Assembly: GCA_034687125.1 (NCBI GenBank) | Contig: JAQGBZ010000247.1 | Coordinates: 30,778 to 94,777 of the forward strand | DNA from: Neelides folsomi | Lineage: Eukaryota; Arthropoda; Collembola; Neelipleona; Neelidae | Direction of reading: 5' to 3' | Length of the DNA stretch: 64,000 bases | Part shown: positions 1 to 64,000 of the stretch, piece after piece | How the letters are laid out: each line of letters begins with the position of its first letter | Numbering within the stretch: the first letter of the stretch is position 1 | Notes under the pieces: generated by a model | Seen by the model: the letters and a program-made list of their open reading frames with translations, nothing else | Told to the model about the DNA's origin: nothing | Databases searched by the model: none | Made by a program: the position numbers and the translations under genes

Positions 1-545
1 CTAAAACCAAACTTAATCTATTAAATATTGTCTACACCTATTTCTAAATATCATAATTTAAAAGCTTCACTCCTAAAATTTAATTTCGTAGAGTAAGTAG
101 TTAAAATCTCCTCAACACATATTACACCATAGTCAAACGAGGTTTAAAAATTGTAAATCTTGTAAAAACATTAAAATCAATGTAACCAATACGTAATTAC
201 ATTATTTGGCGAATGTAAAGAGGCAAGGGCTAAAGTTGTAAAGTCGTAATTGTAATAATTAAAACAACCTCAGTGAATCAAACTCTACAAATCCCGCACA
301 AACTTCAAATCTCCCAAAATCTCCTAAAATCGTAAGTATAAAAGCGCACACAGAGATATTGAGGTTGATTTTTTTGCTTAAAATTCCATCCATTCACTTC
401 TTAACACAACACGTTTCAGAATTGAACATTTTACATAAAATCCACAAATCCATGTTTAAAAACAATTGATCAGACTTAAATATTTAATATGGGGGATGTG
501 TACACATACAGATATTATACATTATTTAAAATGAGCGATAGAGAT
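1..545. other. Downstream flank of the prominin gene, no gene seen
   Basis: AT-rich sequence past the prominin stop codon; it probably holds that gene's 3' UTR, read on the minus strand. No open frame with protein-family character was recognised on either strand. Confidence 0.5.
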
Positions 546-3500
546 TTAATGAGCAGGGCCAGGATAATAATACGGCGGTGGTCGCTCGTATTCCCCAGAT
601 GCAGGTGGAGTATGATGGCTGTTGAATACCAACTGAGATCCCCATGCTCTGAAAGAAAATAATTAAAAACAAGAATTAATTAAAATTTTAATCAAATGGC
701 TAATTGTGGAATTCTTAATTTAATTAATTATTTTTACTTGTGAGATGTATCTTCAAAACGAGAAGCAAGTCTTGAGTCGACCGGATGACCTCTCCCACGT
801 TTTGGTCTCCTTGCACTGAAAATAAAAATAAAATAATTAAAGCAATTCCAATTAAGCTCTAGGAATTTTATAATTTCTGTACAAGGTTAGTAAATTTTAC
901 TTGGCACTGAGGGGAATGGTGTCGCCATCGCCATAGGCCGAGTAATACGTCTCACTGTCAAACGCACACACAATATTTTACTTATAATCTCTTCCGCTTC
1001 TTTTGATCCTCCACATAAACTATTCAATTAAACTAACAAGGCCAAATATCTTATGATCCAAATACTACAAAATGAATCAAAATTAGCTCAAGAATCTCAA
1101 AAATGGTCAAATAAAAAGAATAGAAAAAAACTAAAGAATAAAAAATTCTATAAATAATTCTAAAATAATAATTTGAATAATTAAGGGATAGTTTAAAGTT
1201 GATTAAACTAAATATAAATAAAGTAAGAATAAAATATTCAAGAAAATTAAAATGCTACATTTTACCCTAAACGTGCAAACTTTGAATTTAATGTGCATTG
1301 TGCATTTATTGAGAGAAAATGAATGAAAAATCATCTTCTAAAGAAAGACGTCCAAAACTGAACGAGTTCAAAACAGAGTATCTACAAAATGGTTTTCATT
1401 TACAACTTGTCAAGTAATCAAATGTAGTTTAAATTCAATTAATAAATGTCATTTAAATTCAATTAATAAATGATGAGTTGTAATGTAGATTATAAGTGTA
1501 ATGAAATAATAATGGAGATATGTAAATTGAGCTAATTAAAAAAGTGGAAGCGTGTAGCAAAAAAATGTTAGTCACATTCTCAAAGTGATAATAAAAAATA
1601 CCTTTCGTACGAATGATTTTTGAATTTCGAGTACAATCCAGCCAATTGGATGGCCAAGAGAGTGAGGGGAATAAACAAGATGAGAATGGCCGTCAAAGAG
1701 AGCCAAAAGGCAGAGAGCGGAAGGCCAAGTTTGATGCAGGCTGATCCAGTAGTTCGATTCCATGCTCCAAACAACGGCCCACATTCTCCAACTTTCTTCA
1801 CAATAGCTTCTTCGGTAAACGAAGCATAAGAGTCAATATGACCAACAAATTCACGTTCAAATCTCTTGGCCAATTCGCGAATCTATTAAATTAAACAACA
1901 AATAAATATTTTTGTTAATTTATCCGAGAGATGAAGAGGAATCTAATAATTAAAATTAAATTATAAATATTAAGTTTTAATTTAAATATTTAAAATGACC
2001 TCAGTGGAAGCAGTCGAAGATTGAAGTTTGTCTTGGGCTTTTTGGGCCGCATCGGCTACTTCTTTGACCCGTTGTGTCAAATCTTTTTGTTCCTTTGCAA
2101 GAATTCGTAAATTGGTTGCCGAAGCTCGGACGTCTTTCATCATCGGTTCTAAGAGCCCAGTTTGATAGGCTTGCAAGATCATAATTTCATTCCGCATTTC
2201 AGACTTCAATTCGTCCGAGTCAAGACCAGGATCAATTAAAGAAGCATTCAGTCTCATGATAACTTCTTTCAAATCCACTGGCACAATGTTGTCGTTTAAC
2301 TAAAATTAATAAAGTAAAATTAATTGTTAATTTAATATTAATTTTTAGTTAAGTTCATCTTTTATTCCTAACATTAAGAGTATTCACCTCATTTGCAAAT
2401 TTAGAAAAGTCAAATCGATTAATTGCAGAAATTGCAAATTTATCCAACTGGTCGTGAGCTTCCGGTGTTAAAAAGACAATCCCTTGAGTTGCATCTTGCG
2501 ACAAATGAACTTTATTAACTAATCGATTTACTTCCTTTTTAAATCTCTTGTTCAATTCTCCAATGTTCTTAATGTCGTAAACGGATTCGAGCTTGAATGC
2601 CATATATGCCGATTCTCCTCTCTCACACGCGTCAATAATCGAAGAATAAGAAGGCATCACATAGCCATGTTTGTTCCGAACGTCAATCTTTGGCAAATGA
2701 AGGGCAGTTTCCGTCCGATTGTCTTTTGCGTCAATGGCTTCGCAAATGACTTGGGTCATGAACCCAGCAACGATGAAATACACAATCGCCACGGCACTCA
2801 AAATCCCATAAGTGAGAAAGATCCAAAAAGTGCCACAATTGAGAAACGTTGTTCCTGTCTTTCTTGAACAACATTCATCCGATGACTCCGATCCAGGTTG
2901 TTTCCCACAAAATCCAATGAAGATTCCAAATACGAAAAGAGTAAAGATGAAAGTGAGCATGATGCAAACACCCAATACGCTATAAAACCTAAAATATACC
3001 AAAAGATTAGTAAAATCATTTAAATGTATTTTAAAATTAAAATCTGTCTTAATAAAAATAAAGATAACTTACATCATAAATTACAATTAAATGTTAGATC
3101 TTTAAAATAAAATTAAACCATCCCATAAATCCTACCCAAATTAAAATGTCATTTCCTTCGTCCTCGATTTATCAAAATCATTTTATCTAATTTATAATTA
3201 TATTAACAACAATATCTTCAATTCTTCAATCCATCAACGCTCAAGGTGAAAAATCATCAATTGGTCAATTGATAAATTGATATAGAATAACATTATAAGA
3301 TTCTACGAAATTATCTTAAAATTATCCTGAGTGAATCAAATCATAAAATGAATCAAATGCCCAATATTGCAAGTGCCAAGGAAAGTTGCGAAATTGAGAA
3401 CTGGTCATTAAAGAAATCATCTTCCAAAAATGTAAGGAAAGTAGGAGAGAAGATTTATATGCAAAAGAATCTCAGAATCTCATACAAAATACAATTTAAG

Positions 3501-6141
3501 ATTGAAAACTTGAAAATAAAATCACCAAATTCTAAGGAATGATCACGAGGATCAAAAGAGGTAAAATGTAGGGCAAAGTCGTGTGATTTTAGGACAATTT
3601 CAAGGGAGTTGTGAGTGAATGAGGTAATGAGATAATAAAGACCCGTTCCCTTTGTTCCCTTCTCACTCCACACAAAGGGAGAAGATCCGCTACATCAACC
3701 ATCATGAAGAAAAGACATGCGAAAAACATCCAATTGACAACGTGGTGATAAATTCACACGATCTCGGCCTTACTTCTTTTCATACAAACTCTCATTCAGT
3801 CAATACAAAGAATACAAACATTACTAACCCATTGATCCCCCCAATACAAGTATAACAAATACCCATATATCCCAATATTTAAAGACCCAGAGATCCTTAA
3901 TACAAACCTATATTAAATATATTAGATATAAATTGTAAATAATACATCTATTAAGTAGTTATAAAATCATCATCAATTTCATCATAAAAGAAACCTTTTA
4001 CCCTTAAATACATATTGCAATCCGATTAAACCCACAACGTATTACTTAATACTTTAACCATATCTAAATTGAAAATTAAACCAAACCATTAACTCCATAT
4101 AACTATCCTTTAATTCTTAACTTTAGCTTAAAGATCCTATTATTAATCCTATACAAATCAATTATTAATACAACTAAAGATAATTGTAATGAATGAGGAA
4201 ATTTTCCTTACAAGTATGGTGCATATTGAATGATGATCTTTTCGTATTCTTCAACTTTTGACGATGAATCTTCAAGTGGTAAAGATGACATGGCGGCCGT
4301 TAGGGTTTTGCTCACATTGGCCAAATCCTTCCCAGTTTCAGCAATCTTCCTTCGAACTTCGGGTATGACTGGCTCGACCTCTGATTTCAATCGAACTCCA
4401 AGAGAATCAAAAGCAAGTCGCCCTTTTTCAATCGAAGTTCGAACTTTGGATTGAAGAAGTTCTTGAACTTCCCTCAGAATCTCAGACATATCAGGAATCT
4501 AAAAGAAAATTATTAAATACAATTAAAATCATAAAATAAACAATTAAATCTCCAAAATCAAAAATTGAAAAATTAAAAATATAAAAATCAACAAAAATGG
4601 CCATAAATGATAAGATACATTTATTACAATATAAGCTAAACTTAATGTTAATACAAAATTATATTAATTAGTTAAAAATTAAAATAAATACATAATGACA
4701 AATTATTATATTTTGATATTTACAAATTAAATAACGATTAAATTAAATTACGATTTACCTCATATTTACACAACACAAAAAGACCACATTTACGAATCAA
4801 AAACAAAATGTTCCATGCAACATTTGGTTATAAAATATTTACAATCTTACTTTCGGAAAGTAGAATTCGATTGCCTGCCGTCCAAATTCAATGCAGCATG
4901 TATGAATTTTACATTTTAAAACCCAATTCATCAAAATCATCATCAACATCCAATTCCACTAAAGTTAAATAAACAAAAGTTGACTCACATTCTGAAAATC
5001 GTTTTGAACTCGAAGTGATGCAATTTCAGGGGTCGATTTGAGTTGTTGACATCTTAACGATTCACATCGGCCCAAGAGATTCATGAGATTGTCACGAGAT
5101 TTTCTCAATCCAACCGTTAGCTGATTCGCTTTGATCTTCAAATTTCCCGAAGCGTCTTGAACAGCTTTCAAAGATTCTTGTAAGGAGTCCACAGTTTCCA
5201 AAACTAATGAAAGATTATTCAGAGCTTGGGCTCCGGTGCGTTCTGAAAGACCGTTCTTCAGGATCTCGCCACTCTCTATTTAAAATAAAAGCAAAATTAT
5301 TTAAAATCATGTATAAAAATAAATAGTTTTAAAGTTTCCTAATACTTGCATTAATAAATTAACTAATTTAGTTAAATAATATTAATTCACTCACGGTTGA
5401 GAATTTCGTAGAGTAAAGCAGCAAGAGTTTCATAATTAGATATAAAGAGTGCTTCAATTTGTGCAGAAGTTGTTTTCACATAAGCTTTCGTGTCCATCAA
5501 AGCTCCGTTGACTTCATTTGGAATTTCCACAACGGCCTCTTTCATTTGTTCGTTGGTCACAAAGCAGCAAACAAGTCCAAACCTTACATTAACAAAATCA
5601 CAATCAATTAATTAATTATTTAATTATCATTCCATTAAAGGTAATTTTAATTGTGATTAAATTAAGCTTACATGAGTAAAATGACAAATGTGGCAAAGAG
5701 AACGCCAGAAGTTGCCCTTTTGCATTTATCCCTTTTTTGAACCAACTTGGCCGCAATGAGTTCCTCAGGGCGATTCGACGATGTGCATGACTTTGGACAC
5801 ATTTTCGCACAGCACCAAAGGAGTCCTCCGAGAGTGAAGAAGAGGGCGAGAAACGCCGTGGAAGCGACGAAAGCCAACGGCCCGCGATTGTCCAACACCA
5901 ACTGAGGGATGTCCAGCGACGAGACATTTTTGAAATCCTCGTAGTTCTCGATATAATTAAGGAATTGGGTGTAAGAAGGGAAAATGGCGTCCAGGGTGAG
6001 GTTGGCCAATGTGAACACTCCGCCCATTCCCAACTGCTGGAATTCCAATGGTGTGGAATTGACAGTCATTTCGGGGATGGTGAAGATGAGCGGCGGGTAG
6101 CCAACCCGCGCTCCGGCTGCCTCGTCCACAACACCCTCCAT
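546..6141 (-). CDS. Prominin-like five-pass membrane glycoprotein
   Basis: Ten exons join in phase to about 882 aa: 6141-5672, 5582-5395, 5275-4989, 4498-4212, 2988-2388, 2299-2000, 1882-1602, 954-901, 815-738 and 648-546. The order is the prominin plan: an outer N-terminal part, TM1 (about 87-110), a Cys-rich inner loop (WCCAKMCPKSC), TM2 (about 144-165), a first large outer loop of about 245 aa, TM3 (about 412-438), a short Cys-rich loop, TM4 (about 464-488), a second large loop to about 762, TM5 (about 764-792) and a tail ending PPPYYYPGPAH. Prominins are cholesterol-binding proteins of membrane protrusions such as microvilli and photoreceptor membranes. The chosen ATG follows an in-frame TGA and no signal peptide is visible. 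An acceptor-like TTGAAG just before the ATG could join an unseen upstream exon encoding it. Confidence 0.9.
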
Positions 6142-9100
6142 TACTTCAATTACTCATTCTGGTCCAATTAATAGAAGATCTAAAATTGAAAAAAAACACA
6201 ATTAATATAAATTATTATTTAACTATAGGTAATTATATTTATAATTAAATTACTGTAAAAACAATTATAAATTACTCTACTAAATATTACTTATTGTAAG
6301 TCCAATTAAAATTAAATGTAGTAAGATTGTAATGTAGTAATAATTCAGACAAAAATGCGATTTAATAATTTAACTATTTTTATAGGAGTTTCTAACAATA
6401 GGTATTTTGGCTCTTAAATTTTTAATTAGATTAAACACTCTTAACAATAAATTTTATTTTCCAGTTTAATTTAACAGTCTTCATTTAATTACATCTGTTC
6501 ATAACTTAATCGCCCTATAAACTAATTTAATGTCAATCCATTGGCCAATGTCACACTAAAAGGAGTCATAAAGTGAATGGGGAATTAAAGTTGAGCAATC
6601 GTCCCCCTCACTCACCAAATGTCCCCAACTTCTCAAACTTAGCTCCATTAGCGCATTAAGCGATATTAAAATGAAATTTCTCAATTTAACGAGGAGAGAT
6701 TGGAAAATCAAATAAATCCCAAAATACTTAAATAATCAAACTGTCTTAAACTCATTTATAAATAACTAAATGTAAATCAATTTCCCAATCCTCCTAATAA
6801 CATTTCCATTTCCTACAAGTTCATTAAATGCTCAAATACAGCTAATAACATTTCCTATAATAACTATAATTAACAGATTAACATACTACCATAAAAATTA
6901 AATCAGTATTATACAATTCACAATGAATAAAATTACATTGTTTTAATACTTGCATTTGTACATAATTAATACTTACAATCGTACAAAAATAATGCGAGTT
7001 ATAAACCATGTGATAATCAACAATAGTGAAACGGAATCAGATAATAAATATTGTTGGGAACTGAAAAAATCAAATTCTCAGAGTCTCAATGAAGGAATTT
7101 GAAGGAGTTTATGTGGAGTTTTTTGAGTGTGTTCACCCTCAGAACCTCAGACGTGCCTTTCCTCTCTTCAACGTCCCAACCCTCACTTTCCATGTAAAAA
7201 TGGTAATGAATGAGAGAAAAGGAAGGGAAAAGGAAACAAATGAATGAAAAAATACCCGCTCAATAGTATGGTAGTTTTCTATTTGGAACCAACTCTTGAC
7301 TCTACTTGTATTATAACAAGAATAAGAATGAAGCTCCGTGTGAGATTTAGAAGAATCTAAAATGAGCCTTCTTCTCTCAGGAACTTCTCCCACTATCTTC
7401 AACGACAAAGTTAAAGAGCCGTATCAAATAGCTTTTACATCTCACAAACACACTTCTCTTACTTGGATACAAATAGCACGTTCAGTACATCTATTAACCA
7501 TGTAAAAATATATTCCTTCCTTATAAACAAAAATACACTCTTCATACACATAATATACACATACATGTAATATACCAAACAAACGCTGTACAAGAATATG
7601 GTATACAAGTTCCTTATTTAACAATAATAAAGAATCATATAAATCTCTATTATAAGCTTCCAGACATAATCTCGACCCTTGACTCAAACTCCTATTAACT
7701 ATAATGGTCTTTTTTATAATTCCGTCAACATCATCCTTTCCAACACAAGCTCCAAGATACATGTTATTTATTATCAAACACTTAATACCACAATAAGAAT
7801 CCATTCAGTTAATCATAATGCCTCAATTCCACACTTAACATTTATAATAAACAAAGAGTGCATTTAAATATATATTTGTACATTTATAAATAACATGCGT
7901 TTAAATATAAAATACATTCAATACACAACATAATACATTTAATACATAACTCCATATTATAATAAAAATCGAAACACGAGACACTTTTAAACTTCAGATA
8001 AGAAAAATTCTACAGAGCCATTCATAAATAAATAAAAGATAAATATTACACTCAAATAAAACTTGTCTATTTGCCTCTTCTTATCATAAAACTTTCCACA
8101 TTGACATGAGTGGGATTAAATAGTAAATATTAAGTACCATACGATAACAATCGGTAAATAATGTAAGCAAACCTTTATCACCGATTTTTAACAATTTATG
8201 TATTTCACTATTCTCCTTATTTTATCTTTTTTCTTTTACTTAGCAAACTTTAAAAGATTGTTCACAATCACTTAATAATTTTAACACCAATTTATCTAAA
8301 CGATATGTACACTTTAAATATTTAGGTCAATTGTATTTAATTAATGTCAATTTAAAATAATAAATAATAAAACTATTCTTTTAATTTTAATAAGATGTGA
8401 AAATTATAAATACCTGTAATTAATTAATTATTATGCTTAAACTTTAAACTTATTGTTCATTAAACTTGAAATTCAGATACAGAGTTCAAACTTGACATTC
8501 AAATCCTTCCCACACCCAAATGATGAAAAAAATGATGAAAAGGAAGAGAAGTCAGCGAAGCTTGTAAGAGTTAAAGGAGCGTTGTGGTTAAATTAGAAAC
8601 CCACCCTATGTAACAACAACCACGTGGTCATTGAGGTTTGTCAGAGAGGAGGACTCGAAGGTCCACGACGTTGTTCAATTACCCGCCTTGGTGAACAACC
8701 AGTGATTGAATGCAAAAGGGCAGTTGGGAATGTTTAAATAGAAAAATCCTCATCCTCCCATCTCCAACACCCGAAACGGAAATGGTATAATAATGAGCAT
8801 AAAGGAAAAATCTCTCGAGGTCACTCTTTTCATTCCTCTTCCCAAATTGCACACATTCCACGCCTTGAAATCCTCAACCTACACCTCGTGCCTTTATTCC
8901 TACTTTTAACAATATTTTAAACCTGAGTCCTCTTCAACCACAAAATTATTCATTTTTTCCCTCAAACATGTCAAAATCTTAAATAATAATAGGTATACCT
9001 TTAAAAGACTTGTTATAAACCTATCCCATATACCTATTTAAGTAATTCCTTATATTTATGTTGATTTGGTCATAAAATATCTCACGCAACTCACGATCCA

Positions 9101-12100
9101 AGAAAGAAAAAACTCAAAGCTTGACATAAGTATTATAAATAACACTATTTTTATTAACTATTTGGACAATTTATTAAATAAGTATAATCATATAATAATT
9201 ATTTGTATACCTACCTAGATATACTACTGTACTACTATATCTGTATTAACTATATTAAATCAAAACCAATAGCTAAAGTAAGTTATTGTAATAATTCAAA
9301 TAAGAAATCATAATAGCAGAAAGGTATAAGTTTTATGTATTTATATGTTTGGGGTTTTTATTACTTCCTACATTTTTTACTTAACCGCAACTTTAAAACA
9401 CATTCCAATAATACATTTTTACATTCAAGTTGAATGTTGATAGAATTCCGAAAGGCTAAACATCAACATTTATTAAATTCTTCATTTTCTCTCCATCCAA
9501 ATAAACCACATTTTATCAATTTATCAATAACTTGCAAATAATGAAGCCAATTGACCCAGAAAAAATAAATTACAATTTTCCCATTTCCCCAAATGACTCA
9601 TTCAAAACAAATACCATACATTATTTGGCAATCATTTTCACTCACATTTGGATTAACCATAATAGAAAAATATATTGTAACAAATATATTGTACCAAGAA
9701 TATATTACTAAATATAATAGAAAAAATATATTGTAGAAATAGAAATATTGTCCAAATAACATTTTTATTTCCGCTTAGATTTACAGTTTCTAACTCTCAA
9801 TCCAAATATGGAAAAAATGTTAAAATGGACCGAATCAGAGACATTAAAAAGGATGACATCTTAATTAAATAATGACTATTTTTTGTTCTCCTTTATTATC
9901 CTTCCTCTGCACTTACCATAGGTAATATAATTATTATAATGGATTATAAGGAGTTTCTCATCCCTCACGTGAACTGTGCAATGTCTCCTTTTACATCCTT
10001 CCTTCAAGCATGACATAAAAGGAAGAATAAAAAAATGGAGCGAATGTGATGAGGAACGTTAAGGAACGTTAATGAAGAGGAAAAGTAAACATTTGAATAG
10101 CGGCGGTTCATTAGTGAATGGAAAATAACCCTTTTAAACTGTATTTATAAACAGTTCTCTCTGTCCAACATTCTCAAATAACTCTAAATGCAAATCCAAA
10201 ACTCAACAAAACAAAACTCAACAAAGCCCAAAATCCAAAAAAATCCAAATAAATTCCCAAACTCAACAAAACTCAACAAAATCCTAACAAAATTCCAAAT
10301 CCAACAAAATCTAATCAACTAACCTAACCTTACCAATTAAAACTAAACAAATCCGAAAACAAATCCAACACTCATGAAAATAGAAAAACACAAAGGAAAA
10401 TAAAACCAGAATTGTAAAAAAAGAGTTTGAGTCTATGAACTTGAAAGTTCCTCTTCATTTCATTTCGTCTGAGTGAGTTTAAACTGTGAGCAAAATAGCA
10501 AAGTGAAGTAAAATAGGTGAAGTGTGATAAGGTGATAACTACTCAGTTCCTGCCTTAAACCAAACGGATCTTCTTTCAAATTCCCATAATGGAAGAAAAA
10601 CATAATAAAAGATCAAAGAAACACTTCCCCAAGAGTTATAAAAGCTATAAGAACTATAATTCACTTTAAATTACCCAATTCATCTCAACTTCCTCTTCAC
10701 TTCCTTCCATCTAATTCATCTGATAACTATTCGTATTTTTCATATAAAATATACCTACAATACTCCTCTATACATTTCCAACATTTTGTACATTTTAACA
10801 CAAATATGATTTATGTCTTAAAAATTTCCTATATTATATATATCTGTACTTGTATATAATGTGTATCTTCTGTACTTGCATGATTGTATGTATGAATATC
10901 GCTTCGATGAGTTTGTTATTTCTTAAAAGCAAAAATGAGCCTTTTACAAGGTTCGTCACAACAAGACAATTTTCGGTACTTTTTGGAGCCAGGTACATTT
11001 TGGCCTTATATGTAAAGAAAAGACATGTATCTTAATGGTAGAGTCATTCATACAGGTAGAATAAATAAATACATAGAGTGGGAAAGGTATAGGATTAATG
11101 AATAAGGATGTGTACTTTGACTCATCCCCTCTTGGCATCAATTGGCGTCCTTTTGGAGAGGCCGATGGAACTAACGGGACTTCACACGCCCTTCTCTAAA
11201 AACTAGATGAACTCCCCTCATTTTCCACCTTGAAGAACCATAGGGAAAATTATTATTCTTATCTCATCAATATCCACGGCTCTGAGCAATACTCCACATT
11301 CCCTTGATTTGGAGAATTAAACATTGGGAAATTTGGAAGATGCATTGTGCAGTGCAGTTTTGAGGTCAAACACATCATTGCACCCAAAGCTTGTAACTTG
11401 TAATAGACCATTGGACTTTAGTTGTTCCAAGGTTCAAACCCACAGTTGATATTTTAGCTTAAAAGAGTCTCTTTTACAATTTTACCATTCAGAATTTTCA
11501 AATAAACTTATTAATTTTTAATTTCTTATTTACTCATTTAACGATTTAGACGAGCGTGATGATAAATAATAAAACTTAAAAAGTGAACTTGATATTAAAT
11601 GACCAAAACTAAAAAAATGAAAAAAGTTGAAAATCTTCAAATGAGTAAAAATCAAGTTTTGGCATTGGCACAAAACATAAAATATTTTCTAAAAAATTGT
11701 TGGCAATAAATCCCAATTATTTGGAAAAGCTGATTAAAACGATCTACAAGTATTCTATTAAATGAGTAACAATCAGTAAAAGTAGATATAAGTAAGATAT
11801 TATACCTAATGCTACAAATACTAAAGAGTGTGCCGAATGGTTACAGAGAGAGAGAGAGGAAGTTTCCCCCAAATTAAAAGCAATTTTTATCAAAGTAACA
11901 ATGTCGGCTATGTTGGGTCGTTAGCGGAGGTTTAAAAACCTTCAATGGTCGTCCTACTTACAATTAAATGACGGATTTGATCTGTTGCCCCTCCGCTCTT
12001 CTCAATTGTTCCAACCAATTCACACTTGCGATTCAAACTCCCTTCCTAATCCAAACTTTACGATCCACCAATGTGGGCCAGGAATTGCTATCTGTGAAAA

Positions 12101-15100
12101 TGACTCCAATTGTCCCTCTTTAACTCCCCTTTGCCAAAACATCCAAATCCAACATTTAATATCCAACTTCATTTTCATATAGACCTCTAAAATGCTAATT
12201 CAACATTATACTTAATATAATATGTTAATAAGTATAGTATTTGTATATGTGTACATGATATGCTACACTTTTAATACAGCTTTTAATACCACAATGCAAT
12301 TCTACACTTTAACTCTTTATAACTTTAACAATATAGCTTTAACATTTAAATAGAATTAACATTTTCATTATAAGATTAACACAATTTCCATTATCCACTT
12401 GACTCCAACTCCCCTACCTATTTACCATTTAAAGAGAAAATAGAACACCTGACTCACTATATTTGACTCGCACTTGAAATAAATTAAAGATTTCCCCCAA
12501 TGGTAAACTAAGCAAATCCTTTAATAGTTAAATACAGTAAATAGCTTTAATGAATTTAAAGTTTCAGTAGTTGCTTTGAGTAGTTTTAAGACTTGATGAA
12601 GGGGAAGCCTTTGAGCTTGAGCTTTTATGGCTTTTTTAAGTTTAAACATCAAGTGAATGTAAGATGTAAACAAATGAAAGTAAAACTCGTCCACATTTAC
12701 AACACCACAATTTCCTATTTTTCAACATTCCCAAGTTGTCGTTAAAATGTTGATTCTTAACTCAAGTCGTTTTTAAGTTGCTTATTTGCTAAGTTGTTGT
12801 CAGTTAACTTACTTAGACTTATTGTTGGAAGTTAAGTTAGTTCGGTTGGAAGTTGAGATTGTGACTCAACGGGTCAATCCAGATTGTACTTATTTTAATA
12901 TGAAATTAAAAATAAAGACTTGTTTAAAGAGTAAAATCGAAAGTCTCACACAAGAACTCCAACTCTCACTTATTCCCAACTCATTTGCTTTGTTTACAAA
13001 TGAAAAAGCCATCTGAAACCTAAATCTGTTCATTCCTTGTGTATTTAAAACCAGAGGTGATTGAGGTGAGAGTTGTCCACGAGGGAAGCACAGCAGTGAA
13101 TTAAATACATTGCTCTTTTACGTTTACCCTCCACGCTTTAATATCATCTTATTGACTTTCATTTACATTTACACTGCATGGAATATAAGTGGACTGTTTT
13201 TGGAAGTTTAAAAATCAGAAGTACGTCGTTAACATTAGAACAAAAAAACTTTAACTTTAAAAACTTTAACTATAAAACTTTAACTTAACCAGCTAACTAA
13301 CAATAAGCTTTATGTAATAAAACAAGAAGAATATATAATTGTAATTAGTCATATTGAAGTTTTAACAATTGCAAATGGAAGACAACGGTCATTTTTAAAT
13401 GACTCAACATTTATTCTTTCAATTAGCTTGCAGGGTGAACTAACGACATTAAAAAAATTCCAATATTTCCAACATCATCCACTTGAGTGACGTGAAGCTT
13501 CAATAAATAAGTTACAGTTAATGCTCAGACAGACAGAAAAATCAAAACATGAATCATAATGACGCGATTGTGTTCCTGTTCAATTTGCAAATTAAGTTGT
13601 CAAATTATGTAAACGAAACCCCGATGACGCCAATAAAGATAAATATTTAGCAAATACGAAAGAAAAATTACAATTTGTCGGAAGTTATTTTTGACTTATC
13701 CTTCTTATCTGTGACTGAAACTGTGATTGACAGAAAATTGAAATTGGAATAAATAAAGTAAAAAACTATAAATCTGTTCAACGCTAATGTTAATTGAAAG
13801 CCGAATAAATAAACTTTTAGGATTAAATTTAACTTTAACGCAGGCGTTTCATTCAAGAAGGATTAATAAAAAATACATAAATATGGAAATTGAAATTTCA
13901 TTGAGTTTAACGGTTCACCTGCTGATTCCATTACACACATTTGGTTCATATGCGAATTTTCACCACCTTGTGTTTATTTACACACTTGAGAGATAAAAAA
14001 GATGAATGAGGTAATTTATTTTCTCACATGTTTGATACAAATGGGAAAGCATTCACAATGGTTCTTCATCAATGAGAAAATAAACAAAAAGGTTGGAAAA
14101 TACTACGTTTAAATATTATAAAGAAAGTATTTACGATTTGTAATGAACCTAAATATCGATGTCGTAAATGATAAAAAAATTTCCAAGAATTTAAATTATA
14201 ATTAAAAGCGCAATATTCACTACCCATAGAATGTTAACACAGTTAGCACTTCTCTGTTAACAATTAACAATATCTAAATTACTTCCACCATTAACATTAT
14301 AACCAAAGGACATTAACTCCATTAACCTTTACTTAACCTAGTCCTTAGCTTAATTATATTAATAATGGAATAATGGTTAAAATGAACTTAAATAACTGAA
14401 CTTAAAATCTATGAAATAATTAAATATTGGAAAACTCACATTATGTTAGAATGATGATTGAGTTAAAACGGAGCGGTCAACAGCATTCCCCCTTTACCTC
14501 AATTGCCGATGGGACAATCTAAAAATCAATAAAATTTGATAAGTAAAAAACGTCGCTCCTTGTTCCACTTTGCCAAATGAAAAAACCCACATTGAATCAC
14601 AGCGAATTATAACATTAAAACCCTCTAACGAACATTTAACTAACATTTGACAAAAACATGACTCATTTGAAACCACGTCGCAAATGACTGGAATTAATTT
14701 AAGTTGGTTAATTATCATACAACGGCTGCCAATTTATAAAACCAGTTATAAAAAATTCAAGCTGGACAAAGGAGATGAAGAAAATGACGGAACTGACGAA
14801 AATCAGAATTCGAATACGGACCGAAATTGCTAATTAAATAAAGCAATTGTGGTTTAATTGTCTTTAGGCTAATTGACTCATGTTGGTTAAAGACTGTTGG
14901 TGTTAATTGTTAACTTTAACTCACTTGATGTTTTGTTGTAAAGGAAAGGACCCGAGTGAGTTGCGTGTTGTGTCTTCCTCGACGGCTCCCAGTGAATTAC
15001 CAGTTCCTCACAACGAGAGACACCCAAAGACAAAACAATTGAGAAGGAAATGTTTTCATACGCAGACGCCATCTCCCTAACGTGAACTCATCTACGTCCA

Positions 15101-17906
15101 AACATTTTAATTTATCAACTCAAGATGGCAATGGGAAGATATTTTCTCATATTTCCTCATTGCTCTGTAAATAAATTGAAGAGTTGACGCTTTCATGCTT
15201 TTACAAGGAGGATGCTTTTGTCAATGATCTCCCACTTGACATTTAAAGAACTTTAATGAGATTAACGCCTTAACGTTATATTAACATTACATGTAATACC
15301 GCGTTTAATATATTTGACAAATTAGTTAACGTTTAATTTACATGAAATAATTATAATTACAGTTTTTAACACATCATTCAATTGTTAGAATAAATTGAAA
15401 ATGTTTTTGTAAGAAAAAGCCATTTTAGATTATAATCGCTTTTTATTAATTTCAGTTGAATAATTTTCATTTATAAACATAAAGATCTAATTAAATCTTA
15501 ATAATACAAAAAGTTAGCAATTTAATGTGTAAGTCAAAGGAAGATTTTGAAAATTTACATTTTATTGAACGTGAACATTTTTGTGGATCCATTGAAAGTA
15601 AACGAGTTCATAAAATGCTCCATTTATTATTAAAATTAAATTAATAACATTATTGTTGATTATTTTATCAGTTTGGTCGTATGAGTTTTCGCCTATCAAA
15701 ACTAATAAATAAAATTATTAAAAAAGGAGCTTAATGAAATTTGTATTTATAAATCTATATTTATTAGTAGTGATTTAATTTCAAGTCCTATTTTCAAGTT
15801 AATATGGAATATATTTAAGTTAGTATATTTATAGTTATATTGCGTCTTATAAAGTTTTTATTTGATTGAGGTTCTCTGTCTGTGTTTGGCAGGTAGTTGG
15901 TATTAATAAATGACTCCATTTTCCACTGCACTGACAAAGAGTGAAGACTCTTGCATTGTCAATTGAATTATTGATCAGTTGTTAATTATTAATGGAGGGA
16001 ATAAAATTGAGACGAAGGGAATTGTTGTATGAAATATGCAGCGGTTCTCTACTCTCTATGTTGTCTGGGGCTATAGCCCCATGTTTCATTCACCTTTACT
16101 ACACCTCTAATTGGGCTTATCAATAAAGGGTTATAATTATGGTTCCTCTTTTGTTCCTTCATAGGGGTTCCTTTGCATGGGAGAGATATTAAAATCTCAG
16201 TGATGGGGTCAAGTTAAAAATAGTCGGATGGTTGTGACGTGAGTAGGCCATCCGATCAAAAGGTGGGCCAATCATTCAATTCCTTTTACAAGTGGGCCAG
16301 AGACATCCGCCGAATCAAATTCACTACTTTCTCTCCACCACAGAGATCTAGAAAGCCTCCGTGAACAAATTAAATGACCAACTGAAAAATATTTAAGTAA
16401 ATAAATATAACTAAAATATTTAAACACAATTAAACATTATTTAACATCATTAAACACCATTAAGCAAAATCTCCACAGTGAATACTTCTCCAAATACTCC
16501 AAATACATCTCAGAATATTATTACTTTATTACTAAAATGATTTGATTGTAAATTCATAAAAACCCAATTAAAAAACATAATTAATTTCCTCAATTTGGTT
16601 AATTAATAAATAAAAGAATAGAATTCATAATTCTCATAAATATATTTTATAAAATAAGAATAAAAAATGCTTATGTATATTAAATATAGAATTATAGATA
16701 TAATTGAAAAAATAAATAGAAAAATAAATAACTGTAGATTTAAATATAGGATTTATGATTTAGGTCTGGGAATTCCCTTTGGTTTAACGTTAGATTAGTT
16801 ATGGAGCTAAACACATAGGTAGTTATGTATTTAGTGCAGGAATAGATGAAGAGAAAAGGAAAATTGAAAGTTCAAACTCATTCTCTTTAATTCCTCAAAT
16901 ATTGACCATCCCGTGTGTGTCGATCTTCGTCATTCGTCAACACACGGACGACACATATTTAGAAAGAAATTCATGTGCCGATTTCTCAATTATTCTCAAA
17001 TTGTCCAAAGCTTTGTTCAACTCATTCGCATTCAAACAACATTTAATTTTTATATTGTCTCAACTTCTTAGAAATACACAATACTTATTTAAATCATACA
17101 CTCATGTCATATACCATGTATACCATATACCAAATGCGAAATAGTAATTTTAAGCTACGTTATCTATCTAACTATGATTAGTTATTTAACATAATAGCCA
17201 ATTGCCAAAATGTCCACGTCCTCCGTCGACTTACAAGCAATTAATTTACCATAGTCATCCAATTGTGTTTCCACTAAAGTCATTCATAACATTTTAAACG
17301 CTCTTTCACATTCTTTCATCATTGCTCTCAATAACATCTCAATTCTCAATAGCTCTCAAAACTCAAAACTCTCAATATAAGAATTTCTATTACACTATAC
17401 TATAGTAATCTTCTATACAATTTTTTAAAATTGGATGGCATCTTTGAGCTAAAAGATTTCTTTGGTTTGTTAAATAGCTTTAAAAACGTTACTTTTGTGT
17501 TTTTAGTATAATATTAGTAAAATGTGTTTTATTCTGAATCCTTTGCTGCTCAAATCTTCGGTATATTAAATATATAACTTTCATACAAAACCATTTTATA
17601 CACATTTAACTTACCATTTACAGAACAATAATACAATACAATACAAAATATATTGTACATATTAATATAATACACTATTTATATAAGTACACAATTTTCA
17701 AATACAATATAAGTAGTACGATACATAAATGTACATGATTTGTGACAAATGACTTAAATATAAAAATATATTTAAATATTGATTATGATTAAGTATGATA
17801 TTTAATTATATGAAAGTTGGCTCAATAAGAAAAGTATTGTTTGATGGTCTTTGATATTTGTGTCTGTAGATGGTTATAGGGGAGAGGGAGGGGAGGTGGT
17901 AGATCG
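6142..17906. other. 11.8-kb stretch without a recognisable gene
   Basis: AT-rich, with only short chance-like frames on both strands. It probably holds the prominin promoter and 5' exon(s), plus regulatory DNA of prominin or the elongase. More GC-rich islands lie near 8,560-8,880 (with a CACGTG E-box), 9,950-10,150, 11,120-11,420, 11,870-12,140 and 16,020-16,360. The stretch 10,190-10,330 is a C/A-rich low-complexity run (AACTCAACAAAA-like). No transposase, tRNA or coding exon could be supported. Confidence 0.5.
16063..16078. repeat. Short perfect palindrome and nearby inverted repeat
   Basis: GGGGCTATAGCCCC is a 14-bp perfect palindrome in a comparatively GC-rich island. About 150 bp downstream, CGGATGG and CCATCCG flank a short spacer containing TGACGTGA, and GTGGGCCA then occurs twice. 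These are possible protein-binding sites or structure-forming DNA; no function can be assigned. Confidence 0.35.
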
Positions 17907-18852
17907 ATGTGGAAGGCGAACGAAGTCAGGAAAGTGTTCAGTCGCCGAGGAGCAGCGATGGAGCCGGGCGACGAATTCGTCGTCTGGGACACGGTCATCC
18001 CGACCCACATGACCGTCTACAATTGGGAAAACATCGACCTCACATGGTGGAGAAAACAAGTTTGGATTCATTGGCGTTTCGTCATCCCCGTCGCCATCCT
18101 TTACCTCCTTTTCATCTTTGTTGGACAGGTACAAAGAAATACCCGGAAATTTCCCGAACCCGAATTGCTTAACCCTTCCCAATACACTAAAAACCATCCA
18201 AAACCTTCAAAACTCTAAAAGCTCTTCTTCTTACCGAATTCTCGTTTACTCCGCTTTCTCATTTCTCCGAACCTCAAATTCCCCTTGAATGAATTAAATT
18301 ACATTCGTGAATTAAGAATGAATTTATTAACTGAAGTATTTAAAATGTTTAAAAATGATATTTTGTTGATAGGCGGTAATGCGAAACCGGGAAGCGTTCA
18401 AGCTCCGTACACCTTTGGTGTTGTGGAACACAGGCCTTTCGCTCTTTTCACTAATCGCCGTCCTCAGATCTTTCCCAGACTTCAAATACAATCTCAATAC
18501 AAACGGATTTTATTCAACTGTCTGCATCCGGTACGTAAAATAAAATAAACGTTCATTCTTAACTTTACTTTACTAACTTGACCTAAGCCAATATCTTATG
18601 ATAAGATAATCACCACAACTGAGCATAATTAAATGTACTAATAATTTACTGTCTAATTTACTAAATTTAGTTCATTTTCAATGTTTGTTTACATATTGGA
18701 TCTAAATGTTGAATGGTGGTTTTATTTGTTAGAGGTGACCACAGCGTGTCCACTGGATTTTGGGGCCTTCTCTTCCTCTTCTCCAAAGTGGCTGAATTGG
18801 GAGACACCGTTTTCATCGTCCTGAGGAAAAAACCACTCATTTTTCTTCATTG
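17907..18852 (+). CDS. ELOVL6-type very-long-chain fatty acid elongase, N-terminal half only
   Basis: Three exons join in phase: 17907-18128, 18373-18530 and 18733-18852. They give about 166 aa that follow ELOVL6: a first membrane segment ([18 protein letters not shown]), the block [18 protein letters not shown], then [20 protein letters not shown] and LIFLHW. This enzyme class is the ER condensing enzyme that extends C12-C16 acyl-CoA. The next exon should start with the catalytic histidine box (YHHxTVL) and carry four more membrane segments. A good donor (TTG/GTAAGA) follows 18852, but no such exon was found in the 1.7 kb before the next gene or in the later plus-strand intergenic stretches. 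The gene is therefore truncated, or its remaining exons lie beyond nested genes. A second in-frame ATG at codon 18 is an alternative start. Confidence 0.8.
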
Positions 18853-19419
18853 GTAAGACAAATCATTCCATTTCAGCTCAAACCTCACATTCACACAATT
18901 TATAGCATCACAATTCACAATTACAGAATTTATAAACTTCAGTTCAAAAGCTTTAAAGCTCCAAATTCTAAAATATTGAATACTTAAGAACTCTAAACTT
19001 TTGACTACTTCAGTATAACCCACTATATTTAATTGATTTAATATTGATTAATTATAAACCCTTTAAAACACATTCCACATAGTGTCATATTTTTGCGGTT
19101 GAGGAAATTGAGAGAAATATAAATTCCAATAAAGATTTATTCATTGAACTGAACCATTAAAAATGAACCAAAATAAACCAAAATGAACATTCTGACCATT
19201 TTCGAATTTTGGCTATTGTAGGTAATAAATAAAGAGTTGAGTTTTATCGAAAATCATTAAAAAGTTCAATATTTGGGATTCCCTTCTCTCTGCAATTCTG
19301 TCTGAAAGGAATGTTGAAGCTTTTCCCAATTTCCCCATTTACACATGAGCTCTCGAGTTCTTTCTTCTTATACCAAAAGACCAAAACCTACAAATGCGAA
19401 AGGAACCAAAAGAAAAAGG
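18853..19419. other. Gap after elongase exon 3, nothing recognised
   Basis: AT-rich DNA searched for the missing elongase exon without success. It runs up to the left end of the fold-back element. Confidence 0.5.
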
Positions 19420-20081
19420 GGCTGATCTTCGGATATGCTGCACACCATGGTGCACCATGCAAAATCCATGGTTTTTCACCACGCAAAATTCCTCTTCACC
19501 ATGGTGAGTTTAGTGTTAATCTTCCGATTCCCAGTTTTCATTTCTTGGCTCTGATGAAGACGCTCATGGTGCACTAAACTGGAAGATTAACACTAAACTC
19601 ACCATGGTGAAGAGGGATTTTGCATGGTGCACCATTGCACATTCCCAGTTTTTATACGAAATAGTAAATATTAAAATTAAATGTGATAATTTTATGAGCG
19701 AACTTTATTCCTCATTGCATTTTAACAAGTTAAGTTAATTAGAATTAATGTTGCATGCTTTATACACAACGAACAAGGTTTAATTAAATTAAACTTTATG
19801 TTTATATGTGCCCTAAAAGCTGAAATCTGACGTTTTTGAACTCACCATGGTGAAAAGTGGTGAAGTCCATGGTGTCCATGGTGAAAAATGGTGAGATTCA
19901 TGGTGAGCTGGTGCACCATGAGCGTCTTCACCATGGACATGGTGCACCATGGTGAGGTTTTGCTCACCATGGTGAGCCAAGAAATGAAAACTGGGAATCG
20001 GAAGATTAACACTAAACTCACAATGGTGAAGAGGAATTTTGCGTGGTGCACCATGGTGTGCAGCATATCCGAAGATCAGCC
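19420..20081. mobile_element. 662-bp fold-back element rich in CACCATGGTG palindromes
   Basis: The two ends are inverted copies: the left arm at about 19420-19551 begins GGCTGATCTTCGGATATGCT, and the right arm at about 19974-20081 is its reverse complement. Apart from a 23-24 bp insertion in the left arm and a few changes the arms match almost perfectly over about 105 bp. A further inverted copy of part of the arm lies at about 19571-19650. The 10-bp palindrome CACCATGGTG occurs seven times (19443, 19497, 19600, 19843, 19945, 19965, 20049), with further CCATGG variants. No transposase frame and no clear target-site duplication were seen, so it would be a non-autonomous fold-back or MITE-like element. 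Small ATG-starting frames inside it are by-products of the CATGG repeats. Confidence 0.75.
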
Positions 20082-20554
20082 ATCAATATGTTCTTTTAGA
20101 TATATAAAATAATAAAAAAATGTCTTCCACGTTTATCATGTCATGGTTAAATAGCCAAAATGGTCAACTGTCCGTGCATTTAAAATCGATTAATGATGAG
20201 GTTTTGACATCCTTTGTGCATTTTTAAATCATATAAAAATTGAAAGAAATTTAATCAAATATTTATCCAATGTAGTTTATACATATATAGAGAATTAGTT
20301 AAGTTGACGAATAGTTAGAAGATTAATATAAAATATAGATATAAAAAATATTAATTTTATTATCACAAGTGATAACATTGACAAAGATTAATTTCGGTAT
20401 AATGATAATAAAATCAATGCTGTTATAAACTGTAAAGTGTTTGTTTTTTGTTCCATTTTTGATTATTATTAAATTACTATTTAAAATATGACACACTACT
20501 TACATTTAATATAAAATATTATTTAATTTTAATTTTTTTAAATAATCTGTAAAA

Positions 20555-21707
20555 ATGAATCGGGGACAGAAAATTATTATTTTGGCATTATTAGCTGCTA
20601 CTTTTCTGTTATTTAAAGATCAAATATTCAACTCAAAAAACATTTTTAGTCCAGAAAAATTCAACTCGAAGATCATTTTTAGTCCAGAAAATTCTCAATA
20701 TGGCCAAGAGTTGATCAAATTAATTTTTCCACCCAGTGAAATGGCATACAATTTAAATGGAATTGAGAAAACAATAAGACCTGATTACGATTACAAAGTT
20801 GAACATTCAGTTACTGACATTGTGCTTAAATTATTAAATGGAAAAGTGTGTAATTTATTCATACTATAATAATTTACTTAATATTTGATTATTCCTTGAT
20901 CTGAAACTTGAATATGTCAACAAACTAAAAATTGCGAAATTAAGCTACACTTTAAGTTTAAGTTACTTAAATTTAAATGGCAATTTTTATTTAATTATTA
21001 GAAAGGAGGTTTCTTCATTGAAGCTGGAGCCAACGATGGAGAATTTCTATCAAATACTTTGAAATTAGAAATGGAGCATCAATGGAGTGGAATTTTGGTC
21101 GAGAGTGATCCCGTCCCATTAAAATTATTATTTGAAAAAGGGCGGAAAGCTTTCATTGCCAACATTTGCTTAGCAGCCAATAATTTCCCAGAATATGTAG
21201 AAATCAATAATACTAAACAATTAATGTTAAAATTACGTTTACAATTACAATTACAATAAGATTTATATATCTATTTGATAATTTATTGTATTTAATCAAT
21301 AGGTTAAAATGTATCGACCTAAACACATTGCCATGAGCAGTAATGTGGCGCCAGATTTCAAAGAGGAAGTTGAAGAATTCCAAGCTCGTTGTTTTCCAAT
21401 TCGCGATCTTCTCAACGTTCTCGGAATATCCCAAATTGATTATTTTTCATTGGACATTGAAGGAGCGGAAATGGGAGTTTTGAAAAATTACCCTTGGGAT
21501 GAAATTCAAATCAAAGTAAAAAAAATAAGTTAATTGAAAAAATAATGATTTTATTTAATATCGTAGGTTCTATCCATCGAGGTAAATAAATTGAACAAAA
21601 CGGAATTGGAAATTTTGATGAACTCAAAAGGATTTAAACTGGTTCAAGAGTTGAAAGGATATTACATTGAAGATTATATTTATGCTCATAATTCTTTATT
21701 TAATTAA
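20555..21707 (+). CDS. FkbM-domain (Star-like) type II membrane protein, copy 1
   Basis: Four exons, all phase 0: 20555-20845, 21002-21196, 21303-21515 and 21567-21707, about 279 aa. A short basic N-terminus precedes one membrane anchor ([14 protein letters not shown], about residues 7-21), giving type II topology. A spacer containing YNLNGIEK leads to the FkbM methyltransferase-like fold. The motif [19 protein letters not shown] matches the SAM-binding loop, and [15 protein letters not shown] followed by YPWDEI is the second family signature. FkbM enzymes O-methylate small molecules; Drosophila Star, a membrane trafficking factor for EGF-like ligands, carries a related domain, and this anchor-plus-FkbM layout fits Star-like arthropod proteins better. 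The next gene has the same exon structure, so the two are tandem duplicates. Whether it methylates anything is not known. Confidence 0.85.
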
Positions 21708-22871
21708 AGGCTGTAGCATTTATATTAATTGTAATTGTAGCCAACATCTTTATCTCATTTTTTATCCAACCACCAAATTTATAATGTATTTGTACAATTA
21801 CATTAAAAAGTAATAATAAAACACAATTGTACCATATATGGAAAACGTGTTCTATTTAATTATATCCAACATTGACAATCTGATTAAAATTAAAATACAC
21901 TTAATGCGATATTAAATATTAGCAATGTAAGATACTTCTTTGAATTTAAAATATTAGCACATACATGTAACTATTGACATTCTTGTTAAAGACCATTAAA
22001 CATTAATTATGCATAAAAATTCTCTTCAAGCTTTTTCGTTCAATTTGCAATTTTTTGCCGAGGATGATTACCATCCCCATTTTTTATATAACCGATGCCA
22101 ATAACCTAAAGAGAAGAGAATAGATCGATATATGTACCATAGTTAACATAGATATATAAATATTACAAATGTACATGTATGTGCATCCTGTAGATATATT
22201 AAATGTAATAAAACATATAAACATGTAAATTTCTATATTCGATATACCAACACTGTCGTTCCTGTAAATTGTAAACTTATCATAAAAGTTATATCTCAAA
22301 ATAAACAATTCTGGTTTCATTCCCCACTTTGAATTAAACCAAATGATAAAGATAAAATATTACAACTATCATTTTGGCCAATTTTAGATATTTGATTTAG
22401 ATCATTAATATCATCAATATTAGACCCCAACAACATTGAAATATCGAAGCATTGAAACATTTGTCTATTTATTACTTAATTACTTAATTACATACGTAAT
22501 TTTATTTTAATTACATTTGATTACAATTTTTCTAAATTACTGTCTTTGAAAATTTTGTTATTGATTTCAATAGCTCTCATAGTGCCAATTAAAAATTATA
22601 TTTTCTCAATCGTCTCCCCGGGTTTGAGGTCTGTCATTAGTTTAAATTTTAAACTTGACGCCGACATCAAAAATTGCACAAGTTATTATTTTCACAATTG
22701 TTCACGGGTTGATTGAGACTTACGGCAATTTCCTACTTAGTGCTATACGTTAAGAGAAAAACGAATCAACTTACAAATTTGAGTAATTAATTGAAATTGT
22801 GATTCACAATTAATATTCACAATTTGTGAATAAATTAAAAGCAGAAGTTTTTCATATTCATTTATTTAAAA
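21708..22871. other. Spacer between the two FkbM genes, no gene seen
   Basis: AT-rich. It probably includes the 3' UTR of copy 1 and the promoter of copy 2. No exon or RNA gene was recognised. Confidence 0.5.
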
Positions 22872-24045
22872 ATGACTCGAAATAAGCCTTTATTATTAGT
22901 CATTATTTTATCCATTTCGTTTATTTTATTTATCAAATGGAATTATTTTGGTTCGTCGAATATTCCAAATGAATCGGATGAATTATTAGAAGCGGAAAAT
23001 CCAATTGAAAGAAAACAACTTGAACCTGATTTCACAAATAGTAAACTTTCGCCTGAAGAAATTGCAGAACTCAAAGAGCACATTCATCTCCCTAGTGAAA
23101 ATGATTATAATTTAAATGGAATTGAAAAGAAGACAAATCCAAAATATGATTACAAAGGAGAACGCGCTCTGCCGGAATTTGTCCAAACACACTTATTGAA
23201 AGGAATGGTAAGTTAAATAAATTAAATGTCAATGATTAAATTTGAATTTGTAAATAAATATTACGCATGTTTCCAGAAACGCGGGTTTTTCATCGAGGCT
23301 GGTGCAGCAGACGGGGAATATCTTTCAAACACTTTAAATCTTGAAATGAATCATCAATGGACGGGGCTTTTGGTAGAAAGCAATCCAACAGAGTTCAAAA
23401 CACTTTTAGAAAAAAATCGAAAAGCTTTTGCTACAGATCTTTGTCTAGGAAATTCTCTTTATCCGCAAACTGTAATTAATTAATTATTATTTAATTAACT
23501 ATTAATTTCTTAAATTAATTAATGGCACATTTTCTTAAAATGTAATTAAAAAACTTGTATGTAATAAATGTATTTATCAAAAAACTTATTTTATTTCAAT
23601 CAGATTCAAATGACTGACGCGGGTGTTGGAAGCGCAAAAGAATTTTCCAAAGATGACAAACACAACGTGATTGACGTTCGTTGTTTCCCAATAAGAGAAA
23701 TCCTCCTTGCTATTGGCGTCACCCAAATTGACTATTTCTCCCTGGACATTGAAGGACAAGAAATGGGAGTTTTAAACAATTTCCCATGGGATGAAGTTCA
23801 ACTAAAAGTAATGATTTTAATTATCAACCTTATTTAATTTAATTTCAATCAATCCAATTATGTGTAACAATGAAAATATGTAAATTTTCCATGTTTATTT
23901 CAATTAGGTTTTGTCCATCGAAGTTAACAAAATCGACAAAAAAGCTTTGGAAGAATTGATGACTTCAAAAGGATTTAAATACATTAAAGGAATGAAAGCT
24001 TGGTACATGGACGATTACATTTATGCACACAGTTCAATACTTTAA
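22872..24045 (+). CDS. FkbM-domain (Star-like) type II membrane protein, copy 2
   Basis: Four phase-0 exons: 22872-23207, 23277-23471, 23604-23807 and 23908-24045, about 290 aa. Residues about 6-22 (LLLVIILSISFILFIKW) form a single signal anchor. A longer acidic spacer than in copy 1 precedes the shared YNLNGIEKK block. The FkbM domain starts [19 protein letters not shown] and includes [25 protein letters not shown] and FPWDEV. Exon 2 is 195 nt in both copies and all intron positions match, so the pair arose by tandem duplication. Exon 3 and the N-terminal spacer have diverged most. The role is inferred from the family only: a membrane-anchored, lumen-facing SAM-fold domain. Confidence 0.85.
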
Positions 24046-24442
24046 ATTAACATTATAACATCAATTAATATTTTAATGTCAATTAGCTCTAATTTTTATT
24101 ATATACTAATTTGAATAAAATTAAGAAATAATTTAAGAATAAAAGTGAATAATCAAAATCATAATATATTTCATTAATTCATAAGTAATTGTAATTAAAG
24201 TAATTGTAATTGAAGTAATTTTAATTAAAGTTATTTTAATTAGAACAGGTAAAGAGATTTTTAAGTGTGTTTGTTTATATGTGAGGTATAAATACAGTTG
24301 GGATTCGGGAAGTGATTTGAAGGGCGAGTGTCGTCATGTGAGGGGGAATTCGGTTTTAAATCGGGGTTTGACTGTGGGAGTCGTCCTTGGCTCTTCTTCC
24401 TCTTGGTCGACTGCCAAACCGAATTTATTAGTTTTGTAAGTG
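24046..24442. other. Spacer before the PLP-enzyme gene
   Basis: The first 250 bp are AT-rich and hold short repeats of the form GTAATT(G/T)(T/A)AATT near 24,190-24,240. The last 130 bp before the ATG are markedly more GC-rich and are likely 5' UTR. Confidence 0.4.
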
Positions 24443-26951
24443 ATGGAGGGCTGGCGGGATCCGCCGCTCGACTTTGCCACCATCGCCATCGCCGCAACTT
24501 CGGACAATTCGCAATTTGGCGGGTCGAACGCCCTGGTTGTCCCCATCGTTTGTTCCTCCGTTTTTGTTTCCCATCACCCGGCGTCAGAACCACACGACAA
24601 TTCAGTAAACACTTTTATTGCAAATTCATTTCCTACATTCTTCCTCATCCTACAAATACCTCAAATGCTTTAGACGCAATTTCCCTATTTACTTTAAACA
24701 CTCAACTTAACAATTTTTTCATTTACCATCTGCGGTTACTTTAATAGCTTTAACTTAATAGTTTAGTTAAAGCCCTTAACCATCCCATAGAATTTATATT
24801 ATAGAATTAAGCATTTTATTACAATCATAAACGGCAACTAAAAGTAAAATATATAGAAAATCATCAATTTACATTAATTTAATCATTAATAACCATTAAT
24901 AAAGTAAATTTAAAAATCTTAGTTCTTTGAGTACTTTTTTTGTTTACTATATGATTCTTTTAAATTTTAGGCTTATCACTATGGACGTTGCGGGAATCCA
25001 ACACGGAGCGTATTCGAAAAGACGATGGCGTACATGGATGGCACTAAACATGGTGAGGAACAATGTTTTACCTATACAGGTTGGGCCATAAGTATCTTTC
25101 TTTTTTATACAATTGTTTATTTAAAAAAGAAAGATACTTATGGCCCACGCTGTATAATGAGTTTAAATGCGCTTTATTTAATGTATGTTATAGTGCAGGT
25201 GTTTAGGCAATTCATTTTGATTTTAATTCCAGCGTTGGCGTTTTCTTCGGGAGTTGCTGCTATTACGGCTGTCTCATTAGCTTTCCCTTCTGGATCACAT
25301 GCTCTCTATGGTTTAAATATAAATTCACATAAAAATAAGATGACACCAAAAGTTATAAAATGACTACAGATATTACACAACTCCCGTATATTTAGAAACC
25401 TCGACGTTTAACCTCTATAAATTAGAACCAATTAATTATCTTTTTTTATCTTTAGTATAAATCTTACATAATATCTTAACGTTAGATTTTACTCTTATAC
25501 ATATATGTTTAATATAATTTTTTATTTGATTATGTTAAATGTATTTTTTTATTTAATTAAGTTAAATATGTAATTTGTAATTTAATTATGTTAAATGTAA
25601 TTTGTGTAATTTTAGTTCAGTGCTCAAACGGAGACGCTGATTGGCTGTTCAGGAATAAATGGCCAACCTTGGGATTTGATGTTGAATTTGTTTATTCAAA
25701 TGATCCCGCGACGATTGCTTCAAAAGTCAATCCAAGAACAAAGGTAATTGAGCTAATGAGATTTAAATGTAAAATTAAAAGGTTAATTAAAATTTAAATA
25801 AATTCCAGATACTTAAAATTTTAGATTGTTTGGATGGAAAGCCCAGCAAATCCAACGATGGCTTTGATTGATTTAGAAGAAGTTTCAATGAGGGTTCACG
25901 CTTCGAGTCAAGCCATCGTTGTTGTTGACAACACTTTCCTCACTCCTGTCTTCCAAAGGCCAATTGATTTAGGGGCGGACGTGGCGGTTTATTCATGCAC
26001 GAAATATCTATGTGGACACGCCGATGTCACCATGGGACTCGTCACATTAAATGACGATGCTCTTTTTAAGAAAATTCAAGAAAATCAAATTTGTAAAAAA
26101 TTTAAAAAAATTAATTAAATAATTACTTTAAGTTAGTTAAACTACATTTGGATTTTTTAATTTTTAATTGTAATTAACTAATAATCATTCAGGCATGGGC
26201 GGAATTCCTTCTCCCTTTGATTGTTTTTTGATGATCCGGAGCTTAAAGACTCTTCCGCTGAGAATGAAGTCGCACTTCTCAAATGGACTTGCCGTTGGTG
26301 TTTTTCTCGAAGGACATCCAAATGTACTCAAAGTTCTCCATCCAGGTAAATACAATTAACACTAGTATAATTAGGTAACTGAATTAGTTAAACTCATATT
26401 TAAACATGTTATTAAAATGATTCATTTTTAAAAATGGTTTTTTAAATGTGTTTTTATTCTTTATATATTTAAAGGCCTCAGTTCTCATTCTCAATATGGA
26501 TTAGCCAAAAAACAACAATTCGGTCATTCAGGGATGCTCTCATTTTTAATTAAAGGCGGTTTGCCAGAAGCCGCCGCGTTTTTAGATGCACTTAAAATAT
26601 TCAGAAAAGCGCCTTCTCTCGGTTCTGATGTGTCAATTGCCTCAATCCCGTTAGTAAATCTCAATTAATTAAGTTACGATACTTTAAAATAGTTTTTTGA
26701 TATAATTATTTTACAAAACATTTTAGCTGATTTTACTAACTAAATTTATTGTTTAATTAAAATTTGATTATCAAATGTTAACGATAATTTTTAAATTTTT
26801 TAGTTCAAAGGCAAGCCACTCGTGGCTCCCTGAGTCAGAGCGGGAACGTTTAGGAATTTCTGACAATTTGATTCGTCTCTCAGTTGGATTGGAATCATCC
26901 GAATCTTTAATTGCGGATTTGCGTCAAGCATTATGCGCAGCTCCACCATAA
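24443..26951 (+). CDS. Cystathionine gamma-lyase-family PLP enzyme with altered active-site residues
   Basis: Eight exons join in phase: 24443-24604, 24971-25052, 25233-25310, 25616-25743, 25825-26092, 26193-26345, 26475-26649 and 26804-26951, giving 397 aa, normal for the family. Family landmarks in order: DFATIAI; YGRCGNPT, whose Tyr and Arg bind the PLP phosphate of the partner subunit; LAFSSGVAA; the Asp of VVDNTF, which holds the pyridine nitrogen; the PLP lysine in YSCTKYLCGHADV; and LIRLSVGLE, whose Arg binds the substrate carboxylate. These enzymes handle cystathionine, cysteine or methionine in transsulfuration and H2S production. Oddly, the usual VYGGT block reads CSNGDA, so the Tyr that stacks on the cofactor is Asn. 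The Glu of the usual GGFES segment aligns with Val (GSDVS). The reaction is therefore uncertain. Intron 2 carries an 80-bp mariner-type MITE. Confidence 0.88.
25075..25154. mobile_element. 80-bp MITE with mariner-type ends in an intron
   Basis: The left end TACAGGTTGGGCCATAAGTA and the inverted right end form a near-perfect hairpin of about 35 bp per arm around a short AT loop. It is flanked by TA on both sides, the Tc1/mariner target duplication. The ends resemble mariner inverted repeats of the ACAGGTTGG...ATAAGT kind. It is too short to code and lies in intron 2 of the PLP-enzyme gene. Confidence 0.8.
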
Positions 26952-28308
26952 AAATTAAAATTGCAATTTAATTTAAAATTAATTGATATAAAAAATATTG
27001 AATGGTTTATCAATCAAAGCTCATGAATTAGAAGAACTTATATAATACATTTACTTGTATTAAATACTTTACAGACATATTAAAGAAATATACTTATATG
27101 GATTTCCAAAAAATGCTTATTAGTTTTAGTTCAAATATAATTTGGAAATCCAAATAAAACTATAATGATCGCCATGTATTTCAAGTATTGCAGAACTTTT
27201 AACATTTAATTATTTTTCCAATCTGAATCCAAGTAACAAATTAATTTAATTTTTCTCGTTTTTTAATATTTTTTTCTAGAAATTACTTTTTTCCCTTTTT
27301 TCTTTTTAATGTTTAATATTGTGAAAACTAATTGTCGCGTTTCGTCAACTTAAGAAAATTGTTTGAAATTAAATATTTTTTCTAAAATTCAAAAATCAAC
27401 TGTGAATAAAAAATATTTTTTGCTTCAATTTAAATAAACAATTTTATATTTATTAATCATATATTACGAATATATTGATATACAGTATAAATGCAAACAT
27501 ATCTGTATAATCTAATACATGTAATTACAGATATATGAGATACATATATAACCAATTATATTCTTAAATGGACAAGTATAGTACACGAACAATTATTATT
27601 ATAATAATTAAATTAATATAGTATAAAATATAATATAGTTAACAAATTAGATGGTAGTTTTGTTAATAATATTTAATAATCCAATTGTTTGGATGTGAAA
27701 ACTTTAATGATCTTTGCGAGAGCAATGGATGTGTAAAAATAAATAATAATTGGGACGTGAAAGTTTGGTTCTTTTATGACTCGTCTTTTCAGCTTCTTCT
27801 TTTCACTTCAAAACTCATCAATGCTCAATGACCAATGAACTGACTCACAACAATTTCAATTATGTATATTGCCCTAATTTCAAATAACATTCAGACATTC
27901 ATTTTAAACCCAAATTTCATTATTTACAATTACTTTTAATATATCACCACAATAGTAAATCGGGTAAATCCATGCTTCGTATAAAATTGTTAAGACAAGT
28001 ATTCAAATACATATATGAATGAACCAAGAATATCTGGTTGATCCATGAATGAACGATGAATGCGCATGCGACTACGTTTTACTATTACTCTTATCTTATC
28101 AGCAATTCATCATTCATTCATGAATCAACCAGATATCCTTGGTTCTTTCATTAAAAGATTAATAATTAATTTATTATGTTATGATTATATATATTGCTAA
28201 CTTTATGATATTTTATTAAACATTTTTATCCCATTTTATTATTATAAATAAATATTCTTAAATTAGCGGTGAACATTTAAATCATTTTTGTTTTTTCCTT
28301 TCCTTGAA
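26952..28308. other. Convergent spacer between PLP enzyme and Spätzle-like gene
   Basis: Very AT-rich. It holds the 3' ends of both flanking genes and one fold-back element at 28015-28151. No gene was recognised. Confidence 0.5.
28015..28151. mobile_element. 137-bp fold-back (MITE-like) element
   Basis: Arms 28015-28061 and 28105-28151 are inverted copies of 47 bp with about four mismatches (core CCAAGAATATCTGGTTGATC). The loop contains the palindrome TGCGCATGCG-like stretch. No coding capacity. Confidence 0.75.
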
Positions 28309-29493
28309 TCATAGAGAGGCAATTTGACAAGTACAGCAATGCGGGAACCAAAACACATCTACAAATGCCAAATAATTTTAGTATTCATAGCTTTTTAAAA
28401 ATAAATTAACACTATAATTTAAAAATTACCTCCTCGCAGCCTAGATCCTGAACCATCTAATGCAACAAGTCGTTTTTGAACAAATTGTTGGCGGCAAGTT
28501 GCTGAATATCCAGGCGGCGTTGCGCACAAACCACTGCACGAACTTCCATCTCCTCCAGCGCAGCTTTCAGCCTTCACTTGCTGGAGAAATCTCGTATCGT
28601 CCATGTTGACCACAAACATCCAATTACCTTTAAAAATTAAAATTCAGAATCCCCGGGAACATTTAAATAATTAAATTGTTTAATTGTTTACCTTGATTGT
28701 TCATTGCAGCTTTTGGAGTTATAAATTGCGACAATACTGGACAGAGCTATATTATAAAAAATTTAAAAAAACCTTTATGATTTTATCATAAACATTAAAA
28801 ACATTAAATGTAATTAATTAAACATTAACATTTCTATTAACTTACTTGACCCTCAGAGGTCGTCTGTCTTTTGAATCTCGTAATCCTATGTTGTAGAATG
28901 TAAGGCGCAATTGATTTCCCTCCAGTTCTATGAGTCCACCAAATGGAATGGAGAATGGGCGGGATAGCGGCAGTAATTAAACTAAATCCTTGTTCCCTTC
29001 TTTGCGGGTAATAAGAATTTGAGTTGTTTCTTTCTTGGGTTCTATAGTTAAATTGTTGTTGTGGCGGGGAATAAGAATTCCCATCAATTCCGTAACTTGT
29101 TCCTTCGCCGTATCCATAAGGTCCATATGTTGTGGACAACATAAAGAAATCTCGGTCAATTTCGTTGTTCACGAACGGTTCGTAGGAATTCCCATATTGG
29201 TAAATTAAATTCCGGATTGTCTCCCTTAAATGAACAAATTAAATTACACAATTAAAATATAAATTCAATTAATAAATTCATAATTTAAATTCAAAAAATA
29301 ATATAATTTAATTTAAAAAACCTCACATTGGATAAGTTTCAATATTCTCACAATAAGTTCTTCCGTTCGTTGCACAATTCGGAGTTCTTCCAGGTGGAGC
29401 GGGAAGAAAAGGATTAACAGGAGCGGGCCTTCGATTGGGATAAATCGCTCCAACAACCACAATAAAAAAACTCAACAATTTAACTTCCTTCAT
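28309..29493 (-). CDS. Spätzle-like cystine-knot ligand precursor
   Basis: Five exons join in phase: 29493-29327, 29224-28846, 28746-28692, 28627-28430 and 28358-28309, giving 282 aa. Residues 1 to about 17 (KEVKLLSFFIVVVGA) form a signal peptide. A Tyr/Gln/Pro-rich prodomain follows, ending at a basic site, RFKR (residues 172-175). Cleavage there leaves a 107-aa C-terminal fragment, almost the size of the active Drosophila Spätzle fragment. The fragment has eight cysteines and the family blocks NWMFVVN, QVKAESC, TPPGYSATCRQ and DVFWFPHCCTC near the end. Spätzle proteins are secreted as dimers, are cut by a serine protease and activate Toll receptors in immunity and development. Which Spätzle subfamily it belongs to cannot be told by eye. 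A trypsin-like protease gene lies head to head about 2 kb away. Confidence 0.92.
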
Positions 29494-31471
29494 TTTTTTT
29501 AAATTACTTATTTTATATTATCTATAATTATATTATCTATACAATTGGAACAAAAAAAGCAAATTTTTGAAAACTTAGGATTAGTTAGGTTAGGATTGAC
29601 GACTTTAATAATACAATATAATAATAAATAATTATTAAGGCGGGAGTTTATGAAAAATTCAAAATTGCCGTTATTGGAGCGAGTATTTTTCAAGAGTATT
29701 AAACGATGTTGTCTGTGTGGTAAGTTTGTGACTGAGAGTTGATTTGGCGAATTTGGATGTTTTGATGGGTTTGGTCATTTGGGTTTGACTTTCCCTTTGA
29801 GACAAAGAGGAGATTTGAAAGGGAAGCTTATGGAAATGGTTTGGGTGCTCCACAAACCAAATTCATTCAGAAGAAGAAATAAGAAAAAGAAACAAGGAAT
29901 TTGATTCCGTGAGATGATAAAACCAATGTCAACATTCCAATACAAATACAAATAATAATAATACAAACATGATCAATACAATCGATCAAATCCCAATGGT
30001 TCAATCCAATTCATATAATCCTTTGAGTATCAAATTTCATCTTTCTCATCTCGAACTCGAAAGTTGTGGAATGAAGGTTAAATTGAATAGCCAGATTAAC
30101 TCCGATCCTTTCCATGACAATTAACACGTTTTTTCCCTTCCCCACATGCTGAGACCATCAAAAGATAATTCCTTTCCCAACGGCGTCTTTCTCTCCTTTA
30201 CAATTCATTTACTTCAACTCCAATTATTAACTTTTTTTTATTGTCCCTATCTTTAAAATACATTTCTTTTCCTTCTATTTTAATCATAATTATAATTAAA
30301 AATATTAGCATATGATTTAATATAGCTTACATACTAAATACATTACTTATATAATTTACATATTAAAACATGTTATAAAACATTAATTTATACCATACAT
30401 GTGTAAGGGCGCCATAATAATAAGGATATTTACTAAAAGTGAAAATGAATAGAAAACAGTGTGAAATTTCATAAATTTACGCGAAATAAATGAAAATATG
30501 AATTTAATTTTGGGAGTTATTTGAACTGAAATAATGTTTGGATAATACAAGTTGTAAGATAATGAAAATAATGATAATGTAAGTTGTTGTTAAAAAGAGT
30601 CATTTGGATGGAGATTCTCAGTTTTCATTATTTAACTATAGTTATTTTAGTTCTGTTTGGGTTGTTCTTAAAAGGTGTGATTTCTGTTGGGGTGACGAAG
30701 AAGAAAAGTGTTGAAGCCGTTGAAGTGGAGGAGAAATTGTAAATGCAAATAAAATCATTTGGTCAATAGCGAGTTGAAGTGAGAGAAACTTAATAAACCA
30801 ACACGGTTTTAAACACCCGTTCAATTTCATTCATTTTCATATCTTTGTTTATATCCATAATTTGTTTATACTTATAAGAATTTTTATAAATTGTGTATAT
30901 TGTATGTAATTATTTTCAATATTATATTAAATCTAGGTAATTAACATTTTTCCATATGAAATTGTACATATACCTAGTTCTATAAGTGAGAACTTCTAGG
31001 CATATTCAATTGAATACCATATTGAATATGAGATATGTATTGTAATATTGATTTGCGTCTTCTCCCAGACAGTGTTAAAAATTAACTTTATGAATTTACA
31101 CTATATACACATCTGGCTTTATAAGGTCAAAACAATTGAGCTTAATTCTTAATCTCAATACGTAATTCATAAAGATGTATTAGTATTAATAGGATAGGAA
31201 TGCTCAACCTAACCTAACAAATAATGGTTCTATAAGTATATTTATTAAAAAGTATATTTAATTTTGATATTTAAAATGATCGTTAATGCATTATCATTTT
31301 TAACATGTGGATTTATTGTTTTTTCAACTTTTTGGTACTTTTTACCAAATGGCAAGATTACTTTCCATGATTTTATTTCTATTTATTGAAATAATTAACC
31401 AATTTTATTAATTTAGTATTATTTGAAGAGAATTTTAATCTTTTGATTAATGATGTTTAATTTATTTATAG
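29494..31471. other. Divergent spacer between ligand and protease genes
   Basis: This must hold the Spätzle-like promoter on the minus side and the first exon and promoter of the protease on the plus side. A Met-starting hydrophobic stretch at 31276 (IVNALSFLTC) is a candidate signal-peptide exon for the protease. No other gene was recognised. Confidence 0.45.
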
Positions 31472-32968
31472 ATCTGGTTCAAGATCTGGTTTGCAATCCC
31501 GAAGAAATTCCTTGGGCAAATTTTGAAGGAATTCGACCCAAAGTTTGCAAAGATTTTGTGGAACAAGTGAGGGATTTAAAAAATCACCCGAATTCGTGTC
31601 TTCTCCCTTCTTATGAAGAATGCGGGAATGAAAAGAGAAGAGCGAAAAGAATGCTAAATGGAAATATGACAAATGAATTAAGTTATCCATGGATGGTCAG
31701 AATTTTTGTAAATTGTGAGATTTCAATTTTAATCTAATTTCAATTAAAAATAATGTTAAGAATCCAATTGTTATTATAATTATTATTATAATTGTTAATG
31801 ATTAACTTTACTTTTAGTTTCTACTGAAAATTATTCGACTTTGACATTTGCGTGTACTGGAACTTTAATAAATAGGCGTTATGTTCTAACAGTTGGTAAA
31901 ATTCCAATAGAACTATTTTAATTGATTATTAAATAATTAATTAAATATCAATTAACAAACTAAAATTAATTAAAATATTAATTAATTAAATAGGTCATTG
32001 TTTGATTAATCAACCGAATTATAATTCCACACCGTTTGGAGTTATAATCGGCAACAAAAAAGGAAACGGTTACGATCCCTTAACAGCCGAAGAAAAAAAA
32101 GAAATGATTTTAATCGAGTCCTTCGTTCGCCATGGCAACTATTGCTCACCCAAACTTGTAAACAAAGCAGAGCCAAATAAAAAATATAGGAGAAGAAACG
32201 ACATCGCATTAATTAGACTCAAATTGGAAGTTCCTTTGGAAGATTATAATCCAATATGTCTCCCAATGGACACGGAAAAATTTCCTGAGAAACTCCAAAA
32301 TTTCAATTTAAGTACGGGAAAATTTGAAAATGAAATTGAAGATCAAAATGAATTGGTTTTATTCAAAGCTGCTGGTTGGGGTTATTCAGATAGAAGTATG
32401 ATTTTATTAAATTAAAAATTAAAATATTTAAAATCTCTTTAATTAAAATTACAATCCTTAATTAACTTTAATTTAACTTAATTAAAATAAAGTAAAAATT
32501 AAAATATGGAATTTTTTAGATGATTCTGGCGGTAATGAACATTTACTGGAGGGAAAATATAAAATTGTTGATTTAATCCAAATCTGTCGTAAAAAAATGT
32601 GTTGGTGTAATAGTTGGAAAATTTTGGAATGTTCCAAAGTAATTAACAATGAGCAAATTTGCGGAATGGAAATAACCGGTGGAGATTTCCTTGGTGGCGA
32701 TTCCGGCGGTCCTTTGTTTTACCAAAATGAAATGGAGGACGGAAATTTGAAAACATTTCAAATTGGAATTATGATGTTTGGATTTGACCCAGAGAAATAT
32801 CTAAGTGTTAATGAATCCGATCATTCAATTTTAACACCTTCGAAATGCTTATCTCTTAATAATACAATTCCTGCCTCAAATAATGACAAATCAAAAATTA
32901 TTCTCCCAGGTGTTTTTGGCAATGTGGAATTTTATTTAAAATGGATATTAGACAATTTGAGACCTTAA
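31472..32968 (+). CDS. Secreted trypsin-like serine protease (S1A), 5' end unresolved
   Basis: Four exons join in phase: 31472-31714, 31818-31895, 31994-32395 and 32520-32968, about 390 codons. The first exon is not settled. A candidate starts at 31276 and would splice after a phase-1 donor near 31306, providing a signal peptide. The catalytic triad is complete: His in TVGHC (codon at 31996), Asp in RNDIALIRL (codon at 32200) and Ser in GGDSGGPL (codon at 32702). The residue six before the Ser is Asp, so cleavage after Arg or Lys is expected. An N-terminal Cys-containing stretch ends at a basic run RRAKR before the SYPWMV start of the protease domain, where zymogen cleavage would occur. The S1A domain has long insertions with extra Cys pairs (CRKKMCWCN). 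It may act in haemolymph, possibly on the neighbouring Spätzle-like ligand; that is inference from position only. Confidence 0.87.
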
Positions 32969-33629
32969 TTATAATTTTGAATTTTTATTTTAAAAGTAAG
33001 ATTAAAAAATACACATATGTACGTAGGTAATTTTGGAGAAATAAAAAAAATGAGAAACAAAGAATGATTTGGGGTGATTTAAACATTGAATCAACATTTG
33101 GATAATTCTTGCGACTCCTTCTGCGTTGTGTTTAAAATCTTATCATTATTTTCATCTTCATCTTAAAAAATCCACAATTTTCGGATCTCCAAATTGTTGG
33201 ATTCAAAATTCGACCCTACTCTTTGACCCCTTCCGGATTGATTCATTTGACCTTTTCTTCATTGGAACTTGTGTTCAAAATTAGTCCCCATCGACGTCGA
33301 AGGTCAGCCAGGTAAACAACCTTTAATATAATCATTCCACTATTATTAAATGAATGAGTCATTGTTATGAGTTAATTGGATCTTTCATTTCATCAAGTGA
33401 GTCGAGTGCAATAACTTCAATTAAACCATTTATTAATTTCTTGATATAAACATGTAATTATTGTTAAAACTAACATGTTGGCTTATCTGAATGTGATAAT
33501 TTGATCAAAATAAACATTTTTAATATTTAATTTGTACAAATATTTAACAAATTAGATTAGCAATTAGACTCCGTTAAAAGAATTAAAATTTAATTCTTTC
33601 ATTTAACTTCTTGTTAGAGCGGAGTCTTG
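32969..33629. other. Spacer before the RNFT-type gene
   Basis: A more GC-rich part at 33,100-33,330 looks like promoter or 5' UTR. The sequence CCATCGACGTCGAAGG near 33,288 contains a short palindrome. No exon was recognised. Confidence 0.4.
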
Positions 33630-35628
33630 ATGGCTGATTCTGAAGGTAACCGAAGTAGCAACAACGGGGAATCAAGCAGCTCTGGACATCGATGGCGGTT
33701 TGACATTGACCTTAACTTTGACCCTCGGTGGTTTGTCCCATCAACATCAACTCCGCGACAAATTCCCTCTCTCGCCATGATCAACGAATGGGTGAGGAAT
33801 CCAAGTGGGACGGGGGAAACTCCACCGATCACATCAAGGCCAATTCAACATCTCACTCGACCTCGACCACCGAGAGAAAATCTTCATGTTGAACCAGGTA
33901 AATTAATTATATTAATAAATGTAGAATTAATTAAAATATTACAAATTGTGTTTAATTTTTAATTATGTAATTAATTAATTTTAATTAATTAAAGGCACTC
34001 GCGAAGAAGGCGAACTTTTGCAACCAATTCCTCCACCACGTGAATCCTATGTTGTCAACGTGGAGTCTCCCGAATGGGAAACGAGCGAAGTCCCCAACGT
34101 CCAACGACAAGAATCACCCGAGAGAGAAAATCCGACTGAACCCGAAAACCGAAGTCCTGCAGACATCATAAGACAAAGTCCCGAAGGTCGAGCTTTTTTG
34201 TCTGTTGTTGAAAGATATTCGCCATTTCTCTTCATTCTATTCATAAAGGTAACTTTAATTTAATTTAACTCTACTGATTTACAAATTCAGTAAGGAATAC
34301 AAAATTAACTATTATTTATTTAACTATAATTAAGTTAATATTAATTAAATTAATTAAACTTTTAGGGTCTTGTTGACCACAGTAGCGGAATTTTGTGCTT
34401 CCTTGCCCTCCTTGTGACCTTTTGTCACGGGAACAGCCAGCTGAAGAAAGAAGTTGGAAAGCAACGGAAACGAAGTTTCATTTTCCTTGGGATGATTCTT
34501 GTAAACCTCGTAGTTTGCGCTGCTTTCATTTATTATTTATTCCTTGATCAGCACATTTACCGAGCGTAAGATTTATTATTAATTTCATATCAATAATAAT
34601 AATGTGTTTATAATTAATTTATTTAATCACCTTTAGGTAAAAAATAATTTTAGAAACTTTATGAACTTAAATAATAAACTTAATTAATTTTAATTTTTAG
34701 AATGTTTTTCCTTTCAACTGCCCTTGAGCTCAACAGTATCTGGACATTATTTTGGATCATAAGCGTTTCTGACTACGTGGCGAAATTTGTAACGATTGGA
34801 GTCAAAGCTTTGGTTTTGGCTCTTCCTGCACACATCTCCCCATTTCAAAAAAGAGTGAGTTGGCCTAATGTTTTAAATATTATTTTATATAACATTTTAA
34901 ATTGTTAATTATTATTATATAGTTACTTAGCTGAACACGAATCTAATTTTCTATTTAATTAGGGGAAATACTATTTGTTCATTGAACATTGTTCTCAACT
35001 TTACCGATCTCTTCTTCCACTCCATCCCTGGCTTTCTTTCCTCGTTAACTCTTACGAAGGCGGAAGTTATTTGTTTGGACTCGTTCTCGCCTTCCTCTAC
35101 GCTTTATTCAAAGGCACGGACATTATGCATAGAACGGTAGCATGGAGAACAGCACTCAAAAAAATGCTACAAAATGTGGTAAGTTTTTAATTATGGCCAA
35201 ATTAAATGTAATTAGGTAAATGCTATTTAATGTGATTAAATGTTATGCTAAATGAGAATTTATGAGAATTTTAAATGAGAAATGTTTGAATTAATTTCAG
35301 CATTATGGAAATGTCCCAAGCAGTGAAGAAATGGACGAATGCGGTGCAGTTTGTCCGATCTGTCACGATGCGTTTTCCAATCCCACGAAATTAACTTGCA
35401 CTCACATCTTTTGTGAAGAATGCGTTTCAACATGGTTTGATAGAGAAAGAACTTGTCCGATGTGCAGAGCTAAAGTAAGAAATATTTTAATTCCCAATTT
35501 CAATTAAAAACATTAAATATAATTTATCTTAATGTTAGTTATGATTTTTAATGTTTTTACTTTTTTAGGTCGTGGACGATCCTTCTTACCGTGATGGCTC
35601 AACTTCGCATTTTATCCAATTATTTTAA
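33630..35628 (+). CDS. RNFT1/RNFT2-type multi-pass RING E3 ligase
   Basis: Seven exons join in phase: 33630-33897, 33995-34248, 34366-34565, 34701-34854, 34963-35178, 35301-35474 and 35569-35628, giving 441 aa, matching the RNFT family. The N-terminal third is disordered and Ser/Pro/Arg-rich. Several membrane segments follow, including FLFILFIKGLVDHSSGILCFL, IFLGMILVNLVVCAAFIYYLF, WTLFWIISVSDYVAKF and LFGLVLAFLYALF. A C3HC4 RING closes the protein: CPICHDAF, then CTHIFCEEC, then CPMC. RNFT proteins are ER-membrane ubiquitin ligases linked to ER quality control. The RING probably faces the cytosol. Confidence 0.9.
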
Positions 35629-36642
35629 ACTAAATTTATAACTATCCTTGTATTTATGATCAATCAATGATTTAGGACTTTATACGATAAGTTATTGACG
35701 AATTATTCGCAGAATTGTTAAATATTAACCAATTGTTATTTTACTATAAAAAGTATTGGATATTGACATATTAAGTTAAACAGATATTTTGTTAACCTTT
35801 AAAATTATTAGTGAATTTATTTTATGCTATTTTATTATTTTTATCAACGATTTGCTCCATTTGACCTTATTTAAGGTTTAAAATTAATCGACGTTGATAT
35901 AAAATTAAACTAATTATTATAAATAATAAATTGTAAACTTTTCCATGTACCTGCTAAACCCATCAATTGAGATTTACCTAAATGTGGTAAACATTCACTT
36001 GTGTTTATTTTCAATGCAATTTCCCTATTTTAAGTCATTACGATTTAACCATAAAAGTAATTATATTCAATTAAAATTATAAATAATAAATTATAATGTG
36101 ACTAATTAAATTAATTTTACTAATTTATTTGCTGATAGATATGTGAGTTTGCATTTTAAAAATTAGAATTTATTTTCACAGTTACTTACGATTTGAATTT
36201 TACTAAAGTTATATTTTTATTAAATATTATGATAGCACATCAATTTAATGGTTTGTTTAAACCCAATTATGATCAAATTGCCAATCTTTTAGAACATATA
36301 ACCTGCATATTTATAGGGTTTACATTTATTTTTAACCCTATGTACTCATTAAACGTTGAAAAACCATTTGATTAGTTTAATAGTTGAATATTTAACATGT
36401 ATTAAAAAGGATGAGAATAGGAAATAAAAGATGTGAAAATTGAAATTTTTCTCATCAAGAGCTAAACAAAGAGCATCGCATTTTGTAATTTGTACACGTC
36501 CGCAATTAACTCATTAAGTACATATTTGGTTTAGTATCCGAATAACAACTATTAAATTTTTCTAAAATTCAATTTAAATATAACTCATGTAACGATTTAA
36601 AATTTTGAGATACCCCATTTTAAATTGCAAACCCTTTAACTA

Positions 36643-37418
36643 TCAGATCATACCTTATTATGTCTTATTGTGTTTATGGAAATGCAAAAAAATGCAAAAA
36701 TTTATTTAACTCAATTTCTAAACATGAAGCAATTATCTAACTAAAGTATGATACAAATCAAAGGTAGTTTCCATTATTTCAAAACATTTTCTCCACAGAT
36801 TCCAATCTATTAATTCTTTCCTGCCAGAATTGTGGTGTGCGAGATTTTAACCAGTTGTTTGCTGCAGTTTTTAAATCATCTTCGTTTTCAAATCGTTGAC
36901 CTCTCAAGAATCTTTTCATGTGAGAAAATAAGTGAAAGTCAGATGAAGAAATGTCTGGAGAATCATGCGGGTGTGGAATTTCGATTCCCAAGCTGTCCAA
37001 TGTGTCTTTAGCAATTTGACATGTATGAGGAGAAGCATTGTCGTGGAGGAATCGTTTATTGTACCTTCAGTTCTGGCACTTCTAGGTCGTCCAGTAGAAA
37101 CTATCTTTTGAACAGAAGTCCTTCCTGATTAAAACTTGGACATCCATCCACAGTTCTATCACACACGATTCGCCGTAAAGTTCTCTCATAAATCGACAAA
37201 CTTCGGAAGGTTGCAACCCTTGTGACCAATATACTCGAATTGTTGACCTGTTCTTCAAAAGAGTTAACGATTAACGTTAAGTAAACGATTTCTTGGAACT
37301 TCTGATTTTGCGTGAATTTTAAGATACTCAGTTTAAATTAATTGATTATTTTTCCTATGTTGCCAATGTAAATTTGAATTTTCCAGACTAATAAGACACA
37401 TAATTTGGTATGATCTGA
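36643..37418 (-). mobile_element. Internally deleted mariner transposon remnant
   Basis: The outer ends are inverted repeats of about 28 bp (TCAGATCATACC...TTATGTCTTATT) flanked by TA on both sides (36641-36642 and 37419-37420). The 776-bp body is shorter than the roughly 1.3 kb of an intact element. The minus strand codes for the C-terminal catalytic part of a mariner transposase, including HDNASPHT, then SPDISSSDFHLF and FLRGQRFENEDDL. The spacing of the last two catalytic Asp residues is one residue short of the usual DD34D. The upstream part around 37,050-37,300 is broken by stops and frameshifts, so no active enzyme is made. Confidence 0.9.
36779..37060 (-). pseudogene. Mariner transposase C-terminal fragment
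   Basis: The reading frame runs from about 37,060 (LHDNASPHT, catalytic Asp) to the stop at 36,779. It covers the last catalytic Asp motif and the C-terminal end (FWQERINRLESVEKMF). The N-terminal DNA-binding domain and the first catalytic Asp are not recognisable. It is a dead copy in the mariner remnant. Confidence 0.85.
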
Positions 37419-37677
37419 TAGTAGGATAAATTAGTTATAAATATAATAAATTAGTTATATGAATATAAATGAAGAAATTGACGATTTAATTTAATAAATT
37501 GTGTTTTTTATTTAAAAGTTGATTCTTTGGCATTGATAAATACTAAATCTGGCATTTTAGTAATAATGGTGAATAACAATAATAATACATTTTAATTAAA
37601 AATGTTTTTTAAATCTTCAATAACATTTAAATAACAATAAAAGTTAATTATAAATAAATTAATTGTTAATTAATTGT

Positions 37678-39185
37678 TCATTTGGGGTTTTGTGTTAAGA
37701 TTTGATTTGTCTTCCCGTTGTCGCCGTCGTCGTCGAGGATGATCATTTGAGGCGGAACTGTGAGGATTTGAACTTTGAAATTCCTCTGATTGGAAATTGG
37801 GATTTTGGGTGTTGAGTTTTGTGTTGTTGGGGGGATGGGGGGAATATTTCTGGAATTGTTGGCCGGACGACCCCTTTTCCCCCTTTGGGGGGTGGGGGGA
37901 ATATCAGAACTTGCGACAACTACGGGGGAAATTCCAATTACTCCTTCGAACAAAGGAGGGAAAATGGCAATTCCGCATTTTAAATCTTCCCGCGTCACAT
38001 CGCAATTTAAATGTTTCATCCTCATGTTGATCGTTTCCTCCTTCGCGAGTTTTAGCTCAGTTTGAGTTTCCCTTAAAAGTCTTTCCAACGTTTCGCATTT
38101 TCTTTCTAATCCATCGACCCATTGTTTTTTCCTCTGGCGGGATCGAACAGCCGCGGCTCGATTTCGTGCCAATAAATCTTTGCGATTTTCCTCCTTTTTC
38201 TTTTTAACTTCGTGGCCAGAAAATTCATTAAGGCTGGATTTAGACGAAGACGCGGGAGACTCCTCGTTGTTTGAACTCACCGGGCTCAGATGTAATTTCA
38301 AATTACATTTTTTAACCTTCGTCTGCTGTTTTTCAACATATTCAATTACAGATTTATTCCTTTTAAAAATACTCGGTTTTGGTAAATTTTCCGGATTTTT
38401 CTCTTGGGAGCCATTTTTTATCAAAATGGAATTTCTCTCGTTGATTTCATTATTTGAATTTAAATTTAAATTTGGTTCTTCATTGGTGGAAATTAATTTG
38501 GGAATTTGAGGAGAAATCGGAGGGGTTTTTTGATTCGGTAAAAGCGGAACGAAGGGAGTTGGGAGAGAAATTTGTGGAGTTTCAAGTGACCCGGAATTAA
38601 ATGAACTTTGACTTCTGTACGATGTCGAGGGCCCTGAAGGAGTTTGGACTTCTGACAAAAGAGCAAAATCGAAAGGGTTGATTGGAATATCGTCAAATAA
38701 TCCGCAGCCTTTGGACGGAGTTGGAGTTTCGTCGACGAAACCCAAAGCGACCTCGCCTTTGAAACTCAAAGACATTTCGTGCTTCTTCTTATGAACTTGC
38801 AAATGATCTTCATTGGAGAAACGCTAAAAAACAATTAACAAATAATTATTTTTAATTGTTAAAGAAAATATTTTTATTAATCATTTGTTTAAAATTCAGA
38901 ATTTTTAATTTAAGTTTAAAATTACATTTAAGTTTAAAATAAACATTTAAATTTATTACTTAAACTTAAAGTCGAAATTTATTGCACAGATATAAAATTA
39001 AAATTGATTTTTATCTAAAAGTAATTAAACTTTTTGATTAATGTAATGATGAATATTATCGAATAAAATAAACAAATGATTAAATTTGAATTAAATAGAG
39101 TGAATGTAAAGTAAAGTGAATTGGTTGTTACATGAGTGCAGGAGTCGCACTTGAAAGGTTTTTCCACTTCACTCGACTTGTCCAT
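37678..39185 (-). CDS. ATF2/ATF7/CREB5-like bZIP transcription factor
   Basis: Two exons, 39185-39132 and 38823-37678, give 399 aa. Residues 10-39 form the N-terminal zinc-finger activation module: PFKCDSC, then RFSNEDHLQVHKKKHEMSL, close to vertebrate ATF2. DETPTPSK follows, matching the paired Thr-Pro sites (here about T51 and T53) that JNK and p38 phosphorylate in ATF2. A Ser/Pro-rich middle leads to a bZIP domain at about 228-287: basic region LLARNRAAAVRSRQRKKQW, then a leucine zipper. The Cys of the usual AASRCR core is Ser here. The finger has two residues between its first cysteines, fewer than vertebrate ATF2. A Pro-rich tail follows. It should bind CRE-like sites as a homo- or heterodimer and respond to stress kinases. 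It is divergently placed to the glucosamine-6-phosphate deaminase gene. Confidence 0.9.
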
Positions 39186-40335
39186 TGTAAATTATATAAT
39201 TATCTAATCATTTATAATTGCAATTGGATTTTGACAATGGTGAATATCTCCACAGGTGTTGGAAATCTTCAAACTCCAATTCTCCTCAAATGCAAAATCC
39301 CGTAAGCCGAAAGTGGAAATTGATCCAAAAGTCTTTTTCATTTTCAAATTTCGCTCATCTCAACCTCCACAATTGGCTCTCGCAAAAATATCTCATTTGC
39401 ACATTCTTCCACCATTGACATAAAATCGTTATTTTAACACATTATTTAAAATTAATTAAATGATGCATTGGTTATTATTTTTATTATTAATTCATGCTAG
39501 TAATGATCTCGCTAAATATTGTATCTGTATGACTATTGCATATAGATTTATATGAAAAATTAATTATTTAATAACTAATGCTTTTAAGTATCATTTTATT
39601 TATTGTAGAATAAATAGTTAAATATTTACACAGAAATTGAAAACAACTCCAAAGGGGCAAAAACATTATTAGATTATTACATAATTTAAATGTTATTTTA
39701 TATTTAACAGAATTAATTATGATTTGGTAAACAAACTGTGTTTCGTCCATATTTGATTTGATATAAATCAAATTGATGAGTAAATAAGTAAATATTTATT
39801 CGGGGTTTAATCAATTGATCAAATCAAAGTTCAACATCTTTATTTGCCCTTGTATGGGCGAAACATTTGAATTGGTTCATGTATAATTAAAGTACATATC
39901 GGATCTTTATTAAAAGTCTGGACGATATGAGTTGGCCTGACGTGGCCTATTAAGATATCAATTCCCTTTAAACGCCTGGTCCAACTCCCATAAAATAATA
40001 TAAATAGTTGATATTAAATATAATCCTTTGACATCACCCCGAGGCCACCGTATAACCTCGTGGGCTCATAAATATATAAATAAGGATTGAGGACAAACAC
40101 GAGGATTAGTCCGAAAACAACCCTAAATGAAACAACAAATACTCAAATTTCTCAAATAACATAATATACCCAGACAAAAATATATTATTGGATAAATATT
40201 CAATTCTGTTTCTTTTCCCATTGGCCTAAATATATTTAAGAACTTTGTGAATTCATTTAAATTAGACTTTAAAATCCATTTTACTAATACTAATTTCACT
40301 AATAGATTAAATAAACAATTAATTAAATTTTTAAA
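39186..40335. promoter_or_regulatory. Divergent promoter region of bZIP and deaminase genes
   Basis: This separates two divergently transcribed genes, so it should contain both promoters. TGACGTGG at 39938-39945 is a CRE/UPRE-like site that ATF-class bZIP proteins can bind. A TATA-like ATAAATATATAAATA lies near 40,067-40,083. No gene was recognised. Confidence 0.45.
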
Positions 40336-41624
40336 ATGAAATTGCTCATTTTGAACGACGCTAATAGTGTTGCTGAATGGGGAGCAAAATACGTTGCCAA
40401 GAGGATCAGGGATTTTAATCCAACAGAAGACAATTATTTTGTAATGGGACTTCCAACTGGTAATTAAAATTAAAAACAATAATTAAATAATTATTTGCTT
40501 GAAAATCAAGATTTATTTATTTAATTAATTAAAGTTAATAATTTCTTTATTTTTATACAACAGGAGGGACGCCATTGGGAATGTACCAAAAGCTGATTGA
40601 AATTTACAAAAAAGGTCAAGTGTCTTTCAAGTATGTCAAGACCTTCAATATGGACGAGTATGTTGGTAAGAAGTCAATTTATTTTAATCAATGCTTTTAT
40701 TATTATAATTATTACTTTTATTATACATTTATTATACTTTAATTATACTTTTATTATTATAATTATTATTATAATTATACTTTTATTATTATAATTATTA
40801 TTATAATTATACATTTTAATTATTATAATAATTAAATTAACTTAATTTATTTAAATGGCTCATTTTTTTTCATAGGTTTGCCTCAAAATCATCCAGAGAG
40901 TTATCATCACTACATGTGGGCCAATTTCTTCAAGCATATTGACATCGTTCCGTCCAATGTCCACATCCTCAATGGAAACGCCGAAGATTTGGTTAAAGAA
41001 TGCGATGCGTATGAAGTTGCCATTAAAGAAGCGGGAGGAGTTGAACTCTTCATTGGTGGCATTGGCCCAGATGGGCACATTGCATTCAATGAACCTGGTT
41101 CCTCACTCGTGTCACGGACAAGGGTCAAGACTCTGGCCCATGACACCATTTTGGCCAATGCGAGATTCTTCGATAACGATTTTGAAAAAGTACCAAAGCA
41201 AGCGTTGACTGTTGGGGTTGGCACAGTCATGGATGCAAGAGAGGTAAACTAAATAATGCCAACATGCCAATTTTGATTTTAGCGGAATATTTGAATTTTT
41301 CGTTTAATATTGTTTTTAATTTTTTAATTTCAGGTTATGATTCTTGTTACTGGAGCTCACAAAGCCTTGGCGTTGTACAAAGCTCTTGAGGAAGGAATCA
41401 GTCACATGTGGACAGTGTCGGCATTCCAACAACACCCGAAGACAATTCTCTTATGTGACGAAGACGCAACTTTGGAACTCAAAGTCAAAACTGTCAAATA
41501 TTTCAAGGTAGTTAAATAATTTATTTTTAATCCTAATAACAAGATTTAATAATTTCTATTATTTCTACTCCAGAATTTGTGGGATGTTCATAAGAAACTG
41601 TGCATGGACGATGGAGGAATTTAA
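40336..41624 (+). CDS. Glucosamine-6-phosphate deaminase (isomerase)
   Basis: Five exons join in phase: 40336-40459, 40564-40665, 40876-41243, 41334-41507 and 41574-41624, giving 272 aa, full length for the family. The enzyme converts glucosamine-6-phosphate to fructose-6-phosphate and ammonia in the cytosol, feeding amino-sugar carbon into glycolysis. This matters in chitin and hexosamine turnover. The phosphate loop [11 protein letters not shown] is at 39-49. Catalytic Asp72 lies in NMDEYVGLP, and Asp141, His143 and Glu148 lie in [15 protein letters not shown]; these match E. coli NagB numbering exactly. [20 protein letters not shown] is present near the C-terminus. All catalytic residues are intact. 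Confidence 0.96.
40676..40845. repeat. AT-rich microsatellite in deaminase intron 2
   Basis: Low-complexity run of ATTATTATAATT and ACTTTTATTATT units filling most of the intron. Confidence 0.7.
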
Positions 41625-41895
41625 ATATGAAATGAATATCTTTTATATAAACATTTTATATATATACCTCAAATAAATGAATTAATATAAATAAATTAAA
41701 TATAAATAATCTCTAATTATAAATCTCACTTGATTAAATATGAGAGTTGTGAATTAAATAGTGTAATTATGTTATTGTTATTGTGTATTTTATTCATTTA
41801 AATTAAAATCGAGATATTATTCATATCACGATTTTCATTATCAGATATTTAACATTATTTATATTGTTATTCGATGGTCTTAAATATCTCAAGCT

Positions 41896-43296
41896 TTAAA
41901 ACTTTAAAATATTTATATCTTTATGTTTACATGAACTAAAAACATCCATCAAACCGTATCCAAAGATGTTGTTGGGGAGGGTTGACTCTGAGACTTCTCC
42001 GCAGATTTGGTTGGTTGGTTGAACTCGGGTATTGTCGGTTGAATTGGTGAGGGCATCGTAGATCTGTTTGTATGTGGCTTTCGGGTTCTTTGACCTCAAA
42101 ATAGCGACTGCTCCAGCAACGTGTGGGCAGGCCATTGAAGTTCCGGAGATGGAGTTGTAAGCGGTGTCACTGGTGTGCCATGAAGATCGAACAACTGATC
42201 CTGGGGCGGCAATGTCGGGCTTGATTCTTGATCCTGATCCAGCGGTGGTTGGTCCACGGGATGAGAAGGATGACATGATGATGTTGTTTCCTGATTGGGC
42301 AAGGGATCCGACTCCGATGACCTCGGCGTTGTCTCCTGGGGAGTTGGCTGATCCGCAGGTGGCTCCTTTGTTTCCTTGGGAGAAGACTGGAATGATTTCA
42401 GCAGCTCTCCAGGCTGAGATTGATGAATCGAACCAGGTTTCGCCTTGCCCACCTCCCCATGAGTTGGAACAGACATCGGGAGTTTGGGAACAATTTTTCA
42501 TTGTGGGATCTGTTGACGAATGCGGGCAAATTGCCCATTGAGCGCATTTGATCAAGTCACCCCCAGGGCAACTTCCATTAGGACATCCGAGACAAGCTGA
42601 CCATTTGGCACATTGCGCCACTCCGACATCTTTTCCAACGGCTGTCCCAGCACAATGAGTTCCATGTCCGTTGGAGTCATACGGATCAGTGGTTTTTCCA
42701 CTTGGATCATACCAATTATATCCATCATATAAATTGTCTTTTAAGCATTCGTGAGTTCCTCTGACTCCCGTGTCAATAATAAAAACATGGCTTCCTTCTC
42801 CGCAGCTATTGCATTCACCGTCCCATGCTTGGTTTGCTTTTACGGCAGTAATTCCCCAGGGAGAATCCGCATTTACAATTTCTTCAATTTGGGAATTCTC
42901 GATTGGATCGATGGTGGCGATGGCTTCTTCAGCGATTTCGTAAATGTCGGGAGATTTCATCATCCGCTCGACGAATTTTAAAGACGCTTGGGGAACGTGA
43001 ATGGAATTGGAAATCCAGAAACTTTGGTGTTCGATATTTTCCGCTTTTAGATATTTTTTGGTTGCCATCTGTGTTTTGTAGGCGTGTTTGTTAAGGGCGT
43101 TGTAGACGGCTTCGGATCGATCTGCGCGAGTTTCATATTCGGTGTTCTTGATCTTGTTCAAGATTTCTTCAGTCGATTCGAAATTCAACATTACTGACAA
43201 GGACGAAGTTTTAGAGAGCTTTCGGAGCAGACCGGGTTGAATTGAAGGGTCCGCAAAAACAGAAGAAAATCCCAATAACAAAATTAACAACTTCAT
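41896..43296 (-). CDS. Secreted subtilisin-like protease (S8, proteinase K-like), copy 1
   Basis: One uninterrupted frame of 466 aa. It has a signal peptide (KLLILLLGFSSVFA), an inhibitor-I9-like propeptide to about residue 145 and an S8 domain. The triad is Asp175 (IIDTGVRGTHE), His211 (NGHGTHCAGT) and Ser387 (GTSMACPH), with oxyanion Asn309 (SQGN). All are intact, so a secreted endopeptidase made as a zymogen is expected, perhaps digestive or cuticular. There is no P domain, so it is not a furin. It has no introns, unlike most genes here. From 42103 to 42367 it is identical at every base to copy 2 at 62770-63034, although the propeptides differ strongly. Confidence 0.93.
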   Translation of the reverse strand: MKLLILLLGFSSVFADPSIQPGLLRKLSKTSSLSVMLNFESTEEILNKIKNTEYETRADRSEAVYNALNKHAYKTQMATKKYLKAENIEHQSFWISNSIHVPQASLKFVERMMKSPDIYEIAEEAIATIDPIENSQIEEIVNADSPWGITAVKANQAWDGECNSCGEGSHVFIIDTGVRGTHECLKDNLYDGYNWYDPSGKTTDPYDSNGHGTHCAGTAVGKDVGVAQCAKWSACLGCPNGSCPGGDLIKCAQWAICPHSSTDPTMKNCSQTPDVCSNSWGGGQGETWFDSSISAWRAAEIIPVFSQGNKGATCGSANSPGDNAEVIGVGSLAQSGNNIIMSSFSSRGPTTAGSGSRIKPDIAAPGSVVRSSWHTSDTAYNSISGTSMACPHVAGAVAILRSKNPKATYKQIYDALTNSTDNTRVQPTNQICGEVSESTLPNNIFGYGLMDVFSSCKHKDINILKF

Positions 43297-44213
43297 TTTA
43301 AATAAATATTAAATTGAAATAAAAGATTTATTTTTTGTCAGAATTATAATTATTAAAATACTTTAAAAATCAAGTGAATAATTTTAAACTGAATTTAAAA
43401 GTTTATTAGGTTTTTAAATGAATGGAAATGAATAGAAATTAAGTTTAATATTTAAAGTTTTTTATCTAGTTGTTTTATATTAAATATTTAGTTTTAATTG
43501 TGAGACCAGTGAGGTTTGTTATAAAATGAATCTTTAAATTGGGGACTTTTATACTCATTTTTAATCAAATTTCATTGACACATTTTTCATAAAGGTTAAC
43601 TTTCCATTTCCTTAAAAATATTTTGATAATTGATTTTATTTTTAAAGATGAAACAAGGAATTACCGTTGCATTTGATACAAACGCAAACAATAAATAACA
43701 TTATTTATTGATTATGAAATTAATTTTATATCTTTTTTATCAACTCCATGTGCGTAGATAAAAATGCCCTTCCGATTGCCAATCAATTATTAGAATTATT
43801 ACAATATGATTGATAACATTAACTACTTGTATACCTAGTATACTAATAAAATTATTTTATCCCTAAATACAATCCAGATTTGTATCCAAAGTATCCAAAA
43901 AAAGGAAGAAAGTAAAAATGCATGAAAATTATATGCTTTTGAAAAATAGTCGTTATGTTGAAATCATATTATTGAAATTATATAAAATATATATTTTTTA
44001 TTTAGCCGTTGGCATATTAAAATATTACACTGTATTAAATTTCATTTACATTTAGCAATAAATTATGTGTAAAGTACTTTATACTACCTATACAGATATA
44101 CTTTCTATTTGTTAACTAGGTATATATCTATACTAATATATTCACCATTGATGTAATCGAATTTAAAATAATTAAAATATTATTTGAGTATATTTGATTG
44201 ATCACAAAACACT
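43297..44213. other. Upstream region of subtilisin copy 1
   Basis: AT-rich. It contains the putative subtilisin promoter at 43546-43556 on the minus strand; beyond that lies the 3' side of the CRAL-TRIO gene. No other gene seen. Confidence 0.5.
43546..43556 (-). promoter_or_regulatory. TATA box candidate of subtilisin copy 1
   Basis: Minus-strand GAGTATAAAAG, identical over 11 bases to the TATA region of subtilisin copy 2. It lies about 250 bp before the ATG, which implies a 5' UTR of roughly 220 nt or a small 5' intron. Confidence 0.55.
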
Positions 44214-45733
44214 TCATTTATATCCATATTTGGCAAAGTCTAAAATGTAAATGAAGAATTATTGGATTAATGAAAAATGAATAACTTTCATTATTTAATA
44301 ATGTTTACCTTTGTAATCTTTCTCTCTCTTGAGAATTTCTTTAAAAAATAGTTCATCGATTGCGAGGGGATCGGAGCCGCCGAGAAATTCGGGAAGATTT
44401 TCCTTTGGGACTATTTTGTAAAACTCGTCCAAATTGTGTCCATGAAGAAATAACTATTTAAATGGTAATAGTAGGATTTAGGATATTAAATTAATGATCT
44501 AATCAAGCATTTAGTAAAAACGACTTCAATTTGTCTTACTCTTTTCTTCATCTTTTCTTTCATGAAGGGTTTAATTAGTGCGAAAATGACTTGGAAGAGG
44601 AATGGATTGAATAGCACATGGATTTCTTTATATCGGACCGGAAAACTATCCTGAAAACATTATGCAATCAATTATTAAAACCAATCATTAAGAAATTAAT
44701 TGGAGATGGAAATGAGCAAATGATCAAATGTTAATTAATCTTTAAAACACCTGCAAATAAGCCAGGATCATTTTTGCATGTTTGGGTCTCAAAACTGCAA
44801 CTTGAGAAAAATTGAGTCCCGTGCAGTCCAAAACCCCAGTGATCCCATTCAACTGATGATCAACAAATTCCGAGATTTGTTCAAAAAATATCAAATTGAT
44901 TTTCATGATTTCATCAACAGATTGTTTGGATGGATCCCAATCATCTAAAATTAAAATTAATTTAAATAAAACTATTTTATTAAAACCAAACTTATAACTA
45001 TATAAAAAATATAAATACAAAAAGAAATATATAATTTAAGGCTTTTTAAATACAAATTTCATAAGTGTTTTGATTTTACTCGTTCTTAAATAAAAGACGA
45101 GTCTTCCATTGACATCTCTTGATTTCAAAACTCCCTGGCAATTCGGTTTGATCGATGATGGATAAAAATTTTCGTAAACGCCGGGATATTCAATTTTGGC
45201 GCGATAATACCGTTTGAGCTGTGGGGATATAAAACATTCATTTTGTTAACATAAATAATTATTAATTGTGTTAATATAAACTACTGCCGATTAAATCTAT
45301 GATTATAAATGTATTAATTAGTAAAATAACTTTCGAATATTGAATTTTACACAATCAAATTTAGCATAAAAAATAATAAAAGTTTTACCATTTCAAATGA
45401 TCTTTCACAGTTGCATTTTCTGGCTCGCAAGAATTTGATTAAAAATTGGTCGTTGACGGGGGAGATCAATTTGGGTTCATCTGAATTAAAATAATTATGA
45501 AAAAATTAATTGAATTCATAATTACATTATAATTACAAGATCATTTCATGATCCGTATTAAAAATATTTATTAAATACCAATATGCTTTTATAAAACAAG
45601 AAATATTAAAGTTTACTAAAACATATTCAATAAAAATTTAAAATTTTCCCTCACTTTTGACCATTTTCCTTAATATTGGAAGTTTTTCTTTTTCCTCTTG
45701 AGTGAGGTTGAGGTCAACCTTTAATTGACCCAT
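44214..45733 (-). CDS. CRAL-TRIO lipid-binding protein (alpha-tocopherol transfer protein-like)
   Basis: Seven exons join in phase: 45733-45655, 45480-45389, 45218-45080, 44944-44751, 44650-44540, 44453-44309 and 44239-44214, giving 261 aa. An N-terminal CRAL-TRIO-N helix bundle (LTQEEKEKL, then FLIKFLRARKCNCERSFEM) precedes the SEC14-like lipid pocket. The pocket has typical blocks: GRLVFYLRT, WDPSK, GVLDCTGL, the SFPVRYKEIHVLFNPFLF strand and gate, and NLPEFLGGSDP. Proteins of this kind carry hydrophobic ligands such as tocopherol, retinoids or phosphoinositides through the cytosol; they are numerous in arthropods. The ligand cannot be told from the sequence. Confidence 0.9.
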
Positions 45734-47884
45734 CAGACTTTAAGAAAAAAAGACAATTCCCTATTTAACTTAATTCACTCAATTTTGTTATCAAAATTAA
45801 CTTAAAAATATAACTCTGACTAAATTATTGAGTTTGTATTGGATGTAAATAAAAGATTAAAGTGGGATCTCAACAAAAAAATTTCTTTACAAGTGGAAAC
45901 CTAAATAAACTTCTTATTAATAAGTTAGAGTATTGTGTTATGTATTACATTCATACGTATAAGTTATAAGTTATAGAGATTAACCTTTTTTATTTATTGT
46001 CCTTGAAGCTCATCCACTCTACGATCTGTTCCTATCATTTAACACACAATTCATCAATAAGCTTATACATATAACAAATGCTAATATCCTACACATTGTA
46101 TTATTTTACATAATACTAACTGCATACATTAATATTGCTGGTATATAAAATAGATAAATATTATAAAATTAATTGATAGTAAAGTGATATAACTGATAAC
46201 AATATAATATCCATTATTGTAAAAAGTGTTTCAGTTTCCTATATTTTATATAATAACACATTATCATTATAATTTATCACAAACTAAATACTAATAATGA
46301 AATAATTGCCGTGTTATGTACCTATATACAATATATATATATATATATGAAGTTAACTAACTTTAACATTGTATTGCAAATGATTTATGAACACAGATAC
46401 ATAGTAGATATTAAGTTTTATATAATAGTTTAAAGTCGCAAAAGGGAAATATATTGAATAAATGCAGTGAATGAAAGTTTATTAATTTTAAACCTTGACT
46501 TTACAATTTGTTTATTTTATGTAATGTTTAATGATGGATATAAACGGGTTAATCATTTAAAGATGTTTTGGTTACATAAAAGATTTTTGACACACGCCGT
46601 TTGTGACGTGAGAACTTTTAAATGTTTGGTTCGAAGCCCAAGGATTTGTAAATAAAATCTGTCAACTCGGAGGTTTAAAATCAAATGCCAATTTATAAAT
46701 GTTGATCAAAATGGATTTTTGTTATAGGTCAGTTATATGCTATTTCCATTCTAACAACGAACAAAGATCTTAGTTAAACATCTTAAAGACACTATCTAGG
46801 TATGTTATATTTATAGTATATTTTATGTTACATAGGAAAATATTGGAAGAACCACGCGGGCATTTTTGCGTATTTCCCATGGTTTTTGCATACTTTTGGC
46901 AATTCGTATTTGTATAACTGAGTTAATAGCCCAGTTTTGAAAGCATGGATTGGACGGAGACGTTGAGCCCCATGAGTCACTCCGCATCTTAATGTTTATA
47001 AATATTTGGAACCAAATGCGCCACTTCAATCTCATCGTGAAAAACCGGGTTATAAAAGGAACCAACTCAAACCCCAAATCTTTATTTCTTCACAAATACT
47101 CATTTAAATAGCAATTGCTCTTGGGCGGGAAAGTTTTTTTAAACTTCGATTAAGCGTTATTGAAATTCATTATAATTTACATATTGAAAAACTGTTATAA
47201 AATCAATTAAATCAAATTGCATTGTGACAATTAATTAAAAAATTATCAAACGGAAATAATTATTTAATTCCTGTATTTAAAAAACGTTACATTGAAGGTG
47301 AGTAAATTTTTATTATATAAATACTATAACTATGAACATAATATTTATATTATGTTATATATTTAATTATAATTAAACTGTAAACATTAGAAATTGTCAC
47401 CGCGTTAAAAATTGATGTGGCAATGTTTTGTTAAACTTTCCATTAAATGTTAAATAATGACAATGATGAATTTTGAAAACCGTTTGACCGCAATAATAGA
47501 AACTCAACCCAAAACATCTTCATTCACTTTCATTCTTTTTTCACTCTCACAATAATAATCATCTTATCAATTTATCAGAATCATTATCAATTTATATTCA
47601 CTCACTCCAAAGTCATTCAATTTATTAAAATGTTATTGTTTATCTTTATTTACAAATAATAATAACAGAATATTAGAATTGATTAAAAACTGCGATTTAG
47701 CAGTAATGTGTAAATTTACTTAATAGATAAAATAATTCAATTAATTTGTTATTTAGTAAGCATTGATAATAATCACATAAATATAAACATTTGTAATCAA
47801 AGTTTAAGTCGTCAATTAATAGTTTAAAATTGGTTATTGAATAAATTGAATATTAAATGTTGTTAATTATCCCAGTGAATTAAA
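45734..47884. other. Divergent spacer between CRAL-TRIO and LRRC20-like genes
   Basis: Very AT-rich, with a (TA)n run near 46,330-46,348. A GC-richer island at 46,840-47,080 carries TTATAAAAGG near 47,051 on the plus strand, a possible promoter for the following gene. No gene was recognised. Confidence 0.45.
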
Positions 47885-49886
47885 ATGCGTCCTTTGAGTG
47901 AGATCGTTCCTCCTGAAGCTGCCGAAGCAGAATCATCAATTGCTGAATATAACGCGGCAATGATGTGCACAAGACTTGCAGGGCGTGCAATTATCAAAGT
48001 TGTGGAAAGATGCAATAATGCAATTGAAAATAACCATTTGGGTAAATAAAACATTTTTATTTACCCATAATTAAATAATTTTGTATTTTAATAATATCCA
48101 AATGTACAAATGTAGTGTAAATAGGGATTTTTTGTAATTGTAAAAATATCTGTATATAAGACATTTTTATGTAAATTTGCAAATCCTTATTGCAAATCCA
48201 CATTGAGGAATAAAATGGAGTTAGGAACAAATATGGAAAGTTGTATAGCCAGATGTCTATAAGATGTTAAAAGAGACAGTTGGGTGGGAATGGCCTCAGG
48301 AGTCACACGTGTGATTCATCGGTGTGAAAACGCAGTTGAAACTCAAGTCTTAGGTCATCAATTTAAATCCCTTTTATTCCCAGTTAAAATAATTGTAATT
48401 AAGAGATTTTAAGCAGTTTTTAACAATTTATAATAATTATTAATTTGTTTTCATTTGCAGACCTTTCCGAATGTCAGCTGATGCAAATCCCCGACGCCGT
48501 TTTCCATCTCATGCGAAACACAGAATTGAAGAAGGCGGATTTCTCGTCCAATGTCATTTCAAAACTCCCGTCAAAATTATCCTCGAAATTCGCGTCCCTC
48601 AAAGGTGGGAAATTTGAATTTTACGCAGTTTTTCATTTACGCATTAAAAACTATTCTATAAACTAAACCTATAAATATAAAGATGTTTTTATGAATAGAA
48701 AACCTACGCAGAGAGATGTAAGAAAGAGATAGGAAAATGTAAAGGATTTTATAAATACATTCAAGAATGTCTGTAAGGTTTTAAATAAAAATTGGCTCAG
48801 GACCAAAATCGCCATTTGGGCTCATTTTTGCGTTGAAGGAGACGAAAATAACTTGGGGATTTCCAACCTCAGTTTTGGCCAAAACACCAACTTTAAAATA
48901 TGCGCATATATAAAGCATGTAAATATTAAAACGCTTATTATTAAAATAAACACAGTTGTTGTAATACAAAGATGAATTTATAAATTAATGCAGAAATTAT
49001 TAATTTAATTTACAATTAAAAATCTTACATAAATCTCTTTATACCTATAGTTTAAAAAAGTGTATAAGAATGTCAGGTGTTGAATGTTTAATTTATGAGC
49101 TGAATGAAAAGGTCTGAGAAGAGTCGTTCCCTTTTTCTCTCTTCTTTCCAAATCCCCGAGACAGAAACTTAAAACGGAATTCTACTTGGCTCAATTCCAA
49201 TACAGATTTCGTTTCAAGTCTTTTGAACTCAAAACTCATTTAATCATTTTAATTACCAAATGTTTTAATCGACCAAATCATGTTTAATTATCCAAATAAA
49301 TCACAAAATCCAGAAAAAATATTTAGATTTATATAATATTAGATTTAGCAAACTTAACTTTATTTAAGTTTACTATAAAATAGTTAGTTAAAATAAATTA
49401 ATAAATTGATAATAATTATTTGATTTTAGAGCTCAATTTGTCTATGAACCGTTTGAGTAAATTGCCCGAAGAATTTGGAGATTTTCCTCAACTCACTTTC
49501 TTGAATTTGTCTTCAAATGGCTTCGTCTCCTTGCCGTCTTTCATCTTCAATCTCAAAAGCCTTGAATATCTCTACTTGGAGAAAAATCTACTTTCTGGTA
49601 GAAGTTCATTTTTAAGAAATTGTTAAAGTAAATCTGAACTTTAATTGTAATTAAGGTTAATTAAAGTTAATTAATAATTTAATACTAGTTGTATCTTTGT
49701 TTTATAGATATCGACATTAAACGTTTGAGCGAACTTCGTTCTCTCAAAGTTCTCAACGTTCGGGAAAATCCTTTGAATCCAAATTGTATGGCCGCACTTG
49801 AATCACTTGGGGCCAATCAAAAGATCACCGTTCTTTTCACACCTGATCCTTTCACATCTTGGGAAGAGGAATTCTCAAACGCCTAA
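47885..49886 (+). CDS. LRRC20-like leucine-rich repeat protein, two alternative first exons
   Basis: The shared exons are 48461-48604, 49430-49597 and 49708-49886. Exon 1A (47885-48041) and exon 1B (48290-48353) both end in phase 1 and give 215 or 184 aa; 184 aa equals human LRRC20. Leucine-rich repeats run through the protein: LSECQLMQIPDAVF, then LNLSMNRLSKLPEEF, LNLSSNGFVSLPSFI, LEYLYLEKNLLS and LKVLNVRENPLNP. The human protein has the same helix-then-DLAEC start and the same INLRFNPLN end. It is a small LRR scaffold with no enzyme domain; its cell role is not established. The peptides of exons 1A and 1B resemble each other (VERCNNAIE against IHRCENAVE). The 1B donor (GTCATC) is weaker than the 1A donor (GTAAAT). 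Confidence 0.85.
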
Positions 49887-50660
49887 AATTTATAACATTT
49901 TTATTATAATTTAGATTAATCAATTCTTATCCGCATAAGAATCAACGATTTTTTTACAATAAACTTTACGAACTTTTATTATTACAATGTCATTTCATAA
50001 CTTACCTTTTTAATAACCGACAGAATTTACCCTTTAATATGATCAATTGTGTATAGTATATGATAAATATCTGTAGATTTAAAATACTTATATCAATTTT
50101 CATATCGCCGTGTTAATAAAATTACTATTGGATTAATTAATTAAAGTATTTATTATGCATGTAACTATATTTTATTCCAGCCCGGAAAGGACGTGAGTTT
50201 GAACGAACAGCTAAAATATTATTGAAAATGCTCATGATGGGGCTTACATGGTAACTTGCACAAGAGTTTCCTGGGCCCAACATATGCATTTTCAATATTA
50301 TTTTAGCGGTTCGTCCAAACTCACGTCCTTTCCGGGCTGGAATAAAGAATAAACTAATGTATTATAAGTATTATATGAATATATTACGGATGTAAAAATG
50401 AGCAGAAATTATATTATTGGTGAATTTTACTGACGAATAAATTGTAAATTATTTAAAAAGGAATCGAAACTGATTTTTAAATTTGGAATAGAGATCAATC
50501 AAATAATAAACTAAGAAAATGTCATTTTGAAAGTTTTAATTTTTTCATAAATTATTTACAATGAAGTACATTGATTTATACAAGTTTTAATTTTTAATTT
50601 GTCTAATGCTCATTTTGTTTCAATTATTTTAAAGACTAAAGAATGATAGAAAAGTTGAGA
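49887..50660. other. Convergent spacer holding a fold-back element
   Basis: AT-rich. Apart from the MITE-like element at 50171-50346 nothing was recognised. Confidence 0.5.
50171..50346. mobile_element. 176-bp MITE-like element with long inverted ends
   Basis: The outer ends TTTATTCCAGCCCGGAAAGG and its inverted copy extend to arms of about 60 bp with only a few mismatches. They surround a GC-richer centre (CATGATGGGGCTTACATGG). No coding capacity and no clear target duplication. Confidence 0.8.
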
Positions 50661-52196
50661 TCATCTTGGAAATTTTGTTGCGCATTTCTTGAATGCTTCG
50701 AACGTGCTGAAATTCGTCTTCATTTCCTTATGATTAGGAAATTCTGTTTTGAGCCATAAATAAAAGTTTTCTAATTCCACCGGAGTTATCATCCCTTTCA
50801 TTATATTTAAACGGGGAATGAAAAAAGATAAATCAAAATCTGTAATTTTCCTTGTAGAAAAATTCCAATCGTCGTCGCTTAAATCCTCAAACGAATCAAT
50901 CCCCAAATGTATTTCTTTTCCTCCTTTCCCCCATGTAATTTCCTCATTGGCGATGACTTCAAATTTCTTCAAATTCTTCATTCCATTTCCCATCCATACA
51001 AAAAATGGATAGGCGCAAACAGTGTAACGAGAAAATTGTTCCTTTGGATTTTTCAGGAGTGGAAAGGCCTGAAAAATCCAATCCAAATTGTTCAAGATTT
51101 GGCGCCATTGTTTCCACAAAATCCTTGAAAGTCCAAAAGATTGTTGATGGCGATCCTTCGATTGGGCTGGTCCAAAGCTGATCAACAATGAAACTGAACT
51201 TTTTCAAATTCCCAAATGATCCAATTTCTTCCCTATTTAACTGTTGATCATTTCCTAATTTCGGGAGTGCGGTGATCGTCAAATCTTCTAAAGAAATGAA
51301 CTTTCCAACAATTTTATTGAAGATTTCATTGAAAACTGAATCTCTATTTGGATAGAGATGTAAATGTAAGCTGAGGATTTTAACTTGGTCGAATCCAGAA
51401 GGAACATTTGCATTGAAATGGTTTTCAATATTTTGTTGGAAATTTTCATTAAGTCCTATGTTTTGAACATTGAATATTGTTGCTTGTCCAATATGTAATT
51501 CCTCCAGTGTGTTCACAATTGGAGTTTGGCGAATGAAGTTCCAGCGATTGGCCCTCTCGGATCTATTTGTCCTATTAAAAATAAAATAATTTAAAGGAAA
51601 TTCCATTCATCGTGTTAAAATAATATATGGATGATAAATACATAAGTTATAATATTAATAATTTATTATTACATTTGATTTGTTTGATTCAATGTGAATT
51701 TATATTATGTGAATAATATATAAAAAATAACTCACAGCTTGATATCAAATGAAAGTTTTTTGATTTTTAAATTACGATAATCGTCCCATTGGCCATTGGG
51801 AAATTCTGATTCTTCCGGATACCAATTAAACGCATCAAAAGCTTTATGGTCATTAAACGACAAAACTTGTACTTGCTTGGCAAAACTTGAAATTGCTTTC
51901 AAAACTTCCGGAATAAGAATATGCAATAATCCGAATCTATCTTCGCATTGGGTTACATTCACTTCCACAAGATTCGGCGCCAGTTTCATGAGCTCTACTG
52001 ACAATTTCCCAATCGAAGGGTTGTTTTGGAGAATGGCGATGAAGCTTATTTCCCTCAATGAAACTAATTCATGCCCTCCATACAAACGTTCTCGTTGCTC
52101 TTCTGAACTAAACAATGGACGAATTGAAGAGTAGTCAGTGAAGTTTAAAATGACCAGATATGTGAATGATCTAAAAAAGATCTTGGCAAAATATTC
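50661..52196 (-). CDS. Leucine-rich protein of unknown function, 5' end missing
   Basis: I do not recognise the family. Coding segments on the minus strand: about 52196 (or 52170) to 51736, then 51571-51118, then 51068-50661, about 430 aa. Irregular leucine-rich motifs recur, such as LVSLREISFIAIL, LAPNLVEVNV, LEELHIG, LEDLTITALPKL and MKNLKKFEVI. They suggest an F-box/LRR-like substrate adaptor, but no F-box was seen. Only about 320 bp separate it from the next gene upstream, and no start ATG was found there. Between the last two segments the frame shifts by one. A 49-nt intron (51069-51117, GTGGAA...TTTTCAG) restores it in phase 0; otherwise the gene is frameshifted. Confidence 0.6.
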
Positions 52197-52513
52197 CTGA
52201 TCGGAATATATTCAACACTTAATGTTAATTTATAAGATGATTAAAGTATAAACTAAATGTTTTGAACACGAGATTTGACTAATGGGATAAATTTACATTC
52301 ACTTAATGAATTAATAAAAAAACATTAAAAAATATTACTTGACTACAATTTTATATATCTGTAATTTCTAATAAAAGTTAATGATAGTTAATTAAATGAA
52401 TTTTAAAGTACATTATGAATTATGATGAACTTAACCCTTTAATAACGAACATGACCAATTAGTGTTAATATGACGAAAGCAACGGTTTGTTTAATTTCAA
52501 TATTAATTTATTT
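52197..52513. other. Short spacer, no start exon found
   Basis: AT-rich DNA between the leucine-rich protein and the RWD-RING gene. The missing first exon of the former was looked for here and not found. Confidence 0.4.
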
Positions 52514-53946
52514 TCATGATAAAAACTCAGCAACTTCTTGGATTTCTCTTTTTCGTGCTTCTTGATGTGCCCAACGAGATTCGCTCAATTCCGGACTCAC
52601 TTTGTACTTCTCGTGAAAGATTCGCTTTCCGCAAACTCCACACTTTTTACCACCTGGACAATGGAATTATAAAAATTATACATTTCATATAAATATAATT
52701 TTAAAATTAAAAAACTTTAAATTGCTATTTTAATTAATTCACCTTCAAATGGAGGTTTTTTCATAAATTCAAGTAAACATTTAAGATGGTAAAAATGGCC
52801 GCAGAGGATTCGCTCAACATGGAAACTTCCAGATTCGTTGGATTCGGCTTCATCAGGATTCTAATGTTTAATTCAACATTTAACATTCAAAATATAATTT
52901 TTCTAAATTTTAATTATGGTTTAAGTTTTATTTAATAGTATATTTTAAATATGTATCATTTTTGAAATAAATTACAGTCGGCAAAGTTAATTGGTTACAA
53001 TGTGGGCATTTCTGACTCGGCAACCCGTGAATTTCATTAATTAAAAATGTAGCGACGGGTTTGAGAGATTCTTGAACTTTAAATTCCTCTGTGTCTTTTT
53101 TATTTTTGTTAAGTGGCGGCTCAACACATTTACGAGCAACTTCTTTAGCGTGGGCTGTTAAGGTCCGAATCAAACTTGGAGGGAAATTGGAAGAATTGGA
53201 ACAAATGCCAACTTGAGTTTCGGGATAATCAAATGGAACGAAAATGGAGCAATTTAAGTAATAAAGTTCTTCTTGCAATTTCAATTCAATTGTTGAACTT
53301 TTCTGATTTAATTTAATTTCCTCCTCGTTGAATTTCTCTTTGAGATCGAAGATTTCAGAAGCACAGCAGCATAGAGGATATTTTGTTATAAAATTATGGA
53401 GAAATTCGATGGCGAAAATTATATCAGGTTTATCTGTAATTAAAAAACAATCCATATTAGTTAATTTAGTTAAGCTAATTATAAGTATTTATGTAATTTA
53501 ATTATAATTGAATTTAAAGCAATTTAAATAATTTGATATTTATGCAATTAATAAAATACCATGAATGTTATTTGATAATTCGTTTTCACTTAAACTTTGG
53601 AGTTTGCTTAAGAAATCTTGACTTAATGTTTTTGATTTCAACTCAATTAAAATCCTTTGAGAAGGGAATTGTTGTGGGAAATAAAAATTAGCTGTCAAAC
53701 ATTTCACTTTGGACTTACTGTAAAAATAAAACATGATTAGTTAGAAATTACCTTTCTATTTATTAACAACGATTTTCCTTTAATACAATTATTGACTATT
53801 AATATAATTATTGTTTATTACGTGATTTTTATCCGAACTAGTTCTTTGGTGTTGGTAATTAATTGGAAATCTTCCCGTGGTTTGGAAAAATAATCTTTAA
53901 TTAAAATGATGACTTGTTCTTTGGTAAGATCAGTCGTCATGTCCAT
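52514..53946 (-). CDS. RWD-domain plus RING-type zinc finger protein (putative E3 ligase)
   Basis: Five exons join in phase: 53946-53822, 53717-53560, 53433-52976, 52860-52743 and 52653-52514, giving 332 aa. Residues about 15-95 resemble an RWD domain (VKCLTANFYFPQQFPSQRIL, then LKSKTLSQDFLSKLQSL). RWD domains often mediate E2 or partner binding. A helical middle part contains three adjacent Cys (LCCCASE). The C-terminal third carries RING-like ligands: CPHC, then ILCGHFYHLKCL, then CGVCG, followed by a charged helix (HQEARKREIQEVAEFL). The long loop between first and second ligand pairs is unusual. A ubiquitin-ligase role is inferred from this layout; no orthologue was identified with certainty. 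Confidence 0.75.
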
Positions 53947-55083
53947 TAGTCTTTTAAATACTAATTTATCCAAATATTAAACAAAGTAACAATAAGTCTA
54001 AAACTTCATGTCATTTATCAGAAAATCAAAATGAAATAAAGAATATGTGAGATTTGTATTTGAAGCAAGGAGATTGGCAAAGTTTAGACACAAGGCAAAA
54101 TATCATTTTTGAGAAAATTGCATTAATAATTACAATTAATTAAATATATTATTTTTATTGTCGTTACATGTTGTAAGTTGTAACATAATATACTTATTTT
54201 AAAAGAAGTGTCCTTATGGTTAATAATATTGCATTAATACATCATTTCCTATATCCATTTATAACACTTTGTACTATATACTATATCAAGCATATTCATA
54301 TAATCGGTTAACGTCTACTCGGTTTATATGGAACTGCACAAAGTCATATTAAATTAAGTTTATATTAAATTAAAAATAGATTCTAGTAATATAAAATCTA
54401 TTTTTACTTTAATACAAACTATATGAATTTTGTGCAGCGCTATAATAACCAAGGATATCTTGATTTGAATATTCCTAGTCCTAGTATACAGACCTATATA
54501 TAATATATATGTTATATATATATTTATATGTCTGCATATACTGGTTATTATTCTTATAATTAATAATCATGGTTAGTTAATTGGACATTATTCCTTTAAT
54601 TAAATATCACATTATGAAATATACATAATACCATATATATACATAATATACCATATAAATGAAATATATATAATATATATGGAATTAAAATAAGTAATGA
54701 ATTGAGTATTTGATGAGAAACTGATTTATTGGCTTTTGATGTCTTTGATGAAATGAGTTTTGTCTGAGAATGCGAATTTGATTTATTCACAACTTTCAAG
54801 ACTTTCAACCTCCCACCGTTTGATCAATCACTCAATGCGGATTTTCTCGCTTTTTACATCAATTTCACTTCCCATTTCAACTTACACTTTCATTCAGTGT
54901 CAATTCACATTCAACTTCATTATAATAAAATCAATAACTTTAATATTAAAATTATAACAATAATATAATTAATTGAAGCTTTAATTTAGACCCTTTGTTT
55001 AAAATATAGTTTAATTGAAAATTCATTAAACTTATTATTTTTTTACTATTTACCATCTAAGCAAAGTTTTGTGAAAAACTCCA
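53947..55083. other. Divergent spacer between RWD-RING and TRPV genes
   Basis: AT-rich with long TA-palindromic runs near 54,495-54,540 and 54,600-54,680, and a fold-back element at about 54321-54450. The stretch 54,745-54,905 is GC-richer and probably promoter or 5' UTR of the channel gene. Confidence 0.45.
54321..54450. mobile_element. 130-bp fold-back (MITE-like) element
   Basis: The ends GGTT...TATA...CTGCACAAA...TCATAT at 54321-54349 and their inverted copy at about 54421-54450 surround an inner hairpin (AAAATAGATT / AATCTATTTT). TA-containing ends suggest a Tc1/mariner-derived MITE, but the arms are imperfect. Confidence 0.6.
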
Positions 55084-58000
55084 ATGGGAAACGCGGAATC
55101 CAATGTGACAAGCGGAGTGAAAAAACAAGCTGGTGGAGTTTCCGAACCACTTTACTCCCTTGTTGACCTGAAAGGTCCATTATTTATTCATAAGATTCAA
55201 TATTTTAATTCTTGGAGTTTATACTCTATATAATTTTTTAATTTATAGGCGGGGGAATTTTAATTGATTTGTGTAAGCAAGCCACAACAACGAAAAATTA
55301 TGCAGCACTTGACGAAGCAATAAGAGGGAGATTGGAACCGTTTCTTTATAATAATGGAAAAGGTCAACGAATGCACGTGTCAAAATTAGTTCTGGAGCGG
55401 AATAAAGATCGGCCAAAGAGCAAACAATTACTAAGCAACGAAGAAGATTTTGACACTTATGTTGAACCCATTGACCCAGGTCAACATTAAATTTAAATAA
55501 AAATATTTTGTTAATTGAGATATTAATATTTAAATGTAGATCCAACAATGTATCGTGATGTTTGCTGGGATTTGTCCAAACGCGGCTCTGTTGGGGAATC
55601 TTGTTTACATCTTTGTTTATTAAGCGCTTCGAGCGTCCACGCTGAACTTGCCAAGCGACTCATTCGATTTTATCCAAAACTCATCAACGACGTTTACATG
55701 AGCGATGAATATTACGGAGAAAATGTTCTACACATGGCAATTGTTAATGAAGATCCTTCAATGGTTAAATTCCTATTGGACAACAATGTGAATTACATGC
55801 AGCGTTGCTATGGGGCTTTTATGAGCCCTGAAGATCAAAAAGGATCAAGGACAGATTCATTTTTTCACGAATGGGTCGACTCGAATTTAAATACTGATTA
55901 TGATGGTTATGTTTATTGGGGAGAATATCCAGCTTCTTTTGCAGCTTGTTTAGAACAAGAAGAATGTTACAGACTAATTCTTGCGAAAGGGGCTGATCCC
56001 GATGCGCAAGATACGAATGGAAATACTGTTTTGCATATTCTTGTTATACACAATAAACAAGTAAAATTAATATTACCTAAGTAATTACTTACAAGTAATA
56101 TTATTTTATATAGTGTATGACTAATTTTTGCAAAAATAGTATTTTAATATTTTTAATTGTATTTTAGAATATGTTTGACATGGCTTATGAACTTGGTGCT
56201 AAATCAAAAGTTTTTAATAAGCTCGGATTGACCCCGATGACCCTTGCAGCTAAATTGCCCAGAAAAGAATTATTCTTCCATATCATGAATATCGAACGAG
56301 AAATTTATTGGCAAATTGGATCGATCGTCTGCGCCGCTTATCCGCTCGCATCCTTCGACACCATCGACACGGTCAATGGAGGAATTCTAAAGGAATCCGC
56401 ACTCAATTTAATCGTCTTTGGTGAAAAAGTGGAACATTTGGATTTGCTCGAAGGACCAGTTTTAGATTTATTGCACGCGAAATGGAACAAATTTGTCAAA
56501 CTTGAATTTTACCGCCAATTCATCTGCTTCACTTTTTTCTTCCTTTTGTCAACTTCAGTTTTTGTCCGTCGTCCAATACACAAAATGGGAAAAAATCCGT
56601 TCCTGCCTTCGGTCAATACAAGTTTGAATGGAACGGATCTTTTCGGATTGGACACTGGAAATTTCACCCGGCTTTTTTTAAACGATTCGGATTATGTTTT
56701 AATGTTCAATGGCACAACGCTAAATGGAACGATGACAAATAATTCTAAAAATGTGACGGAAAAGAAACCTTTCAGAGCGACGTTTAAATTGCCATTTACC
56801 AATAAAAGTTATTCGTTTAGTATGGGAAAAGCTGGACAATGTTTTGTTGAACTAAATAATGCCAGTAGTTGGAGTTTGGTAATTTCTGAATGTTTTCTTG
56901 TTCTGGGAGCTTTGTGTTATTTGCTTGGAGCGGCAAGGGAATGTTCCTTTCTTGGACCTTCAATGTTCTTTGAAAATTTGGTATTTTAATAATTAAAATA
57001 CGATTTCACACTTTACATTAATTAATTAAAAGTAAAGAACCATTATAATTAAATATTGATTTTTGATTTAGGCAACAGTTCCATCTAGAGTTATTTTTCT
57101 TACATCGTGCATTCTTGTTCACGTGATGGTCATTCTTCGAATGTTTTGTTTGGAAGAAGCCGAAGATTTGGTTTCAATCGTTGTGATGATAACAACCGCG
57201 CCATTTTTCCTATTCTTCTGTAGAGGGTAAATTCAAAATTAATTAATGAAATTTTAATTTCAATTTTCTTATTAATATTTATTTATTTAATCAAATAGAT
57301 TCAAAACGGTTGGTCCATTTGTGGTCATGATTTACCGAATGATTATTGGAGATCTCCTTCGTTTCGTCACAATTTACCTTGTGTTTGTTATGGGATTTTC
57401 CCAGGCCTTTTACATCATTTTCCTCTCATTCTCAAAAGCCGATACGGAAAATCCTTTGAGTTCTCCACCAGAATCAGTAATTGCAATGTTCATGATGTCT
57501 CTTTCATCCTTTGACTCTGTTTTCGAAAATTTCGATTCAACTGCTCATCCATGGGCGGGAAAAGTAAATTTTAAAATTTCTAATTAAATCTGACAATATT
57601 ACAATTCTCACAAAGTTGAAAATTGTATTGATGGATATGTCGCTTGTTTAGACTCTCTTTGTATTGTATATGATCCTCGTCGCCATCTTGTTAATTAACA
57701 TGCTTATCGCCATGATGGGAAACACTTACACCAAAATTGCTGAAACTAAAAATGAATGGCAACGACAAGTAAAGAAAAAATAAAACTTTAAAATTACAAT
57801 AGAAAATAGAAAATTATAAAATTTTAAATTGATAATTTAAATGGCGGAAATTTTAAATTTTGTTGTAGTGGGCTCGAATTGTATTGGTTGTTGAACGTGG
57901 AGTTGCTCCAGCGGTTCGCCATGCCAAACAAGGACTCTATTGCGACACAACTGGTGACAACCAACGTGTGTTTGTATTGCAAAAATCTCTTTCTCAAGAG

Positions 58001-58138
58001 GAACAAGAAGAAATGCAGGAATTGGTGGATGTCAAACGTTATCATTTGAGGGCTGTGGAAAGGAGGAAAGCAAAAATTGCAGCAGCTGAAGAAGCAGCCG
58101 CTGCTGAAATAAGAGAAAAAGAAGAGAAATTGAAATAA
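55084..58138 (+). CDS. nan: TRPV-family cation channel, Nanchung-like
   Basis: Eight exons join in phase: 55084-55174, 55249-55479, 55540-56060, 56168-56980, 57072-57226, 57299-57563, 57652-57768 and 57869-58138, giving 820 aa. Drosophila Nanchung is about 830 aa and its partner Inactive much longer. The start MGNAESNV looks myristoylation-competent. Ankyrin repeats fill about 110-330 ([42 protein letters not shown]). Six membrane segments follow, with a large glycosylated loop between S1 and S2 (several N-x-T/S). The S5-pore-S6 part is [21 protein letters not shown], then [13 protein letters not shown], then [20 protein letters not shown] Glu/Ala/Lys-rich coil ends the protein. In insects Nan and Iav form the hearing and proprioception channel of chordotonal cilia. 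The Nan assignment over Iav rests on length and N-terminus. Confidence 0.9.
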
Positions 58139-58915
58139 AAATTATTTAACCAATTTCAATATTAGTGATACATTAATAACATTAAAAATGAGGAAATTTA
58201 AATGACATACTAAATACAACGATAAAATAAAATTTAATTAAAGTATAAAATGTTATTTGTGATTTTCATTTTGGTGTACATGAATTTTGTATTGTAATTT
58301 GTATATAAAGGTTTCAATTTATTCATAGTTTATAAAGTTACAATATTTTGCTTATAATTGAGTATTTAAAGTATTACTCTTTATAACATGTGATTTATAA
58401 TTACTCATATAGAGTTGAATTATTAACAATATTAAATTATTATACATAAATAATACATAGTCTCGTATTTGTAAATGTACTTATATGAAAAATAGAATTC
58501 TCAGATATTCTAAAGATGAAAATAAGTTAGTATAAATAAAATAAATTTAAGATAAAGTATAATATGTTGGATGTATTGTATTATACTAGAGTACAGATAT
58601 ATGATATAAATATACATTTATGTAATTCACAATCCTAACCCAAGTTTAAAAAACACATTGAAGAGGATTAAAGGGAAAATAAGATAAATCCAAATGGGAA
58701 AATCCTTTTCTTTACTTATTTCTTATTACATCTTTTCTTAACCAAAAATATCAACACTTGTTCTCATTCCTGACAAAATAATTATCAATTGATTTTTAAT
58801 TCCATTCATTCCTTTTGGAAATTATAATAATTTCTATATTGGATCAACAGAATCAAATTTACTCACACAAAACTCTTTATTTATATTATCCGTGCAAATT
58901 ATTTAAATAATCTAA
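58139..58915. other. Spacer between TRPV and ZAD genes, no gene seen
   Basis: Very AT-rich; likely 3' UTR of the channel followed by the promoter of the next gene. Confidence 0.5.
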
Positions 58916-59902
58916 ATGAGTTCAATTTGTGTTTTTTGTTGTGAAACTGAGAATTTTATTCCGAAGCTCTCCGATGAAAGATTTTTCAACACAATCATTT
59001 GGACATTGGATTTAAATGAGGGAGCTTTTGAAGATTCCACGTTTTTGCCATTCTGCACCGACTGCATCAACAGCGTGAAAAGAATGCACGAACTCAACAA
59101 GAAAATCAAAGAGATGAAGGCAGAAAGGAAAAAGGTTGAAAAATACATTCGGGACACGACGTGGAAAAGCTTTAAAAACTCAAATGAGAAAAAGCTTCCG
59201 AGTAAAACTACCAAACTGAGAAAGAAAATGTTTAAAGGTATTTAAAATCATATTACTTTTACATTATATAAATATTTAATTTAAATATTTTATAATTTCA
59301 TAAGTTAAATTTAAAGTGAAAATATTTCGTAGCTTTGAAAGAATTTTACGAAGAAGGCGAAGAGATTTTAAGTGAATTGGAAGAAATTACTCCACCAAAA
59401 ATTCGTAAAAAATCATTGAAATCCGTTCCAAAACCATTACCAGAAAAACCGAAAAAGGTTAAACCAAAAAGGGCGAGTTCGGGTAAACTTAATGTCATTC
59501 GAGTTCCTCCGTTCAAGGTCAAAGAAGAACCTGCAGATTTTATTGATCTTGTCTCGGACTTTGAAGAAACTTACGATAACCAACTTGAAGGTTAATTACA
59601 TAATTGATAATTTATAAGTATTTACAAATTAAGCTTTTCTTTTTTTCTTTTATGCATTTTCACAAATTGTTAATTTATTAAGAGTATTAAATCATTTTAT
59701 TGTTTTCATGTTAGTTTATCATGAATCTGGAAGCAAAAAACCAAAGCGAGAAGAAAATGAATCAAGTGAGAATAAAATGGATGGAGATAAACTTGAAATC
59801 ATTTACGAACAAAACCACACCACTGTGGACATTGAAAAAGACTGGTCAAAATTCAAGTGGAAAAATATAACGACTAAGAAATTTGAATTTACATTTAGTT
59901 AA
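58916..59902 (+). CDS. ZAD-domain protein, zinc fingers lost or alternatively spliced
   Basis: Three exons, 58916-59237, 59333-59590 and 59715-59902, give 255 aa. The N-terminus is a zinc-finger-associated domain (ZAD): CVFCC about residue 5, then a hydrophobic middle and FCTDCINSVKRMHELNKKIKE, four Zn-binding Cys in two CxxC-like pairs. ZADs dimerise arthropod C2H2 transcription factors. A Lys/Pro/Glu-rich linker follows, ending in a stop. No C2H2 finger is encoded before the stop. About 60 bp later finger-like coding sequence appears, and a phase-2 donor in exon 3 (TTCAA/GTGGAA) could join it, but that segment is broken. The protein could act as a finger-less ZAD dimerisation partner. Confidence 0.75.
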
Positions 59903-59968
59903 TACTAAAGTTAATTAGTTAATCATTAAATTAATCGAATTGTTTTAAGTTGAACTTTATGTTTAAGG

Positions 59969-60235
59969 AAACTTTTATCCTGTCAAATTTGCAATATCAA
60001 ATTTATAAACAAAAAAGAGAAATTGGCCCATTTTGAAAATGATTATAAGAATGAGATGGGATTTTTCTTCTGTCCCAAATGCCCATATTCAAATGACAGT
60101 ATTTAGTCCGCCATTTTATCACCCACTTGGAGGAAAAGGAAAATGAATGCCCTTTATGCCCGCGAAAATTAAAAATATGCTCAACTTGGGCAGTCATATA
60201 AGAAGTCACAAGATCCGCCAAACTTTGTAAATTGT
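59969..60235 (+). pseudogene. Decayed C2H2 zinc-finger tail of the ZAD gene
   Basis: An acceptor TTTAAG at about 59,968 opens a frame LLSCQICNIKFINKKEKLAHF (first C2H2 finger) and FFCPKCPYSNDSI, then TAG. A shifted frame continues RHFITHLEEKENECPLCPR and a third frame gives NLGSHIRSHKIRQTL. Thus at least one stop and two frame changes interrupt what was a three-finger exon. Phase fits the cryptic donor in ZAD exon 3. Confidence 0.7.
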
Positions 60236-61786
60236 TTAAATTAATCGAAGTGTAAAATAGAGCATTTAATTAAATGTTATTGTAGGAATTAATAATGTTC
60301 GCATTTATAAAACTTTTACTTTACTACTCAACATTGTAAATAAGATTTTTTATTAATATTTTAAACAATTATTTTTATTGGTTACTTTTATGTATATTTG
60401 ATGTGAATTAATGGATTAATAAAGATATTTTTATAAATGAGAATTAGTGAGAGGAGTTTGGATTTGACTGGCGTGATAATCCTCGGTACTCTGATTACAA
60501 ATTTGGGTTTTTACACCTTTCAATCAACTCAGGGACAATTTAATCACAAGGTTTAATGGATATTAATAATTGAATTCTAATATCTTTATCGTGTTAATTT
60601 TTTGATCCACACCTCACGGGGAATTTTATTTTCCTCTTTATTAACTCACGATGAATAATCCAGAATCAACCATTTAATCCCTAACAATTTTTAAATTCCC
60701 CAACTTAATCTGTCTAACTATTATTTAATATCATTCTAAAATTAATTTTTATTATTTCAGAATTTCATTAAAATATTGATTGTACTTGTTAAATCTTAGA
60801 TGAGAAAATAATCTCAATACATTTGTATAAAAGCTCCAATGAAAAAATTGACCAGTTTTAAATGCTAACAATAAGACTTCATCGATTAAAATAATTAAAA
60901 CGGCCTAATTTTAAATTGAGAGCAATTACGATAAAACTTACAATTAAGTTGAAGTTGAGGTTATGATTTATAAACTTTATTGAGCATTAGCATTTGAGGG
61001 TCTCAAGTATTAACATGTTTGATAAAAATTGATAAAAATCGACAAAAAGGTAATCCACTTCTAAATTTACATCAGATGTAATGTAATACGTAGACTTGCT
61101 CTCAATGAAATTCAATTTAAAATCTTGATTTTATATAATAAAGTTTATGCTATTTTCAAGTATCCTGGGATACTCAAGATAATAAATTAATAAATAATGT
61201 TTATTGTAACATATATCGTAAATTTATACAAGTACTTGCTTATGTACGATTGATTGTACGATCATAACAAAAAACTTGAAAACAAAAAAGGCCAATCAAT
61301 TTTTCCAATAGTTAAAGTGGAGGTGTTAAAAGAGTTTGAAATTAAAAAATTATGAAGTATTGACAAGAAAAAACAATGTTTAATTAATGATTAAATGGTG
61401 TCAAAAGATATGAAATAATGTAAATATCATTATTGTTACCATAGGACATTTTGATAAAAGCGATTATCTTATATTGATATTCATGATCGCGTGCATTAAA
61501 CAAATGAAAAATTAAATGTACAAACAAAACAATTGAGATTCAATTTGTCCCCAATGACAAAAGATAAACTTAAAATATAGAACTATTGGAGCAACATATA
61601 TAAGTAGGATCTGAAAAAGTACAAAATGATTAAACTTGAAGATAAAGACAAAATCATATAAATTATTATGTTATATCAAAATTTAATAAAAAATATCAAA
61701 ATAAATTAATGTACTTTTCATTATCTTGAATCTATCTTCTTTATGATATTAAATATTATCCAAATGTAAAACCATTATATGAGTTT
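60236..61786. other. Spacer before subtilisin copy 2, no gene seen
   Basis: AT-rich, with no recognised exon or RNA gene. Regulatory DNA of the highly biased subtilisin gene may lie here. Confidence 0.45.
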
Positions 61787-61797
61787 GAGTATAAAAG
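61787..61797 (+). promoter_or_regulatory. TATA box of subtilisin copy 2
   Basis: GAGTATAAAAG lies 53 bp before the ATG. A CACTCAGCCAGTGCAGT stretch about 35-45 bp downstream contains an initiator-like CTCAG(C/T). This gives a short 5' UTR of about 20 nt, typical of a strongly expressed secreted enzyme. The same 11 bases occur upstream of copy 1. Confidence 0.75.
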
Positions 61798-61849
61798 CGA
61801 ATAAAATTTTTTGAATTTTTACACTTGACACTCAGCCAGTGCAGTAAAC

Positions 61850-63220
61850 ATGAAGTTCCTCATTGTCCTTCTGGGCCTTAGCGCCGCCTACGCTTCCCAA
61901 GTGGAGCCCGAGCTCGTGAAGAAGCTTATGAACGGCCCAGCTTCAGTTATGATCAACTTTGGATCAACTGAACAAGTCCTTGCTGAAATCAACAACCAAG
62001 TCTTTGTCAGCTCCGGAGCCCGAGCTCAAGCCGTTTACGATGCTTTGAACGCCCACGCTGCCAAATCACAAAATTCAGTCCAAAAGCAATTGAAGAAAGA
62101 CGGAGTCAAATTCCAGTCCTTCTGGATCTCCAACGAAATCCACATCCAGGAAGCCACGCTCGCCGTCGTTTCCCGAATTGCTGACTTCCCCGAGGTCGCC
62201 ACCATCAACGAGGAGAAGATCGGATCAATCGAGTTCGAGAACCACAATATTGTCGAACATGGACGTGACACGATCTACGCCGAATGGGGAGTTGAACACA
62301 GTCACGGAGAAGCCGCCTGCGCCGCCGGAGCCTGCGGAGCCGGAGTCCGAGTTTGCGTCATCGACACCGGAATCCGAGGAACTCATGAAGCCCTCCGAGG
62401 AAAGAACCACGCTGGACATCATTGGTTTGATCCACAATTGAGAACCGCCACTCCAGGAGACACCAACGGACACGGAACTCACTGCACCGGAACCATCTTG
62501 GGAGAGGGAGGAATCGGAATGGCCCCACGTGCCCACTGGCAAGGATGTGTCGGATGTCCCAATGGAAGTTGCCCACAAGCCGCCTTGACCGGATGCGCCC
62601 AATTCGCTGTCTGCCCACATGCCGCTGACGGTTCAGGAGCCGACTGCAACCAACACGCCCATCTCTGCTCCAACTCATGGGGAGGTGGACAAGGCCAAAC
62701 CTGGTACAATCCATCAATCTCAGCCTGGAGAGCCGCTGGAATCACTCCAGTCTTCGCCCAAGGAAACTCAGGAGCCACCTGCGGATCAGCCAACTCCCCA
62801 GGAGACAACGCCGAGGTCATCGGAGTCGGATCCCTTGCCCAATCAGGAAACAACATCATCATGTCATCCTTCTCATCCCGTGGACCAACCACCGCTGGAT
62901 CAGGATCAAGAATCAAGCCCGACATTGCCGCCCCAGGATCAGTTGTTCGATCTTCATGGCACACCAGTGACACCGCTTACAACTCCATCTCCGGAACTTC
63001 AATGGCCTGCCCACACGTTGCTGGAGCAGTCGCTCTTTTGAGGTCAAAGAACATGAACGCCTCATACGCCCAGATCTACGCTGCCCTCACCAATTCAGCC
63101 GACAAGACCCGAGTTCAACCAACCAACCAAAACTGCGGAGGAGTCTCAGAGTCAACCTTCCCCAACAACAACGTTGGACACGGTATGCTCCACGCTCACC
63201 GCGCACACGAAACCTTCTAA
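61850..63220 (+). CDS. Secreted subtilisin-like protease (S8, proteinase K-like), copy 2
   Basis: One intronless frame of 456 aa. A signal peptide (KFLIVLLGLSAAYA) precedes an I9-like propeptide to about residue 140 and the S8 domain. The triad is Asp172 (VIDTGIRGTHE), His208 (NGHGTHCTGT) and Ser384 (GTSMACPH), with oxyanion Asn306. Extra cysteines (CAAGACGAG, CVGCPNGSCP) suggest disulfides as in secreted enzymes. Codon use is strikingly C- and GGA/GCC-biased against the AT-rich surroundings, so the gene is probably very highly expressed, for instance in gut. AATAAA at 63308-63313 is a likely polyadenylation signal. Copy 1 lies 18.5 kb away in the opposite orientation and shares an identical 265-bp tract. 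Confidence 0.95.
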   Translation: MKFLIVLLGLSAAYASQVEPELVKKLMNGPASVMINFGSTEQVLAEINNQVFVSSGARAQAVYDALNAHAAKSQNSVQKQLKKDGVKFQSFWISNEIHIQEATLAVVSRIADFPEVATINEEKIGSIEFENHNIVEHGRDTIYAEWGVEHSHGEAACAAGACGAGVRVCVIDTGIRGTHEALRGKNHAGHHWFDPQLRTATPGDTNGHGTHCTGTILGEGGIGMAPRAHWQGCVGCPNGSCPQAALTGCAQFAVCPHAADGSGADCNQHAHLCSNSWGGGQGQTWYNPSISAWRAAGITPVFAQGNSGATCGSANSPGDNAEVIGVGSLAQSGNNIIMSSFSSRGPTTAGSGSRIKPDIAAPGSVVRSSWHTSDTAYNSISGTSMACPHVAGAVALLRSKNMNASYAQIYAALTNSADKTRVQPTNQNCGGVSESTFPNNNVGHGMLHAHRAHETF

Positions 63221-63892
63221 ATCAAAACATCAAACAAGACATAAACATTAGAACCAAATATTTCAACTTATGTTTATTTTTATCTTCTCTTCTTCTTTCG
63301 TCGAGTTAATAAACTACAACTTTTAAAATATTTTTGATCACTAAACTACTCATAGTTTAAATGAAAACTAATCAACTTATCACAAATAATACCATACATA
63401 TCATAATTCCAATAAAATTAATGCCAAAACATTTCTACATAATCATGTTTGCATAATATGCATATACTTAACTCATAATGGATAAATAGATAAAAAATTA
63501 TTTAATGATCAATAATGAATAAAGCAAATTTAATAAACTATTATATAATATATGTAAATACCATATATGAACGACAACCCTAGACTATTAAACAACAATA
63601 AAGAATGGGTAATAAGACTAAAAATTATTAATATTTAACTATTGGACATATTGACAATTCGCATTTGGAATTCTTTTGTTTTTCAAGTTTTAGTTACGAT
63701 TAATCGTTCATAAGTGCATACATGTATACAGTGCAGTATATGTACAGTGCATGTATACGTGTATACAGTGCAGTATATGTATACATGTACACAAGGGACC
63801 ATATATTTGTAAACCCAACCCTGCTCTCGTATGTCAATGATCATAACTTTTTTAATTATTATTCTATTTGCCTATATTTTTATACGAAGAAT
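63221..63892. other. 3' flank of subtilisin copy 2
   Basis: Begins with the short 3' UTR and its AATAAA signal, then AT-rich DNA. At 63,715-63,795 a tandem arrangement of GTATACAGTGCAGTATATG-like units occurs twice. Confidence 0.55.
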
Positions 63893-64000
63893 ACTTATTA
63901 TGTCACTTATACTGACTTATAGAATCGGCAGAATCCATTTATAATTGGATTCTGCCGACATGAATTGTAATTCATGATTCTATAAGTTGACATAATAAGT
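63893..64000. mobile_element. Nested fold-back element at the window edge
   Basis: Outer arms ACTTATTATGTCA (63893-63905) and its inverted copy (63988-64000) enclose a second pair (ACTTATAGAATC / GATTCTATAAGT) and an inner hairpin (CGGCAGAATCCA / TGGATTCTGCCG). It ends exactly at the window border and may continue. MITE-like. Confidence 0.6.

What the first reader, a model, noticed from the sequence alone, without database searches (positions are those of the whole stretch)
42103..63034. 265-bp identical tract inside two diverged, inverted subtilisin genes
Copy 1 (minus, 42103-42367) and copy 2 (plus, 62770-63034) agree at all 265 bases, silent sites included, when read in the same sense. The tract spans the conserved Ser-loop region from GATCGSANS to HVAGAVA. 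On both sides identity falls to roughly 90% within the 3' half, and the signal peptide, propeptide and first half of the catalytic domain differ strongly. An abrupt change in silent-site divergence is the classic sign of recent gene conversion between inverted paralogs. Part of copy 1 also carries copy 2's C-rich codon style only in this region.
Basis: seen in the sequence. Interest (0 to 1): 0.75.

Follow-up and report, generated by a model that had tools for sequence, protein, structure and literature searches.

The report
Gene conversion between inverted subtilisin genes
Two old, diverged protease genes lying back to back in a small arthropod genome share a half-kilobase that one gene most likely copied into the other; since then the recipient seems to have changed amino acids far more than silent sites, which is an informative but not unprecedented case.

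Summary
In detail: 42103-42367 (minus) and 62770-63034 (plus) match at 265 of 265 bases, with a mismatch at each end. Both lie in intact, single-frame Peptidase_S8 genes, g1 (41896-43296, minus) and g2 (61850-63220, plus). The homogenised block is about 530 bp at 94% identity. Silent divergence does not jump at the 265-bp edges: amino-acid-identical codons differ silently at 53 of 113 upstream, 3 of 24 in the 5' flank, 0 of 85 in the core and 0 of 36 in the 3' flank. The 265-bp edges are amino-acid changes. The flanks hold 25.5 nonsynonymous but only 2.5 synonymous changes, suggesting adaptive change after conversion. The core's lack of amino-acid change exceeds what family-wide variability predicts (about 1e-6), so a second, later conversion of the core is likely but not proven. 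Upstream of the block g2 groups with another paralogue, inside it with g1. An assembly artefact cannot be excluded without reads. This is a new instance of a known process.

The parts
41896..43296 (-). g1: subtilisin-like protease gene in one open frame, 466 aa (likely recipient)
   Evidence: ORF; Peptidase_S8 E 1.2e-44; DTG, HGTH and GTSMA motifs (names and roles recalled) in the translation; D175, H211, N309, S387 present
61850..63220 (+). g2: subtilisin-like protease gene in one open frame, 456 aa (likely donor); highest GC3 (0.57) of the 13 paralogues compared
   Evidence: ORF; Peptidase_S8 E 3.9e-42; GC3; the same four catalytic positions present
42103..42367 (-). 265-bp identical core in g1, contains the catalytic Ser motif GTSMA
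   Evidence: 265/265
62770..63034 (+). 265-bp identical core in g2
   Evidence: 265/265
41953..42402 (-). stretch in g1 without a silent difference at any amino-acid-identical codon (g1 codons 299-448)
62735..63184 (+). the same silent-clean stretch in g2
41950..42479 (-). whole homogenised block in g1, 530 bp, 94%
62658..63187 (+). whole homogenised block in g2

Best explanation
Shown: g1 and g2 are diverged subtilase paralogues in inverted orientation about 20 kb apart, and their 3' halves share a ~530-bp block with almost no silent divergence. Inferred: ectopic (interlocus) gene conversion copied about 0.45-0.53 kb of g2 into g1, replacing the region around the catalytic Ser. After that g1 took on mostly amino-acid-changing substitutions in the outer parts of the block. 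A second, later conversion of at least the 265-bp core probably re-homogenised the middle. The replacement lies inside homologous sequence on both sides, and each gene keeps its own 5' half and 3' tail, so it looks like a non-reciprocal patch and not an insertion or an inversion. The confidence given is for interlocus gene conversion as such; two events rather than one are only slightly favoured.
For: Silent differences at amino-acid-identical codons: 53/113 upstream, 3/24, 0/85 and 0/36 in 5' flank, core and 3' flank. Only 1 of 78 paralogue pairs shows a clear run of this kind. Topology switches: upstream of the block g2 pairs with paralogue C173 (ultrafast bootstrap 98) and a g1+g2 clade is rejected (AU p 0.0115); in the block g1+g2 pair (91), with the g1 branch 0.15 and the g2 branch near 0. 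Direction: the block codons of g1 fit codon usage learnt from g2 outside the block better than usage from g1 outside it (logL -143.5 against -196.0); the 4 held-out g1 windows score negative and 3 of 4 g2 windows positive. Flanks (84 codons): differences at codon positions 13/10/5, s 2.5, n 25.5; neutral simulations give this few silent changes in 0.5-1.35% of runs for the flanks alone, and in 0 to 0.05% if core and flanks share one age (2000 runs for each of six settings). Codon model: flank omega 8.1 with shared age (p 1.9e-4 against 1), 3.4 for the flanks alone (p 0.052). Second event: 0 of the 22 amino-acid differences of codons 277-447 fall in codons 311-397, probability 1.5e-6 under family variability; the two-age model has logL -774.4 against -776.2 for one age with two omegas.
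Against: No reads, second individual or sister species were available, so collapse or cross-polishing is untested; g2 lies 780 bp from a contig end. In the block the alternative g2+C173 clade is not rejected at 5% (AU p 0.055). C173 polarises 14 of 22 amino-acid differences: 10 g1-derived, 4 g2-derived, not significant (p 0.18). Silent sites alone do not separate core from flanks (Fisher p 0.09-0.20). The omega test for the flanks alone is borderline (p 0.052), and Fisher tests for flank N against flank S give 0.05 and 0.15. One g2 held-out window (9 codons) scores g1-like. The block was picked out by its identity, which biases tests on it somewhat.
Confidence: 0.78

Rival explanations
1. One conversion event of the whole ~530-bp block; the 265-bp core stayed identical because purifying selection removed amino-acid changes there and silent changes did not happen to occur, while the flanks were positively selected. 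(A variant of the best explanation: it differs in the number of events.)
For: Silent sites do not distinguish core from flanks (Fisher 0.09-0.20). The core holds the catalytic Ser. The one-age two-omega model is only 1.8 log units worse with the same number of parameters.
Against: Among 10 other paralogues the core is about as variable as the 5' flank (mean pairwise identity core 0.48, 5' flank 0.49, 3' flank 0.33), and C173-g2 differ at 28 core and 30 flank positions, so zero changes in the core is unexpected (5e-7 to 1.5e-6).
Confidence: 0.35
2. Assembly or polishing artefact: the core of one copy was overwritten by the consensus of both copies.
For: g2 lies 780 bp from the contig end; exact repeats are where assemblers fail (general knowledge); no reads were available.
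Against: The wider block also lacks silent divergence while keeping 22 amino-acid differences in codons 277-447, which a consensus error would not sort by codon position. The 3' tails keep different compositions (GC3 0.27 in g1, 0.73 in g2, only 11 aligned codons), each nearer to its own gene, so the halves do not look swapped. The DNA search found only these two copies in the assembly.
Confidence: 0.1
3. Selection-limited recurrent conversion: conversion keeps homogenising the 3' half, but tracts that overwrite functional differences in g1 are removed, so amino-acid differences survive as islands.
For: Differences in the flanks are nearly all nonsynonymous and the core edges are nonsynonymous differences. 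A process of this kind is described for red/green opsins, about 24 kb apart (PMC3924837, passages).
Against: It needs very short tracts: silent sites within a few codons of the differing amino acids are identical. [quoted passage not shown]
Confidence: 0.2
4. No conversion: strong purifying selection on a conserved catalytic region.
For: The region contains the catalytic Ser loop.
Against: Silent sites are identical too: 0 of 85 in the core against 53 of 113 upstream. C173 differs from g2 silently at 13-23 of each full batch of 30 amino-acid-identical codons along its length.
Confidence: 0.01

Closest known systems
Ectopic gene conversion between inverted (palindromic) duplicates, e.g. Drosophila Hsp70 and Amylase pairs (PMC3924832, passages read)
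   Same: Linked inverted paralogues on one chromosome with silent-site homogenisation inside coding sequence.
   Different: Those pairs keep high identity as whole genes (partly recalled); here the paralogues are old (about 40-51% protein identity outside the block) and only a bit over a third of the gene is patched.
Selection against conversion at functional sites, red/green opsins (PMC3924837 and PMC3213168, passages read)
   Same: Gene conversion with regions where amino-acid differences persist between paralogues.
   Different: [quoted passage not shown] here silent divergence is near zero beside many amino-acid differences.
Subtilase family (MEROPS S8, proteinase K-like; class names recalled)
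   Same: Peptidase_S8 domain, catalytic motifs and a subtilisin/pro-subtilisin fold.
   Different: Nothing unusual seen in the enzyme itself apart from gene-specific residues.

Membership tests
Interlocus gene conversion | Local tract of silent identity between paralogues otherwise silently diverged | tested here: met
   53/113 upstream against 3/145 in the block, amino-acid-identical codons
Interlocus gene conversion | Tree topology of the tract differs from the rest of the gene | tested here: met
   g2+C173 upstream (98), g1+g2 in block (91); the rival clade is rejected upstream (AU p 0.0115) but not at 5% in the block (AU p 0.055)
Interlocus gene conversion | Non-reciprocal: the donor keeps its own sequence, the recipient takes the donor's | tested here: inconclusive
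   Codon usage of the block is g2-like in both genes, which fits g2 to g1; this is inference from composition, and amino-acid polarisation (10 against 4, p 0.18) is not significant
Interlocus gene conversion | Absent in an orthologue of the recipient from before the event | not testable with these tools
   states that this genome has no relatives in the tool
Family-wide concerted evolution | Many pairs in the family share silent tracts | tested here: not met
   Only 1 of 78 pairs clear
Positive selection after conversion | dN/dS above 1 in the flanks | tested here: inconclusive
   omega 8.1 p 1.9e-4 with shared age; 3.4 p 0.052 flanks alone; 3' flank alone p 0.010 with omega unbounded; Fisher 0.05 and 0.15; simulation 0.5-1.35%
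Subtilase S8 | Peptidase_S8 profile over the cut-off and intact Asp/His/Ser motifs | tested here: met
   153.3 and 145 bits against 21.8; D175, H211, S387 and N309 (g1 numbering) present in both; activity not tested

The most novel reading that the evidence does not exclude
The pair shows a cycle of 'reset and re-diversify': repeated conversions from g2 renew the catalytic half of g1, and after each one selection quickly rebuilds g1-specific residues around the active-site core, so that conversion acts as a source of adaptive variation in a secreted protease and not merely as a homogeniser.
Probability: 0.2. Interest if true: 0.5.

Novelty: new member of a known kind. Interest (0 to 1): 0.33.

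Why it matters
It is a clean example in which silent and amino-acid sites give different tract boundaries: reading raw identity alone would have halved the tract and taken amino-acid changes for its edges. If confirmed in reads and in a sister species, it would allow a direct test of whether conversion between diverged proteases is followed by adaptive change.

Tried and rejected
Rejected or disfavoured: an inversion through the repeat or swapped 3' ends (composition of the short tails, 11 aligned codons); a third copy or haplotig (the DNA search found only g1, g2 and a 68% paralogue); pure purifying selection; family-wide concerted evolution. The organism could only be placed as a pancrustacean arthropod, by my own reading of the mitochondrial gene order (the reference order is recalled); a search for its nuclear SSU rRNA failed with a machine error.

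Literature: 'subtilisin-like + mite + gene conversion' gave 0 papers; 'gene conversion + subtilisin + paralog' 17 papers, 10 listed, and no listed title describes this (listing only); 'springtail + subtilisin + genome' 5 (listing only); a six-term conversion/selection search 40 papers, 15 listed; a second one 8 papers. PMC3068966, PMC8476164 and PMC2588116 were seen in passages only; none changes the verdict. The structure model (mean pLDDT 81.9) and fold search (best 50 rows shown) fit a subtilisin fold but were not used to measure exposure of the changed residues, since I had no coordinates to compute on.

Full report
Observation. They sit inside a longer inverted pair of 530 nt at 94% (41950-42479 and 62658-63187), 20178 nt apart. 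Both genes are single open frames (466 and 456 aa) with a full-length or nearly full-length Peptidase_S8 match. They are divergently oriented, 5' ends facing each other. The window is the right end of contig C247 (94777 bp) of a 75.1-Mb, 840-contig assembly, so g2 ends 780 bp before the contig end.

Organism. The genome has a 15157-bp mitochondrial contig whose gene order, with tRNA-Leu(taa) between COI and COII, is the one I recall as ancestral for pancrustaceans. A prominin match in the window also fits an animal. The species is not known to me.

Silent sites. I counted only codons with the same amino acid in both genes and with synonymous alternatives. Silent differences: 53 of 113 upstream of the block, 3 of 24 in its 5' flank, 0 of 85 in the core, 0 of 36 in its 3' flank. 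The longest silent-identical run is 129 such codons, g1 codons 299-448, that is 41953-42402 and 62735-63184. In 2000 permutations it was never reached, and among all 78 pairs of the 13 paralogues compared the next lowest value was 0.0125, which is not notable for 78 tests. So the silent boundary is about 450-530 bp wide and does not coincide with the 265-bp tract. In the Nei-Gojobori count the segments are: 5' flank s 2 n 7, core s 0 n 2 (both in the edge codon AAA/TCA), 3' flank s 0.5 n 16.5 (in that call's alignment numbering).

Topology and direction. Upstream of the block (136 columns) g2 pairs with paralogue C173 (ultrafast bootstrap 98), and the best tree with g1+g2 together is rejected (AU p 0.0115). 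In the block (197 columns) g1 and g2 pair (91), with g1 branch 0.15 and g2 branch near zero; the alternative is not rejected at 5% (AU p 0.055). The codons of the block fit usage learnt from the rest of g2 much better than usage learnt from the rest of g1, in both genes (for g1: -143.5 against -196.0). Held-out windows behave as expected in 7 of 8 cases; the exception is a 9-codon piece of g2. I therefore infer g2 to g1. Polarisation by C173 leans the same way (10 g1-derived, 4 g2-derived, 8 unresolved of 22) but is not significant (p 0.18).

What the flanks say. In 84 flank codons the differences fall at codon positions 13/10/5, with 2.5 synonymous and 25.5 nonsynonymous changes; the part upstream of the block has 119/86/148. 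Mutation-only simulations over six settings of base composition and transition bias give 2.5 or fewer silent changes in 0.5-1.35% of 2000 runs for the flanks alone. If the core is given the same age with all its amino-acid changes removed, they do so in 0 to 0.05% of runs. In codon models omega in the flanks is 8.1 with shared age (p 1.9e-4 against 1) and 3.4 for the flanks alone (p 0.052); for the 3' flank alone omega is unbounded and p is 0.010. Fisher tests of flank N against flank S are weaker (0.05 and 0.15). The block was found through its identity, which biases any such test somewhat. I read this as likely but not proven adaptive change in g1.

One event or two. Silent sites cannot separate core and flanks (Fisher 0.09-0.20). 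Amino-acid changes can: none of the 22 differences in codons 277-447 falls in codons 311-397 (the edge codon 310 is counted as flank), although the family varies there about as much as in the 5' flank and less than in the 3' flank. The probability is 1.5e-6 by family variability and 5e-7 by C173-g2 differences. The two-age model is better by 1.8 log units than the one-age model with two omegas, with the same number of parameters. I put two events somewhat ahead of one.

Artefact. Without reads a cross-polished core cannot be excluded. Against it: the flanks are nearly free of silent differences too but keep many amino-acid differences; the 3' tails keep different compositions (GC3 0.27 in g1, 0.73 in g2, 11 aligned codons); and no third copy was found.

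Enzyme. The AlphaFold model of g1 (mean pLDDT 81.9, pTM 0.87) matches pro-subtilisins and subtilisins. The core holds the catalytic Ser motif at the start of a long helix (residues 386-403 of the model); the changed residues lie around helices 290-298 and 409-418 and in the C-terminal part. Whether they are on the surface was not measured.

Known comparisons. A review on Drosophila describes conversion between inverted duplicates such as Hsp70 and Amylase, and states that conversion with differential positive selection depresses dS more than dN (PMC3924832, passages). A second review describes selection keeping paralogue differences under conversion in opsins (PMC3924837, passages). [quoted passage not shown]

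Verdict.

Noticed in passing
window 63893-64000: The contig ends in a nested inverted repeat (13-base arms 63893-63905/63988-64000 and 63925-63937/63946-63958), MITE-like by eye, which may be why the assembly stops just after g2.
   Followed up: partly
L015 (G000:C173, contig end): Contig C173 ends inside a subtilisin gene lacking its 5' part, the closest paralogue of g2 upstream of the block (66% protein identity); it could be the next tandem copy across the gap.
   Followed up: partly
L038 (G000:C43) and L018 (G000:C196): Two paralogues with long open frames lack catalytic residues in the alignment: C43 has A, Q, V and A at the Asp, His, oxyanion-Asn and Ser positions, C196 has F at the His position; possible inactive pseudo-proteases.
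   Followed up: no
G000:C45:136826-138292: A subtilisin-like match with 28 stop codons in the match: a decayed copy, or a gene with introns read through.
   Followed up: no
C760 and C660b paralogues (L010, L009): Silent differences are few at codons 42-107 (5 of 60) against 8-13 of 30 in the other full batches; permutation 0.0575, a possible weaker second case.
   Followed up: partly
window 19477-20048: 75-nt inverted repeat, 99% complementary, 422 nt between arms.
   Followed up: no
window 61850-63220: g2 is unusually GC-rich (0.55, GC3 0.57) in a window of about 31% GC, above the other 12 paralogues compared (GC3 0.29-0.45), perhaps codon bias of a highly expressed gene.
   Followed up: no
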